From Brevinema andersonii (GTDB taxonomy: Bacteria > Spirochaetota > DYKD01): 64,000 nucleotides of DNA. Under the pieces are notes generated by a model that was not told where the DNA came from, ran no database searches, and worked only from the letters and a program-made list of their open reading frames with translations. Position numbers and translations under genes: made by a program. Positions 1-64,000 of the stretch are shown piece by piece (within the stretch, counting starts at the first letter, position 1; every line of letters begins with the position of its first letter). The DNA lies in contig DYKD01000004.1 of the NCBI GenBank assembly GCA_020722765.1, positions 5,967 through 69,966 on the forward strand, read 5' to 3'.

Positions 1-150
1 GTGGTAAAAATAATTACCAGACTTAGGGGTTACTATGCCACCGGAGGTCTCTACTGAGCTAACGACGCTTTGAAAATTTGTCCATGTACCCCACTGAGAC
101 ATCTCGTGCATTGTGTTCCATTCGGCGCCTGACATGAAAATACAAGCCAT
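1..150 (-). CDS. N-terminal part of a CDS truncated by the window edge (MACIFMSGAEWNTMHEMSQWGTWTNFQSVVSSVETSGGIVTPKSGNYFYH...)
   Basis: Open frame from ATG at 148..150, immediately after the stop of the 151..711 gene; runs off the window. Confidence 0.6.
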   Translation of the reverse strand, partial: MACIFMSGAEWNTMHEMSQWGTWTNFQSVVSSVETSGGIVTPKSGNYFYH

Positions 151-711
151 TTAAGACTCCGTGAAAGGCATATCTACTTTAATTTTAAATGGGGTATTCG
201 GTGGGAGAGCGTTACCCGCAAAATCAGTCGCAGAAGCTGCGGCATGAAAAGTGTAGCTGTGTTCGTGTAATGCATGCGTGAAATGAAAACCGTCGTTACC
301 ACCAGGATAAGCATTGTAAACATCAATAGTAATAACAATGCCGTTAGGTGTTTCATGCACCACCTTTAAAGAAACCGGATCAGCATATTCAAAATTACCA
401 TAGAGTTCTTGGATTGTATGCCCTCCAATTAGTGTTTCAACATAATATCCACCCATAACTCTTCTAATTTTGGACAAATCCCACTCTAGCCCTTTAAACG
501 TTACAGCGGTTTCGACAGATTTAAATCTATACGCGGTCGCAGTTGCGGGAATGTTCTGGAAAAACTTGTTCATTTCGTAAGTTGCTTTTATTTCAACCGC
601 GGTAACTGCACCTAGATCAATTGTCGGAGTCTGACCCGCGGCACCGATATAAACAACGCTGGGCCCAATCGAAAACTTACGAGTATCAAACTGTGGTAAA
701 TTATATGGCAT
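151..711 (-). CDS. Major tail protein-like paralogue (uninterrupted copy)
   Basis: MPYNLPQFDT..SIGP.V.YIG..G.TPT.D.GAV matches exon 1 of the gene at 20132..22570; later segments match its exons 3 and 4. Confidence 0.65.
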   Translation of the reverse strand: MPYNLPQFDTRKFSIGPSVVYIGAAGQTPTIDLGAVTAVEIKATYEMNKFFQNIPATATAYRFKSVETAVTFKGLEWDLSKIRRVMGGYYVETLIGGHTIQELYGNFEYADPVSLKVVHETPNGIVITIDVYNAYPGGNDGFHFTHALHEHSYTFHAAASATDFAGNALPPNTPFKIKVDMPFTES

Positions 712-2797
712 AAATCACCTGTGTCGCTGCTGGAGAATCGTAACCATTTATGCCCCTCGCAGCGACCCAAAACTTAAACCCCGTCGATAATCCTGCTGCG
801 CACCGAGCGGCGTACGTTGACGTGTATGAACGCGCACTTTCATCGATAGTCACAGTTAATAAACTCGATGTGCCAGCAATAGTAGTGTGCATTATTTTCC
901 ACCCAATAATTTGATCCTCATACCCTGAAGATCCCGTTGTATATTGAGGATAAGGAGTAAGCCCAGTGCAAACTGGAGGAGCTGGTCCTTCCCTGTTTTG
1001 TTTTGTCCACGAAAATGTAATGTCATCTAAATAATTTGAACTTGACGCCGTCAATCCAGTTGGCTCCATCGGTTCATACAACAACCCTTGTACGAAAATG
1101 TTTGTGGTCTTGGATCCATTTACGTCATATGTCGGCTTGGGATACATATAATGAGGAAAGATTTCAAGGGTGTACGTAGCACCGGGGAGTAAGCTGTCCG
1201 ATGAGATTGACTTGCATTCGATCATAAAAACCTTTGCGCCCCCACCATGCGTCGCTTCCACAGTCCCTTCTTTTGCACGATTAGCATGAGGGCAGTTAAA
1301 CGTAGCAGTTGATGTCGTCTCTGTGTAAGAGGAAACTTTCATAATCTCATCGTCTATTAAAAGATAATGTACGTTCTGCAACGCGGTTTTGAAGTGACGG
1401 TCTTTGTAGATTTCGACCGTAGCGTCGCCCCCTATCGAGATCGTGATGCCACCTTTTAGGCGTCCAATGCAAGCATAATCAACGTATCGCACTGAAACGC
1501 CAGTGTCTACTCTAAATCTATCCAGCGACGTTTCTGTTATTTGATCATCTGTATACCCAAGTACTAAAGACCCGCGATAGTATGATTCTAAAATTCTATA
1601 GCCCCAATCGGTTACTGGCAGGAAATTGCCATAAACAAGGAAAGGAACGTCATCAGGTTGGAAACCGATAGCCATAGTGGCACCTGCGGGCATAATGCTG
1701 TCTTCGATGGCCTCAATCTTCCACAAATTAGGACCTTGCTTCCGCCGTTCAGTACATCTGTAAACACCATTAACGCCGTAATACGAGTGGACCAAAACAA
1801 ACGGGTCATAAATATCGAGTAGGTCACCTTTATTTGCAAAGCACTCAAACGTGACTTTCGCGTATGGATATGTCTGTCTGTGCAGCAATCTCATGGCAAC
1901 TTTTTGCGCCATCGACTCTGTAGTAAAACATTCAAAGTTGAACTCTTGTACACGAATGTTATTCGTCATGTTGTAGTTGCCTAAATCTTCTGCATAAACT
2001 GCGTTTTGATCACACTCACGGTTGATATCAAAAAAGTTAACGTAGACACAATTCTTTGTTGCATACCATGAAGGCCTGTTAAATTCAAAAGTGTTCGCCC
2101 TCATGTCAGATTCAGTGACTGTAACTAGTCCCGAAACATCATAGTCATAACGTCTGAGTTTGAGAGCAACCTTCGCGGTGTCTTCGTCGTAAATTAATTC
2201 ACCATCTATCCAATCAAGGACCGCGCGTAAGGTATTATAAAGCTCACCTCCCTGAATTACTGTACTATACCCCACATCTTCCTCAGTAAGTATATTCCCC
2301 ACTGTAATGAAAGAGTCAGTGTCAACAACTTCGGCACTCAAACCAAAACCATAATGTTGATTTGTTAATAAGTCATAAATTAAGATAGCCGGGTTCAAGC
2401 CGTAACTGCTAGTTTGTGCTGTGACCGTACTAAGTGCGTCTGGTCTATACCACCGACACACATAAAAAGCGGTTGCGGGCATTGAAGGTTGCGCTCCTAA
2501 ATCAACACGTAAACTCGTATACGCAACGTTTCGATAGTACATTCCCTCATGCAAACCACTAAGCAAAGGATCTGGTGTTTGAGTGTTAGTGCCCCACCAA
2601 AACCTTGAGTATTTAACGGACTCCGAAGTGTATAAGTTTAAGTAATCACCCGATCTGTACGCATTGTATGTTGTGTAGTCACAATTATAGTCAAAGCGCA
2701 CAAACTTATCAATCGGCCCCATACTGACTGCGACGCCGATGGTAACTTCATAGGAATACCATATGATCGTTGTTTTTGATGAACCGCCACCGCCCAT
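701..2797 (-). CDS. Tail tip / host-specificity (gpJ- or GTA-like) protein
   Basis: 698 aa; 'GVAVSMGPIDKFVRF' and 'WGTNTQTPDP' tip-protein motifs; position after NlpC/P60 gene. Confidence 0.6.
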   Translation of the reverse strand: MGGGGSSKTTIIWYSYEVTIGVAVSMGPIDKFVRFDYNCDYTTYNAYRSGDYLNLYTSESVKYSRFWWGTNTQTPDPLLSGLHEGMYYRNVAYTSLRVDLGAQPSMPATAFYVCRWYRPDALSTVTAQTSSYGLNPAILIYDLLTNQHYGFGLSAEVVDTDSFITVGNILTEEDVGYSTVIQGGELYNTLRAVLDWIDGELIYDEDTAKVALKLRRYDYDVSGLVTVTESDMRANTFEFNRPSWYATKNCVYVNFFDINRECDQNAVYAEDLGNYNMTNNIRVQEFNFECFTTESMAQKVAMRLLHRQTYPYAKVTFECFANKGDLLDIYDPFVLVHSYYGVNGVYRCTERRKQGPNLWKIEAIEDSIMPAGATMAIGFQPDDVPFLVYGNFLPVTDWGYRILESYYRGSLVLGYTDDQITETSLDRFRVDTGVSVRYVDYACIGRLKGGITISIGGDATVEIYKDRHFKTALQNVHYLLIDDEIMKVSSYTETTSTATFNCPHANRAKEGTVEATHGGGAKVFMIECKSISSDSLLPGATYTLEIFPHYMYPKPTYDVNGSKTTNIFVQGLLYEPMEPTGLTASSSNYLDDITFSWTKQNREGPAPPVCTGLTPYPQYTTGSSGYEDQIIGWKIMHTTIAGTSSLLTVTIDESARSYTSTYAARCAAGLSTGFKFWVAARGINGYDSPAATQVIYAI

Positions 2798-2817
2798 ATT
2801 TTACTTTCTTTTCATCC

Positions 2818-3069
2818 TTATTTTTTACTCATTTCATGCACTTCAACATGTGGAATTACAGTCCAACCGCCCCACTCAATCATTAAACCTCCCAGTTTTG
2901 CGTAGCCGAATACTACTGGAATAGCGACGCCCATTTTAACGCCACTAACTTTAAACTCCTGATTCACAGGTTTTTGTTTTTCACGCCGTTTAGGTCTATA
3001 CATTAAGTATGCTAACCCTAAAATAGCGATATTTGCTAACCACAAAACCAAAGTGAAAATCGCGAACAT
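2818..3069 (-). CDS. Small membrane-anchored protein in tail-tip module
   Basis: 83 aa with N-terminal hydrophobic segment. Confidence 0.45.
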   Translation of the reverse strand: MFAIFTLVLWLANIAILGLAYLMYRPKRREKQKPVNQEFKVSGVKMGVAIPVVFGYAKLGGLMIEWGGWTVIPHVEVHEMSKK

Positions 3070-3513
3070 TTAATCCCATTCCTCCCATTTTGGGCGTAAC
3101 GTGTGCGTTATCCTTTTATAATAATTGAAAGGTAGTGAATCTCTGACAATACCAAAGTGTGGTCGACTGTACACGAAAACGTTGTCTTGCACACAAATCG
3201 CGGGCATCGTGGGAACGCCTCTAAATAAAATAAGGCAAATATCTCCAGGTGCCACTTCTTGAAAAGGCACTTCATTACAAATCAGTGCAAGAGTAGGAAC
3301 AAAAACGTCTTTGTGTTCTCTTACAACCATTAAATGGTTGAAATCCCACGCAAATTTAAGAGTATCCCCGATTGGCATTGTTTTTTCAATACACGCGAGG
3401 AGCCAATGTCCACAATTAGAGCCCCCATCTTTGCCTTTTGTGCACCCCTCAAATACATAAGGCGTGCCTACCCAAGACTCGACTTCAGCTATAAATTTCT
3501 CTTTCACACCCAT
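3070..3513 (-). CDS. NlpC/P60-type peptidase, tail assembly
   Basis: 'WVGTPYVFEG...SNCGHWLLACIE' Cys motif; context between DUF2163-like and tip genes. Confidence 0.65.
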   Translation of the reverse strand: MGVKEKFIAEVESWVGTPYVFEGCTKGKDGGSNCGHWLLACIEKTMPIGDTLKFAWDFNHLMVVREHKDVFVPTLALICNEVPFQEVAPGDICLILFRGVPTMPAICVQDNVFVYSRPHFGIVRDSLPFNYYKRITHTLRPKWEEWD

Positions 3514-4325
3514 TACTTCTTACCAGCGCTCACCTCAACTGACTCGGACCTTAACCCTGTAAAGCGAATTGACTCATAAGGTGCAAAGGGAAATCCGAGA
3601 AAATTGTGAAAGTTGTTAAATTTGTTCTTGCAAGTACTGGTCGTCTTGTCACATCCCACAGTAATATATGAGGTAACACCATCGTGCCACATTGAAGGAA
3701 CAGGATGCAATGTTACTATAGTTCTTGTGCCGTCTCCATTATTAGTATCTTTAGTGATGTACCTATACGAATTCAAATAACGGATGTATCCGTATGTAAA
3801 CCAACCACTTGCTTGGGTAGGACCAGATATTGTTATAGTGCAGCGGTCACTGTAAATCGTTGTAACGGTTGCTAAATATGTATAATCAACAGCGTTTAGA
3901 GAACACAAAGGTGAAAACAATCGGTGGTTGCAGTGCCTCGTTAAACACGTTCGTTGGTAATTATCACGCGCGAACTCAACAAATGAGACACATTGCAGCT
4001 CGATCTCGGCTTTAGACACTTTAAATGAATTCACAAAACCTGAAAAAGCGATGGTGGCTGTTGAATCAGAAGTCTCGTACTCATAAATAATTATTGAAGC
4101 ACACCCCTCGAGAGTTTGGTGTGTAACGTCACGGAAGAAGCCGGCTTGACTCCAAGGAATGGTGATATTAGTTTCACCGACCACTTCCTTCAAATCAAAA
4201 GAAAGCTCTTTGCATTCGATAGCACTAGCTGCATACGTGTTGCTTTCGTACGTATGTGACGCGTTATCAGATGTCACATATAAATGATCTGTACTCAAGT
4301 CAAATTTAAAAAGATATACTTGCAT
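3513..4325 (-). CDS. DUF2163-like distal tail protein
   Basis: C-terminal 'CDKTTSTCKNKFNNFHNFLGFPFAP' signature; precedes NlpC/P60 gene. Confidence 0.65.
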   Translation of the reverse strand: MQVYLFKFDLSTDHLYVTSDNASHTYESNTYAASAIECKELSFDLKEVVGETNITIPWSQAGFFRDVTHQTLEGCASIIIYEYETSDSTATIAFSGFVNSFKVSKAEIELQCVSFVEFARDNYQRTCLTRHCNHRLFSPLCSLNAVDYTYLATVTTIYSDRCTITISGPTQASGWFTYGYIRYLNSYRYITKDTNNGDGTRTIVTLHPVPSMWHDGVTSYITVGCDKTTSTCKNKFNNFHNFLGFPFAPYESIRFTGLRSESVEVSAGKK

Positions 4326-4326
4326 G

Positions 4327-4533
4327 CTATTTCCTGAAAGTCAAGAACCTTTTAACCGCGTGATAATCGGCTTCAGACCAAAAATAACGCTGAATCGCAA
4401 ACGCTAGCAATGCCACTTGGACAGAAATTACAACCTCACCGACAGAAGCCACGCCAAAAGTGAATGCAGTGAGAACACCGATCGGAAATAGAAAAGTTAT
4501 TGCCATAACTAAAATAGCATGTGGGACTCTCAT
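4327..4533 (-). CDS. Small membrane protein
   Basis: 68 aa with two hydrophobic stretches; abuts tape measure gene. Confidence 0.4.
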   Translation of the reverse strand: MRVPHAILVMAITFLFPIGVLTAFTFGVASVGEVVISVQVALLAFAIQRYFWSEADYHAVKRFLTFRK

Positions 4534-7500
4534 TAGACACCTCTCGATCCTAATACCCGACGATTGAACCTAGCGCCGAGTTTATTTACAAAGACGTCAC
4601 CATACTTCTTCGAGCCCAAAAATTGTTCAATGGATTCTTCATCCAACACATTTACAACGGTCATCTTTAATTCAGGCGATACTGCAGGAGTAGGGATGGT
4701 GACTTTAGGCACAGTACCTCCGGTTTTCATTTGCATTTTAACGGGCGCAACGCCGCTTAAAACCTTCTCTGGTGCAGCTCCCTGAAACTTTACCAAGTCT
4801 TGCAGCGCGTAGAAAAAGTCGGGGCCAAAGAAGCTCACGGTCGGGCGGTTAACTACAAACTCGCCAGGCTCTAGCATCGCGGGAACTATATCACCTCGAC
4901 CAGTACCAGGAACAGGGCCGCCAATCTGGAAGGGTTTCTTCCATTGCCATATAAGCCATTGAATGGGTCCTAACTTAGGTGCTGCTGGGTATTTACCGGT
5001 CGCTACTGCATCAGCTAACTCTCGCATTAGAGCATCATACTCCTCAGGCCAGGTACCCCCAGCAAAGATGTCTTTAAATTCGGGGTAAATTCTCTTAGTG
5101 AGGTAGTGAGCTACACCTCTTGCCATTACTTCTTCAGGCGACGCTAGGTACTCTATGTATTCAGCTGGGCTCTGTGGGAACGTTTTCTCTAAGTATGCTT
5201 TAACTTTTGCGGAATCAATAACGGGCAGGAAACCAGCGAGAGGCCTGCCCGATTCTTGTAGGGAGTGTATCGTCTCGTGAATCAAGACATTCGCAAATTG
5301 ACTTTGTATCCCCGCAGGCTCGCGCTCAGCTATAAACTCTCTCGCCGGAAATTTCGACCCCTGCAACTGCATAACGATTTGATCAGATTCTGGAATGTAA
5401 TATGACCCGGGAGAAATGCTGCTTTTGAGATATTCACGTGGGTCTTTGAATCTATCTGTTCTTCCTAAAGCCTCGGCAATATACGTTGTAGCCGCAGGAT
5501 TGTTTTCTTGGAAGAATTCAGCGGCACGTCGAATGCCGGTCTTAGCCTCTTCAATATATGATCTAACCTCAGGACTAGCTTCGGCTAACTCCAAGTTCCA
5601 CGTTTTCTCGAGCTCAGGAAGAATGTTGAGGGGCTCAATAGCCCACGCCTCAGTTGGACCGAACCAATCTAAAATATTCTCGACTAAGCCTCCATGCTGC
5701 ATTCCTCTGAAAAAGCTAAAAATGCCACTGAAGAAGCTGCCTATGCCACTGAAGATGCTACTGAAGAAGTTGCCTATGCTACTGAAAAAGCCACCGCCTC
5801 CTCCAGCTCCCATAGCAGCACCTGCGCCGCTAGCCATGCCCATTCCGCCATAAGAACCTGCGCCTCCTGCGAGTGGACCGAAACCGAAGAACCCTTTGAT
5901 TTTATCCCACAGAGAAAAGCTTTCCTTTGGTAGGCCTAGCTCAAGCTTAGGTAATCCAAGTTCTGACAGGCCCATCTCGGGTAATCCAAGTGTTCCTTTT
6001 CCAAGTATTGTTTCGGCGTCAAAAGGTTCTGTAAAGATTTCATCCCAAAAAGACCCGTTTCTCTGTAACAAGTCTATATTAGGATATAGTGTAGATGCTG
6101 CTGGCCCAACTTTCCCGGTGGCCATTGTGGGCTTAGGTCTTTGCATCTGTTTAAACATGGACAGCAGAGACGAAAACATCGACATATAAGTCAAGGCGAG
6201 CATCCACCAGGGCCAAGTCGTCTTTGTTTTCTTCACAATCGGCTCTGCTGTAGTTACTTGTCCTGGCCACGCGGGGAACCCTCTTGAAGTTAATGCTTCA
6301 CCAATGAGACCACCTTTTTGGAAGAACACTTGGAAAGGAAATGAAAAGAGCCCCTTCCAAAACTGTCCGGCTAACGCGGCACGTTGAGCATATCCTTGAG
6401 CTACTTCTTGGGCATTCGCCAATTCTTTTTGGAGCCACTCTTGGTGTTTGCGTTGCGCTTCAGCAGCAACTGTTTGATTGAACCAATCAGACCAACTAGC
6501 ATATTGTTGGAAGCCAGGACCGTAGTACCCTTGGCCAATTCCAGCGTGTGGCTTAAATAGCTCATAGAGTGGTTCTAGTTGCTCCTCTAAGCCCTCGGAA
6601 AATTCTTCGAAGAAACCCCCGAAAAGGTCTTCAATAGGAAGCTCGAGAGTGCCTTCAAACAGGTCTCCTAAAGCAAGACCGCCTTCTTGTAACTTTTTCA
6701 CTACAGGCAGGCTCAAAACATATTCACCAGGAGTTAACCAAACGGGTACAGAATCCGTCCCGCCTGAACCTTTAACAAACCCACCTGTTTGCATCCCCAT
6801 AGGAGAGAAACCAAAAGGAGAAAAACCAAGGGAAGCCCCACCATAAGTTGGTCTAGACATGCCGCCGAATAAGCCCAACAAAGAAGGTATAAAGCTGATT
6901 ATCCCTTTAATAAAGTTAAAGATACCACTAAAGAACCCACCACTGAACAACCCTCCGAACAAGCCACCAGGTGTCTCGCTAGGAATTCCGCCAGGTGCGC
7001 CACCGAACGTTCTACTAGGCATGCCACCAAATGTGCTTCTTCCTATGCTGGGTGATCTAACTCCTCCGCCTCCTGTCTCAAGCTCTTCCAAGCTTTCAGC
7101 TACTCCTGCAATTCCTCCCTCTCCTTCTACCCCAAGTCCTCCCTCAAGTCCCGAAACTCCGGGAATAGCTGGACCTCCACCCATCGCAGAAAGAATTCCT
7201 GCAGTGTTTTCCGCAGTGGCTCTTTGATAAGCTAAACTCTCAAGCTTATACTGCTTATCTTCAAGCTTAGCCTGCTTTTCCGCATACTCTTTGCTGATCA
7301 TTTCAGGTGGAATCCCGAGCAAGGAAGCAATGCCCCCCGTAACTTGTTCCATCGCTAACTCAGAAAGATTTCTGGCGGCCATTCGAGCTAAGCCTTCCGC
7401 GAGCTTGTTAATATATTCTTGAGGATCCTTCAATCGATGGAGAGCAAAGTCTGTGAATACATCCTCAAGGGTGCCTCGCATACTCTCTAATGTACCGGTG

Positions 7501-10500
7501 AGCATTTCGCCTAATCTGTGAATGGGATCTTCTAACTTACTCGCGAAATCAGATAGGCCTTTCACCATCCCCCACCAGAAAGCGTCGCCAAGGGTCTTGA
7601 TTGTTTCTTGATCTTTGATCATGCCAGCAGCAGCTCTGGACCAATTGGCATAAATCTTGGTGATCTCGATGTCAGCAATCGAACCAATCGCTTTCCAAAT
7701 ATCTGCTGCAGTGGCTCCAAACATCGCCATGTGTTCCTGCAATTCGCTTAATTGCCGTTTAGTAGTTTCATGGCGCTGTGCTTGCATTTCATAAAATTTT
7801 GCGATGTTGTCGAAGGCTTCCTTCATGGTGAGGCCAGGAATCTTCGCCATCATCCTAATCAATGAATCAAACTGTTCAGGCCTCAGTTCGAATCCTGACG
7901 TGAGCGCTTCTTTAATAGCCTGCTCAAAGGTCTTGGCAATTTTATATGGGATACCGCCTTGCAGCCATTTAGTACCCAAAGCCATTAACTTTTCATAGAA
8001 TAACTCAAACAACTCAAAATTGGTTTCGATTTGTGTCTTTAAACGAGTAGGAGATAGAACATCGGAGAAAAGATAGTTGTAAAACTTAGTCATTGATACG
8101 CCAGGCTTGGTCGCTAAATAGTCCAGCATCTTGAGCATGTCTTCGAAGTTTTGAACCGTCCAGTTCCTTTCGTCTTCGAACATGGTCTTTCCGATCTCGA
8201 GCATTTCCTTACGGATCTTCGCATAGGAAACCTTTTGCTTCAAGAGAATGGACACATACAAATCAACAACTTGCTTATCAATGATTGCACCAGTTTCTAG
8301 TAAGGCCTTTAAGGGCTCGGTGAGCATTTTGAAAAAGTCTGCTCTGGGTAGTTTGACCCTTAACCATACGTCAAACAACCTGCTGATGCTATCTTCAAAC
8401 TGCTTAATCTCAGCTGGCTGTAAACGATTGTCACGGATTAAGCCATAGAAATCTGTAATCGCTTTTTTGACATATTCAGCACCTGGGCGACCTCTTCCAA
8501 TCATCTCTACAATTTTTGCGTACCAAGCGTCAAACCCCTCCCAAACAATTGAAGGGACAACTTCGTGTTCAGCAGGGATTCTGATACGCAAATCTCTGGG
8601 TATTTTAACCCCAGTACGAAATTGTAAAAACGCTTTCTTTACTTTTTCTAAATGCTTCAATGTGGAAGCCGGAATTTTCCCGAGCTTAACTCTATCAAGC
8701 CCAGCATTATATGCAGCTACAACCTTCATAAGCTTTTGCCAGGTTTCTTCATTGATGCCCTCAAGCTGGCTCAAATCAATACCTAATGCACGCATTAAGT
8801 CCAGCGTATGTCGAATAGCAATCTTAGTAGCTAACGCCCGGTTTTCAAAACCTTCAAGTTGTTCCGCCTTAACTCCGTACATTGCAGCGGTACTAGGCAT
8901 AAATTGAAATGGGCCTCTTTCTCCCGATGTGCCGACTCTGCGAGGATTAAAACCACTCTCCACTTGTTCCATCGCCAACATCAATGCGGTAAACGTTTCG
9001 CCATATGTCGAAGCTTGACGCACGGTTTCGTCAATCATAGCTTTAAGTTGTGTGCGTGTAACTGACGACATCGTGTGCAACATCGACTGATAACGATTGA
9101 AGAAATCGCCTTGAGACTGAACAGCATCAGCGGCCCCTTGACGAAGGAGGTGCGTCCTGATCTCTAAATTCTTGCCCATAAACTCGGTTATCGCATTTTC
9201 CATCTCCCTGTCTATCTGCATTAACTGGTTTTTCTTCGAAGCGACTTCATTGGCAAGCTCTGCGCTTCTCTTCCGTAGTTCAGCTTCTCTGTTTCTTAAT
9301 TCAGCTGTCGGTCGTATACCTTCTTGTATCTCTTGCTCAAGGACTTGCCACTTAATGCGAATCTCTTCTTGTTCGAGTTTAGCCCTTTCTTCTGCTAGTT
9401 TGATTTCCTCGCGCACAGCAGCCTTCTTCCGTTCATATGCTGCACGTACCCGATCGACATCCGCGAGCTCACCACGTGCAAGCTTTGCACGCTCTTCTTC
9501 AATAACACTACTTGCCTCGGTTGTTTTTGTTTGTGCACTTAGTCGTTGTGATTCAATGTCGAGCAAATCAGCCGTATGAGACATCCGGAACAATTTCGCC
9601 TGCTCTTCACCTTGTTGAATGGCCAGATTCAATTGCTCGTAATGGTTTTTAATCAACTTTACGCGAAGCTCATTGCGCGCCTGTTCCTCTTTGAGCTTCC
9701 TAGTCGCATCATCAGCGTGCATTGTAGTAAGTTTGGAAAGTTGATGGTAATATTCACGCTGCAAATTAATTTCTTCTTGTCTTAATTGCTCTCTCTTTAA
9801 TAAGTATTGTCTTTGGGTGTCAAGTCTGAATTGCTCGGCGGTTGGAGGTGCGATCTTATAACTTAATTCCGTTTCTTTAGCTAAGTTCTCAATGTAACTT
9901 TTACGATATTCCGTCTCAGTTTTAAGAGCCTCCATAGCTGCGTCTGCAATCTCGCGGACCTTCTTGTCGGTCAAGGTCTTGTCAACCTTAATTCCCATCG
10001 ACGCGAGAACGCTTTCAGCCATACCTGGGATTCTCATCTCAAAGAGGCCCTTAGCAAGACCCTCTCTGGCTCGCTTAACTTGTTCGTTGTCAGCCAAATT
10101 AAGAGTTCTAAACCAATCAGCGACTTCTGCGGGAACCAACTGTAGCAGTAAGTCGCGATTACCTTGTAACTGAATCAGGAACTCCTTACTATCAAAAATC
10201 TTAGCTCCTATTTCACCCCATTTCATACCATAAAGGTTAGGAGCAGCTAATTCCTCTCTGAGTTTGTCTTGTAAGGCCTTGAAAATCTTAACGTCTCCCC
10301 AATCTTGCTTCTGCCACGCCTCAACTTGTGCTCTCATTGGATTGGCGATCAGACTGCTCAATCTCCCAAAATACACATTTACTTCATTTGCTTGTGCAGC
10401 TCCAACGTCTTTAATCGCTTCGGTAATTAACTTCGTAGCTTCTAAATATTTCCGCTTTCCTTCTGCAGAGAGGGTTCTGGGGTCGATTTGCTCAAATAAC

Positions 10501-13500
10501 TTCCTGCCCCAATCAGGGCCAAACTGTACGGCTCTAGTATCACCTAAATCAAAGAGATCCCAAATTGACTTCCCCTTCACCATCCAATAAGCTTTCTGGT
10601 ATGCTTTGGTGAGGTTCTCCATCGAGGACATGGTACGTGTTCTAGCTGCGACTAGAGCGTTACCATATAATTCTTCAAGCTCTTTGTTGTGAGCCGCAGC
10701 TTTTCCGATGCCCGCGTACATCGAAACCATGTTTCTCGAGAGTGTCAAGAATGTGGCATATTTTTCGCGCAAAGTTCCAACGGTAACCGCGTGATTTTCA
10801 ACAGCTTTATCAGCCACACCCATCGTTGCGAGCCATTTGACCATCGCTTCACGCTGTTCTTCAGTAGCAACCTCCCTCGGGGCTCCTTTCGCGATAGCTG
10901 CTTCAACGGCTTCTTGCGCGGCTACGATTTCAGCGGTCGCGTGATACGCAGAAACCGCGCGTTGTTCAATTTTACCTAATTGCTCCGTGAACTTAGCAGT
11001 TGCACTTTCAGACTTCTCAACTATGCTATCAAGAGTCTCGCCCCAAGCATTTTTAATAGCCACAAACGCACCAACTATCACAGACGCGATGATCATGAAC
11101 TTACCGGCGGGAGTTAACCAGAATGCATACAGAGCTTGACCAAGAGATGCAAAACCACCAATCACCGCAGCAAATAACGCCTTCAACCCTGCAACAAGAC
11201 CACCCACAGAAAACACAGCTAGCAATTTACCAATTTTTCCAAAAGCACCCGCAATCCCAGAAAGAAGTGATCCAATAGACCCTAGTTGGGCAGTTACTTT
11301 TGTAACAACTTTTGAAAATATATCCCAAGATCCCAGTTGACCAGAAACAAGCTTTAAAATGCCGAGGAGTGTAAACGCGTGCAGCGAGGCATTGATAAAT
11401 GTCTGCACAAAACCTGGGAAAACTTCTCTTTCGCGCACCTCTCCTCGAATCTCTGTAAGAGGAGCTCCACGAAGCACACCTGTAATTATTGTAGTGCCCT
11501 TCTCCGCGATTTTGGAGAACTTTTCAATCACTCCGTCCATCATGTCCGCCATTGTTCTGACAAGACGGACGGTGGAGACCATAACAGTGTGGACGACTGT
11601 AAATACGGGAAATAATGCAGATTGAATGAACGAAGCGATACGACGTATATTGGAAGCAACAGTTTGGGTCATTCTTGACGCCTGCTCTTCACCCGCCCCA
11701 ACTGAAGCCATGCGTAACCTAGTGATTTCCGAATCAATTTTATCCATGTTGAGAAGTAACGGGGCGAGAGCACGTCCACCAACCATGCCAAAGTCTTCGA
11801 AGATTCTACCCAATTCTTCGAAGCTTTTACCAGACGCTTTCACAATTTTGCTCATCTCTCGCAGCATATCCATAGCAGTCATCTTACGTACTTCAGGTCC
11901 TGCTAGCTTTTCATAAACTTTTAGGGGAATTCCCATATGCTCAGCAAGAAGTACAAATGACTGTGCGACTTCCAACGGCTGCTTCGCCATATGCTGTAAG
12001 ACTTTAGCAAAGCCACGTCCTGCGCGAGAGCCCTTAACCATATTATCATTCATAATACCGATTAAGGCGGACAACTCGTAAAAATTCAACCCTAAACTGT
12101 CAGCTGCGGCGATTGAGTAACGATAACTCTGATTTAATTCATTAATTTCAACCTGGTGGTCTTTAAACACTTGAGACATAACATCTGAGATAATACGAAA
12201 CTTGGTGGCCATCTCGATGTTCGGTTCAATAGAGTCTTTCAACACATTATAAAGACCGGCAACAATTTTTGTCGTCTCTCCAACGTCACCCTCAGTAGCC
12301 CGAATTAAAGCCATCACTGGTTGTAGGGCGGCTAACGCCTCCTGTGCACTAAGTCCTGCGGAACCTAACTGGTACAGTGACTCGGCTGCAAACTTCGCGT
12401 CAACACCAAATCTAACCATCCCCTCAAAAATAGCATGCCTCGCGAGCCCTTCCAACCTTTCGTAGTTCGTAACAATCTCGCCGGACTGTTCACGCATCGT
12501 ACGGACCGCTCTTTCAATTTGATGCTGTGCTTCCACAAGGTTATTGAAAGTTTCAGTTACCTTATTAAAGATGCCCCAGAAGAGCATCATTGATGTATAC
12601 CATCTTACTTGATACAGGAACAGATCGGCAAAATTGTCCTTTGCGGTTCTAACGGCGTTAGTCATTCTTTCCCACAAAGAAAGAACGTTACTCGTTACCG
12701 TTTCAGATTCCCTCATTAAGCCCGACAATTTTCTAACTTCCGCAGCATTCGCTTCAGCGTCACGTGTTGTCGCGGCATAAATCTTACGGGCTCGTTCTAA
12801 CGCGTTACGCATCTCCTCATAAAAAGCTACTCTAGCGGTACGTTCCGCAAAAATCCCCCTCCTACCTAACATCTCGGGAGATGTTGCTTTTTCGATTAAA
12901 CGCGACAGTTCATCAGAAATACCGTGGATGCTATCTCTCGCTCTCTGAGACTGTTGGACCCATTTAACATCCCAATCAAGGAGTGCGACTTTCCTAGTCT
13001 CTGAATCTAACTTTTCGAAAACGCCTTTAAGAAATGTGTATTGTTCTTCCAAACTCGCGCCAGTTTTAGGAGCTCGAATGCCCAGATTAAACAATTCATT
13101 GATTCTTGAAAATGTCTCTATCAAAGCGGGAATCTCTTGTTCATTGATCCGACTTCTAAATACCGCAAGTTGTTCCCGGAGTAAGGCAAGCCCTTGGGTT
13201 ATATCACCTCCAAAAAGCTTTACGAGGATATCTTGAGCTGTAGCAATGGGCTGCTTGACTCTCGCAAACATTCCGCCTTCTGCGGCACCTGTTGTGCGCC
13301 AAGCAGCTCCAACTAAAGACTGAATAGCAATTTCCCGCGCGCTAGCTAAGGTTTCACGAACTGTTTCACGACCCCCCGAAATAGCTGGACCTAAGCCCTT
13401 CCTCATAGCGAGGTCGGCTTCTCTCCACTTGGCGCCTAATTGCTCGAGTGCCGCTAGCTCACGGCTATGAATATCAGCTAACAAGAGTTCATCGGTTGCA

Positions 13501-16500
13501 ACGGCGTTAATTGTGCGGTGATAGTCTGAAACGACGCCTCTTAAAGCACCGAAGATGTTGACAAGCCCTGACTGGGCAGTGGCTAACTCCTCGGCGCTCA
13601 ATGCCCCTGATTTTATCTCCGCAAAGGTAGCTTCAATGTTTAACATCATGCCTTGAATTTCAGACCACAGTTCGGCAAATGAGCGAACAGGTTGGCCTCC
13701 TGTCTTAATGGCTTCTTCGTTAAACTTAGCAACCTTCTGATCCAGATCTTCGGTTGTATAACCTACATGTTTGAGACTGTTTAGTATTTGGTCGATGTTT
13801 TGTTTAGCTGCAGCTAAAAATTGGGGATAGATTGCTAATGGTTCGCCCGCCCTTTTAGCAGAATGACCAAAAACTTGTAAGTTATTGTTTAATTCTACAA
13901 ATGCATCTACAATGGTCCGTGTGGCACGCTGTGGACCTTCACCAAATTCACCGCCACCAACACTACCCATCAATTTAGAGGTGATAGCTCCAGCTTTTTG
14001 ACCAATCTCACTCTCACCACTAGATAATGCGGTCGCAACACCTCGTACACCCTCTACAACTTTTTCCTTTTGTTCGAGGAGTTTTTGTAGTTTGACGGCC
14101 GTTAATTCATCAAACGTTTTAGCAACCGCTGGTTTCGTAGTGGCAATAGTAGATTCAATGCCTGCGACTTCCTCTTCAGCTGACACTAAGGCCTCTTCCT
14201 TTCCGGGCACGACTTTCGCAGGCTCTTTGGCTCTTCCTGGAGCAGCGGCGACCTTCAAGCGTTGACGCGATTCAGCTTCTACACGTCTACTATACGCCCT
14301 CTCTAAAATTTCTTCGTAACGAGAGAGTTTATCTAATGCTGCGATGGCTGGAGTGATTTCGGCGATCGACGCTTGTAGGTCGATAACACCCCCAGCTGCA
14401 GGGACTGCACTCCTAGCAATGGTTTCAGAGTGAGTTCTTATCTTCCTCTTAACAAGATCAAGAACACTTTGAATTTTTGATGCTGACCATGACTCGACGC
14501 GTTTCGACCACCGTTGAAAGAATTCTCCCATTCCAGTTTCGATGTCACGAACTTCCAACATCGACCTAAATGCACCCTTCATTCCACCAGCTGAAAGTAT
14601 TTCTCCTTCTGGTTGAGCGAGATATGAAGGTGCTGCTAAAGGTTTACCCCAAGCAAGAGAGGAGAATTCGCCTTGCGCGACAATGCCGCGTGCTTCCCTA
14701 ACTCGGGCTTCTAGTACTTGTGAGAGCTTTTCGTTTAACCTGTTAGTAGCAGCTCTTACAAAGCTCACATACTTCTCACCAAAACCCGATTGCTCAACTT
14801 CTTTTAAATATTGTATGCTAGCCTGTTGAATTTGTTGGATTTTACTACCCGAAAGCTTTGCGATCCAGGATTGTGTACCACCTACTTCACTGCCAAACAA
14901 GATTTGACCAACACCTTTTGACAGAAACCCTTCCTTCGAAATGTCGACTGGAAGTTTCATCATTTCCTTGAAAGCGGAGTAAACTACCTGCGGATCCTCT
15001 GATAATAGGGCGGTGCGGATCGTCCTGCCAAACTCTCGGAAATGACCGCGCAGTGTTTTCTTGGCACTGTCCATCAACAAGTCTAATCTTGCAGCAAGTT
15101 CGGCTTGCCCCACATCAGTCTCAGCCATACCAGATTTAACAGATTTGCGGAAGATCTCAAAGGACTGTGCGGTTACTTCAGCGTTAAGTTTTGCCTGCTG
15201 TAACGCAAGATTAATTCCCGCTGTCTTTGGGTGTGCAGCGTCACCAGCTGCTACTATCGCGACTCTCAGCTTCTCCATCAATTCGGCTAGTTTTTGCACA
15301 GAACCTAAAGCGGGTTGAAAGAATCTGTGGGTTGCCTCCGGAGCGTCTTTAAGGGACTTGAGTGCGAAGTTCATTGCAGCAGCAAAATTTTTGGTGTAAT
15401 TAGCCGCTCGCTCAATTAATTCAAAACGGCCAGTCCCAAACATTTCTGCTACTGTAAGCTGTTTTTCAGGTTTAGGTGGGAGAAGGATTTCTGTGTACTC
15501 GCGCGCGAATTCAGGACCTTCAGGGATAAAAGCTCTTCGGCCAATTTTACGCGACATGGTCGTCATCCATGCATCAAAAGACATTGCGACATCTTCGGCA
15601 GATGGTGGCGTGAAGAGCCTACGAATTAAATCTGGTAGCGTACCAGTTGGGGGTTGTACAGACTTACCAATTAAACTGGTCATGTAGTCACCCCAGTCCT
15701 GATATGCCTTTTTAAGGCTTTCTATCGCTGGGATGTGTGCGCCATAAATACGAGCAACGTATTTATCGTATTCGGCCCGATGTTTTTCAAATCTAATTGA
15801 TTCAGTGGCTGGAAGCCCAAACTCTACACCTTCAGCAGCAAGTCGGACTAATTCGTGACTCTTGTTGAGCATAAACTGGACATTGCGACCAGCGTCGCCC
15901 GCAGCTCTACTATACTGAGTCATTCTAGATGCTAACTCACTGAGGGCTTGAGCGACATTAAAAAATTTCCACATTGGCATCAAACTTGTGTGAAGTTTAG
16001 CAAGGGCTTCGGTCGCGCGCTCTACATTAAACTCACGGGTGAACGCAGCTCTAACAGCCGTCTTGTATTCCTCAATAATTGGAGCTGGAGTAGTAGCGGT
16101 AACACCTGGCCGCTCCCCGATTGCTAAAAGTTGAGCTTCTACTTTTTCTATTTTTTCGGGTGTACTTTTGGGTGTAAGTCGTCTGCGTATCTTCCGTGCC
16201 TCGGCTTGAGCTTCTTCCACTCCGACACCAAATTTCTTTAAGACTGTGAAGGCTTGTTTAAGTTGTGTGGTGTCAACACGAAAATCTAACCTAAGTCCTT
16301 TTTCAAACTCAGATTTTACCTTTCTGAATTCGTTCCTTAACTTTTCAAGACCTGCAACGTCTTCTTTCTTTCCATAGGCGGTCATCTTCAGTAGTTGTTG
16401 GTCGATCTGCTCCAAAGCGGATTGAGTCTCGCTTAGACTACTAACAGTGATTTCTTTCTTCAAGACGTCTTCGAGCTGCTGCATAAACGGACGTAACCTA

Positions 16501-19028
16501 AACACAGCAGCAAATTGAGCGGCTTCACGGTTTACTTTCGTAAAACCTTCTCCCATTGCGCTAGTGACCGCGGCAAGCTTATCTAAATGAGATTCTAGCG
16601 CTGGCGCATTCTTAATGGGTTCCGCACCAAAGGCACTTAAATATTCAGGCGTTTTGCCAACCAAAGATTCGAAGCGGGTGAAAAACGCACCTTGTTTGAA
16701 TGCGTCGAAGAACTGATTTACACGCTCGGTTGCAAACTTAAAAGTGTCCACTACAGGTTGTACGAATTTTGCAGACTCTCCAAACCGTTTCATATCAAGG
16801 TGTGCCTGAGCGACAGCGTTTGCTAATTCCCTTTTAACATAACCGGTAGCATTGTCGATTTGAGTTTGTAAGTCTTTGGTGAATTCATAGAACTCAGGAC
16901 CAGCAGTGATCTTCTCGCCTCTCTTTATAGTGCTTACTTGAGCTAGGATTTCTTGCGCAGAAGGAACTTGTCCGGGTTGAGCTGCTCCCCTCCACAAGTG
17001 TATGAATTTTTCAATTCTATCGTGGAGTACATCTATACCCTCACCAATTGTGCTCCACCCTTGATAAGTCCTTTTTTGAGCTGCTCCGACCACATCAAGC
17101 GCCGAAGCTGTCTCCATAAGAGTATGGAGAAACTGTTCGGAGGGTACTCTTCTACCAGCAAATATAGCATCAAATATCTCGGTGCCGAACTCAGTCTCTA
17201 AGTAATCACGGAATTGTGCGCCCTCAGCCCCAAAAACTTGCTCAAACGAAGTGAAGGTTTTCTTAATGCGATCCGAGAAGGCAGCAGTTGGTGGTTCTTC
17301 GATAGGAGGCAAAATTGTAATGCCCTCTTTTTTAGCCTCTTTGAGTTGTAGGGCTTTTTGCCGTGCCTCACTTAACTGGGCGACAGTCTGGCCTAATTTA
17401 CCTACTAATGCGACCTGTCTCGCGTATGGTTTTTCTAAACTGGAAATGGCTTGCTCTTCTTTTGAAGCTAACGTGGTGATTTCAGCGACCATCCCATGTA
17501 ATTCATCAACGCCTTTGCGCAGCTGACTTATGTACGTGGTAAGCTCTTGTACCCTTAAGGGACGCAAATCAATAGCCCCAGCTTTAGCAGGAACTTCAGC
17601 AATTTCTCGCTTAAGTCGTTGCAGTTCAGTTGTTGCAAAGTGCAACGGCGCTCTAATTTTCTCCTCTTCAGCTGGAATTAAAGTTTTGGTGATTCGTTCA
17701 CGGGCTTTCGTCAGCCTACTTAGGGCTTCGGAATGGCGGATGAACTCTTGAGATAAAGTAAACATCGCTTCCTTTTCTCGTTCAAGGGCCCGTTGTTTCG
17801 CCCGTAACGACCGGGTGATAGCTCCAATGGGTTTACTTTCTAACTGTGAAACCTCAAGTGTCGCTGCAGGTTCAGCTGGAATACTTTCGGTAATTGATGC
17901 AAATTTAGTTTTAAGCTCTTTAACCTTAGCTGCAACGTTGCTCAACCGTTTTACTGTAGCATCAATTTCACTTTGAAACGCGGGACTACCAATAGCTGCT
18001 TTTTGTAGCAAACTCAAAGTTTGAGGGCTTTCAAAGACGGGCAAAATTCCTTTTTCAAGGACAGACCGAAGTTCGTTTCTCAACGTTTCAAGGTCTTTCT
18101 TGCGTTGCACTAATTCCCTAGCAGCTTGCTGATAACCTTTACTACCTTTTGTGGTCTCAATGAAAACCTGGAGTCCTTTCTCGCTGATTTGAGGAATGCG
18201 TTCTGCGATTTGGGCTTCAAATCGCTCAACGTCACGCAAGAACACGTCTTGCATCTTATTAAGCTGTTCCTGCCATTTGGGCAACCACGCGACTATATCT
18301 CTTTCAGAAGTAAACCGCGGTAATAACGGTTGCGTTCCTCCAGACAAGACACGGACGTGTTTGAAAAGCTTTTCTTCCAAAACCTTATACAAATTAGAGG
18401 ATTGAATTTTCGCTTCTAATTGTTGTGTCTGTGCTACAAACGTGTCCAGCTGGTGATATAGGCGGCCCATATCCCGTAGAGTAGTTTCTAAAGCCTCTCG
18501 TTCTTGCTTTAGTGAAGCGAGCTGTTCAAGTTGTTTAGCACCTCTTCGTGTAGTAGCGGGTCCTACTGTGGCAGCTGCACTTAGTGTTTTCTCGTACCTA
18601 GCTTGCTCCTTCTCAATCTGGCTTGCAAGTTCAGATACCTTACGCGCGACATTTTTGTAGGACTTCTCAATCGCAGCGGTTACTTGCGTAGACACTGTTT
18701 GAGAAGTGCGAAGCATGCTAAGCATGCCTTTTTCGACTTCTTTAATGTGGTTAAGGGTATAAGTGAGTGACTGAGTGATCCCCGTTTGAGGGATTTGTAC
18801 CTTTGTGGAGAAGTTAACGAGACTTTGCAGCCTTTTTTCAACTTCGCCGATAACTGAAATGCTTTTTTCGAAGGTGGCAGGTGTGAGAGCAGTCCCCAGA
18901 TGCCCAGATAAAGATTTACTGATTTTTTGGAAAGTTGTGTTAAGACGAGACTCCGTATCAGCGGCCCGTTTTAACAGGTCGTTGAATGGAGTAAAATCGA
19001 TATCTAACTTAAATCGCAGGTCTGCCAT
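4533..19028 (-). CDS. Tape measure protein (4831 aa) with embedded transglycosylase and HExxH metallopeptidase motifs
   Basis: Very long coiled-coil ORF between tail chaperones and distal tail genes; SLT motif 'MEQVESGFNPRRVGTSGERGPFQFMPSTAAMYGV..VAAYNAG' near 8.7-9.0 kb; 'VLIHETIHSLQ' near 5265..5279; two 'G.D.VP..L.PGE(Y/F)V' motifs. Confidence 0.93.
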   Translation of the reverse strand: MADLRFKLDIDFTPFNDLLKRAADTESRLNTTFQKISKSLSGHLGTALTPATFEKSISVIGEVEKRLQSLVNFSTKVQIPQTGITQSLTYTLNHIKEVEKGMLSMLRTSQTVSTQVTAAIEKSYKNVARKVSELASQIEKEQARYEKTLSAAATVGPATTRRGAKQLEQLASLKQEREALETTLRDMGRLYHQLDTFVAQTQQLEAKIQSSNLYKVLEEKLFKHVRVLSGGTQPLLPRFTSERDIVAWLPKWQEQLNKMQDVFLRDVERFEAQIAERIPQISEKGLQVFIETTKGSKGYQQAARELVQRKKDLETLRNELRSVLEKGILPVFESPQTLSLLQKAAIGSPAFQSEIDATVKRLSNVAAKVKELKTKFASITESIPAEPAATLEVSQLESKPIGAITRSLRAKQRALEREKEAMFTLSQEFIRHSEALSRLTKARERITKTLIPAEEEKIRAPLHFATTELQRLKREIAEVPAKAGAIDLRPLRVQELTTYISQLRKGVDELHGMVAEITTLASKEEQAISSLEKPYARQVALVGKLGQTVAQLSEARQKALQLKEAKKEGITILPPIEEPPTAAFSDRIKKTFTSFEQVFGAEGAQFRDYLETEFGTEIFDAIFAGRRVPSEQFLHTLMETASALDVVGAAQKRTYQGWSTIGEGIDVLHDRIEKFIHLWRGAAQPGQVPSAQEILAQVSTIKRGEKITAGPEFYEFTKDLQTQIDNATGYVKRELANAVAQAHLDMKRFGESAKFVQPVVDTFKFATERVNQFFDAFKQGAFFTRFESLVGKTPEYLSAFGAEPIKNAPALESHLDKLAAVTSAMGEGFTKVNREAAQFAAVFRLRPFMQQLEDVLKKEITVSSLSETQSALEQIDQQLLKMTAYGKKEDVAGLEKLRNEFRKVKSEFEKGLRLDFRVDTTQLKQAFTVLKKFGVGVEEAQAEARKIRRRLTPKSTPEKIEKVEAQLLAIGERPGVTATTPAPIIEEYKTAVRAAFTREFNVERATEALAKLHTSLMPMWKFFNVAQALSELASRMTQYSRAAGDAGRNVQFMLNKSHELVRLAAEGVEFGLPATESIRFEKHRAEYDKYVARIYGAHIPAIESLKKAYQDWGDYMTSLIGKSVQPPTGTLPDLIRRLFTPPSAEDVAMSFDAWMTTMSRKIGRRAFIPEGPEFAREYTEILLPPKPEKQLTVAEMFGTGRFELIERAANYTKNFAAAMNFALKSLKDAPEATHRFFQPALGSVQKLAELMEKLRVAIVAAGDAAHPKTAGINLALQQAKLNAEVTAQSFEIFRKSVKSGMAETDVGQAELAARLDLLMDSAKKTLRGHFREFGRTIRTALLSEDPQVVYSAFKEMMKLPVDISKEGFLSKGVGQILFGSEVGGTQSWIAKLSGSKIQQIQQASIQYLKEVEQSGFGEKYVSFVRAATNRLNEKLSQVLEARVREARGIVAQGEFSSLAWGKPLAAPSYLAQPEGEILSAGGMKGAFRSMLEVRDIETGMGEFFQRWSKRVESWSASKIQSVLDLVKRKIRTHSETIARSAVPAAGGVIDLQASIAEITPAIAALDKLSRYEEILERAYSRRVEAESRQRLKVAAAPGRAKEPAKVVPGKEEALVSAEEEVAGIESTIATTKPAVAKTFDELTAVKLQKLLEQKEKVVEGVRGVATALSSGESEIGQKAGAITSKLMGSVGGGEFGEGPQRATRTIVDAFVELNNNLQVFGHSAKRAGEPLAIYPQFLAAAKQNIDQILNSLKHVGYTTEDLDQKVAKFNEEAIKTGGQPVRSFAELWSEIQGMMLNIEATFAEIKSGALSAEELATAQSGLVNIFGALRGVVSDYHRTINAVATDELLLADIHSRELAALEQLGAKWREADLAMRKGLGPAISGGRETVRETLASAREIAIQSLVGAAWRTTGAAEGGMFARVKQPIATAQDILVKLFGGDITQGLALLREQLAVFRSRINEQEIPALIETFSRINELFNLGIRAPKTGASLEEQYTFLKGVFEKLDSETRKVALLDWDVKWVQQSQRARDSIHGISDELSRLIEKATSPEMLGRRGIFAERTARVAFYEEMRNALERARKIYAATTRDAEANAAEVRKLSGLMRESETVTSNVLSLWERMTNAVRTAKDNFADLFLYQVRWYTSMMLFWGIFNKVTETFNNLVEAQHQIERAVRTMREQSGEIVTNYERLEGLARHAIFEGMVRFGVDAKFAAESLYQLGSAGLSAQEALAALQPVMALIRATEGDVGETTKIVAGLYNVLKDSIEPNIEMATKFRIISDVMSQVFKDHQVEINELNQSYRYSIAAADSLGLNFYELSALIGIMNDNMVKGSRAGRGFAKVLQHMAKQPLEVAQSFVLLAEHMGIPLKVYEKLAGPEVRKMTAMDMLREMSKIVKASGKSFEELGRIFEDFGMVGGRALAPLLLNMDKIDSEITRLRMASVGAGEEQASRMTQTVASNIRRIASFIQSALFPVFTVVHTVMVSTVRLVRTMADMMDGVIEKFSKIAEKGTTIITGVLRGAPLTEIRGEVREREVFPGFVQTFINASLHAFTLLGILKLVSGQLGSWDIFSKVVTKVTAQLGSIGSLLSGIAGAFGKIGKLLAVFSVGGLVAGLKALFAAVIGGFASLGQALYAFWLTPAGKFMIIASVIVGAFVAIKNAWGETLDSIVEKSESATAKFTEQLGKIEQRAVSAYHATAEIVAAQEAVEAAIAKGAPREVATEEQREAMVKWLATMGVADKAVENHAVTVGTLREKYATFLTLSRNMVSMYAGIGKAAAHNKELEELYGNALVAARTRTMSSMENLTKAYQKAYWMVKGKSIWDLFDLGDTRAVQFGPDWGRKLFEQIDPRTLSAEGKRKYLEATKLITEAIKDVGAAQANEVNVYFGRLSSLIANPMRAQVEAWQKQDWGDVKIFKALQDKLREELAAPNLYGMKWGEIGAKIFDSKEFLIQLQGNRDLLLQLVPAEVADWFRTLNLADNEQVKRAREGLAKGLFEMRIPGMAESVLASMGIKVDKTLTDKKVREIADAAMEALKTETEYRKSYIENLAKETELSYKIAPPTAEQFRLDTQRQYLLKREQLRQEEINLQREYYHQLSKLTTMHADDATRKLKEEQARNELRVKLIKNHYEQLNLAIQQGEEQAKLFRMSHTADLLDIESQRLSAQTKTTEASSVIEEERAKLARGELADVDRVRAAYERKKAAVREEIKLAEERAKLEQEEIRIKWQVLEQEIQEGIRPTAELRNREAELRKRSAELANEVASKKNQLMQIDREMENAITEFMGKNLEIRTHLLRQGAADAVQSQGDFFNRYQSMLHTMSSVTRTQLKAMIDETVRQASTYGETFTALMLAMEQVESGFNPRRVGTSGERGPFQFMPSTAAMYGVKAEQLEGFENRALATKIAIRHTLDLMRALGIDLSQLEGINEETWQKLMKVVAAYNAGLDRVKLGKIPASTLKHLEKVKKAFLQFRTGVKIPRDLRIRIPAEHEVVPSIVWEGFDAWYAKIVEMIGRGRPGAEYVKKAITDFYGLIRDNRLQPAEIKQFEDSISRLFDVWLRVKLPRADFFKMLTEPLKALLETGAIIDKQVVDLYVSILLKQKVSYAKIRKEMLEIGKTMFEDERNWTVQNFEDMLKMLDYLATKPGVSMTKFYNYLFSDVLSPTRLKTQIETNFELFELFYEKLMALGTKWLQGGIPYKIAKTFEQAIKEALTSGFELRPEQFDSLIRMMAKIPGLTMKEAFDNIAKFYEMQAQRHETTKRQLSELQEHMAMFGATAADIWKAIGSIADIEITKIYANWSRAAAGMIKDQETIKTLGDAFWWGMVKGLSDFASKLEDPIHRLGEMLTGTLESMRGTLEDVFTDFALHRLKDPQEYINKLAEGLARMAARNLSELAMEQVTGGIASLLGIPPEMISKEYAEKQAKLEDKQYKLESLAYQRATAENTAGILSAMGGGPAIPGVSGLEGGLGVEGEGGIAGVAESLEELETGGGGVRSPSIGRSTFGGMPSRTFGGAPGGIPSETPGGLFGGLFSGGFFSGIFNFIKGIISFIPSLLGLFGGMSRPTYGGASLGFSPFGFSPMGMQTGGFVKGSGGTDSVPVWLTPGEYVLSLPVVKKLQEGGLALGDLFEGTLELPIEDLFGGFFEEFSEGLEEQLEPLYELFKPHAGIGQGYYGPGFQQYASWSDWFNQTVAAEAQRKHQEWLQKELANAQEVAQGYAQRAALAGQFWKGLFSFPFQVFFQKGGLIGEALTSRGFPAWPGQVTTAEPIVKKTKTTWPWWMLALTYMSMFSSLLSMFKQMQRPKPTMATGKVGPAASTLYPNIDLLQRNGSFWDEIFTEPFDAETILGKGTLGLPEMGLSELGLPKLELGLPKESFSLWDKIKGFFGFGPLAGGAGSYGGMGMASGAGAAMGAGGGGGFFSSIGNFFSSIFSGIGSFFSGIFSFFRGMQHGGLVENILDWFGPTEAWAIEPLNILPELEKTWNLELAEASPEVRSYIEEAKTGIRRAAEFFQENNPAATTYIAEALGRTDRFKDPREYLKSSISPGSYYIPESDQIVMQLQGSKFPAREFIAEREPAGIQSQFANVLIHETIHSLQESGRPLAGFLPVIDSAKVKAYLEKTFPQSPAEYIEYLASPEEVMARGVAHYLTKRIYPEFKDIFAGGTWPEEYDALMRELADAVATGKYPAAPKLGPIQWLIWQWKKPFQIGGPVPGTGRGDIVPAMLEPGEFVVNRPTVSFFGPDFFYALQDLVKFQGAAPEKVLSGVAPVKMQMKTGGTVPKVTIPTPAVSPELKMTVVNVLDEESIEQFLGSKKYGDVFVNKLGARFNRRVLGSRGV

Positions 19029-19717
19029 TATGTTATTTCAATGGGTAGCCCGTCTAATTGCAAGCCACGTAAAGCTGCCTCATCATCTAATTTGGTAAAA
19101 TTAGAACTATCTGGAGCGCTTTCATCTCCTTCAAGCTTGGCCCCATGTATTGAAGCTTGGAATTTCATCCTGTCTGACAAGTACGTTGAAATTGCTGCAC
19201 CTAAAGCACTCACTTGCACTTTAGGCAAATCTAAAATTTGGTCGGGAAACCAACCACATTCAACTGCGAACATCGCGATTGCGTGGCTAAACAGATCTTT
19301 GTGCATATCTTCAATAGTAGTCATGTATTCATTAGCGGTCTTAATTTCATCAGGCGTAGGTGCAATGTAATTCCAAACATCAAGAAAGGTAGATTCTATG
19401 GACTCGGAATCAAGCCTTTCTTCAACGTCTGATTTGGATATGCCTAGAGCTAGAGCAACGAAGTCTAACACGACTTCGTCATCGGAGAAGACCTCGTTGA
19501 GGTCAGGACTTTTTGAGAATGCAGTCTCGAGCAAATCCCACAGTTGTAGCTCGAGACGCCAAGAGGGGGGAACCTGATAGTAAATGAGGTTGCCGTTTAC
19601 GTCTTCGACCGAATGGCGCTCAACGAGGAATGACTTCCAACTAATGTGTTTGTTCGCCGGCTGGTTTGATGTCGGTCGAGTCAAGCGCCGTTTGGGGTCC
19701 AGGTTGTGTTGTACCAA
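19028..19717 (-). CDS. Tail assembly chaperone, downstream frame
   Basis: Overlaps the upstream chaperone ORF in the +1 frame just before the tape measure gene. Confidence 0.65.
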   Translation of the reverse strand: MVQHNLDPKRRLTRPTSNQPANKHISWKSFLVERHSVEDVNGNLIYYQVPPSWRLELQLWDLLETAFSKSPDLNEVFSDDEVVLDFVALALGISKSDVEERLDSESIESTFLDVWNYIAPTPDEIKTANEYMTTIEDMHKDLFSHAIAMFAVECGWFPDQILDLPKVQVSALGAAISTYLSDRMKFQASIHGAKLEGDESAPDSSNFTKLDDEAALRGLQLDGLPIEIT

Positions 19718-20120
19718 TCATGCCACCTCCAGGAAACGGGAAGGGTAAACCACCCAGACGCAGATTCCATTTTTCCGAATATTTCTGGACAAATGGTATG
19801 ATGAACTCAAAAATCGCGTCACCATCAAACTTGCTATCAACATCTTCCTCGGAAATTCCAAGAATCTTGCTGACAACAAGGGTTATTTTTTCGGGCGCTT
19901 GGGTTGTAAGGTACTCCATAAGAGCAATCCCTGGGGCTCGGTCGGTGTGCCCAAAAAGATCTTCAGGAATACTCGCAAGAGCTGTCCCGATAATCTTCAG
20001 GATTTCCCTCTCCTTACCCCAGGGAAGCTTTAGTCTGACTTCGACCGCCTGTCCGTCGATGTCATGAATGGTAATTTTGTCTTGTGCTTGAGTTGTCATA
20101 GGCCTCCAAGACCTCCTCAT
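19641..20120 (-). CDS. Tail assembly chaperone, upstream frame
   Basis: Acidic protein between major tail protein and tape measure genes; likely true start MTTQAQDK (8th codon). Confidence 0.65.
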   Translation of the reverse strand: MRRSWRPMTTQAQDKITIHDIDGQAVEVRLKLPWGKEREILKIIGTALASIPEDLFGHTDRAPGIALMEYLTTQAPEKITLVVSKILGISEEDVDSKFDGDAIFEFIIPFVQKYSEKWNLRLGGLPFPFPGGGMIGTTQPGPQTALDSTDIKPAGEQTH

Positions 20121-20131
20121 TTTAATTTACT

Positions 20132-20480
20132 TTAGCTGGCCGTTTTTTCAACAACCACTTTGAATAGTTGTTTACCAACTTCCAGTGTGTTGCCACCCCA
20201 GTCTTTGCAAGTGCGAGTAGAGTTATCCCACGGAACCATAGCGTTAAAGGTGTAAGGCAGTTTGTGGTGAGTGTCACCGAAGTTAAACTCAACCGCGCCA
20301 TCACCTTGCGCTTGCCAGATGTACACATTAATGGTCCAACCATACGGGGTTTGGTGCACGAGCTTCAGCGCAACGTTGCTGAACGAGATCTGTCCGCCGA
20401 AATCGAGGATTTCGGTGTTGGACGCCGAAGAAGTAATGCCCGCACCCAATGCGTACATCAGGTTGTTGACGTTCCATTCG
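20132..20480 (-). CDS. Major tail protein, last exon
   Basis: EWNVNNLMYALGAG...VALKLVHQTPYGWTINVY.. aligns with LEWDLSKIRRVMGGYY..VSLKVVHETPNGIVITIDVY of the 151..711 paralogue; 5' boundary set by P10 pairing. Confidence 0.85.
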
Positions 20481-21554
20481 CATTCTGGACTGTTGCATCA
20501 CCCTTTTATAGGGCGTTCCCACACTCAGTCTCTGCAAGTGAGCCGAAAGTCTCACGAAATCTCGAAAAGATCTTGCCTTTAATGTCCTGACGCCGCCTCC
20601 CCAAAGGCAACGCAAGAATTAAGTCTGCTTGAGATCTTTGCTGGCCCTCTAAATGGTCGTAAACTGCTTCTAGGATTCTTTTCACTTTACGTCCTTTAAC
20701 ATAACGCGCTGGCTGATCCAAGATCCCAAAAACATCTGAAGCCGATTCAAGGCGGAGAACTGGGGTGATATGTGGATTACCTGCTCCATTAGTCAACCTC
20801 CAAATAGAAAGTTTCCCATTCCGCACGACTTCATATAAAGCTTGAGGGTCGATTTTCGTGATACTTGAAACAATCTTCGACTCTTCTTGAGCGTTGGCAT
20901 CCAGATGAAAATCATACTTCCACTTATAAGCAAAGCACTTAAAAACGGGTTGTCCCATCCATTCAAGAAAATCACGAATGTATTCGTTTGCAATATCAGT
21001 TTGAAACATGGAGCCCTTCCACAGCTGCTTTCTTGCTTGAATTCCATGGTTTTTTAATTGCAGAACGATGCGGTCAACATCGTCTTCACTAAACCCGTGG
21101 GTACAAATAGCGCAAGCATTTTTTGAAATCCACCCATCACCACAATATGCCACGTTAGCAACTAAAGGGGTAAGGTTGAAATCTTTCGGTAAACACTTGT
21201 GGCTATTTTCATCGTACCAACGTTTACGAAACTCAGCAAGAACCGACTTGTTGTATGCTTCCAATTGGTAAACTGTTTTGCCTACAGAAAACCCGTCTTT
21301 CTGAGGAGCGATGCAAGCGTAAGTTTTCCATCCTAAGTCAGTGAAAAACTCACGCACTTCCTCAAAATACTGCTTATGAGTAGTTGCAAAACGTACTTGA
21401 GGAGAAGGCATCTTTGTGACATGAATGTCGCTAAAAATTAGTCCTTCTAAGATCTCAAAAGCACGTTGTTCCATTTTCATCCTTTTGCGTTCGCCATTAA
21501 TTAGTGGAAATTAACTTTTCTAACGCTTTCCAGCGTAGCGGGACCGAATGTTCA
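20481..21554 (-). ncRNA. Group I intron C (contains LAGLIDADG ORF)
   Basis: 5' exon GGGAU pairs with guide GUCCC (U.G at splice site); adjacent CAUUCG pairs with 3' exon CGAAUG (P10); last intron base G; splicing gives in-frame ATC GAA TGG; 3' end has GAGACUG...GCCC-UAUAAAA-GGGU...ACAGUCC (P7/P8-like). Confidence 0.8.
20506..21480 (-). CDS. LAGLIDADG homing endonuclease within intron C
   Basis: 324 aa; 'LEGLIFSDIH' and 'LVANVAYCGDGWI' motifs; nearly fills intron C. Confidence 0.8.
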   Translation of the reverse strand: MKMEQRAFEILEGLIFSDIHVTKMPSPQVRFATTHKQYFEEVREFFTDLGWKTYACIAPQKDGFSVGKTVYQLEAYNKSVLAEFRKRWYDENSHKCLPKDFNLTPLVANVAYCGDGWISKNACAICTHGFSEDDVDRIVLQLKNHGIQARKQLWKGSMFQTDIANEYIRDFLEWMGQPVFKCFAYKWKYDFHLDANAQEESKIVSSITKIDPQALYEVVRNGKLSIWRLTNGAGNPHITPVLRLESASDVFGILDQPARYVKGRKVKRILEAVYDHLEGQQRSQADLILALPLGRRRQDIKGKIFSRFRETFGSLAETECGNAL

Positions 21555-21634
21555 ATCCCGGAGATTTTCAGGGTCGCTGTTTCCTGTGTCGCAAATTGCG
21601 CAATTAAGGTTTTAGGTGATGTAAATTGTTGAAA
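21555..21634 (-). CDS. Major tail protein, internal exon
   Basis: Open frame FQQFTSPKTLIAQFATQETATLKISGI aligns with FFQNIPATATAYRFKSVETAVTFKGL in the paralogue; in-frame TGA lies at 21635..21637, so the 5' edge is at or just inside that codon. Confidence 0.75.
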
Positions 21635-21640
21635 TCATTA

Positions 21641-21990
21641 ACAATTTACTTTGTTACCGTAGGTCTTTTAATCCCCTACTTCTGCACATTTCTGTGCAGC
21701 CCAGACTATATCTTCCCTTTCGGGGGCGGTGCTCGTGTCCGGCTTATTGGTTTCCTGGTCCTCACCGGTTAGTCGTTGAACCTTCTCTTCTACAGTGTTC
21801 AGGATTCGAAGAGCTCGGCTGCTGATTGCCCTCGGCTTCACGTTAGGGTGTTCCAGCAATTCTCCGCCTTTTTTTGACCGAGGCTGAAATTTGTACTCCA
21901 CACCTTTGAAAAAGGACTTTCCCAAATAAGGAAGTAAACCCTCTAAAACTTGATACATTTTTTCGTTCATTTTCAACCTCGGGGGATTCC
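21641..21990 (-). ncRNA. Group I intron B core (boundaries approximate)
   Basis: 'GGTTCAACGACTA' and 'AAGATATAGTC' (P7-type) motifs; P9 hairpin CUGCACAGAAAUGUGCAG; candidate P1 GGGAUUU:GAAUCCC. Confidence 0.8.
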
Positions 21991-22009
21991 CAAAATAATT
22001 AAAATCCCT

Positions 22010-22405
22010 GAAATCAAGTGTGTTACCCTAGGAGCTCTTTATCTCCTAGTTCTGTACATTACTGTACAGTTCAGACTATGTCTTTCCCGTCTCCTCGGGA
22101 GGCGGCACTCGTGGGAGTAATTACTGCCATATCTTTCGACTTAGGCTCGACTCCTAGTCGTTGAACCTTCCAGAGAGTTTCCCCTCTAGCTTGGCTGCAC
22201 GTTGTCCTTTGGCCGGGATTCATTATCAATTCCAAAGGATGTTCATGCAATTCACCGCCTTCATTCTTCATCACTGCATTAACTGGAGAACAGTGATGCG
22301 ATGCCACGTGTTCCTTGAAACCCCACTTATACGCCATTACTGTTCCTTTCAGTCATTTTGTTTTTGTTGTTGTTTGTTGGCGTTTAAAAAGTGTAATGAT
22401 TTCAA
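22010..22405 (-). ncRNA. Group I intron A core (boundaries approximate)
   Basis: 'GGTTCAACGACTA', 'GACATAGTCTGAAC' motifs; P9 hairpin CUGUACAGUAAUGUACAG; same architecture as intron B. Confidence 0.8.
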
Positions 22406-22406
22406 G

Positions 22407-22570
22407 AAGTTATTTTTAACATCCTCCTTAGTTCGAGTGGATGATAGGACTGCTCCGGACTCTACTGCCCCTACGTCGACGGTGGGCGTTGTGCCAGAAG
22501 GTCCGATGTAAAGAACACACGGACCAATCGACATACGGTTTGTGTCGAATTGTGGCAGATTGTAGGGCAT
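22407..22570 (-). CDS. Major tail protein, first exon (3' edge between 22407 and 22419)
   Basis: MPYNLPQFDTNRMSIGPCVLYIGPSGTTPTVDVGAV matches paralogue N-terminus. Confidence 0.8.
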
Positions 22571-22657
22571 ATTCCTTTCCTCCCCTAACTTAATAAGCTT
22601 GCGAGGCTCGCCATTTAAATTGTCAGTGTTTTGGAGGAACGGTGCCCGATCTTATTG

Positions 22658-22855
22658 TTATTGTTGCTGTTGTGTGAGGCTGCACTGTTTTCCGCACTTG
22701 CGACATAAAGTCACTACACGTTGAGCTTCTTCGATGAACACGTAGTGGTCTTTATATTTCATGCGTAGTACTTTAAGGTCGGAGGTTAGATAACCCAATA
22801 TAGCCTCGCAGCTAGGGCACCTCCAAGGTAGGTCTTTAACTTCATGATCGCTCAT
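22658..22855 (-). CDS. Small zinc-ribbon protein
   Basis: CPSC...CRKC cysteine pairs. Confidence 0.45.
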   Translation of the reverse strand: MSDHEVKDLPWRCPSCEAILGYLTSDLKVLRMKYKDHYVFIEEAQRVVTLCRKCGKQCSLTQQQQ

Positions 22856-22868
22856 CTAATGAGTCTCC

Positions 22869-23282
22869 TTATGCAAAGAATCCGTACGCTTGTACACGGA
22901 AATTACTGCTATATAACAGTTCGTTGGGATCCATATCTTGAGATCCGTGATCTAAAATTTTGAATCCTACACGAGCGTTTGTAACATTAGGAACATCGTA
23001 CCATTCATTATCAAAAATATTCTTCATGTACTCGTAGATCTTATCAGTTTCACCAAAGTTTTTTGTTGAATAGATCCACACTTCATAGATTGGCATCACT
23101 CGTGTGTTGTATCTGTGGTCACGTGGTGATGGTTGCCGCTGAAAGCAGATGCATGGGTAGGATGGGTTTTTGATGGCAGCAAGATATGTAGGATATACCC
23201 GAGCTCCAACCAAAGCGGAAACGTTTGGGTTGTCAATCAACTGTCTACGAAATGCAGCGTCAATGGACTCTAAGTAACTCAT
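22869..23282 (-). CDS. Tail terminator / tail completion-like protein
   Basis: 137 aa, 'Y...YPCICFQRQP...VWIYS' minor tail protein-like pattern; position. Confidence 0.5.
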   Translation of the reverse strand: MSYLESIDAAFRRQLIDNPNVSALVGARVYPTYLAAIKNPSYPCICFQRQPSPRDHRYNTRVMPIYEVWIYSTKNFGETDKIYEYMKNIFDNEWYDVPNVTNARVGFKILDHGSQDMDPNELLYSSNFRVQAYGFFA

Positions 23283-23626
23283 TCACTAAACGGGTCCCCT
23301 ATTTTATCCAACGCTCTCTCGAACACAGGATGTGGTTTAATGTACCTAGTACCACGAATGACATATTTTGCGTGAGGTGCAACCTTTTCATCAAAGTATA
23401 CCTCACATGAAATACCATCTGGGCTGGCTTCGAGTTTGGTCTTTAATGAATTACGCAACCTACCCGTCTTGAAACCCAACACTTCTTCAGACTGTTTCAC
23501 AGAAGAAGTGCCGAGCATTCTTTTGACTGTGTCAACATAACGTTTTGCCCATTGATGCCCGCGTGCAGCTAAATTGCGCGCGTGCACTGTAATTTCGGCT
23601 TCGAGTTGCTTTGTGAATTCACTCAT
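23279..23626 (-). CDS. HK97 gp10-like head-tail connector
   Basis: 115 aa, 'FKTGRLRNSLKTKL...HAKYVIRGTRYIKPHPVFERALDK'. Confidence 0.6.
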   Translation of the reverse strand: MSEFTKQLEAEITVHARNLAARGHQWAKRYVDTVKRMLGTSSVKQSEEVLGFKTGRLRNSLKTKLEASPDGISCEVYFDEKVAPHAKYVIRGTRYIKPHPVFERALDKIGDPFSE

Positions 23627-26001
23627 CTTTTATTCGTTTTCCTTAATTTCTTTGTAAGCTCAGTTGTTGTTGCAGAGGTTAGAAAAGGTGGAAACATCAA
23701 CGTTTCGTCTGGCACCAGCTTACGCAAAATGTTTTTCACCTCATTCACTGGCCTATACAATGGATGTCCTTCTGGGACATCCTGGGCGCTGCTCTCAAAC
23801 AGAGCGCGTGAAAACCTCAAATACATTTTTGCGAGCTCGATTTTCGCGAGCGTGAACTTTGAATAAAGATTGACAGCTTTTTCCAAATGTTCAACCGCCG
23901 CTTTAGTGTCGCCCATTTCCGAGTAATGGAGCGCCAAGTTGAAATACGGTTTAGGGTCCCTTGGGTCCCTATGCATAGCTCTTTTGTTAAGCTTAATGTA
24001 GTATTTAAGCTTGTCTTGCAGTCGCTCTGTTAAGAACCCAAAATGGTTGATGACACCTTTCGCGCGAATTATCTGCCGGTTGCGAATCTTGCCGATAGAG
24101 TCCTCGATAGTTTCATGAATCAAACCCGAAAAATAAATGTCGGGACGATTTTGGTATAAACGCATAACTTCTGTAAAAACATCAGGCCTATTCTTCTGGA
24201 CGTTGTTGACGTTGAACATTGCCGCGGTTGGATGTGACTCGACCATAAATGTAATTTCAGGAGGTGATGAATACATTTCATCAACATCCATCACCCAGAT
24301 GTAGGCGCTCGTTGATTTTCTTGCGAGCCAGTTACGCATATCAGAATAATCTTCGGTCCATTCACGTTCAAAAATTTTGGCACCCCACCGCTTTAACACG
24401 TCAACCGCTTCAGAACCAGGAGCAACACGTACTACTATCTCATCAGCGACAGTAGCATGACTTTCTAAGAAGATTTGCACTTTGTGTGAAGGTTCGTGTT
24501 CAGTCATAATATTCAAACTAACTGTGTACTTATCTGAACCCTGCCACTCAGATATAAGAATATTGTTTTGGTTGGTTAAATGTGAGTAATCTGTTCCTCC
24601 CACTAACTCCACAACCGGGTTCGGATCAAGAGCTTCATAGTACCGCCTTTTCTTCTCCCTAAGATCAGGGTCTATATATCCATAATGAAGGATGTGAACG
24701 TTTACTGGCGCGGAACTAACTGCGGGAATATTTGGGACCCTACTGCAATGCAGGGAGGTCCCAGGCGTTCCCCTAAAATACTTCATGTTAGGTAGCACTT
24801 TAACCATGAAGACCGCTGATGCGGGTGGATAATTCACATGGTATGTATTTGGTGAATTCCACAAATGGATAAATCTACCGACAAATGCGTAAACTCCAGG
24901 AATTGGAGTATTTGCGAGTCGTTGCAAGTATTCCCTAGTGACCTTTTCCTCGAGAAACTCGTCATGATCAAGTACAACCATCCACTCCACACCCTGCTTG
25001 AATGATATCTCATACAGTTTTGCGCGCTGATCAACTTCGACCTCATCGGACATTAAAGTGTAAGTGAATTTACCTGGGTAATTTTCTTGCAGCCAACCTT
25101 CCATATCCCAACCGCTGTCATCATCAACGATATTGATGATGTCGAAAAGAGAAGCGTGACGCTTCATCCACGCTTCGAGCTGCTCACGGCTACATTTAAC
25201 ACGAGTATTTCCTGAGATTGAGCGTTCTTTAAACTCACCACAACATTTCTCAACAACTTGCAATCTATTGTAAGTGCCAGAGTCCATAGAGTCTTGCAAA
25301 GATTTCGAGCCGTGATGGAAGACAAACGTGCTTCTGTCGACAAAACATGAGTAACCCATTTGGTTTACTCGTGCACATAAATCTACGTCCTCATTCCCAT
25401 TTACAAAGCGTTCATCAAACCCACCAAGCTTCTCCCATATATCTCTACGAATCATGAAACAAAATCCTGAAACAACACCAGCGTAAATCCACTTTCCGAT
25501 ATTCTCCGCGTGCACACGTTCCGCGAATTCATCAAGTGCATCAAGCGGTATTGGGGAATCTGCTTTTACCAATTGATGAGACATAACGTAGTTACTACAC
25601 GGCGCTACAATCGCAGGCTCAGGCGCGGGTCTATCTGGATCCTTCAACAAGGTTTCATAACAACGAATCAGCTGCTTCAGCCACTTCTTAGGCACTCGAG
25701 TGTCATTATTGAGCACTACAATAAACTCACCTTTCGCAAACGACGCGCCCATATTAACGTTGGCCGCATAATGTGTATGTCCTGTGGTGTTATGAATAAA
25801 CCTAAAATTTGCGTACGTTTGGTCCCAAGCTTCCATCGCAACAACTGTGCCGTCGTCAACGTCGCCTCCAGTACCACACACAATAATTTCAAATACAACA
25901 TCCTCGGTTTTATGTAATGTGTTAAGCAATTCCGTAGTGTATTGCAGTCCTCCATGAACAGGAATGACAATGGAAACTTTGGGATTCATATATTCCTCCA
26001 A
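23623..26001 (-). CDS. Multi-domain family 2 glycosyltransferase with C-terminal TPR region
   Basis: 'VSIVIPVHGGLQYTTELLNTL', 'VVLNNDTRVP'; later GT-A-like segments with 'VLDHDEF' and 'VMDVDEM'; 'YFNLALHYSEMGDTKAAVEHLEKAV' TPR. Confidence 0.85.
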   Translation of the reverse strand: MEEYMNPKVSIVIPVHGGLQYTTELLNTLHKTEDVVFEIIVCGTGGDVDDGTVVAMEAWDQTYANFRFIHNTTGHTHYAANVNMGASFAKGEFIVVLNNDTRVPKKWLKQLIRCYETLLKDPDRPAPEPAIVAPCSNYVMSHQLVKADSPIPLDALDEFAERVHAENIGKWIYAGVVSGFCFMIRRDIWEKLGGFDERFVNGNEDVDLCARVNQMGYSCFVDRSTFVFHHGSKSLQDSMDSGTYNRLQVVEKCCGEFKERSISGNTRVKCSREQLEAWMKRHASLFDIINIVDDDSGWDMEGWLQENYPGKFTYTLMSDEVEVDQRAKLYEISFKQGVEWMVVLDHDEFLEEKVTREYLQRLANTPIPGVYAFVGRFIHLWNSPNTYHVNYPPASAVFMVKVLPNMKYFRGTPGTSLHCSRVPNIPAVSSAPVNVHILHYGYIDPDLREKKRRYYEALDPNPVVELVGGTDYSHLTNQNNILISEWQGSDKYTVSLNIMTEHEPSHKVQIFLESHATVADEIVVRVAPGSEAVDVLKRWGAKIFEREWTEDYSDMRNWLARKSTSAYIWVMDVDEMYSSPPEITFMVESHPTAAMFNVNNVQKNRPDVFTEVMRLYQNRPDIYFSGLIHETIEDSIGKIRNRQIIRAKGVINHFGFLTERLQDKLKYYIKLNKRAMHRDPRDPKPYFNLALHYSEMGDTKAAVEHLEKAVNLYSKFTLAKIELAKMYLRFSRALFESSAQDVPEGHPLYRPVNEVKNILRKLVPDETLMFPPFLTSATTTELTKKLRKTNKR

Positions 26002-26033
26002 GGCTTTTATTTTAATTATTTTAAAAGGTTATG

Positions 26034-26609
26034 TTAACCTGGATTTTCGACTAGATAGAAAGTCCATCCTTTCGAACTAAATAGAAGAGGGGCGCGGTGA
26101 ACATCGTAGCATACCCCACTAAAACCATTGTCGAGAGATGCGCTCTCTCCTAAACGGGGCTCGAAGTCCTCAACATAGACTCTCATGTGCCTGCCACGAA
26201 TCCAGCCAGGGATACCAACATCCCCTCTAACAGCTGTTGGTATCACCTCTTGTACACTACATAAGTATGGCCCGTAGTTGGTTGTTGTTAGAACTGGCTG
26301 ACCTTGACCGTCAACAGCTTTAATGTTGATGTTAAAGCTGCTCCAGGAGGGAGTCAGTGAAGTGATTTGTTTGTAGGAATTTTGTGAAACTTTCACACCA
26401 CTTCCTAAAAAGTTAACGCTCTCATTTATACTTTGGTCGTTTTCATCGATTCCAGCAACACCTAAATTACCTGACGTAGTTATCGCTGCGACTGTTATTT
26501 CAAGGTATGCGGCGACGGATGGATTGATAATAGTAGGAACTCCAGCGGTCCAGTTGGACACTACATCTGAACTTTCACGATAAAACGTAATCTTATGAGT
26601 ATATTGCAT
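26034..26609 (-). CDS. Putative head completion protein
   Basis: 191 aa, position between connector and GT genes. Confidence 0.4.
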   Translation of the reverse strand: MQYTHKITFYRESSDVVSNWTAGVPTIINPSVAAYLEITVAAITTSGNLGVAGIDENDQSINESVNFLGSGVKVSQNSYKQITSLTPSWSSFNINIKAVDGQGQPVLTTTNYGPYLCSVQEVIPTAVRGDVGIPGWIRGRHMRVYVEDFEPRLGESASLDNGFSGVCYDVHRAPLLFSSKGWTFYLVENPG

Positions 26610-27205
26610 TAAATGAAGTCTCTTGGGCCTCTACGTGCGAACGTGTTTAGAACCACTAGAACATCCATTCCAAGAAATGATAATATACTGCCAGCGGTTT
26701 CAAACTTTTTGATAATCACTCCGCCTGTATCGATGGACGCGACGTTTGCAATGCCTCGATTGCGAAAAATTTGACCGCCAATTTCGAGCGTCAACCACTG
26801 GAGTGTGTTCCATTCCTTATCGCTTTCAGTGTAGCCCGCGGTGTATTCAACTAATACACTTTGAGGGAATGCTGTACAATAATTCCCGTAACTATCGTAA
26901 ATGCGACCGTCTTTGAAAAACTTAATCTCGTCTAAGTCTCGCGCAACTCCAGTCGTGTCAGTGACATCAGAAAAATAAGTAATTCCGTGAACAGCGGTGA
27001 GAGGAAACTCAGAAACTGTTATCCAAAACGGGTTGTAACATGTTACACGTTCGACGTACCTATCAGACACTAAGCTCCGGTTACAATAACTCTTAATGTA
27101 AGCTTCAGAAGAGTCAAGACATACTTGCAATACATCATCAAGACCAGATACATCAGAAACGTTCATGTATTCTTTGAATACAGTAAGTCCTACAATTGCC
27201 ATCAC
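26609..27205 (-). CDS. Head-tail connector protein (gp6-like)
   Basis: 'FKEYMNVSDVSGLDDVLQVCLDSSEAYIKSYCNR' and 'EYTAGY'. Confidence 0.65.
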   Translation of the reverse strand: MMAIVGLTVFKEYMNVSDVSGLDDVLQVCLDSSEAYIKSYCNRSLVSDRYVERVTCYNPFWITVSEFPLTAVHGITYFSDVTDTTGVARDLDEIKFFKDGRIYDSYGNYCTAFPQSVLVEYTAGYTESDKEWNTLQWLTLEIGGQIFRNRGIANVASIDTGGVIIKKFETAGSILSFLGMDVLVVLNTFARRGPRDFI

Positions 27206-27232
27206 CCTCTCACCTCTACAAGCAATTTGACC

Positions 27233-27271
27233 AAAAAAATAGGGGAAAGCTCAAAAAGAAACTTTCCCCTA
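27233..27271 (-). terminator. Rho-independent terminator after the capsid gene
   Basis: Minus strand: TAGGGGAAAG-loop-CTTTCCCCTA followed by TTTTTTT (perfect 10-bp stem). Confidence 0.9.
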
Positions 27272-27293
27272 ATGACTAACGTCAATGATCGTC

Positions 27294-28682
27294 TTACAAC
27301 ACGGCTAAGTTGTAACCGATAGAGACGACATATTCCGTAGAGGTATTATAAAGCGGGACAAAATCCAGCCGCTGGTGACAAACCATGAGATGGTTATCAT
27401 CCTCGGGGATGTCCTTTACCTTTACAGTGATAGCTCTACGATCACCAAAGACCCACGAAGGTGTGTGGACCAGCATGATGATGGTCTTATTGGTTGTAGT
27501 ACCACTATAGACACCCGTTGTATCTAGGTCTTGGCGTACAAACTCACTGACGATAATCGGGATGTTGTCGAACTTCCCGAGTTCGCCTTTGAGGATAGTC
27601 GCGTCAGGGCCGTACTCGTTAAGCTTGAGAACTTCACCGACGCCAAGCATCTGATGATATCCAGCGATCGAGGTAACCCAGGCAAGATCTTTAGGATCTG
27701 TACCATACCTACCCATTTTCGATCTCATGCTACGAAGTAGTCCAGCCCCTTGAGCATAGGTGCCGCCTCCAGTCCAGCTAGCAAGATTGACTTTCGCGTT
27801 TGCGGAACAGCAGTAACGATATCCGTCCCACGCTTTCCGAACGTCGGTAGACCCAGGAACGTCACCAGTGTCAATGGTTCCCGATTTTTGACCATTAATA
27901 GCAGCGGTTTCTTGCGCATTACCCATCGCGCGAGACATGCTATCTTTCAAGAACGGTAGCACGGGAACGATCGAATCTTCGGTGATTTCTTCTGAGAAGT
28001 AAACCAGGGCGCCAATCTTCTTAGCATCTAACGTCACACCCATTGAAGTCGGCCGTGACGCTGTAGGACGACCCTCAGGTGAATTCGATGTAATAGTTTC
28101 ACCAACAAGGTACGCAGTGATATCTGTACCTCCATGTACAGGCAGTTTGTATTGTGGTGTCGGCATTTCAATCCGACGATGTAATGCGGCAACCTTCAGC
28201 GCTAGGCGCACTCTATCGATCAAATCAGCAGAAAAGCCTAGCGGAATAAAATCCGCGCCATAGTGAGTGGTTGGTGTCGGCATGGTAGGACCAGCACCAC
28301 CAAAAGAGTCGGCTTTCAAGAGCGGGTGATCCAACAGTCTCTTGTAGATCTTCAAAGACTGAGGAGGCCTATCCAGCATCTGAGATACTAAATAGACGTC
28401 GTCATTCGCCCTTTGCAGGCTTTTAATCGATTCGTCTTCAGTGGAAGTATCGATGACTTTTTGCACCGCTTCCCACCGCTGATCAAGCGAATGTGATTTG
28501 ATCATTTCGTGAGCGTCTTTTTCGTCAAAACGCCCTTTACGTTCTCCAGGAGTCCCTTTTTGAACCTCATTAAGGGCGTCAGAGATCATTCGTTTTACGG
28601 TCTCTTCGTCCTTACTTTTTGACAGGTCGCTGATAAGATTGCCGATGATTTGTTTGGCCTTTTCGAGATTTTCTTTAGCCAT
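27294..28682 (-). CDS. Major capsid protein (HK97-fold)
   Basis: 462 aa; position after prohead protease; capsid pattern 'GGTDITAYLVGE' to 'VCHQRLDFVPLYNTSTEYVV'. Confidence 0.8.
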   Translation of the reverse strand: MAKENLEKAKQIIGNLISDLSKSKDEETVKRMISDALNEVQKGTPGERKGRFDEKDAHEMIKSHSLDQRWEAVQKVIDTSTEDESIKSLQRANDDVYLVSQMLDRPPQSLKIYKRLLDHPLLKADSFGGAGPTMPTPTTHYGADFIPLGFSADLIDRVRLALKVAALHRRIEMPTPQYKLPVHGGTDITAYLVGETITSNSPEGRPTASRPTSMGVTLDAKKIGALVYFSEEITEDSIVPVLPFLKDSMSRAMGNAQETAAINGQKSGTIDTGDVPGSTDVRKAWDGYRYCCSANAKVNLASWTGGGTYAQGAGLLRSMRSKMGRYGTDPKDLAWVTSIAGYHQMLGVGEVLKLNEYGPDATILKGELGKFDNIPIIVSEFVRQDLDTTGVYSGTTTNKTIIMLVHTPSWVFGDRRAITVKVKDIPEDDNHLMVCHQRLDFVPLYNTSTEYVVSIGYNLAVL

Positions 28683-29821
28683 TACGCTTCACCTCCAGTA
28701 GATTTAGGCGCACTTTCCGCGGCTTTTTCAGCTCCTTGGTGAGAAGCACCAGCGGGAAGGCCAAGTGTTGGCCGAAGAGCTTCGAAAAATTCAGCCAAGC
28801 TTTTAAGTACTTCAGCCTGTTCATCGAATTGTTTCTGTAGCTCATCGAACCGATCGGCAACAAGTTGCTCAGCAACGGACTTCGTGCTCTCGAGCAGCCT
28901 CGCTTCAAGAGCAGGAGCCATATCATCTAAGCGCTTCGTAATCTCATTCAACGCACCTTCCACCGCCTTGAGACGGCTTTTGATCCCCTCTAAAACCGGA
29001 TCATACCCCTCAATGTCCTTATTAGGCGACGGATTAGGATATGGATATTCTTCACCCGCAGCACGGAGGACTTCGGCTTTAATGGCGCGACAGATTGCAA
29101 CTAAGCGCTCGTCAACATCTTGAGGCATATGAGGCATATCCTGGAGGGCCGCAATAAGCTTGTCAACCATAGCTGCAATTGCTTTTGCTTTTTCCTTATC
29201 CATTGTAGATTTATTCCCCCCTTCAATGGTGTTGACGACTTCTGTGTCGCCGTTGCTCATATTTTGCCCTTGAGTTTCTTTCGAAGTCTCGAGGGCTTTG
29301 GATAAATAATAATGCAGCGTTCTTGCATGAGGATTTGCAGGAACCGAGACTAAGGAAATCTCGAAAATCTTAAATCCTTTGATGATCGTGATCATTCGAT
29401 TGAGAGTCTTGTCGAACTGCTCATCATAATCCGTCACCACTCCACGAAAACTAAATTTAGAAATCACACCTTCGGTGATCTTTTTCCAAATTTCATCTTC
29501 ATGGCTAGAAATTAAGACTTTCACGAATAAACCCGAGTCTTTAGGATACGCTTCCAGTACTTTACCGATCGGGCGGTCTGCGTCATGATTATACAGGACG
29601 GTAGTGTAATGAAGGAGGTCCTTAGCGGCCCCCTCCAGAGCCTCGCGAGTAATCACTTCGTACTGCGAATCAATGACATCAGCAACCGCCGCAAATCCGG
29701 TTACTATACGTTTAAGCTCGCCTGTCTCATCGAAAGTGTCAACCTGCTTTTCGATGTCAAACAAGGCATCCTGAAACTCGAAGCCCTCAATTTTGAGAGC
29801 TAAATTTCCATCGATCGGCAT
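28682..29821 (-). CDS. Prohead protease with C-terminal scaffold-like extension
   Basis: 'LLHYTTVLYNHDADRPIGKV..' His motif of S78 proteases; coiled-coil C-terminus; upstream of capsid gene. Confidence 0.8.
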   Translation of the reverse strand: MPIDGNLALKIEGFEFQDALFDIEKQVDTFDETGELKRIVTGFAAVADVIDSQYEVITREALEGAAKDLLHYTTVLYNHDADRPIGKVLEAYPKDSGLFVKVLISSHEDEIWKKITEGVISKFSFRGVVTDYDEQFDKTLNRMITIIKGFKIFEISLVSVPANPHARTLHYYLSKALETSKETQGQNMSNGDTEVVNTIEGGNKSTMDKEKAKAIAAMVDKLIAALQDMPHMPQDVDERLVAICRAIKAEVLRAAGEEYPYPNPSPNKDIEGYDPVLEGIKSRLKAVEGALNEITKRLDDMAPALEARLLESTKSVAEQLVADRFDELQKQFDEQAEVLKSLAEFFEALRPTLGLPAGASHQGAEKAAESAPKSTGGEA

Positions 29822-29895
29822 TTGAAATCCTCCAAAAACGCCACATTTGGCTCATGATTAATTTTGTCCCACAATCATACTAAATGGGTCATAAT

Positions 29896-32541
29896 TCACT
29901 CCGCTTCACCTACATTCCCAGTTACTCGCAAAGTCCATATGTTAGTATTCTCGTCCTCTTCAAGTAAGTACAAACCTTTCCACTTACTTGTTTTAACCTG
30001 AAACTTCTTCAAATGAGGATCATCAATCAACAATAACATGCTGCCTTTTACAACTCTTTCAACAGTAACTGGTATTTGTCGGTTGGGGTTTAAGATTGAC
30101 CCAGGAGGTAAATCACCCGTCGTATCCATCAAGTGTTTGTCTTTAATTTTTTGCATGGTTCCAACTACTGACATAGACGTTGGATCGTTGTTGAATACAA
30201 AAAGGTAGGCGAAGTTATCCATATCGATCCACAAATCGTAAAGCTCAGCACTAGCACCGACCCTAACATGTAGTGGACCACGCCATACCCTATGATTTAA
30301 GACAAACTTACGTTCAACTCCTAATTTCAAGACGGCTTGGTCGTCTTCCTTAGAAGCCCTAGAAACGGGTTTGAATCCCTTATCGTAATCGATCGCCACT
30401 TTGAATTTCTTAATGGCTTCTACTAAGCTATCACGAACCTTCAATGCAGCCTTAGAATCTTTAACATTCCAATATTGAAATTCGTGAGGAATTTGGTCAC
30501 GAACGTACTTAGGCAATGCTGAAATATGGTATGGGGTTATTCTCCCTTTTTGGACTGCGCGTCGTGATAAAATGTAAGGCTCGTTGTCATTCGGCTTGAT
30601 CATCAACCACATCGTTGGTGTCCTAATTTCAACCTCTTCAGCGGGAGGCAAAGCAGCGAGTGAAATAGTTTGATCAAAACCAAATTCAACACCTTCAGGC
30701 AAAATCACTTCACCCAACGTACAAGTAATTTCGTTGCCATCAAGAACGTAATTATTTATTGGATCTTCAACGTCGAACACGCGTTGTAAGAATTCCGGGA
30801 TAGAAACAAAACCTTTTTTGAGGTCTGACGTTAGTTGTCTAAAAACGAGGCGTTGAACCTTGTTCCGCCATTTATCACAATGAACCCAGTATTCATGGAA
30901 GTACCCAGAACGATATCCATACTCAACGGTCCCTTTAGCTGCAATATAAAATACTCCTGGAAATTGTTCTGTTGCACCTACACCCCCACGTTCAACCACG
31001 CCTTCGAAAGTTAGCCACTCAATTGGTTCAGGCTCTTTTAATTGAACCATAATTGAGGTGGCTTTCTTCAAACCACCGCGCGTCTGTCTCGCTTTAAATT
31101 CCCCAGTCACCGCATTGAACTTCCAGAGACGGTCGTCCTTTGCCCACTTCTCTGCCATCGCTTCAGTAGTGACTGGAGCGTCAACGATGCCTGGCATAGG
31201 ATTGTCTAGAGTGTACCCCAATAAGTACTGATTTTTGACATGTTCTATCCTAAAGTCACAATGAACAGATTTTCCACGCCAGTGATAATGCATAACAAAC
31301 TTATGTACTAAATTTTCCTCAGGATATTGCTCCCAAATGTTCGTTTGTTTGACTAATTCAAATGGAATAAAATCATCCAAATCTTTCATTTGAATTAGTT
31401 GTGCGTCTCTGCCTATTTTCATCAAAGTTGTGACAGTATCCGCACTCTCATTAGCATTTGCTATAGTACGATTTTCATACACTTTGGGTTCATATAATGC
31501 GAGTGAAATTTTTCCTGCGTCATCTTTGTGGACGAAAAGGGTGTGAAACTTTACCGTGATAATATCCCCAATTTCCGCAGCGACGCCGGTATTAAAAGTC
31601 TTGCCGACCTCTAAAAATTGAGTTTTAGAATTCGGCAACACCCTTAATTTACTTTCATCAACATCTTCTAATTCGGAAGGTAAAACTTCAACCCCAATTT
31701 TATATTGCCAAGTTTTCTTTTGTCCTTTTATCAACCGAGAGTCCAAAACGACGCAATGAGCCTCAGCATACTTTTTAAATTTCACCATATCTGAGGTGCG
31801 ACCATCCAACTCAAACTTGTATCCATCCCATCTTTTTATCATAGCCCCCTCAAGATTATCAAACCTAAGGAGGTTGTTTATAACTCTACGAACTTGTGTT
31901 GATCCAGATACAATAGGTGTGGGTACTAAGTTAAAGCCGGGATGAATGTTGGATAATAACGATTGTTTGATCGGAAATTTTTCCTCAATCAAGGCCCAAC
32001 GTTGCTTATACAGTTGCTTGTGAATGTCTTGTCCATCAAACCAAACACAATCATGCAAATTCCAGACATACTCACTATCTTGGGTGGGACTTTTTGTATG
32101 CAGTTCACCAGAAACAACCTCCCTACCTTGATGGACGAGCTTGCCCCCTTGTTTAATCCATTTTTCAACCTCCCCGATTAAAATGTAATCAGTTTTTGGG
32201 AATGTGGATTCAGCAATTTTGATTAAGTGCGGGAACTTATCGGTTACGTCACTACCATCTTCGGTGAAGACAGTGAAGTTGCCATCTTTGTCTCTGTGCA
32301 ATGAACATGATACGCCATCAAACTTCCCTTGAATAGCGATGAATAAGTCCGAAAGCCTTAAACGTGAAGCCCAATTACGCAAATACTGAAATAATTGTTC
32401 GAGAGAAAAAACTTCTGCTTCCCTATAAGCGGATATTGAGAGGGTAGTCTTGAGAGGGAAAAAGAAGTGGCCAGGACCTAACAGTTTGTCTTGTTTTTGC
32501 TGTAATTGGGCGTCCCTTAAATTTTGTTTGCTACTCTTCAT
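29896..32541 (-). CDS. ATP-dependent DNA ligase-like protein with LigD 3'-phosphoesterase-like region
   Basis: Ligase-like 'IQGKFDGVSCSLHR...', 'YILIGEV', 'LEGAMIKRWDGYKF'; PE-like 'HKFVMHYHWRGKSVHCDFRIEH...YLLGYTLDNP'. Confidence 0.7.
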   Translation of the reverse strand: MKSSKQNLRDAQLQQKQDKLLGPGHFFFPLKTTLSISAYREAEVFSLEQLFQYLRNWASRLRLSDLFIAIQGKFDGVSCSLHRDKDGNFTVFTEDGSDVTDKFPHLIKIAESTFPKTDYILIGEVEKWIKQGGKLVHQGREVVSGELHTKSPTQDSEYVWNLHDCVWFDGQDIHKQLYKQRWALIEEKFPIKQSLLSNIHPGFNLVPTPIVSGSTQVRRVINNLLRFDNLEGAMIKRWDGYKFELDGRTSDMVKFKKYAEAHCVVLDSRLIKGQKKTWQYKIGVEVLPSELEDVDESKLRVLPNSKTQFLEVGKTFNTGVAAEIGDIITVKFHTLFVHKDDAGKISLALYEPKVYENRTIANANESADTVTTLMKIGRDAQLIQMKDLDDFIPFELVKQTNIWEQYPEENLVHKFVMHYHWRGKSVHCDFRIEHVKNQYLLGYTLDNPMPGIVDAPVTTEAMAEKWAKDDRLWKFNAVTGEFKARQTRGGLKKATSIMVQLKEPEPIEWLTFEGVVERGGVGATEQFPGVFYIAAKGTVEYGYRSGYFHEYWVHCDKWRNKVQRLVFRQLTSDLKKGFVSIPEFLQRVFDVEDPINNYVLDGNEITCTLGEVILPEGVEFGFDQTISLAALPPAEEVEIRTPTMWLMIKPNDNEPYILSRRAVQKGRITPYHISALPKYVRDQIPHEFQYWNVKDSKAALKVRDSLVEAIKKFKVAIDYDKGFKPVSRASKEDDQAVLKLGVERKFVLNHRVWRGPLHVRVGASAELYDLWIDMDNFAYLFVFNNDPTSMSVVGTMQKIKDKHLMDTTGDLPPGSILNPNRQIPVTVERVVKGSMLLLIDDPHLKKFQVKTSKWKGLYLLEEDENTNIWTLRVTGNVGEAE

Positions 32542-33682
32542 TCATTTCACCCTCATCTAGCTCTTCATCATGCTCATCTAATACATCGTCGGGGTCGTGT
32601 TGAATAAGATCAGTGTTGAATGACCTAACAAGATCAAGGCTACATACACCGATATAACTTGTAAAGGGAGAGAGACCAGAGTCTTCGACTTTGGAAAAAC
32701 GATATCTAACAGAGTCTGGAAATCTCGCAATAAACGCTGAGTAAATTTTCTCTTCTAACTCAACACTCAAACCGGCTCTTAGCAAAACATCAACATCATT
32801 CTTGGTTGCCCCTCGAGTAGCAATTCCCCCAACAAAGTACAAATAAGGCTTAACTAAACATAAATCGTCAAATTGATAATTCAGTTGCACCGTCCACAAT
32901 GGGTCGAGCTTTTTAAGCACTAAATCATATGCTACATCCACACCCTCTAACTGTTCCATCGAAACAGGTTTATATTTATTCCACTCTTCTCGAGGAAATT
33001 GCCGCAAGATTCGAAAATACATAACCTTGATAAGTTGGCGCCCACCAATGTCAGTTAACCAAATGTGACCCCTATTAACGTCAATTAGCACTGCCTGCTC
33101 AACAACCACAACTTCCTTGGGAATATAAGAAACGATATCCTCAACAAAAATCCATGGACCCATCTCTTCACCTGAAGATGCGAAGCCTGGTGATCGCATA
33201 GCACGACCCAAAGGTCTATCAAGGGAATCCCAATTCTGGGGCACCTCTAAGCCCCTTCGCATCAGTTCCTTTTCAACTAAATGATGCCAGTTCCACAACT
33301 GTTCTTGCTGTGTGATAGTTACGTCTTTAAGATGTATCACTTCCCACACAGAATGTAGTTGGTTGTGCAACTTCACCAATTCAGACTTACTTAAATCACT
33401 TAACCTAGATGGAATAATTTTGGCGAAACGTTCAACGAACTGTTCGATTTCAGGGTAGGAAACTCTATCAAGCTCATCATGAACCCTAAACCTAATACCG
33501 CGACGGACCATCTCAGTAGCAATGATTTTATGGCGAATGATGAGATTCTTAAGTTTGGGGTTGGAGACGTCGTTTTTCCTAAAATATGGGGCGGCTAGTT
33601 GGTGAGCTCGAAAATGTAAGTTTAAAAGTTCACTATCCGGAACTTTTCTAATAGAAGCAGGGGTAATTTGGTTGAATCTCAT
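32531..33682 (-). CDS. Putative nucleotidyltransferase-like protein
   Basis: 'YFVGGIATRGATKNDVDVLLRAGL' (GG..DVDVL); overlaps ligase-like gene. Confidence 0.55.
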   Translation of the reverse strand: MRFNQITPASIRKVPDSELLNLHFRAHQLAAPYFRKNDVSNPKLKNLIIRHKIIATEMVRRGIRFRVHDELDRVSYPEIEQFVERFAKIIPSRLSDLSKSELVKLHNQLHSVWEVIHLKDVTITQQEQLWNWHHLVEKELMRRGLEVPQNWDSLDRPLGRAMRSPGFASSGEEMGPWIFVEDIVSYIPKEVVVVEQAVLIDVNRGHIWLTDIGGRQLIKVMYFRILRQFPREEWNKYKPVSMEQLEGVDVAYDLVLKKLDPLWTVQLNYQFDDLCLVKPYLYFVGGIATRGATKNDVDVLLRAGLSVELEEKIYSAFIARFPDSVRYRFSKVEDSGLSPFTSYIGVCSLDLVRSFNTDLIQHDPDDVLDEHDEELDEGEMNEE

Positions 33683-33695
33683 CTACTGGTCTCTA

Positions 33696-35015
33696 CTATT
33701 CACCTTCCTCCGCTTCACCTGAAACGCCCGTTCCTTCTGGGACATTACCAGGTCTCCAATCAATTGATGAAGGAGCTCTATTAGGCGAAGGTTCTTGTCC
33801 TGACTCAGATGCTGGCTTCGAGCCAGGAAACACATCACCGTTTTCTACCGGAGGCAATCCAAGAAGTGCGCGCGCTTCATTGAGCGTCATTAGTTTTGCT
33901 TCGGACAATCTTGAAACAATTCTTGAATTAGCTGAAAGTTTGATTACGTTCACTGGAGCAGTGGAAGTATCAAAGGCGCCCATAACTAACCGATCATTAC
34001 GCTTAATTACTTGTGAGTCAATAATCGCGGAAACCTTTCTTAACTTAGGAGCTATGGTGCTATCATAAAAGATAGCCTGTGCAACACGGGCCGTAGAATA
34101 ATTGGCACTATCAGGAACTCCAGCTAAAATTGGCGGAACTCCCATACCAACAAATAGTGCATCTCGCACCGCTTTTCTCATTTCTGGGAATGACGCCTCT
34201 TGTGGTGTAGCAGCGATCTGCTTGAAATCCATTCCGTCTTCTAAAATAGCAACATGAAATGCATTCTTGCGCCCTCTGTGCCGTTCCTCCCACTTCGAAA
34301 TTAAACGATTATACACTGCGTCACTTAAAATTCTAGGAGTCGTAATAACACCACCAGGTGTAGCATCATTTGCGAAAAATCTCGCATTGTATTCATTCGC
34401 AGCCCAATCTAATTGCAGTTGGGTCCAAATTGGCTGTAAGCAACCTAAACCCCAATACTCGTTAGTTGGGTTTGCGTAACGAAAATGTACAATTTCTTTA
34501 GGTTCGTAACGTATGGTTTGGTTCGAAACACGGTACTCATATGCCTCAACATATCGAGTTGGATGTGGAATAATTCTCATCCCAGTAGGGTCGAGGAAAT
34601 AAATTTCTGAGATATATCCCGATTCATTGTACACAAGCTCCCAGAACGCGTTACCAATCAACTCTAAAACTAAAAATGTATTCTCCAACAAATCAGTGAA
34701 TGTCATATGTGGGTTAGGTTGAGTCACGAGACGCCACATATAGTGGTCCTCAGATACTATATGTCGTCCTTTTCGGGTATACAACACAAATGGGACCGAT
34801 GCTGCGGTATTCGCGATTAAGTAAACTGCAGCGTATACCCACGGGTTCGATGTGTATTGCAATAAAAGGGAATTAAAGTCAATGGGTGGATTGTAGTACT
34901 CGTAAAATAAATCGCGAGCCGCTCTACCAGCGGGAGGTTGTGCGGAACCGCTTTGTACAACTATCTTTTTGTTAACGGGTTGGAGGGCTTTACAAACGTC
35001 AATTAAAAGTGCCAT
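33696..35015 (-). CDS. Phage portal protein
   Basis: 'LLLQYTSNPWVYAAVYLIANTAASVPF', 'PNPHMTFTDLLENTFLVLELIGNAFWELV', 'GVPPILAGVPDSANYSTAR'. Confidence 0.9.
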   Translation of the reverse strand: MALLIDVCKALQPVNKKIVVQSGSAQPPAGRAARDLFYEYYNPPIDFNSLLLQYTSNPWVYAAVYLIANTAASVPFVLYTRKGRHIVSEDHYMWRLVTQPNPHMTFTDLLENTFLVLELIGNAFWELVYNESGYISEIYFLDPTGMRIIPHPTRYVEAYEYRVSNQTIRYEPKEIVHFRYANPTNEYWGLGCLQPIWTQLQLDWAANEYNARFFANDATPGGVITTPRILSDAVYNRLISKWEERHRGRKNAFHVAILEDGMDFKQIAATPQEASFPEMRKAVRDALFVGMGVPPILAGVPDSANYSTARVAQAIFYDSTIAPKLRKVSAIIDSQVIKRNDRLVMGAFDTSTAPVNVIKLSANSRIVSRLSEAKLMTLNEARALLGLPPVENGDVFPGSKPASESGQEPSPNRAPSSIDWRPGNVPEGTGVSGEAEEGE

Positions 35016-35091
35016 TATTTTCCCATTTAATTGAATACAAAAACTTGTCCCGTTTTTAATTTGACGGCCCCATTTAAAATGGGATCAGAAT

Positions 35092-37605
35092 TTAGCGCAA
35101 CGAAACAAATCTGATTTGGGGCTCTCTAGCAAGACCTTTAACCGCAATATAAATCGCGTCAATTAAATCAGCGGTAGTTAAGGGGAAGCTGACCATTTCA
35201 TTAATGAAATCGTTATGTAAATCACGACGTATTAACAGTTTGTGACACCGAATAAGGTTTGACAAGAATTCAACGCGAGATTCCTTTGAACCACCAGTCC
35301 TGACTTTCACAATCGGTAAAATCACATCTAATTCCTCTAAATATTCATGAAAATATGTTTGTAGCGCAAATGCTTCGATTTGAATAGCTATCGCGTGCGG
35401 AAATTTCTGGTAAAACGAAAGGACGATGTCGCGTTGATCGGCAAGCCTCAGATTTTTTCGTACCAAATATTCTAAAACGTACGCCCTTTGTGTGCCCCTT
35501 TCTTGGCCAACCGCAGCGATGGCAAAAGCGCTGTGTCTGTCAGTTTTTTCTAAGCCCGGAGCACACAAGTCAACCCCAATTAAAACATCTAAACGCTCAT
35601 AGGCTACTTCATGAGGCTCATAATATGAAAGATCAAAATCCTCAATTGTAATGTAATCCCCTCCGCCTGTAAAAGTCACGTCATTTTGGTATTGGAGACG
35701 AAAAACGTCTGGGCCGTACATAGCTTCGATCTGCTGCAACTTCTCGAGAGGAAACATCTCTTCCCAAAATGATGTGCCATCTGGATTAATTGCGGGCTGG
35801 ATAAGCGATCTCCAGCCCCCTTGCGACTCTTCGAGCTCTAGCAACTTGTGGTAAAGATCGTCACGATGATACGATGTGCCTATTACATGAGCAGCAGTTT
35901 CATGAGAAATGCTCAACGTAGGCATAGCAACAAACCTAAACCAATCCCAAATTTTTCGACGTAGGGAGGGAGAATCACGCGACTCAACATCAACTACATC
36001 ATCAAAAATAATAACGTCGAAGTGCTTACCAGCAAGAGTTGATCCAACGCCTAAAGCGGTGAACGTCGCCTCCGCCATCGACTGGCTTCTCATCAAAGTA
36101 ACTTCCACGTTGTTCCATTTCATTGCTTTGTCTGGCTGGATTAAATCCGGCCACACCGCACGAAGACGTTGGTTAGTTTCGAGAATGTTTTTAATTTTAC
36201 TGACGAAGCTGCTAGACAAAAGGGATGATTTTGAAATGATACCTATACGAATGTTGGGGTTACGCAACGCACGCCAAATCGAGTAGTAATGACCACACAC
36301 TGTTGAATTATGACTTATCGCACCGTTAGCTAGAAAGGTACCATCCATGGTAGATAGATCAACGGTTAGACCCTTCGTCTTGCGTACCGACTTCACATAC
36401 TGTAGGAAATGAGGGAAGCGGAATAAAAAAGTAAAGTTATACAGTTTGGGGACAATGTGAATGTTTTCTTTGACGAATCTCTCCGCCAATAACGGTTTGT
36501 CCTCGTAATTTTTTTGACAGTCTTTTTCGAGGCGAATTTTAATAATAGGCAAAACAAATGGGTCCCTCTGAATTTCTGCCGCTAACAGTCTCGCGAGCTC
36601 AGCAATCTGGCTCTCAGTATAATCACACCGATCAGTATGTCCACGGAGAAAGTTGTGAAAGCTTCTGCGAAGTTTAGCAGATTTCTGCAGTAGTTTATAT
36701 CCAATCCTCGTCAAGGGAAATCCCAAGTTTAAAAACCATTTCTGCACTTCGATCGCTTGTTGCTCGGTAAATTTAACATACTGATTATACCACCAAAAAG
36801 TGTGAGCAATTGTTCTTGTTGCAGATAGTGAGCACTCCCTAAGGCATACAGGTATTAGAGGGCTGTCGAAATTCCTGGATTTTAAGAAATCCAGGAACTT
36901 AGGCGGGATTGATTTCCACTCTTTGTGATTGAAAAATCTCCAAAGAGGGATCGCCATTTTCTGACGTGCTCTCGGTTGATGCCAGATCTTCTCCCAACCC
37001 TCTGGAAAGTTGAGCCAAAAGAATGCTAAAGCAGAATACCACAATGCGGGAGGAACGTTGAATGGATTATCAGAGCTGTCAACAAATTTCCGCCAATCAC
37101 ACCTAAACACGATTCTGTCATGTTCAGTAAGAAATCGGGCCTCACGAAACTTAAGATGAAACCCATTCCAAATCAGCCACCTATGTTCTGGGGTGCATCT
37201 TAAGACGTAGCCATCTTCGGTTTCGATTTCGAGTATATCATCAAGCCCATTAGAGTAAAGTTGTGTAGCCCTAGTCTCTCCCAGGCAAGACTCTAAGATG
37301 AAATCAGTTGAGGTCGTAAAAGGAAGGGTTGTTTCACAAGGAAGGGCTTCTTTGATATACTTTAGTCCCTGCGGTGTAGGAATTAAAGTATCGTCAGCGA
37401 CACACTTCCAAGACCCCCGAGGACCTAAAATTAAGGTCCTCGGGTGAGTCATTTGGAATTCGATCCACTGATTGTGGAATGGTTGCAGGACTGTATCTAG
37501 GAAAGCGGCACAAAAGAAATCAAACCTTTCTTCACCAGCTATGCGAAGAAGCTTTATTTCCTCCTTTTTTATGGGTGCAAGCTTAAACTTATTCAATGAA
37601 GTCAT
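35092..37605 (-). CDS. Terminase large subunit precursor interrupted by an intein
   Basis: Extein 'LILGPRGSWK|ST' Walker A, 'DVIIFDDVVD' Walker B, nuclease 'LIGVDLCAPG..HSAFAI'; intein between K67 and S. Confidence 0.9.
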   Translation of the reverse strand: MTSLNKFKLAPIKKEEIKLLRIAGEERFDFFCAAFLDTVLQPFHNQWIEFQMTHPRTLILGPRGSWKCVADDTLIPTPQGLKYIKEALPCETTLPFTTSTDFILESCLGETRATQLYSNGLDDILEIETEDGYVLRCTPEHRWLIWNGFHLKFREARFLTEHDRIVFRCDWRKFVDSSDNPFNVPPALWYSALAFFWLNFPEGWEKIWHQPRARQKMAIPLWRFFNHKEWKSIPPKFLDFLKSRNFDSPLIPVCLRECSLSATRTIAHTFWWYNQYVKFTEQQAIEVQKWFLNLGFPLTRIGYKLLQKSAKLRRSFHNFLRGHTDRCDYTESQIAELARLLAAEIQRDPFVLPIIKIRLEKDCQKNYEDKPLLAERFVKENIHIVPKLYNFTFLFRFPHFLQYVKSVRKTKGLTVDLSTMDGTFLANGAISHNSTVCGHYYSIWRALRNPNIRIGIISKSSLLSSSFVSKIKNILETNQRLRAVWPDLIQPDKAMKWNNVEVTLMRSQSMAEATFTALGVGSTLAGKHFDVIIFDDVVDVESRDSPSLRRKIWDWFRFVAMPTLSISHETAAHVIGTSYHRDDLYHKLLELEESQGGWRSLIQPAINPDGTSFWEEMFPLEKLQQIEAMYGPDVFRLQYQNDVTFTGGGDYITIEDFDLSYYEPHEVAYERLDVLIGVDLCAPGLEKTDRHSAFAIAAVGQERGTQRAYVLEYLVRKNLRLADQRDIVLSFYQKFPHAIAIQIEAFALQTYFHEYLEELDVILPIVKVRTGGSKESRVEFLSNLIRCHKLLIRRDLHNDFINEMVSFPLTTADLIDAIYIAVKGLAREPQIRFVSLR
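36307..37404 (-). mobile_element. Intein in TerL (366 aa) at the Walker A P-loop
   Basis: Begins CVADDTLIPTPQGLKYI, block-B-like 'TEDGYVLRCTPEHRWL', ends 'GAISHN' before Ser. Confidence 0.9.
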
Positions 37606-38176
37606 TTGTGTGCAATACCCAAATCACTTCATCAATGCGGTCCTGCAAATCAACGGATTGAATAATGTGAAATGGTAGATGCAAGTCACATAACATCCCC
37701 AATATTATGTAGTGCATCATAGTTGCATTGTATTGTAATGTATTACGCACCCCATCATCCTCGATCGCAAATCGCCCAGTAGGAACGAAGAAATGGAAGT
37801 GATACATTAAACGTGCGTAATCCACACACGCTTGATAATACTGTTTGAGAAAGTCCTGCGACTTGCTTTCTCTCCCTAAACTACTCAATGTGTAGCTGAA
37901 CATGTCAATCGAAGTGCGGTCGGCAAGAAAGGGGGCTTGAATGAACTTCTCTTCCATCGACTTCTTTTCAAACAACCTTTTTTGGAACTTAAGCGCCAAA
38001 TCAGCATCAGTACCAAAAGTTGGTGGAGTCGCTAAGCCCATACCCTTTAACACGTCACGTACCACGCCTAGCACTGCTGGTACCTCCAATTGCCTACTGA
38101 CTTCTTTGACTAACGTCGTCTTACCAGTACCCTCCGCACCTGAAAATCCAATTCCGAGTTTCCACTTAATCTTCAT
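37589..38176 (-). CDS. P-loop nucleoside/nucleotide kinase-like ATPase
   Basis: 'GFSGAEGTGKTTLVKEVS' Walker A, 'FLADRTSIDMFSYTL'. Confidence 0.65.
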   Translation of the reverse strand: MKIKWKLGIGFSGAEGTGKTTLVKEVSRQLEVPAVLGVVRDVLKGMGLATPPTFGTDADLALKFQKRLFEKKSMEEKFIQAPFLADRTSIDMFSYTLSSLGRESKSQDFLKQYYQACVDYARLMYHFHFFVPTGRFAIEDDGVRNTLQYNATMMHYIILGMLCDLHLPFHIIQSVDLQDRIDEVIWVLHTNDFIE

Positions 38177-38741
38177 AAACGCTTCCTTTCCCTCCCAGAG
38201 TTTCTTCGAGAACCGTCGCGATATGTGCAGGTTCTGGAGTCTTACGATTAGCGGCCTTCATGAATTCATTGACAAACTTATTAACATCAACACGACCCTT
38301 TAATTTGAAGAATTCTAATGAGTTATCGCCCTCCTCTTGACCAAACCCATACGCTCGTTTGAGTTCAAGGATCAATCTTAGTGTTTCTAACAACTCTCTC
38401 CAGGTTTTTGGCCTTAATTGTGATACGTTAAGAGAATCACCCACGATTTTTTCAAGTACAGCAATGATTTGTTGTGCTGTTAAAGCTGGCTGCAATTCGT
38501 CAACAACCGCATCCACAACCGCATCTACGACCTGAGATGAAACCGCTTGTGGAACCGACACTTGCATCTTTTTCTTAAAATCAACCCAAGAATGGTATCC
38601 ACAAGTGCACTTACAATTTTTTGATTTCCAATACTTTAAAGTATTAGGGCTGACGTTCAGCTTAATGGCGATTGATTCAAGAGACATCCCTTGACAATAC
38701 ATTTCAAATGCTGTTTTGTGTAATTCAACGGTTGGCGTCAT
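38166..38741 (-). CDS. Putative small terminase subunit (HTH)
   Basis: 'MYCQGMSLESIAIKLNVSPNTLKYWKSK' HTH; position upstream of TerL. Confidence 0.5.
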   Translation of the reverse strand: MTPTVELHKTAFEMYCQGMSLESIAIKLNVSPNTLKYWKSKNCKCTCGYHSWVDFKKKMQVSVPQAVSSQVVDAVVDAVVDELQPALTAQQIIAVLEKIVGDSLNVSQLRPKTWRELLETLRLILELKRAYGFGQEEGDNSLEFFKLKGRVDVNKFVNEFMKAANRKTPEPAHIATVLEETLGGKGSVYED

Positions 38742-38762
38742 CAGAAAGTTTTCTACTCCTTA

Positions 38763-38998
38763 AAACACCTATCCATCTAGCTGGGCTAAACTAACACCGA
38801 AAATGATCGTTGCTTCCTTAGCACTACAACAATTATCACTTAGAAGAGTGTCACCAACATTCACAATATATGAAATCTTAGTCGCAGGGCACCTTAAAAA
38901 CACGTAATCCTGTTTGCGAGATACATTAAGCTCCTCATGCACCTCACCACAGAACGGACAAAGCCATTTGTAAAACCTGCTGAAATTCGCGTCGAGTA
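38763..38998 (-). CDS. Small zinc-ribbon-like ORF without canonical start (candidate ATA start)
   Basis: Open frame ILDANFSRFYKWLCPFCGEVHEELNVSRKQDYVFLRCPATKIS..., preceded by AAAGGAGG at about 8 nt. Confidence 0.4.
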
Positions 38999-39020
38999 TA
39001 GATTGTGCCTCCTTTATGGA

Positions 39021-40049
39021 TCACTCAACCGTCGTGTCATCCTCTTCCTCACTAACGCCTATTACCTCACTACTGTCTACGCTTAGATCAAGGGTTTTCG
39101 CCATCGCCTCCGCCACCCATGAATCAACTTGTTCACGATGCGCCTCATAGTATTCCCTAAATGAAGACGATTGAAACTTACCACCTAAAGGGTCGGTATA
39201 CCATCCGCCTTTCTTTACTAAAATGTTAGCTTGTGTTAAAACATCAAGCATCGGCGTTATAGAATCGATACCAGAATCAAAGCGGATGATAAACTGGCAT
39301 TCTCGCAAAGGAGGGGCTAACTTATTACGAAGGATTTTGGCTTTGCATTTAATACCAACAGTAGTTTGCCCTTGCTTAACATATGCCATCCTAGCAACTT
39401 GGATAATCAATGGCGAATGGAACGTCGTTGGTTGCTTTGCAAGCCAGGTTAAAGGACTGCCATATCCCATTGTCATGATTTTTGTGCGTGGTTGATGAAC
39501 TAAGATTAAGGCGCAACGACTTTTAGCTAAAGGTAATGTAATTCTACGAAAAGCGAAACTTAAATACCTCGCATGGGTTCCCGGCTTGAGAGACTCTCCA
39601 GCTCGTAAACTTAAATCGGACTCACTTGCTAAAGCAGAGCACGTATCAAGTGCGATGCATGCTAAACGTTTTGGATCCTTCTTGAGAGTATCTAATACTT
39701 TCTCGATTAGAGGTACAATATCCTCGAGCTGGACATCTTCGAACTTGATAAGAGAGTCAACATCAAGCCCGATCAGCTTTGCACGTTCAGTTTCTAGTGA
39801 AACCTCACTATCAATTAGGATCGCAAGACCTCCTACCTTTTGGACCTGAGTTAGGATGGAGTAAACAAGCGAACTTTTGCCTACCCCAGGCTCTCCCACT
39901 ATACTAGTAGGACGCCCTACTGGGATTCCACCTCTACCAGTAGCAAGGTCGAGAGTAAAGACCCCCGTTGGAATAAACTCTTTAATGTTGGCGAGACATT
40001 CAGGGGAATTTACATCGACAGCCCCAAGCTCTTTACGAAAGTCAATCAT
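39021..40049 (-). CDS. RecA/UvsX-like recombinase
   Basis: 'GRPTSIVGEPGVGKSSLVYSIL' Walker A; RecA-type N-terminus 'FIPTGVFTLDLATGRGGIPVGR'. Confidence 0.85.
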   Translation of the reverse strand: MIDFRKELGAVDVNSPECLANIKEFIPTGVFTLDLATGRGGIPVGRPTSIVGEPGVGKSSLVYSILTQVQKVGGLAILIDSEVSLETERAKLIGLDVDSLIKFEDVQLEDIVPLIEKVLDTLKKDPKRLACIALDTCSALASESDLSLRAGESLKPGTHARYLSFAFRRITLPLAKSRCALILVHQPRTKIMTMGYGSPLTWLAKQPTTFHSPLIIQVARMAYVKQGQTTVGIKCKAKILRNKLAPPLRECQFIIRFDSGIDSITPMLDVLTQANILVKKGGWYTDPLGGKFQSSSFREYYEAHREQVDSWVAEAMAKTLDLSVDSSEVIGVSEEEDDTTVE

Positions 40050-40101
40050 TTAACATTCCTTCACTGCAATCACTGCAACGAGGTGTATATCAAACCAAAA
40101 T

Positions 40102-40137
40102 CTGAAGGTAGGCACCCGTTATGGTGCCTACCTTCAG
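40102..40137 (-). terminator. Hairpin terminator between SSB and RecA-like genes
   Basis: Perfect 15-bp inverted repeat CTGAAGGTAGGCACC/GGTGCCTACCTTCAG, loop 6, then ATTTTGGTTT on the minus strand. Confidence 0.75.
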
Positions 40138-40160
40138 CTGTGTTATTAAGATGTTAATAC

Positions 40161-40937
40161 CTACTGAAGATCGTCAAGATCAACTTCCTCGGCCGCAACA
40201 CTTGCGGCTAGCCTCCTCAGCTCCTCATTCACTTGTGTACCAGATTTCTCAAGAGATGTCTGAGGATTGGCTCTACCTTCGATTTGCTTGACGAGCTCGG
40301 GCGGAAATAAAGCCTTTTGCTCTTCATACGTTTTAATTTGGTCCTTAGCGATCGCATCAAGGTCGTGCATTTGACCAAGTAAGTCTTTGCTCGCGATAGC
40401 AGAAGGGTTACGCTCGAGGCGAACGTTATACCTGTTACCAGGGTTTTTTGTAATAACTACATTAAACCCTTCATCAGGATCAACGAAATTTTCGCCGCTT
40501 ACATAAAGTTGAAACACTTGCCCGAACACAGTAAAACTTAAAGGCAAGATTTTAACGACAGGTTCTCTCGCATGGACATCATAAGCGTTGACCCAGAAAA
40601 TACGGCTCACTTTCATCAACCGAGCCGCCTCCTGATCTTCTTTGCTGGGTGACATCGACAAGAAAGCGATCGCCTCATCGACAAAACACTTGAGGTTGGG
40701 GTCCTCGCTGCGGCTACAGATGACAACACGATTCCGATCTCCGCCACCCACTCTAAAATGATTTCTCACTTCGCGGAACCATAAGCCACCCTCTCGCGAA
40801 GACGGTAAAATACGAACAGTGTTTACCCCATCTGGGAGCTTCATGAAACGTCCTTCGACCGCGGCACGAACATCAGCTAGTTTGCGCAAGCTCTCAGGAT
40901 CCAGTTTCTCTTTCAGTGTGTCCAAGAAATTTGCCAT
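40161..40937 (-). CDS. Single-stranded DNA-binding protein (gp32-like)
   Basis: 'MKLPDGVNTVRILPSSREGGLWFREVRNHFRV', 'RIFWVNAYDV'; next to RecA-like gene. Confidence 0.7.
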   Translation of the reverse strand: MANFLDTLKEKLDPESLRKLADVRAAVEGRFMKLPDGVNTVRILPSSREGGLWFREVRNHFRVGGGDRNRVVICSRSEDPNLKCFVDEAIAFLSMSPSKEDQEAARLMKVSRIFWVNAYDVHAREPVVKILPLSFTVFGQVFQLYVSGENFVDPDEGFNVVITKNPGNRYNVRLERNPSAIASKDLLGQMHDLDAIAKDQIKTYEEQKALFPPELVKQIEGRANPQTSLEKSGTQVNEELRRLAASVAAEEVDLDDLQ

Positions 40938-40974
40938 ACAGTCCTCCTTTTACCAGTCACGTTGTTTTGTTTTT

Positions 40975-41436
40975 TTACCAGTCATGCTGTTCATAAGCTA
41001 ACTGTTTTCTTTGTGCAATTGCGAGATTAACAAGTCCATCACGTTTAAACCATAAGCTAGTCGTTATAGACGCGATTAAATCCGTTATATAAATTAAGCG
41101 TGATAGCTTATCATTTAATTTAGCATATTCTTCGTTGTCTTGCAACGCTATTTCCACAATTCTATTAGAAACATATGAAGTATTTTTCGCGGCCTTGACA
41201 AGTGTAGGGCCTGCAACCCTTCTCATTTCACGTTCGATGCCGCGTTTGTGAAACTCAAGATCAGCTTTTTGCGCGAGCCAATATTGAGCAATCGCGGGCA
41301 ACGTCTCCAAATCTGAACTGGTCTCGACGATCGATGCGTCCTTCTTGAGTGCTTCCTTTAAGTCCTGCGCCTTCTCAAGAAACTCAACATCGCTCAATTC
41401 AAGACTGCCAACTAATTCATGGACGATGTTTTTCAT
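40975..41436 (-). CDS. UvsY-like recombination mediator (tentative)
   Basis: Small helical protein with 'LWFKRDGLVNLAIAQRKQ' C-terminus, adjacent to SSB and RecA-like; start MKNIVHEL preferred. Confidence 0.45.
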   Translation of the reverse strand: MKNIVHELVGSLELSDVEFLEKAQDLKEALKKDASIVETSSDLETLPAIAQYWLAQKADLEFHKRGIEREMRRVAGPTLVKAAKNTSYVSNRIVEIALQDNEEYAKLNDKLSRLIYITDLIASITTSLWFKRDGLVNLAIAQRKQLAYEQHDW

Positions 41437-43186
41437 AAGCAATAGGATCCCTTGCGTTATTAAGGTCAAATGCTTCTAAACGCTCAACACAACTACCACA
41501 TCTTCCACAAGCGAGTTCACCGCCTTTATAACAAGTCCAAGTCAAAGCGTATGGCACGCCGATAGACAACCCTCTCCTTAGAATTTCCGTTTTGTCAATG
41601 TCAATAAAAGGTGCCCAGATTTCAACGGGATAGTAATGACCAATCTTGAAGACTTCTCGCAGCGCATCTACATATTCTTTTCTACAATCAGGGTAAATAC
41701 TATTGCTGACGAGAAGTCCAGAGCCTGACCCTGCCACGAAATTATGATTCTCATCAACCTCGAGGTCAAATACAAAGGCGGGCTCATCTTCGACAATGTC
41801 AATGATTTCAACCATCCTTGATTCCCCAAAGGCGTTCATACTCTTTTTGAAGTCCTTTCTGCAAGAAATATAAAAAATGCCTTGGGAGTTTACATTGACT
41901 CCTACAGAGAAGCCCAAAACAGTACAAAGCCAGCAAACTTGCTCCTTCAAGGAGGGGGATTTAGTAACAAATTGAAATCCGGATTCTGTCGTTTGGCAAC
42001 CATCCCCTTTTATTAAAGTTTCAAGGAGTACTTGAAAGTTTATTTGCAGGCTGGTGAACTCGGCTGGAATTTCTTTCACTTCAGCTCGATTTCCACACAT
42101 TCGGAAAACGTTAGTAGTAGGACCTGAGAACCAAATCATGTCTGGTCCTTCAGTAGGCCGAAAACCCCAAGCTTTGGCCACCGAAAGAATTTCTTCAAAA
42201 TTACCTGGATTTTTTTCCTTACTTTGACTGATTCCAACACGAAAAGAATTCGCGCGTGGATCTGTTCCACTCCCAATGTTACCCTCAGTTAAATACCATG
42301 CTAATAACTTTGTGAAGTCGGTGCGACTGACATAACGGGACACCTTATTAGTTTCTTTAAACCAAATGTGTTTATCGTCATAATCGAGCTGCTTGTGGTC
42401 AGGGCAAAATTGGAGTAGGTCAATAGACTCATTCGAGGAAGTTTCAAAACCATCCAATAAACCAGGGAACCCCCGAGCGGGGGTAAGAAGCCAATCACCA
42501 ATCTTTAAATCTCTCGCCGGAATTTCCTCGACTGTTTTTTTCCAACCCCTGTGTTGATGGAAATCGGACCGAATTACGCGAAACACCTTATGGTTAGAGG
42601 TCAACCGCAAATTACGGCCACCTCTAACCACCAAAGACAAAATGTCACTTCGCAACCCCACATCAACTTTTCTTAACACCTTTCGAAACGATAGTTCTCC
42701 CGTCGAAAGATTTTGTGAAAGCACAAAATCGCCTTCTTGCAAATCAATCACTTTCTTCTTACCCTTTTCGGTTGTCACCCACTCATCATGGGGAATGCAA
42801 TGGTCACCTGCGTGGGCTGCGAATGAGACGGTGTCAAAGCCTATACTTGTTGCGTATCCATACGCGATACTTAACATAATCGTATTACGTCCAGGCACAA
42901 CGGTGGTCCTCATGGTTTCATCTCTATAATGCCCCTCAGGTACCGCAATTTGTGGGGTAGTTAAAGCCGAACCTTGAAGCAAGGCGGCTACTTTTGGCAT
43001 CTCGAGGACTATGTGGCCCACCTTGTAAAACTTGCTAAGAGCAGACGCACATTGCAACTCTTTGCCGTGACGTTGCCCATAAAACACCGATAAAGTCGTT
43101 ACTTGCTCAAATGTTTGCCTCGCGAATGCCAGCAAAGTTGCTGAATCCATTCCACCGCTTAACAATACTACACACTTCTTCCCCAT
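41417..43186 (-). CDS. queC: QueC (7-cyano-7-deazaguanine synthase) precursor interrupted by an intein
   Basis: 'VVLLSGGMDSATLL' PP-loop, 'HAGDH|SIYPDCRKEY', 'CGRCGSCVERLEAF'; SD GAGGAGG before ATG at 43186. Confidence 0.93.
   Translation of the reverse strand: MGKKCVVLLSGGMDSATLLAFARQTFEQVTTLSVFYGQRHGKELQCASALSKFYKVGHIVLEMPKVAALLQGSALTTPQIAVPEGHYRDETMRTTVVPGRNTIMLSIAYGYATSIGFDTVSFAAHAGDHCIPHDEWVTTEKGKKKVIDLQEGDFVLSQNLSTGELSFRKVLRKVDVGLRSDILSLVVRGGRNLRLTSNHKVFRVIRSDFHQHRGWKKTVEEIPARDLKIGDWLLTPARGFPGLLDGFETSSNESIDLLQFCPDHKQLDYDDKHIWFKETNKVSRYVSRTDFTKLLAWYLTEGNIGSGTDPRANSFRVGISQSKEKNPGNFEEILSVAKAWGFRPTEGPDMIWFSGPTTNVFRMCGNRAEVKEIPAEFTSLQINFQVLLETLIKGDGCQTTESGFQFVTKSPSLKEQVCWLCTVLGFSVGVNVNSQGIFYISCRKDFKKSMNAFGESRMVEIIDIVEDEPAFVFDLEVDENHNFVAGSGSGLLVSNSIYPDCRKEYVDALREVFKIGHYYPVEIWAPFIDIDKTEILRRGLSIGVPYALTWTCYKGGELACGRCGSCVERLEAFDLNNARDPIAYEKHRP
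41702..42799 (-). mobile_element. Intein in QueC (366 aa) with LAGLIDADG motifs
   Basis: Begins CIPHDEWVTTEKGKKKVIDL, block B 'LRLTSNHKVFRV', 'LLAWYLTEGNIG' and 'LLETLIKGDG', ends 'NFVAGSGSGLLVSN' before Ser. Confidence 0.92.
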
Positions 43187-43196
43187 AAAGACCTCC

Positions 43197-43835
43197 TCAA
43201 GCGGTAACTTCCGATTTCGTTTCTGTACCACTGAAACAACAATCACCACCGTTGCGATATGCTGTGACACACTCACTCATCGCAGCGAAACCATTTCTGA
43301 CTCCTTCCCCTGAATGATAAAATGAGTGAGTATGTGCCCAAGGAATCCCATACAACCGTATAGCGTCTGTAATTGCTTCCTTACTTGAAGACAAGAACAG
43401 AAACTGCCAGTTGTACTTTGTTTCTTGGTGACTTATCATATCGAAAATGTGTGACCGATGAAATTCAACGCTCGAGTTCTCCTGTCCGTCAGTAATGATG
43501 GCAAAAATGACTCGACTAGGCCGACACCGTTCAGGCATTTCTGCAAGGCGATGGCCGACCGAAATAATAGTCCGACCTATTGCATCGAGTAATGCAGTCG
43601 AGCCTCGTGGTTGATAAGACCCAACAGTTAGAAGCGGAACCACTTCAATAGGCTTAAAATCATAAAGCATTTCAAACTCGTGGTCGAACTGTACAAAGGT
43701 CACGGTCGCTTTTCCGCGAATGATCTTTTGCTCATTAATGAAGTTATTGAAACCTTTAACCGCATCACTCTTGACCGGCCACATCGACCCTGAACGATCG
43801 AGTACTACAACTAAATGAGTGTAATTTGGATCCAT
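43197..43835 (-). CDS. vWA-domain protein
   Basis: MIDAS motif 'VVLDRSGSMWPV', 'GSTALLDAIG'. Confidence 0.85.
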   Translation of the reverse strand: MDPNYTHLVVVLDRSGSMWPVKSDAVKGFNNFINEQKIIRGKATVTFVQFDHEFEMLYDFKPIEVVPLLTVGSYQPRGSTALLDAIGRTIISVGHRLAEMPERCRPSRVIFAIITDGQENSSVEFHRSHIFDMISHQETKYNWQFLFLSSSKEAITDAIRLYGIPWAHTHSFYHSGEGVRNGFAAMSECVTAYRNGGDCCFSGTETKSEVTA

Positions 43836-43918
43836 TCATAACTCCTTTCTATCCAACCTTTATCCAAAAGCAAGAAAACAAACCAAGTGAAAGGGTGTAA
43901 ACACGAATTATTACCCAA

Positions 43919-44374
43919 TCAAAACCTTCCAGTGCTACCAACCCCATTTTCACCTCTTGCGTGCTCAGGCAGGAAGTCTACTACTTCTATTGACTCGCCG
44001 ACTGGTACTGGAATAGGAACAAGTTGTACAACCCGTTCACCTTTCTTAATAGAGAGGACTTCGTCCCCAACGTTGGTGATAAACGGTTGCACAAGACCAC
44101 GATACCCTGTATCGTAAATGGATTGGCATAGTAACCCTTTCGATCGCCATGAACTACGAGGCACAATGTGACCGTGCCAACCTTCAGGAATAGCAATTTT
44201 AATACCACAATCTAATTTAACTGTTTGACCTGGTGAAAGGGTATAATCCTGAGCGGAAAACAGATCATACCCTGCGTCATCGTGGTGCTTCTTAAACGGA
44301 GCAGCCGAATGAGGATATACAAGCTGTACAAGTAGTTTGAACTGGCTCATTATTTGTTTCCACCTCATCACCAC
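43919..44374 (-). CDS. dut: dUTPase
   Basis: 'HHDDAGYDLFSA', 'GWHGHIVPRSSWRSKGL', 'YDTGYRG', 'GVGSTGRF'; likely start MSQFKLL. Confidence 0.9.
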   Translation of the reverse strand: MVMRWKQIMSQFKLLVQLVYPHSAAPFKKHHDDAGYDLFSAQDYTLSPGQTVKLDCGIKIAIPEGWHGHIVPRSSWRSKGLLCQSIYDTGYRGLVQPFITNVGDEVLSIKKGERVVQLVPIPVPVGESIEVVDFLPEHARGENGVGSTGRF

Positions 44375-44410
44375 ATAAATTAAAGTATAGAGTGTAGAGA
44401 CCCATTAGAG

Positions 44411-45859
44411 TTAGATCACGACCTCCTCAATTCTCTTGATCAAAGCGTCGCGACCTTGATCCAATAATTTCATTATATCAAACAATTTCTCACTCCAACC
44501 TGCGAGAGCATACACGTTCTCCTCGGGAAATTGCAGTGTGCCATAACCTTGTAAGTCGAAACTAAACATTTTAGGTTCACATTGAAAACGCGTGCAATAT
44601 TTCTTGAATTCTCGTTTTAAGTCATTACCTATCCACGCCTGCATGTCAGACAAGACAAAGATTCTGTCGTAGGCTTTGTTAAGAGCCCTAAAGATACACC
44701 TAAAATCGGTGCCATCCCACTTTGCGTGTTTCCTGATAAAGTTAATCGACCTAAAAATGTCCTCTTCGGGGTCAAGCTTCAAGTGCTTAGCGTCTTCCGA
44801 GAAAATCAGGAGGTCAGCGTTACTAGAATGAGTCAACGCAACCGCGAACATCGATCCAATATCGAAAGGCTTCCCAGACATGGAACCAGAACAGTCGAGG
44901 GCTACTAGACTCTCTCCTGGAAATGTCGGGACGTTTGACATAGAGATGCTCGCGGCGACGGAGATAGCGCTTTTAATCTCGTTTAAGATTCCTCGGTCTG
45001 TCAGACATTCCTCTAACTTTTTATATGCGGTGTGGAACCTAAAAGGTAGGACTAATGAACTAGAAATTAGTTCCTTATTGACCAACATCGTGAGAGCATC
45101 ATTCAGAACCTCAGGAGCTTGTTCGTAAATGTTCCGCAAGTTACGCAACAACGCGAAATAGCCCAATCTACCAGTTCGGATTAACTCTCTCCATGTTACC
45201 GCTTTAAGTGCTCGTTTTTCCTCTTCAGTAGACGACTGTTGTCCTACCCGAGTCATCATCGATTCCCAAGTACTTGCCGAACGCAATTTTCCAACGACTA
45301 GAGCCTTTAGAGCTTGTCCATTCCTCTCATTGGGTTTGGGTCGCACTAAGTTGACTACATCAACGAGCGAAACTTGATGCTTTTCACCACGATATTTTGC
45401 TAACTGGTAGGAATCGAATTTGTCGAAGGCTTGTGCCAAACCCTTCTTTAAGGCATTAGGAATCGGCCTTCTGTACTTCCTCAAATAGTATGACATAATT
45501 TCTGACATGTCATCGGGGCGGCGTACAACAAGATTGAAAAATCTTTTTGCCCATTCTTGCCCTTTACCTCTAACTAAGAACGCGACCTCACCAGCAAGAA
45601 CGTGAGACACAGTACGCATCCCAAATTCGTTTCGTGCGAAGACCGCGACCTTAGCCACAAACAGTGGATCATCAACCTTGTAAATGAGATCCACGAGACT
45701 TGCAAGGCTCTCCGTTGAAGACCGATAATACTGGTCTTCAACGAATGAGGTTAACGCTTGAGATGCTAGTGCTAACTTAGGCGAAACCGTGTAGGCTTGC
45801 CCACCAGCAAGATTTGTAGTCACGAACTTCTTCTTAAACTTTAAGTTGAATCTCGACAT
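44411..45859 (-). CDS. Ro60-like TROVE-domain protein with vWA domain
   Basis: TROVE-like HEAT-repeat region 'LYQFVEDQYY..'-type N-terminus (here 'LTSFVEDQYYRSSTESLASLVDLIY', 'VSHVLAGEVAFL'), then MIDAS 'LVALDCSGSMSGKP'. Confidence 0.85.
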   Translation of the reverse strand: MSRFNLKFKKKFVTTNLAGGQAYTVSPKLALASQALTSFVEDQYYRSSTESLASLVDLIYKVDDPLFVAKVAVFARNEFGMRTVSHVLAGEVAFLVRGKGQEWAKRFFNLVVRRPDDMSEIMSYYLRKYRRPIPNALKKGLAQAFDKFDSYQLAKYRGEKHQVSLVDVVNLVRPKPNERNGQALKALVVGKLRSASTWESMMTRVGQQSSTEEEKRALKAVTWRELIRTGRLGYFALLRNLRNIYEQAPEVLNDALTMLVNKELISSSLVLPFRFHTAYKKLEECLTDRGILNEIKSAISVAASISMSNVPTFPGESLVALDCSGSMSGKPFDIGSMFAVALTHSSNADLLIFSEDAKHLKLDPEEDIFRSINFIRKHAKWDGTDFRCIFRALNKAYDRIFVLSDMQAWIGNDLKREFKKYCTRFQCEPKMFSFDLQGYGTLQFPEENVYALAGWSEKLFDIMKLLDQGRDALIKRIEEVVI

Positions 45860-45860
45860 G

Positions 45861-46532
45861 TCACTGACTCCTTAACCGCAACTTTTCGAAACCAAGTTGC
45901 TCGATTACACCAGCATGCTTCGCGAGGATATCATTAATAATTTCCAGCGCACATTGTAATAACGAACTCAAATATTTTGTAGATTTATAACGGAAGCTGT
46001 GAGAGCCCATCTCAGCTTGAGAGATTAATTCTTGGACGTAGTTATGTAATTCAAGGGCAGCACGAAGCATGTACTGGTTCCCTAAATACTCCACTTCCTC
46101 GACCAGCTTCTTGACACATTGTAAAGTGTCGGCCATCGCAACAATAAATCCTTCTTTGCCCTCCTTTTTAGCAGAAGCCCACAACCCAGGGATCCAAGGG
46201 AGATCCAACTGCGTGGCTAACAACTCCATGGAAGTTTTGCTTACTTCCTCTAAAAGGCTTCTAAGCTTTGGGTGGAAATATTTGACGGTTCGAGGAATAT
46301 CCGCGGATAGAACCTCATCAAAATCATGTACTAAAGCGAACGTCAATGCTTTACCGAGGTCAAGGTTCTCTCCATTCGCGATGCATTTTTCACCTATCAC
46401 TAAGGTCAACACACAAACCTGGAAGGTGTGGTCGCTGACTGATTCAGGCTTAATAAGATATAAACCCGAGTACCTATTTATTGCACCAGCTTGAAGGACA
46501 GGAGAAAAAATTAGGCTTTTGAAGTCGGACAC
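45861..46532 (-). CDS. HD-domain phosphohydrolase (YfbR-like 5'-nucleotidase)
   Basis: 'PESVSDHTFQVCVLTLVIGE', 'ALVHDFDEVLSADIP'; GTG start. Confidence 0.8.
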   Translation of the reverse strand: MSDFKSLIFSPVLQAGAINRYSGLYLIKPESVSDHTFQVCVLTLVIGEKCIANGENLDLGKALTFALVHDFDEVLSADIPRTVKYFHPKLRSLLEEVSKTSMELLATQLDLPWIPGLWASAKKEGKEGFIVAMADTLQCVKKLVEEVEYLGNQYMLRAALELHNYVQELISQAEMGSHSFRYKSTKYLSSLLQCALEIINDILAKHAGVIEQLGFEKLRLRSQ

Positions 46533-46649
46533 GTTCTGCCTTACTCAGCGTATCTAGCGTCGGGAGAAACCCGCGATGACTCGTTTCGCCACAAATCGAA
46601 GTAAGTCATAGCTCACTACCCAACTACTTGGTATGAATAGATTGAACGA

Positions 46650-46967
46650 TTAAATAGGTGGGAGAAAAAACCGGAAAGGTTTAACCCGGCCGTGGGTTTC
46701 CAAACGAAAAAAGAAAAACCAAGGAGCAGCCTTAACCCTTTCCATTACTTCCCACCATGTTTCCCAAAAATTAAAATTCCGGAGAAAACAAAGAGCGTCA
46801 CGGCTTCTGCCGCTAGAGTCTTTTGTTTTAAGCAGTGACTCATTATCATCTGCTCGCGTGGGCTTTTCAGCCACGCAGTCGGCCAAACCTAATGGTAACG
46901 GTTTGGCAAGTACTGTCTCCATGATAGATCGAAGTAACGCTCTTTTCACTACCGGAATTGTGTTCAT
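46650..46967 (-). CDS. Hypothetical protein
   Basis: ATGA overlap with upstream ORF suggests translational coupling. Confidence 0.4.
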   Translation of the reverse strand: MNTIPVVKRALLRSIMETVLAKPLPLGLADCVAEKPTRADDNESLLKTKDSSGRSRDALCFLRNFNFWETWWEVMERVKAAPWFFFFRLETHGRVKPFRFFLPPI

Positions 46968-47167
46968 GGGTTAACCCAAAACTCTGAAGCTAGTGGCACC
47001 CTAACCCAATTATTGATGTCAGCCTTCCTATTACTAGTCAACTCCTTTACTAAAACGTCCTTCCTGATACGCATTGTCACACTTTTGTCTGGCTGATAAT
47101 CCACTAACAGTAATAAAGTACCATCGGGAAGGTACTTAATTCGTAGCTGCGGTTGATACTGTAACAT
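46964..47167 (-). CDS. Hypothetical protein
   Basis: 67-aa ORF in co-directional operon. Confidence 0.4.
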   Translation of the reverse strand: MLQYQPQLRIKYLPDGTLLLLVDYQPDKSVTMRIRKDVLVKELTSNRKADINNWVRVPLASEFWVNP

Positions 47168-47269
47168 CGATTAATAGTTAAAAGCGAAAAAACTTTATCA
47201 GATATTTCATTACTATTGCTCATACGCTGTTAAAATTGTACTGCATTCGTCAGGAAGCAACGTCAATAT

Positions 47270-47491
47270 TTACCCTGGTGAAATTTCGCCCTTTCTGACT
47301 AATTCATCACATATCTCCACGATCAACCCATAATCTAAAGCAAGGTCCTTCATGATGTCGCTTGGAAAAATTTTTTCACCCCGGTGCTCCTCAAAGTAAC
47401 ATTTTATTTCCTCTTTAGCTTGCTCTCGAGGCACATTTCTGATTTTCAGAGACTTTGGCTTTGGCTTTTTCACTCGCATGAAAGTTATCAC
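47270..47491 (-). CDS. Small winged-helix-like protein
   Basis: 'FFEEHRGEKIFPSDIMKDLALDYGLIVEICDELVRKGEI'-type wHTH pattern (read as CYFEEHRGEKIFPS..); downstream of promoter. Confidence 0.45.
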   Translation of the reverse strand: MITFMRVKKPKPKSLKIRNVPREQAKEEIKCYFEEHRGEKIFPSDIMKDLALDYGLIVEICDELVRKGEISPG

Positions 47492-47530
47492 CTTCCATCA
47501 CGTCGTTCATTTTCTTTTGTTTTTTATTTT

Positions 47531-47559
47531 ATTATATAATAAGTAATTGCAATAGTCAA
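47531..47559 (-). promoter_or_regulatory. Sigma70-type promoter
   Basis: Minus strand TTGACT - 17 nt - TATAAT. Confidence 0.85.
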
Positions 47560-47634
47560 CACAAAAATTAATGAAACATAAAATTCAAATGTCATGATGT
47601 TGAAATAGCTTCAGCGTCAATTAAAAACAAGTGT

Positions 47635-48207
47635 CTACCTCCCACTATTGATCAAGCTCATAAGTTCCGCCCGCGCGGCTAGACCTCTTTCAGTCACCTC
47701 CAAGAATACCCCAGTCAAACTACTAGTAACCATAACAGATTGCTGTTTCTCCACACCCCGACATCTCATACACAGATGCTGAGCTTCGATGACACACGCC
47801 GCACCTAAAGGGTCGATCAACTGATTAATCGCCTGGGTCACTTGTTGGCCGATACGTTCTTGAATCTGTAGCCTGCGGGCGTACATATCTAAAATGCGTG
47901 CGAGTTTTGAAATGCCAATAATGCGCCCATTAGGAATGTAACCGATGTGTGCTCTCCCTGAAAAACTGAGCAAATGGTGCTCGCACGTCGAGTAAAACTC
48001 GACGTTTTTCAAAAGAACGAGCTCATTATATCCATCAGCATCAAAGGTCGTGACCAGGTCTTCAGGATTTAACTTATAACCACCAAACATCTCCTCCCAA
48101 GACTGAACGACCCTTCTTGGAGTCTCCAACAATCCTTCTCTATTAGGGTCTTCGCCAATGTAAGACAAAAACTCCCTAATGTATTCCTCCATCCTCGCGT
48201 TTGCCAT
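47635..48207 (-). CDS. folE: GTP cyclohydrolase I
   Basis: '[22 protein letters not shown]', '[16 protein letters not shown]'. Confidence 0.95.
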
Positions 48208-48209
48208 GT

Positions 48210-50030
48210 TTATCCTCCGATATATGATTCACCGTGCTTAGAAAAAACGTTAATAACTTTTTCGACTGGCCCCCGGAAATATGGAAATTGAGTTATTACA
48301 AAAATAGAAGCGTCACGTATCTCCTGCATCTCTCTCAAAACCTGCATCCGCCCTGCGTTGTCAAGGCCGTCAAAGACCTCATCGAGCACTAGAAGATTCG
48401 TTTGCCACCCTGATACAGCTTCAAGCGTCGCTCGAAGCCCGAAACAAATCGACAAACATAACCTACGCGTTTGCCCAGAACTCAATGTTGTTAAGTTTAC
48501 GTCTTTGCCGTTATAAGATAGACGAGCGCTGATTCTCGAGGCATCTTTAGGTGGAAATTCAAACACAACACTGACACCCTCGTGCCATAATCGATGAAGC
48601 CACTTGTTAGTATTTACAGTCAATAAATCTAGTGTTTGAGTCAATGCATACGCGATTACTCCTCTCGGGCCAAAACCATCTAGCCAATATTTTAAGGAGT
48701 CCAAATAACTTTGCGTTGTTTGCAAAAAGTACTGAGATTCCATCAATTTCAGGTTTAGGTCGCGTGTTGTTGCGTCGATTTGGTCACACGTCGCATGCAG
48801 TTTACTGGTTGTAGAGTGCAAGCTACGCAACTCTTGGTTGATAGCTGCGCTTCTCTTGACGAGGTACTCTCTCTTTTGCTCCAATTCGTGAATGTTAGAT
48901 ACAACCCGATTTTGTTTCTCGATTAACTCTTGTAACCCTGCATTGGCTCTTTCGAACGCTTCTCCAACATCTTTAAGGTCGTCAAGTTGCTTTTTATATT
49001 CCTTTTTATAATCCACAACACATTCTGCGGCCTCATTCATCTTTTTCGAATGCATTTCTGGGGGAACGGGTTGTTCACATTCAGGACACACAGAGGGGAA
49101 ATTCTTCCATTTTTCGTAGTTTTTTGTTGCTAACTCCAAATTAGCGCGCAACTCAAAGACCTTGCTTTGTGCCTCGTCCTTTTTAGCCCGTGCATTTTTG
49201 CAGAGATCGTGTGCGTCTTCAATACTTGCTGCGATGTTTTGTACGAGATCCCTCCGACTCAACAAATCATGATCGATTTCTTCAATCTCGTTGTAATTGT
49301 TTTGCAAATCACTTTCAAGAACATTGACCCTATCTGTTATAGTTTGTAGTTGCTCCTTAATACTTTCAGTTGATGGTAACGTTTGTAAGGTTTGTTGGTA
49401 AGAAGCTTCATCCCTGACCAGCTGGTCTTTAAAACCACTAAAAGTCGAAAAGACGTCCTTCACTCGTTCACGCGCAACCCCAAACTGCTTCAACTGAGGC
49501 AGAACGTCGATTAAAATTTGTTTTCTCTTGGAGTCAGTTTCAAATGAAAATGAATTTTTCATGGAGGTTTCGGTAATAAACACAAGTTGCGAAAACAAGT
49601 CGAACGAAATCCCCAAGCTCCCTTCAATCAAACGTTGTGTCAATGAGTTGCTTGAGAGAGTCTTTTCCTCGCCTCCTCGAAAAAATCGCACTTTATTTTT
49701 AAAGTCGGAATGTTGCCGATATCTTAAAACACTGTAACTTTCTTCACCGATTGTATAACAAACTTCGACGCTACAATCCTCCTTGCGCGACCAGCAAACA
49801 ACATCATCTCCTGATACATCGCGTCCGCTAAGGTGAGGAAATTTTCCAAATAATGCCCACGCAATAGCTAAAAAAAGCGAAGACTTGCCCGCACCGTTTG
49901 ACTCGATCGAGTCAAGGTCTCCCTCAAGCTTGCCTTGTACCAAACACACGCCGCCTTCATCAAGGCGAATTGTAAAGTCTTCAAATGAACGAAAATTTCG
50001 CGCGTGAACCTGATTGAAAATAACCCTCAT
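48210..50030 (-). CDS. SbcC/Rad50-like (gp46-like) ATPase
   Basis: '[20 protein letters not shown]', zinc hook 'CPECEQPV', '[13 protein letters not shown]', '[12 protein letters not shown]'. Confidence 0.92.
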
Positions 50031-50986
50031 TCACTGTCCTCGAGGAAGCTTGATCCCAACGCTTCAATGTCAGGATCTAACTTTTGTTGTCGTGCGAATT
50101 GGGTAATTAATTCGTCGATGTTACTTTCACATGCAACGTGAGGAGCATTCCCTTCATGCGCCACATGTTTAAAAACCCAAGAAGACGCACCTTTCTCTTG
50201 TAAAACTTTGACTATTAATTCTAGATTGTCTCCAGAAGACAAGGCTATTTTGACGTTTTTATCTTTTAAGTCCTTGCCTTTAATATCCTCAAAAGTTCCT
50301 TCAACAAAACGCTCCGCAATTGGAGATAACATCATTTTTAACTCGCTACCACCTTCCCACAACCACATGAACTTTTCTTGCCCAGCTTCTGCAAACGAGT
50401 GCTGCCACGGTGATCCAACATTTATAACGGTTGTCTCCCTCCACGTCAAAATCTGGGGTTTATGTAGGTGTCCGTTAAACACGAGACGAAATCTTTCAAG
50501 GTGCTCGAACTTAATGGAGGATTTAGCTGGTACATGCTCGTTCAGGCGTAAAGAGTGTATCATTTGATGCATGAATAATGCTTCGCCCTTAAATTCAGGA
50601 GTCTCTGTTATTTCCAGAAAAATCCTTTCGGGAAGTGATGGCATAAACCACATATTGTTGAAAGTTTGAGGCGTCTCGATAATAAGGTCAGCGTAATTCC
50701 TAAACGCTCGAATGGTCGATATGGGTTTTTCGAAAAACACCTGATCATGATTGCCTGACAACAAAATGGTCTTAAAATTTATTGGATGATCAAAAAAGTC
50801 AAGGACTTCCAATAAACATTCCCACTTCACAGAATCAGGAGAGTCAAAAATATCGCCGATTACTACCAACGTGCCTCCTTTTAGGAAGTCCGTAACAAAA
50901 CCGGCCCATTCACGAAACGTTTCCAAATTACGTGGTGTGACGTGTAAGTCACCCGTAATTAAAAATGGGAAAGCAAACAAAATCAC
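50027..50986 (-). CDS. SbcD/Mre11-like (gp47-like) nuclease
   Basis: 'ITGDLHVTPRN', 'VVIGDIFDSPDSVK', 'LSGNHDQVF', 'VFNGHLHKPQ'. Confidence 0.92.
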   Translation of the reverse strand: MILFAFPFLITGDLHVTPRNLETFREWAGFVTDFLKGGTLVVIGDIFDSPDSVKWECLLEVLDFFDHPINFKTILLSGNHDQVFFEKPISTIRAFRNYADLIIETPQTFNNMWFMPSLPERIFLEITETPEFKGEALFMHQMIHSLRLNEHVPAKSSIKFEHLERFRLVFNGHLHKPQILTWRETTVINVGSPWQHSFAEAGQEKFMWLWEGGSELKMMLSPIAERFVEGTFEDIKGKDLKDKNVKIALSSGDNLELIVKVLQEKGASSWVFKHVAHEGNAPHVACESNIDELITQFARQQKLDPDIEALGSSFLEDSE

Positions 50987-51004
50987 TCCTTAAAAACATT
51001 AAAC

Positions 51005-51034
51005 AAAACAAGGAGAAGGTCTTCTCCTTGTTTT
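51005..51034. terminator. Hairpin terminator between lipoprotein and SbcD-like genes
   Basis: AAAACAAGGAGAAG-gt-CTTCTCCTTGTTTT inverted repeat, T-rich flanks on both strands. Confidence 0.75.
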
Positions 51035-51067
51035 TGTTCTTTGATAGGTTACATATAGACGTACACC

Positions 51068-51433
51068 TTACTTGCGTCTATACCCTCTCCTCATAGCCTG
51101 TTTAACTAAAGTGTCGGTCTTAGGCTCAATTGTCTGTGTTACAGTTGTAGACAGCTGGCGCACTTGTGCCTCATCTGGACAAGCTCGTGCCGCTAGAGCA
51201 AGACCAAAACTCAATGACACGTTAACAACGTTCAGCATCGCGATGACTTCTTCATCACTAAACCCGCTATTAACCATGTCATTCAGTTCTGATGCTCTTG
51301 CTTGCAACGCAACGATAGAACTGTTCAACAAGTCCGAAACAACGCCAGGGTTCTTACAATACACACTACACCCCACTAGCCCGGCTAAAGATAGGGACAG
51401 CACCAGCAACCCAACAACAATTTTTTTGAACAT
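51068..51433 (-). CDS. Small lipoprotein
   Basis: Signal peptide with lipobox 'LAGLVGCS'. Confidence 0.65.
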   Translation of the reverse strand: MFKKIVVGLLVLSLSLAGLVGCSVYCKNPGVVSDLLNSSIVALQARASELNDMVNSGFSDEEVIAMLNVVNVSLSFGLALAARACPDEAQVRQLSTTVTQTIEPKTDTLVKQAMRRGYRRK

Positions 51434-51463
51434 ATACTGTTCCTCCTTGTTTTTTATAATTGC

Positions 51464-53194
51464 TTAAACGCTTGACGCTTCAACCGCCTCTAAGCAAGCT
51501 TGTACTGCGTTAGTGATGTCATTCTTGCTCGGTGCGATTAAATCAGTCATATGTGGGCTAAAATCACCAAACTTGGGCGGTAGTTGCCACGGATGGCAAA
51601 CTAAAGTCGGTTTCTGTAAATAAAGTGATAAACACGCGATGGATGAATGGATGCAAACGACGAGTTTGCAATTCATCATCGCCTTGGCGACATCAAGGAA
51701 GGGGCGTCCTCTTAGATCGACACTGTTCGAGATATAAAACTCCCCAGGAAGTCCAACGGTGTAAATTTTTCTGCCGAACACTGACCAATCGACGTGCTTC
51801 ATCGAAGCAACTTTTTTCCAAATGTTTCTTGTCTCGGGGTGAACGACAAGAGCATTCTCGGGCGTGTCAATTAATTTAGAGCTATTCATCAAGAACAACA
51901 ACTCTTTAGGATACCTAAATCCATTCTCCCAAGTCAAGTCATAATCGCTGAATGAGAGGTCTGCTTCAATGGCGTTGAACTGGTCTAAATAATTATTGAA
52001 AAAAGCTTTGCGAGCGTTAAGATCCTGCGGTGTTGTTAGGTCCTTTTTTATAATTATTTCAAGCGGATAGAAGTGTGTTAAAAACTGTGCGACTGTCTCT
52101 GAAAACGTGCCTGTAATCCAATAAATTTTATTGACTCCCTCTTCCAGGATGAGTTTATTGAAAAAGGGGATCATGTGGAATGCGTCCCCATATAGTAAAC
52201 CACCAAGAATCACTTTCGCTGTCTTGCCTCTCGTAGAAACTGATTCCAAAGCGGGTTCTTTTTTATCCTCTTCTAGCTCAACAACATCATGCTGGACGAT
52301 GTCGGTGGGTGGAAAGTCTGCGTTTGTCGAGACTGTCTCAGGCTCTGGTCCCCAATTGAAATTGCGTCCCAAAAGCTTTGAAAGCTCGACGTTGTATGGA
52401 CGGAAAAAGTCGTACAGTCGTTTCTCGATATCAGGATTGATTGGTTGAGGGATATTCCATGTATTCTCATGTCCGAAAGTGTGGATCGCGTCCCACCAAT
52501 GCTCAATCGGAGAAAAATTATACCTTGACACATTGATAAAATCGCAGACTTGATCCAGCACCTTCTGTGGATCATCAAAGAAGTCCTCGCTCTTTATGAT
52601 GAGAAACTGTTCGAGCGGGAACCATTGTAACCAATGCTTAAGGTACACAACATACTTCCCACGCTCCAAGTATGAGTAAAGCTGGTAATTTCGACTTTTA
52701 GATGGTTGGTCAAATGATGCTGGGTCGAGTCTGCCCGACATTCTCTCGGGCTCAAGCTCGACAGCTTCTTCGAATGTGCTAACTGTCTCATCGCCACCTT
52801 TAACAACCATCCAAAAGTTTTCATAGGCGCGCTTCACAGGGTCACAAAACATCGCAATAAACTTTTGTTGCGGATTTATGTGCCAAATTCGTTCAGCCGC
52901 TTTTAAGTGACTGATATGATCTATGGACCCATCGATGTTGAAAGTGCCCTTAGGATGCTTATACGTGCCCCTTATTCTAGGAAGAGTTTCTTCTTCACTT
53001 TTCCAATGCCAAGAAAACAAGTGCGATTCCTTGATCAAATCGTGAGGATAAAAACTTGGATGCCTCCTCAAATTATAAAACAGTGAGGACGTGCCTGCAC
53101 GAGGAGAAGCGATCATGCACGCCTCAGGCAGAAAAATAGTATCTTCCTGCGGTTTGAAAAAATCAGCGTTTTTAGGTTTCATTTTCTTTGCCAT
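51464..53194 (-). CDS. Sulfotransferase fused to a glycosyltransferase-like C-terminal domain
   Basis: 'MIASPRAGTSSLFYNLRRHPSF' PAPS-binding-like loop, 'KFIAMFCDPVKRAYENF'; C-terminal 'GGLLYGDAFHMIPFFNKL..VVCIHSSIACLSLYLQKPTLVCHP' GT-B-like. Confidence 0.75.
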   Translation of the reverse strand: MAKKMKPKNADFFKPQEDTIFLPEACMIASPRAGTSSLFYNLRRHPSFYPHDLIKESHLFSWHWKSEEETLPRIRGTYKHPKGTFNIDGSIDHISHLKAAERIWHINPQQKFIAMFCDPVKRAYENFWMVVKGGDETVSTFEEAVELEPERMSGRLDPASFDQPSKSRNYQLYSYLERGKYVVYLKHWLQWFPLEQFLIIKSEDFFDDPQKVLDQVCDFINVSRYNFSPIEHWWDAIHTFGHENTWNIPQPINPDIEKRLYDFFRPYNVELSKLLGRNFNWGPEPETVSTNADFPPTDIVQHDVVELEEDKKEPALESVSTRGKTAKVILGGLLYGDAFHMIPFFNKLILEEGVNKIYWITGTFSETVAQFLTHFYPLEIIIKKDLTTPQDLNARKAFFNNYLDQFNAIEADLSFSDYDLTWENGFRYPKELLFLMNSSKLIDTPENALVVHPETRNIWKKVASMKHVDWSVFGRKIYTVGLPGEFYISNSVDLRGRPFLDVAKAMMNCKLVVCIHSSIACLSLYLQKPTLVCHPWQLPPKFGDFSPHMTDLIAPSKNDITNAVQACLEAVEASSV

Positions 53195-53197
53195 TAA

Positions 53198-54148
53198 TCA
53201 CAGCTCCCGAAGTCCGTATTTTTCCAAATTCTGAATCAGATCAATCCACCTACCCCTGAAATGGGCAAAGGTAGCGTTTTGTTCAATCCACTCTCTCGGA
53301 TTGAATCGATCTCGAGTTTCCCACACCTCTCTTATTGCTTCTACAAATTGATCCAAATCCGCATAATAAGGTACTACTCGACCAACAGTTTCACTACCAA
53401 CATCACTCTCAAAAAGTCCAACGTTAGTTACTACCATCGGTAGGTTACAACTCATCGCCTCAAGACACGCATATGCATTACCTTCAGAGCAGCTGATATG
53501 AATGAACATGTCGGCGCGCTGGAACTTGGCGGGTTCCTCACCTATTTCAGCATTTAAAAATTCAAACTGGAACTCGGGTAAACGCTTCGCAATCTCTCTT
53601 ACTTTGAAATCCCCTTTTCGCCACTCATTAGCAACATGTACTATGATTGGCTTTGCGTTATTGTTTTTCTTAGGGGTAAACACGTCGTGGTCGATCCCAT
53701 GAAGCAGAATCGGAGCGTCATCACGTCCATGATAATCCACTAATTCCCTCTTCGCTCCTGTTGAACAAGCAACAGGTAAAACGTTGGGTTTCCCTTTTAC
53801 AGCAGGACGTTTCTCTCTACCAGGAATTCCCCACATTCTAACTTGTGACTCTTCATAAGGAGGATCAGGATGGTCTCTCGGTTCAGGAATCCATTGCCAC
53901 CTCTGCCACACAGCAACCCAAGTACCATGACAAACTGATATAATGGGAGACCTATCAGGAATGTTAAGGCCGTGACCACCATCAACAATAAACAAAGTTT
54001 TAGGAAGATAAGCACCTCGATATTCATGATCAACCAACAATTGGGCACCCACCGCTCTCTCGAGGTACATTGAGTATTTCTCCACACCGCCCTTATAACC
54101 GTCCCTACGACGGTGAGCGCTGATATGAATAATTCTTTCTGGATTCAC
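53198..54148 (-). CDS. GT4-like glycosyltransferase
   Basis: 'IIVHVANEWRKGDFKVREIAKRL', 'ISCSEGNAYACLEAMSCNLPMVVTNVGLF'. Confidence 0.8.
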   Translation of the reverse strand: MNPERIIHISAHRRRDGYKGGVEKYSMYLERAVGAQLLVDHEYRGAYLPKTLFIVDGGHGLNIPDRSPIISVCHGTWVAVWQRWQWIPEPRDHPDPPYEESQVRMWGIPGREKRPAVKGKPNVLPVACSTGAKRELVDYHGRDDAPILLHGIDHDVFTPKKNNNAKPIIVHVANEWRKGDFKVREIAKRLPEFQFEFLNAEIGEEPAKFQRADMFIHISCSEGNAYACLEAMSCNLPMVVTNVGLFESDVGSETVGRVVPYYADLDQFVEAIREVWETRDRFNPREWIEQNATFAHFRGRWIDLIQNLEKYGLREL

Positions 54149-54175
54149 GCTAAACTCCGGATGCGACAGACTAGG

Positions 54176-54382
54176 TTAAGCCCTGTCGTCCTGCCATTCG
54201 ACAGCTTGAAATGCGCCGCATTCAACACAAACAAAACCACTCCTGGTGATGAAAAACTGAACACACCCGCAATTGCATTCCCACATCTCGATAAACTCGG
54301 CACCAAAATCAACAGGATTCAGGTTTGCTTTGCGTCGCTTTGAGAGATCGATGACTTTCCCGCCACCGTTTTGATTCTTCAT
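54176..54382 (-). CDS. Small zinc-ribbon protein
   Basis: 'CNCGCVQFFITRSGFVCVECG'. Confidence 0.5.
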   Translation of the reverse strand: MKNQNGGGKVIDLSKRRKANLNPVDFGAEFIEMWECNCGCVQFFITRSGFVCVECGAFQAVEWQDDRA

Positions 54383-54418
54383 AATAGTTGGCCTTTAGAC
54401 GTACTACGGAAAACGTAC

Positions 54419-55102
54419 TCAAGCTGCCATTCCTTCCAAATTCAGCTCATCAATTCTATCTCTATATTTTTCATAACAACGCCGTAAATTCCTATCATGT
54501 AGCTCCCAATCTATAGGACCCGTAGCGGCCGAATTGTGAACACAAAGCCCACCAAGAACCGCGAGGCGATACCCATGAGCTTTCATGTCCAAACTGAGCA
54601 TCAGCTCTTCATGCCATCGGAACCCGAACGCTTCGTCATAATACAATCCTATATTACGAAACGCTAGAAAAAATCCTGTAAGGTAATCAACATAACCTCC
54701 ACGGTTACAATGCACATGTGAATGTATATCCATCCACTGTTTGATAAGACCACCCTGTTGTCCGATCATTCCCACTTTAGGTTCAGCGTCGAAGAAATCT
54801 ATACACCTTTGATACCATCCAGGGAAGACGATCACATCATCATCAATCTGAAAAATAAATTCACTAGTAGCTCGCTTAAAAGCAACGTTTCGTGCAACAA
54901 CACCAATGTTTTTCTCCATATGAATTGGTGTTACATTGAATGGTTTTGTATCGAGCCATTCCTTTGTACCATCACTTGACGCATTATTGACTACCAGAAT
55001 GTCGCAAGAAGTTGGTAAACTTTTCGAAATAGCTTCTAAACACGCTCTTAGTCTGTTCAATCGATTGTACGTCAGTACAACTACCGTCGCGCGGTTGGAC
55101 AT
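54419..55102 (-). CDS. Family 2 glycosyltransferase
   Basis: 'VVVLTYNRLNRLRACLEAI', 'FIFQIDDDVIVFPGW'. Confidence 0.9.
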   Translation of the reverse strand: MSNRATVVVLTYNRLNRLRACLEAISKSLPTSCDILVVNNASSDGTKEWLDTKPFNVTPIHMEKNIGVVARNVAFKRATSEFIFQIDDDVIVFPGWYQRCIDFFDAEPKVGMIGQQGGLIKQWMDIHSHVHCNRGGYVDYLTGFFLAFRNIGLYYDEAFGFRWHEELMLSLDMKAHGYRLAVLGGLCVHNSAATGPIDWELHDRNLRRCYEKYRDRIDELNLEGMAA

Positions 55103-55799
55103 TGTCTTCTTCTCCTTGCTCGAGTTCTTTTACTTTCACAACCACAATTGAACCATATCTACCTTCAATCTCATAATAAAGATTATCCTTGCAAAAATCG
55201 TAAACGACCCGTATCGGTCCCTCAAACCTGATAGAGCCGCGGATTAAATCCATGCAATCATGAAACGCAATCCTTCCACCTGGAACTACTTTATCACACC
55301 AATTGAGATAGTCATTCCTACAAGCATCGTAAGCATGATCACCATCTATAAAAAGCAGCTCTACATCCAAATCGAACTCTTTAGCAGCCTCTTTTGAACT
55401 CATTTTACTGGGCTTCACGAAGTCGGAGACACCGCATGTTTGCAAATTGGAAACGAGTTTGTCAAATACATCTACTCCTTCCATAAATGCCCCGCCACTA
55501 TAATCATCAAAAGTGAAGACTGGTATTTTGGGCCCACTTATAGAACCTAGAGCAAGTGCAACTGTTGATTTTCCATAATATGACCCAATTTCAACGATTG
55601 CTCTATTTCCACTCCTACACAATGAAGCGAGATAGGCTAAGAAATTATCTTCATCATTAAATAAACAACCTTGAACGAGGGAAGTTGTTTCAACCACGTT
55701 CAAGGACTTTTCGTAATTTATTTTTGGAATGTGCTGACAGAAATCGCAGACAGCGGGGTCTATAATTGCGCAACTAGTTGTGCATTCAGGTACGGTCAT
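54984..55799 (-). CDS. Class I SAM methyltransferase
   Basis: 'AIVEIGSYYGKSTVALALG', 'LLFIDGDHAYDACRNDYLNW'. Confidence 0.75.
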   Translation of the reverse strand: MTVPECTTSCAIIDPAVCDFCQHIPKINYEKSLNVVETTSLVQGCLFNDEDNFLAYLASLCRSGNRAIVEIGSYYGKSTVALALGSISGPKIPVFTFDDYSGGAFMEGVDVFDKLVSNLQTCGVSDFVKPSKMSSKEAAKEFDLDVELLFIDGDHAYDACRNDYLNWCDKVVPGGRIAFHDCMDLIRGSIRFEGPIRVVYDFCKDNLYYEIEGRYGSIVVVKVKELEQGEEDNVQPRDGSCTDVQSIEQTKSVFRSYFEKFTNFLRHSGSQ

Positions 55800-55813
55800 T
55801 GCTTGCTCTCCTT

Positions 55814-56476
55814 CTACCTCACTTTCTTCAAATATCCATTTGGATTAAATGTGGCAAAAAACTTTTCACGCGAATGATCAATAACAAAATCAGGGTGCGA
55901 TTGAATCCACTCTTCGATTGCTTCAAATGGTCCAGGTCCATAATCGGGTTCTACAGGATGCCCATTGACATTAGAGTCTTCAACGATCAAGTAACTATTC
56001 ACCGTAACAATCGGACTCCATAAGTTCATCTCTTTCAGTACATGATCTTTCTTGTGATCTGTATCCAAATCAACTAATACCCTCAACTTCAATTGTGTGA
56101 CTTCCTGCTTGACACGTTCGACAATTGCAGGGTCGATGGACGATCCTTTAATATAGGTAATACGCGGATGTTTAGGCCTATTTGTGACTACATCGCTTGT
56201 AATATTGTAATCACTGTTAGTATCAATAGAGTAAACCTTCCCGTGTCCGAGTAGATCCAACATGTGTGCGAAGAACAAAGTACTGCCGCCATGAGCAGTG
56301 CCCGCCTCTACAATTAGGTCGGGTTTAATCTCAAAGATAATCTCTTGGAATATCCACATGTCTAATGGACACTTCCAAGTTTGATAGCCAAACCAAGAGG
56401 TACCCGATCTCTCACCCCAAGTTTGGTCCGCGCTATCATAAAACAGTTTAACAAACTCGGCCGCAACAGGATGCAT
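55814..56476 (-). CDS. CmcI-like (cephalosporin hydroxylase family) methyltransferase
   Basis: 'LIVEAGTAHGGSTLFFAHMLDLLG', 'VLVDLDTDHKKDHVLKEM', 'LIVEDSNVNGHPV'. Confidence 0.8.
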   Translation of the reverse strand: MHPVAAEFVKLFYDSADQTWGERSGTSWFGYQTWKCPLDMWIFQEIIFEIKPDLIVEAGTAHGGSTLFFAHMLDLLGHGKVYSIDTNSDYNITSDVVTNRPKHPRITYIKGSSIDPAIVERVKQEVTQLKLRVLVDLDTDHKKDHVLKEMNLWSPIVTVNSYLIVEDSNVNGHPVEPDYGPGPFEAIEEWIQSHPDFVIDHSREKFFATFNPNGYLKKVR

Positions 56477-56506
56477 CGTTTTTCCTCCTTCAGTGAATGC
56501 TCCCTC

Positions 56507-57373
56507 TTATCCCTCAAACTGGGATGTATCAATCCATTTTTGGCTTATCACCGTCCACCAATCTTCAGCTAAGCCCGTTAAAACATATTTGAATGGCAAC
56601 CATCCATAGCCCTTATCGCCCCATTTAGTGCCCCAAGAATTTCTAATAAGAAGCGCCCCAGTTTGTTTATTACCATCGCGTGTATTCACAATCTCTTTTG
56701 CCATATCATAACCAACAGCCATCACTGCATGTCCTCCGACAACATCTTCCTTTGGCGCGGGAAATGGTATTTCACCGTTCGCTTCAGCATCATCGAGGCA
56801 AGTATAACAAGTAAAACCGAAAATCGAAGGAAAGCCGGCTCTTAAATATGCAAGAACAAGATTAAGGGTCTTACTTGAATCTTGACCTGCGGGATCAAGG
56901 CGAAGATACCTTATCGTTTTAAAATTATCTGCAAACGCATAACAAAATGCTGGTGGCTCCTCGTCGAAATTCTGAGTATTATAAGGCCAGTATTCTTCGG
57001 GAGGAACTCCAAACATCACCATCGCACCCATCGTAGCCCTAAGTGAAGCGCCAGTATCACCGCTTAACTTAAGAAGCTTGCGAGTGACCTTATAAAGAAA
57101 TAGTCGAGACATATCGATGTGCTTTTGGGCGTTTGTTGCACGACGTTCATGAAACTCAACTATTCCAACACCCGCGTTGGCAGTACAAGAACCAATCTCT
57201 CCTTGGTCTTCGATGGGTGAGCACCATTTTCTCAAATCAACAGATTCTGGGACATGATGTGAAGACAATGAAATACCAGCTTTTTGTAAAAGGGGTTTTA
57301 CTTCAGGTGAATTGGAGGTGTAATCACGAATATCTTTGAAATCTGGAATCCAACCAAGGGAATACTTAAACAT
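56507..57373 (-). CDS. C1A papain-like cysteine protease
   Basis: 'IEDQGEIGSCTANAGVGIVE', 'GGHAVMAVGYD', 'LIRNSWGTKWGDKGYGWLP'. Confidence 0.9.
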   Translation of the reverse strand: MFKYSLGWIPDFKDIRDYTSNSPEVKPLLQKAGISLSSHHVPESVDLRKWCSPIEDQGEIGSCTANAGVGIVEFHERRATNAQKHIDMSRLFLYKVTRKLLKLSGDTGASLRATMGAMVMFGVPPEEYWPYNTQNFDEEPPAFCYAFADNFKTIRYLRLDPAGQDSSKTLNLVLAYLRAGFPSIFGFTCYTCLDDAEANGEIPFPAPKEDVVGGHAVMAVGYDMAKEIVNTRDGNKQTGALLIRNSWGTKWGDKGYGWLPFKYVLTGLAEDWWTVISQKWIDTSQFEG

Positions 57374-57396
57374 GAAGTGCTCCTTATTTGACGTAG

Positions 57397-57612
57397 TTAA
57401 TGCAAGATTAATGGACGTGAATCAAAAAATAGTGTGGGAATTGCGAAATACCTCCCGTTGAGAAACACAAACTGATCGCAATGTTCGAGCGGGTCATCTG
57501 CCTCTTCATACTTATCAAGTGTGATTGGAACCCCGCCTTTAAGCAAAACAAAATGTGTTGGTTTGTTTTTACAGTATCTTTCCCCCAATTTTTGCTCCTT
57601 CCAATAATTCAT
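57397..57612 (-). CDS. Hypothetical protein
   Basis: 71-aa co-directional ORF. Confidence 0.35.
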   Translation of the reverse strand: MNYWKEQKLGERYCKNKPTHFVLLKGGVPITLDKYEEADDPLEHCDQFVFLNGRYFAIPTLFFDSRPLILH

Positions 57613-58144
57613 CGAAAGTAAAAATTTTTGTTAAAGGTGCAGACAACGCGGCTTGTCCATTCGAGCGATCAACAAGAGCAAGGAATTGCACAATTGATAC
57701 GTGCGGATACTTTTCTTTAATAGCTCGTTCAGCAAACCTCATTGTCGAACCTGAAGTAATAACGTCATCAACAATAGCTACTTTACTACTTGGGCAGATT
57801 ATAGGTCCTTCAACGCTTCTAACCAATCCATACTTCTTGACAAACGGGCGTATAATCAAACCACCTAGTCCTTCTTTACAGCCTGCAGGACATGCCGCGA
57901 CCATACTTGAAACTACTATACAACCACTAGTTTCGACGCCAGCGATTACGTTAACCCCAGGAAATAACGCAGACAGCAATAAGAAGGATGCGTAGTGCGC
58001 GGTGCGCACATCAAGGAATACAGGGCGGCAATCAATGTAGTAATTCGATTCGACGCCCGAATGAAGTTCAAAGTTATCGAAGTAAATAAAATTTTGCAGC
58101 GTGGTCTTAATGAAGTCGCGTGTCATTACGAAATTCCTGCCCAC
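57569..58144 (-). CDS. Orotate phosphoribosyltransferase-like protein
   Basis: 'FELHSGVESNYYIDCRPVF', PRPP motif 'VAIVDDVITSGSTM'. Confidence 0.85.
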   Translation of the reverse strand: MGRNFVMTRDFIKTTLQNFIYFDNFELHSGVESNYYIDCRPVFLDVRTAHYASFLLLSALFPGVNVIAGVETSGCIVVSSMVAACPAGCKEGLGGLIIRPFVKKYGLVRSVEGPIICPSSKVAIVDDVITSGSTMRFAERAIKEKYPHVSIVQFLALVDRSNGQAALSAPLTKIFTFDELLEGAKIGGKIL

Positions 58145-58965
58145 GCTTTCGCGACGTCATAATCACTTGAGTATACATGAATGTCCCAACAACGCCAAGT
58201 ACACGGACCTAATACAAAGTTGGCATTTTTTGGAAGCCATGGAAACGGGGAAAGAGACGCCATCAGATCATAGATGACTTCTTTAACCAGTTGAAATCCT
58301 CCCATATTTTCAGGCCATCCGTTTAGTGCATCCCAAGATCTGTAAGTAATATGATGGGTTAAATAGAAGTCCCCTAACCACGGGATGATCTGTAACGAGT
58401 AGTTAACTAAACACGGGGTTGTAATCCTTTTAGACTCGTCTTTAATCCATCCAGTACCCTGACATAATGGACATTCCGCCAATGGGCTTTTATTTTTATT
58501 GCCATTACAACATAGCATGAACGGACACACTGTTCGATAATCAACGTCGTATTGTTTGGCATCAAATGGATCACCGATGCGAATACATCCATGTGCATGA
58601 CCTGGACCATTAACGGCAAGATAATTAGCGACCCATTCAATCATTGGGGCTAACCATTTACCATAAACATAATGAGCTTTACTACCAGGAGGACCGTCTT
58701 CACGAATCAGATAATCAGCGAAATACTCCTCTATTTTAGAAACTGATGTTGGAGAGGGAAGTCCTTCTTTAGGCAGGGGGCACAATGGGCGATGATGAGG
58801 ATATTCAATCCAGCCAATGCCATCAATGGACTTCCGACATTCACCAGCTCGAGATCCTTCAGTTACTAGATACTCCCTGCCCTGAGTCATGATCGTTCTC
58901 AGTAAATGAAACCAACCTTCAGGCAGATCTCGACTATCTTCCACGTAAATTGGCTTGTTCTTCAT
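58126..58965 (-). CDS. Thymidylate synthase / nucleotide hydroxymethylase-like protein (tentative)
   Basis: 'LTHHITYRSWDALNGWPENMGGFQLVKEVI' TS-like; Cys-rich insert 'CPFMLCCNG..CPLCQGTG'. Confidence 0.5.
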   Translation of the reverse strand: MKNKPIYVEDSRDLPEGWFHLLRTIMTQGREYLVTEGSRAGECRKSIDGIGWIEYPHHRPLCPLPKEGLPSPTSVSKIEEYFADYLIREDGPPGSKAHYVYGKWLAPMIEWVANYLAVNGPGHAHGCIRIGDPFDAKQYDVDYRTVCPFMLCCNGNKNKSPLAECPLCQGTGWIKDESKRITTPCLVNYSLQIIPWLGDFYLTHHITYRSWDALNGWPENMGGFQLVKEVIYDLMASLSPFPWLPKNANFVLGPCTWRCWDIHVYSSDYDVAKAWAGIS

Positions 58966-58973
58966 AAACTTTC

Positions 58974-59072
58974 CTAACGTCTTTTTCCTTTTCCAGGAGT
59001 GTTCTTGCTTAACTTACGTTTCTGTTTTTCTTTCTTAACCTGCTTTTTACTCTTTTTCTTCTTTTTCCCCAT
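58974..59072 (-). CDS. 32-aa highly basic micro-ORF
   Basis: MGKKKKKSKKQVKKEKQKRKLSKNTPGKGKRR; overlaps 3' end of 59047..59298. Confidence 0.4.
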   Translation of the reverse strand: MGKKKKKSKKQVKKEKQKRKLSKNTPGKGKRR

Positions 59073-59298
59073 ATTCACCACCACAAAGCGGGCAACGGTT
59101 GACGCGAAGGAGTGAGCGAAACGGAAACAGACCGTATTTGCCCGCCGCTAATTTAACCCAAACTTTTCCATCTGGGATATCATATGGTCTATCGGTCAGC
59201 GCCTCAGGTTGTAAAGTCGGGAATGGCGATACATGATATGTTAAGTTAAAGCTTGGCAACTCAAGAGTCCACCCATCAGGAATTTGCACTACTTTCAC
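59047..59298 (-). CDS. Hypothetical protein with C-terminal CPLCGG
   Basis: 83-aa co-directional ORF. Confidence 0.4.
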   Translation of the reverse strand: MKVVQIPDGWTLELPSFNLTYHVSPFPTLQPEALTDRPYDIPDGKVWVKLAAGKYGLFPFRSLLRVNRCPLCGGEYGEKEEKE

Positions 59299-59833
59299 TT
59301 CCGTTCTCCACTTCTCTTAACCGCCAATCATTACATCCTTCGCAGGCGGGGTATAAACAAGTGTATTTACGCCGCAACTCGCAAAAGAATGGGCTTGTCC
59401 AAACTCTGTGGACGCCTCTATCACAAAGAAAGCCGCCGACGGGTAATTCATCTGGTTCTGGAAAAACGTTGTTGCGCGTAATGTAATCAAGATGACCCCA
59501 TTGAAGTCTGTTCAAATGGGTTCTAAGTACTTCTGTGGGGTATGATTCAAGAGGCTTTTCACACTCTCGAGTTACTCCATTATCCACATAAATTTGATTG
59601 ATTCGTTCAATCAAATGTTTTGTTTCGTCATCAACTTCAATGGAGGGCGTGATTATGACCTTCTTGGCTTTTTTGGCTTTCTTTACTTTTTTGTCTTTCT
59701 TATCCCTCTGTACTTTTTCTTTTTTAACCTGTTTAACCTCCACAGCTTTATTTTCTTCTTTTTTGTGACCACGTTGCCGTGATTCCTTCTTCGCTAAAGA
59801 GAAAATTGTCTTTAAAGCTTCCTTATAGTCCAT
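59276..59833 (-). CDS. Lys-rich hypothetical protein
   Basis: 'VKKEKVQRDKKDKKVKKAKKAKKV' N-terminal segment, C-terminal Cys residues. Confidence 0.5.
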   Translation of the reverse strand: MDYKEALKTIFSLAKKESRQRGHKKEENKAVEVKQVKKEKVQRDKKDKKVKKAKKAKKVIITPSIEVDDETKHLIERINQIYVDNGVTRECEKPLESYPTEVLRTHLNRLQWGHLDYITRNNVFPEPDELPVGGFLCDRGVHRVWTSPFFCELRRKYTCLYPACEGCNDWRLREVENGSESSANS

Positions 59834-60252
59834 TACAAACCCCTGTAAACAAACGTCCTAAGGAATGTAAAAAATTCCTCGAGGTCCATGACCACTATAG
59901 GGTCGATTCTTGAGGCCTTCTTACTCGCAGCTCTTTTTAACACCAGCATCCAGAACGTATTTTCGAGCTTATTAGCTTTCGCTTGATCGATGTACTCTTT
60001 TATAGACCATGTTTCGTGGTTTTTGCACTCGATGCTAAACGGAAAGAGCTCCCTCACATGACCAAGCAATCGAATATCTACACCTGGCTGACTAGAACCG
60101 CGTGACTCGATTAACTCGTCTTTACCCCAAGGAACATGAAGCAACTCGCTTATCTTACGACAAACAAGTTCTTGTAACGCGTTTCCTTTACGGACTTTTC
60201 CTCGGTGCGTTTGAGGTCCACTGTGCTTCTTGGGTGGTTGCTTCTTCACCAT
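59833..60252 (-). CDS. PD-(D/E)XK-like nuclease
   Basis: 'RGSSQPGVDIRLLG....FSIECKNHETWSIKEYIDQA'. Confidence 0.65.
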   Translation of the reverse strand: MVKKQPPKKHSGPQTHRGKVRKGNALQELVCRKISELLHVPWGKDELIESRGSSQPGVDIRLLGHVRELFPFSIECKNHETWSIKEYIDQAKANKLENTFWMLVLKRAASKKASRIDPIVVMDLEEFFTFLRTFVYRGL

Positions 60253-60280
60253 ACAAGAGCAGCGTCCTCGTTGCTATACA

Positions 60281-60601
60281 TTAGAACGAAAATCGAGGAG
60301 TTTCAATTGGGACTCTATGCCTCACAACGTAGTCTACCACACTCATGTCAGGATTAACTACTCCTGTTAGACCCAACCAAAAGAACACACAAAATAAAAT
60401 GAGGAACACAAAACACGAAATTACACCTACTGAAGTCAACCAAGACCTTATGCTAGCAGGAGTTTCCTTCACTCCACGAAGTGTGATATAAATTCCACCC
60501 GCAACACCTAAGGCTGCGAAAACCGCGATCATTAAACAGATTGATCCGTTTAAGATCGAGGACCATCTCAACGCTTCAAGGACATCTGGTTGTGTTAACA
60601 T
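60281..60601 (-). CDS. Small membrane protein
   Basis: Two hydrophobic segments; position not diagnostic. Confidence 0.4.
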   Translation of the reverse strand: MLTQPDVLEALRWSSILNGSICLMIAVFAALGVAGGIYITLRGVKETPASIRSWLTSVGVISCFVFLILFCVFFWLGLTGVVNPDMSVVDYVVRHRVPIETPRFSF

Positions 60602-61005
60602 GTTGCACCATAATAAGTTGCTCGGTTATTTGCGGTCTCTGAAACAGTGACCGATTTGACCCTTCCCGGAAATGCGTGTTGAAGTTCATTAAACAAGGTG
60701 CGGGCCATTACTTCCGCGGTAGGGGGTTCTTCAAATGTATATACTCGCTGCTCATGCAGCTGTAGGACTGACGTTAGTGGGTCCTTCTCTTGCAATAGAA
60801 TCGCATGATCCCATTGATTGAGAACCACGTTCATCGCTTCCTTAAGTAATCCGAAATCATCGACCATCCCTTGATCATCAAGAGTCGCGGACATAATCTC
60901 AGCTTCAGCTACTCCAGAATGACCGTGCACAAACCTACAGTTGGCAGGATGACCCAATAGTCTGTGCGCGTACTCGAACGCTTGTTTTCTCCTTATTGTG
61001 TACAT
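60595..61005 (-). CDS. queD: QueD (6-carboxy-tetrahydropterin synthase)
   Basis: 'FEYAHRLLGHPANCRFVHGHSGVAEAEI', 'GMVDDFGLLKEAM', 'PPTAEVMARTLFNEL'. Confidence 0.9.
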   Translation of the reverse strand: MYTIRRKQAFEYAHRLLGHPANCRFVHGHSGVAEAEIMSATLDDQGMVDDFGLLKEAMNVVLNQWDHAILLQEKDPLTSVLQLHEQRVYTFEEPPTAEVMARTLFNELQHAFPGRVKSVTVSETANNRATYYGATC

Positions 61006-61051
61006 AATTTCCTCCAGGCTTAAATTAGATTGTTATGCAATGCGAGGTGCA

Positions 61052-61318
61052 TCAATCAACCCAAATAAAATAATAACCCTCACATCCTTCGGTCAATGAA
61101 TCGGGCGAACTAGGATGTAGTGTACAAGCGAGGGGTCTATTAGGTTGATCGAAGATTGTGCAAGTTGCGGTGCCATCCTCTTCGATTTTAAGGTGCTTGC
61201 ACACTACACCCTCTATTCTACTTACTTGAGTGCCTTTTAGGGCAGGTGCCTTGAGTAGGTTAGCTAAATGACAACACCGCCCACATCTCTTACACTCACC
61301 CGAGCGAACCCAGGGCAC
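61052..61318 (-). CDS. YkgJ-like cysteine cluster protein
   Basis: 'CKRCGRCCHLANLL', 'CKHLKIEEDGTATCTIFDQPNRPLACTLHP'. Confidence 0.7.
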   Translation of the reverse strand: MPWVRSGECKRCGRCCHLANLLKAPALKGTQVSRIEGVVCKHLKIEEDGTATCTIFDQPNRPLACTLHPSSPDSLTEGCEGYYFIWVD

Positions 61319-61353
61319 TTTAATCCTTCCACCGTAAATACATTACTGTAAAT

Positions 61354-63771
61354 TTAAGCGCTCTCACTTTTATTCCACAACTTGTCCACATCCGCAAGAT
61401 TTTGGATGTAAAAAGGTATAACTAGCTCTTGATGTAACAGATCATGACCAACGCTCACGTCAACTGGGAGGAAAAACCCAGATTTTTTATCAATCGGCCT
61501 TCGGAGAATTGACCACATAACGGCTATCACTTTGGAAAGTTGGTCATTTGGCGCCTCAACAACAACCGCGTCATGTATTTGCAGGATAACCTTTGCGTTG
61601 GGTAGATGCTTCACAAACCACTGAGAGATTCGCCAGAGCGATAAATTTGTCCACATCGCGACACATGACTGAGGTCCAAAATTCAATGCTTCACGAACTA
61701 CTCTAGCAACGTCTTGCTTATTGCCGAATCGTAGGTCAAAAAAGAAATGGCGTTCAAGGCCAAACCAATTGCGTATCACTCCTTTTTCGGTAGCACTCGC
61801 CTTAACTTCTTCCATATAGCGTTGAACTTTTGGAAAGGTCTTAAAGAACAAATCGTTTAAACGTTGCGCTTCAAATTCAGATATACCCAACTGTCTCGCC
61901 AATAACGCGGTTGATGACCCATACACCTTTCCGAAAGCAATAAATTTTACTTGCTGCCGCATTTCGGGCGTTACATGCTCTCTATCAACACCAAAAAAGA
62001 ATGCTGCGTTATTAATATGGATGTCCACTGTAGGATCCAACCATTCATATTGACCTGAGAGAAATCCAAGCCAGCGTAACTCCGCCGCACTGAAATCACA
62101 TTTAACGAGTGAGTAACCTGGTCTTGCGACGAAAAGCTCCAAGATAATGGATTTTCTAGGTAATGTTTGTAAAGCTGGGTCCGATGCAGATAAACGTCCG
62201 GTCTTTTTTATATCAAAATTCGTGTGCACTCTATTGTTAACATCAACATAATGCTGAATGTTTTTGACGTAAGATGTGTGCAGCTTTTCTATTTTCTTTA
62301 CTTCCAAAAGAGCTTTTATAAACGGGTATCGTTCCGCCATCGATTCCATTAATTCTTTACGAAAACTTGGTTTCCCCTTCTTTGTTCTACCAACGATTGG
62401 GATTCCAAGTTTAAGAAACACTTGAGCTAGTTGATCATTGGACCGGTGGTTGAATGCGTAACCTACTGCGTTATGCAAAATTTGTACCTTTGCATTGATT
62501 TCCTTCGTCAACTGATCGTCTACCAGGGAAAGCTTGGTTAAGTCTATACCTAAACCTGTTATTGACATTCCCGCGAGAGTCTTTAAAACGGGCACTAAAT
62601 ACTTGAATAAATTATTCTTTCTAGCTGGGTCTTCGAAATGTTTTTTCATTGCACTCCATACACGTACCGTATTTACTGCGTCACAGGCCGAATATGGAAT
62701 CCATTCATTAAGGTCAACCGAGTCATAATTCATGGTGTAAGGACCAATACCACTCAGGATACTCCCAAGAACGGGTAAACTTTTGGGCATATTCTCATCA
62801 ATCAAGGTAAAGGCGTACATGACATCTACAACCACGTTTGGAGTATATCCATGCCTTTTCAAGAGAATATAGTCATACAACAGATTAAATATACCACAAC
62901 GCAAATTAAACTTTTGAAAAACAGGCAGCACATCCTCACGTGACGTAGAGTGCCCAATTCCGTTCAGGAGTTCCTCAGCGCCTAAACTTGTAGTGTAAAA
63001 CTTGGTCGGACAATGGATTACATAGCCCTTGTCTTCATCACTTTCGAAAGAGAAGCTGATCATGAATAGTTCGGCTGTGTGAGGATTTGTACTTGTCGCT
63101 TCTGTGTCAATGAACATCAATTCATCACGATGTTCACTTAAAATTTTTTCGAGTTCGGGAATAGATCGTATGACCTCATACGTCCATGGCCTATATCTTG
63201 GTATTCCCTGCAAAAGATTGCGTGCGATCTCAATGTCATTAATTAACAGTGAAGCAAACGGCAAATCGCGTCGCAGCACAAAAGCGGGGTGTATTGAGGG
63301 AACTACTTGCAAATGCTGAATGCTCTCGCATTCCAAAACGTGAGAGCGCATCATCATAATTTGAACATCTGTATCAGGAAAGAAGGCGCGGGTAGGTTCT
63401 GCACCTAAAGCAAGAACGACTTTGGGATTCACTTTTCGTAATGAGTCCAATAAAGGACCACTAAAGAGAGCGACTTCACTTCGAGATGGAGCTCGATTGT
63501 TGGGAAGCTTGCACGGAATCAGGTTACCGACCCAGCACGCATCCCTATCAACGCCAGCAATTTCTAAACATTTATTTAAAACTTGGCCTGAAGGCCCAAC
63601 AAAACACTGCCCAGCGAGAATTTCGTCCTCAGCTGGCGCGATACCAACAATCGCTAAGCCGCAAAAAGGCTTTGAAGGAAGTTGTGGAGGAACAACAGCG
63701 TTTGGTACGCTTTGCACTAGGAGCGATTGTAAATAAGCAAGATGTGGCAAGGAAGTACCTTCCCCATACAC
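61354..63771 (-). CDS. Family-4 UDG-like domain fused to family A DNA polymerase
   Basis: N-terminal 'GIAPAEDEILAGQCFVGPSGQVLNKCLE', 'VGNLIPCKLPNNRAPSRSE', 'PSIHPAFVLRR'; pol A 'KCDFSAAELRWLGFLSG', 'RQQVKFIAFGKVYGSS', 'LQIHDAVVVEAP'. Confidence 0.93.
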   Translation of the reverse strand: MYGEGTSLPHLAYLQSLLVQSVPNAVVPPQLPSKPFCGLAIVGIAPAEDEILAGQCFVGPSGQVLNKCLEIAGVDRDACWVGNLIPCKLPNNRAPSRSEVALFSGPLLDSLRKVNPKVVLALGAEPTRAFFPDTDVQIMMMRSHVLECESIQHLQVVPSIHPAFVLRRDLPFASLLINDIEIARNLLQGIPRYRPWTYEVIRSIPELEKILSEHRDELMFIDTEATSTNPHTAELFMISFSFESDEDKGYVIHCPTKFYTTSLGAEELLNGIGHSTSREDVLPVFQKFNLRCGIFNLLYDYILLKRHGYTPNVVVDVMYAFTLIDENMPKSLPVLGSILSGIGPYTMNYDSVDLNEWIPYSACDAVNTVRVWSAMKKHFEDPARKNNLFKYLVPVLKTLAGMSITGLGIDLTKLSLVDDQLTKEINAKVQILHNAVGYAFNHRSNDQLAQVFLKLGIPIVGRTKKGKPSFRKELMESMAERYPFIKALLEVKKIEKLHTSYVKNIQHYVDVNNRVHTNFDIKKTGRLSASDPALQTLPRKSIILELFVARPGYSLVKCDFSAAELRWLGFLSGQYEWLDPTVDIHINNAAFFFGVDREHVTPEMRQQVKFIAFGKVYGSSTALLARQLGISEFEAQRLNDLFFKTFPKVQRYMEEVKASATEKGVIRNWFGLERHFFFDLRFGNKQDVARVVREALNFGPQSCVAMWTNLSLWRISQWFVKHLPNAKVILQIHDAVVVEAPNDQLSKVIAVMWSILRRPIDKKSGFFLPVDVSVGHDLLHQELVIPFYIQNLADVDKLWNKSESA

Positions 63772-63774
63772 TGA

Positions 63775-63981
63775 TTAGAAACTTTCCTTTAGAATTTGCA
63801 AACCCTCAATGAACTTACGCTCATCAATTTTATCTTTTTCGAAATCTAGGTAGTCATGTGGCCCTTTTCCAATCGAGTACTTAGATACCCATGACGTGTC
63901 CAAAGAACTTACTAAGCCTGCTAAGCCTTTTAGTTCTCTAGGGTCAGGGAGACCTAACAAATGCACCTCCTTACGCCTCAC
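63775..63981 (-). CDS. Hypothetical protein
   Basis: 68-aa co-directional ORF near the window edge. Confidence 0.3.
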   Translation of the reverse strand: MRRKEVHLLGLPDPRELKGLAGLVSSLDTSWVSKYSIGKGPHDYLDFEKDKIDERKFIEGLQILKESF

Positions 63982-64000
63982 AAACCGCTTAACAGCTTTC

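Follow-up and report, generated by a model that had tools for sequence, protein, structure and literature searches.

A single gene of an uncultured tailed phage has very probably been invaded three times by group I introns, two of which flank an exon of 13 nt. The gene lies on the minus strand, from 22570 to 20132, of the 64,000-nt stretch of DNA analysed here (the window), which belongs to contig C72 (90,044 bases), one of the 371 contigs of its bin; a direct terminal overlap indicating circularity was not found for the contig. The gene consists of four exons and three introns, mapped as follows:

22419..22570, minus strand: exon 1, MPYNLPQFD..TRTKEDV, ending GGATGT^
22015..22418, minus strand: intron 1, group I, IA2-like phage type, 404 nt, ending GGUAACACACUUG^
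22002..22014, minus strand: micro-exon 2, 13 nt, ATTTCAGGGATTT, encoding FQGF
21617..22001, minus strand: intron 2, group I, IA2-like, 385 nt if the end is ATCA^CC
21555..21616, minus strand: exon 3, PKTLIAQFATQETATLKISGI
20481..21554, minus strand: intron 3, 1074 nt, LAGLIDADG-bearing, beginning GGGAT^TGAACATTCGGTCCC and ending AGAATG^CGAATGG
20132..20480, minus strand: exon 4, EWNVNNLMYALGAG..KTAS, then stop; 77-79% identical to orthologues

The exon junctions are fixed by orthologous loci that are uninterrupted. There are five of these on IMG/VR viral contigs (L013, L014, L015/L016 and L017), representing four distinct sequences because L015 and L016 are identical, and they read TRTKEEVFQGFPKTLIAQF...LKISGIEWNVNN with small variations. 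Splicing in silico at the mapped sites yields a 191-aa product that aligns with the orthologues without gaps around the junctions and with 75-82% identity, which argues for the four exons and three introns given above; the protein of exon 1 is 67% identical to residues 1-61 of the orthologue. The gene differs from its orthologues by a dN of about 0.15, with a dS of 2.6 and a dN/dS of 0.06 against L015, the only one of the four sequences for which dS could be computed.

The micro-exon is placed by several observations. Its product, FQGF, falls where the orthologue alignment calls for it, and the pattern [FY]QGF occurs once, in any frame, in the 803 nt that separate exons 1 and 3 (12 of 5000 shuffles). 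Its start coincides with the expected end of intron 1, GGUAACACACUUG^ATTTCAGGG, and its end with the expected start of intron 2, for which it supplies P1. A longer exon 1, running through KNNF and then into PKTL, was considered by hand and rejected because it offers no explanation for FQGF and disregards where intron 1 ends. The preliminary description of this DNA had assembled exon 1, an internal exon and a last exon into a protein co-linear with an uninterrupted paralogue. Those coding pieces do exist, on the minus strand, and the co-linearity holds, but the 13-nt micro-exon at 22014-22002 had been missed. This carries a warning for annotation: an exon of 13 nt can hide between intron cores, and naive joining of reading frames can yield the wrong protein.

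In the mechanism that we propose, each intron would fold after transcription into a guanosine-dependent ribozyme. Its guide sequence would form P1 with the last bases of the exon before it and P10 with the first bases of the exon after it. Each intron would then excise itself, and the joined exons would encode a virion protein of 191 or 193 aa.

The long open reading frames of the window lie on the minus strand and, in profile searches, many match tailed-phage families. They include:

61354-63771: DNA polymerase, tailed-phage family match
35092-37605: terminase, tailed-phage family match
33696-35015: portal, tailed-phage family match
28682-29821: head protease, tailed-phage family match
27294-28682: major head protein, tailed-phage family match
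26609-27205: head-tail adaptor, tailed-phage family match
23279-23626: tail-completion (neck) protein, phrog_5, upstream of the interrupted gene
701-2797: tail-tip protein, tailed-phage family match
151..711, minus strand: paralogue of the interrupted gene, uninterrupted, 186 aa, about 36% identical to the orthologue

The interrupted gene sits between tail-completion/terminator-like genes and two overlapping chaperone-like reading frames, which are followed by a 4831-aa tape-measure-like reading frame. This order fits the usual place of a major tail (tube) gene, and we assign it by position as a probable tail-tube-type gene. The claim that a major tail protein gene is split by several group I introns is well supported as regards the splitting, whereas the name rests on gene order, with no family match behind it: profile searches found no family model that names the window protein as a tail protein, and the orthologues match only phrog_2175, a 'protein with Ig domain'. 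No PDB match was obtained for the protein, and two AlphaFold runs gave models with pLDDT of 41 and 37, too poor to use. The paralogue and orthologue proteins found no match in the annotated phage collection, nor did the paralogue alone in IMG/VR. Among 61 genomes the tail protein is present only in this one, and it was not found in GTDB genome contigs; a search of viral and genome contigs with the exon DNA pattern returned neither near-identical phages nor an empty-site allele. The paralogue is located beyond the tail-tip gene and, given this position and its 36% identity, is probably a different component.

The tape-measure-like reading frame (4533-19028, minus strand) is, at 4831 aa, very long for its kind. 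Tail length usually follows a rule of about 0.15 nm per tape-measure residue, by which the tail would be roughly 0.7 micrometre long. The two overlapping reading frames between the tail protein and the tape measure (19028-20120, minus strand) are arranged like frameshifted tail chaperones, with an offset that would require a +1 or -2 shift. A 792-aa glycosyltransferase-like reading frame with repeats (23623-26001, minus strand) is located among the head-tail connector genes, and a similar one occupies the same place in L005. A fusion-like reading frame at 41417-43276 (minus strand) matches QueC-like queuosine synthesis and glutamine aminotransferase domains and possibly has a role in DNA base modification. 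Directly upstream of one uninterrupted orthologous tail gene is a TnpB-type transposon-like gene (L004:1-1020).

Introns 1 and 2 each contain a catalytic core of the phage type, and no intact endonuclease is found in either of these mini-introns. The two cores had been recognised from the sequence alone in the preliminary description, and the covariance-model search for group I introns that it proposed returned both as full-length matches, above the gathering score of 50 bits. The elements of the two introns are:

22052..22299, minus strand: intron 1 catalytic core, Rfam RF00028, 65.5 bits, E 2.3e-14, full length
21682..21922, minus strand: intron 2 catalytic core, Rfam RF00028, 65.1 bits, E 2.9e-14, full length
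22300..22304, minus strand: candidate intron 1 P1 strand, GCATC, U.G with GATGT^, just upstream of P2; hand-drawn
22394..22405, minus strand: intron 1 5'-proximal element, TTGAAATCATTA and the bases just before it
21983..21989, minus strand: intron 2 guide P1 strand, GAATCCC, 7 bp with the micro-exon end, U.G at the splice site
21621..21649, minus strand: 29-nt hairpin, GTAAATTGTT-AATGATTTC-AACAATTTAC, perfect, near the intron 2 3' end

The 3' end of intron 1 is regular. Of 37 phage-type introns from IMG/VR, 35 end in G(A/G)UAACA followed by a G at a distance of 4-7 nt, and intron 1 fits this pattern, its terminal G being followed in frame by the micro-exon (GGUAACACACUUG^ATTTCAG). Its guide is less clear: the candidate P1 (GATGT^/GCATC) is not better than shuffles, and the P1/P10 scan gave a value reached by 917 of 2000 shuffles, which is not significant. 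The guide of intron 2, 13 bases into the intron, forms a P1 duplex of -9.1 kcal/mol, and the TTTTGG that precedes GAATCCC is complementary to the start of exon 3, CCTAAAA (P10), across the junction GGGATTT^CCTAAAA; 9 of 2000 shuffles reach the best score of the scan at this orthologue-defined junction. A competing guide position at +61, in a loop, scores equally, but the +13 position adjoins P2. At the same junction, however, the near-universal terminal G is absent, and the intron ends ACATCA^CC, with an A in its place.

The perfect hairpin lies just before this irregular end, where the bases preceding exon 3 read GGUAACA AA [GTAAATTGTT-AATGATTTC-AACAATTTAC] ATCA^CC. With the hairpin removed, the end of the intron becomes GGUAACAAAAUCA^, which is the consensus except for an A in place of the terminal G (the sequence AAAUCG in L113 serves as the comparison for this hairpin-less end). 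The hairpin loop itself holds an alternative 3' site, UAAUG^AUUUCA, which does have a terminal G and whose exon side begins at 21635. What follows the alternative site is a near copy of the micro-exon (ATTTCAACAATTT compared with ATTTCAGGGATTT, 10 of 13 nt). The 'internal exon' of the preliminary description, has its first residues, FQQFTS, in and just after this hairpin, and this start would be coding only if the micro-exon is skipped. A further peculiarity of intron 2 is that its P2 loop (21976-21930, minus strand) encodes MKMNEKMYQVLEGLL, 15 residues that resemble the beginning of the endonuclease in intron 3 (pairwise BLASTP E 0.002) and are perhaps what is left of a former endonuclease gene.

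Two mature mRNAs are possible, since the 13-nt exon has on either side an intron of one and the same type. Inclusion of the micro-exon is predicted to give the junctions GGATGT-ATTTCAGGGATTT-CCTAAAACC, with GGATGT then followed by ATTTCAGGGATTTCCTAAAACC, and a 191-aa protein reading EDV-FQGF-PKTL, the layout of the orthologues. Joining exon 1 to the UAAUG^ site skips the micro-exon in frame through the predicted junction GGATGT-ATTTCAACAATTTACATCACC and gives a 193-aa protein reading EDV-FQQFTS-PKTL. The remaining combination, the micro-exon joined to the hairpin 3' site, was rejected because it causes a frameshift. Both inclusion and skipping are thus encoded, and both may occur. We give skipping an even chance of yielding the main product, and we regard inclusion in that role as somewhat doubtful.

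Skipping might also be obligate, with intron 1, the micro-exon and intron 2 removed together as one 783-nt composite intron (22418-21636), and we consider this to fall only just short of an even chance; perhaps one ribozyme would then be assembled from core 1 (5' half) and core 2 (3' half), in the manner proposed for Twort. The regular consensus spoiled at its last base, the substitute site with its terminal G in frame only with exon 1, and the near copy of the micro-exon placed after that site all favor such an arrangement. So does pairing between the cores: a P3 whose 5' strand comes from core 1 and whose 3' strand comes from core 2 scores -15.5, compared with -14.0 and -10.7 for the native pairings, making it the best of the four P3 helices that cores 1 and 2 could form and the one that a single two-intron ribozyme would need (Twort model, PMC10136302). 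The 5' region of intron 1 is likewise complementary to the alternative site. The TTGAAATCATTA element pairs over 12 bp with the hairpin-loop 3' site at -12.9 kcal/mol (2 of 3000 shuffles) and, slightly more strongly, over 12 bp with its own 3' site before the micro-exon at -13.9 kcal/mol (1 of 3000 shuffles), these being two tests. The stronger pairing with the intron's own site speaks against obligate skipping, and because an equal or better pairing is reached by 4 of 420 other 25-mers taken from the real gene, the 12-bp pairing alone is not proof. Obligate skipping would also add two residues (TS) that are absent from every orthologue compared, and the guide of intron 2 fits the junction between the micro-exon and exon 3 rather than the hairpin site (9 of 2000 compared with 672 of 2000 shuffles).

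One evolutionary account of these features, which we regard as more doubtful still, is that intron 2, its own terminal G lost, acquired a hairpin whose substitute 3' site mimics the micro-exon, an obligate composite ribozyme now ejecting the 13-nt exon. If true, the composite ribozyme would replace the four residues of the micro-exon by six drawn from the hairpin and the bases that follow it. The same hairpin could instead have inactivated splicing by inserting near the 3' end of intron 2, leaving the gene to decay and the paralogue at 151..711 to serve as the tail protein. Although the expected terminal G is indeed lost and a paralogue does exist, we consider this very unlikely because all of the exons are open and constrained in sequence, with the low dN and dN/dS given above, an in-frame splicing route remains, and the paralogue, divergent and beyond the tail-tip gene, is probably a different component.

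The closest parallel is the tail tube gene orf142 of Staphylococcus phage Twort, which, in the passages of PMC11878797 and PMC10136302 that recount Landthaler and Shub 1999, contains three group I introns. According to the same passages, a 23-nt exon between two similar IA2 introns of orf142 is either skipped or included, and a model in which the two introns form a single large ribozyme has been proposed (PMC10136302). Like orf142, the window gene, by its position a probable tail gene, has three introns, two of which are similar, of IA2 type, and flank a very short exon; this exon is 13 nt long and lies between introns 1 and 2 in the window gene, whereas in orf142 it is 23 nt long and lies between introns 2 and 3. 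As in the Twort case, similar introns flank the short exon and the skip junction is in frame. The window gene differs in that its intron 3 bears a LAGLIDADG gene and its intron 2 lacks a regular terminal G. The phage is unrelated to Twort, and unlike Twort it has a 4831-aa tape-measure-like reading frame and a tail protein with no match in the annotated phage collection. This is a second, independent case of the Twort layout of a tail gene with tandem similar group I introns and a tiny exon. It suggests that structural genes of phages may repeatedly have come to use tandem ribozymes for exon skipping. What is new here is the micro-exon of 13 nt, together with an intron 2 whose 3' end is unusual; the splicing twist at that point, read from the sequence, is unproven. 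The two predicted products differ by known residues, a difference that bears on whether a ribozyme pair edits or varies a tail protein.

Exon skipping is also reported for the DNA polymerase gene of SIOphi (Bastillevirinae), where more than 47% of transcripts skip a whole exon (PMC11878797). That gene resembles the window gene in having several phage group I introns but differs in encoding a polymerase and not a structural protein.

Intron 3 is of a different kind. The preliminary description counted three distinct cores, and the covariance model recovers two of them; for intron 3, a search to E values as high as 10 gave no Rfam group I match, although P1, P10, P3, P7 and P8 can all be drawn. 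The LAGLIDADG reading frame that it placed in the third intron is clearly present:

20506..21480, minus strand: LAGLIDADG homing endonuclease reading frame, 324 aa, its C-terminal third reading through the 3' part of the intron

It matches phrog_11023 (E=1.2e-25 over residues 1-188) and PF03161 (E=2.7e-12, 47.4 bits with a cut-off of 25). Both acidic motif residues, D18 and D115, are present and conserved with phiNIT1, and the protein is distantly like proteins of Bacillus phages annotated as 'RNA maturase'. The predicted endonuclease would spread intron 3 into empty alleles. For aligning the intron, only distant relatives of the protein were found, and their neighbourhood contains no Rfam intron; the DNA of intron 3 had no match among phages.

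In spite of this divergence, we consider it highly probable that intron 3 is a group I intron, of a divergent type. The junctions GGGAT^TGAACATTCGGTCCC ... AATG^CGAATGG provide a U.G at the 5' site and a terminal G, and exactly at the junction set by the orthologues the guide CATTCGGTCCC pairs with the two flanking exons (P1 of 6 bp and P10 of 6 bp, 3 of 2000 shuffles). In the last 60 bases, P7 (GAGACUG/CAGUCC, with a bulged A), P8 (a CGCCCU/AGGGUG hairpin), a J8/7 of six bases and one strand of P3 stand in register, and the P3 partner UUUCCAC lies just after P2 within the first 52 bases. The whole P3/P7/P8 arrangement was found in 0 of 1000 shuffles, a significance that is somewhat flattered because the pattern was composed after inspection of the sequence. 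A candidate P4 (AACGCAA/UUGCGUU) would place the endonuclease gene in the P5 loop, and a strong local hairpin competes with it. This competition, together with the missing RF00028 match, is what could be expected if intron 3 were not a functional group I intron and the LAGLIDADG gene sat in a degenerate or different element. Since P1 and P10 meet at the exact junction and the core elements stand in register, we judge that reading improbable and retain the divergent group I intron.

That a tail gene would be an unusual place for such introns is not borne out. The preliminary description had presented a repeatedly invaded tail gene as unusual, a claim that is weakened by the close parallel with Twort orf142 and contradicted also by crAss-like capsid genes and by IMG/VR cores beside capsid genes. 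The major capsid gene of the crAss-like zeta group is in five pieces, with group I intron domains in three of the four gaps (PMC7886860); like the window gene it is a split gene for an abundant structural protein, but it encodes a capsid protein of unrelated gut phages. We surveyed IMG/VR with two core motifs, one of 20 bases and one of 16, as seeds (at least 120 stretches in the larger scan) and compared the reading-frame segments just downstream of phage-type cores with Pfam. Among the 111 segments listed, at least 17 match SU10_MCP, the SU10-type capsid, and at least roughly 14 more match other capsid families, compared with at least 3 for DNA polymerase B. The reading frame beside a core need not in every case be the one that is interrupted; even so, phage-type group I introns clearly occur commonly in structural genes.

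The same bin as the window contains a third Rfam group I match on another contig (G000:C145:32276-32862, L003), in an AAA ATPase-like gene; this intron carries an HNH-like reading frame, and its P1, P10 and terminal G are regular by eye. L021 (IMG/VR 3300016457_000123) has two major-tail-like genes (phrog_807) in a row at 3600-5430, the second of which apparently contains two group I introns in tandem, separated by a short exon. The L021 cores are 47 nt apart and adjoin the phrog_807 gene, a likely parallel to the window gene that differs in tail family and whose splice sites are only hand-drawn. In L020, L022 and many of L023-L145, all from IMG/VR, phage-type group I cores often adjoin major capsid genes, and in L022 what appears to be a capsid gene has three Rfam group I matches over roughly 1 kb.
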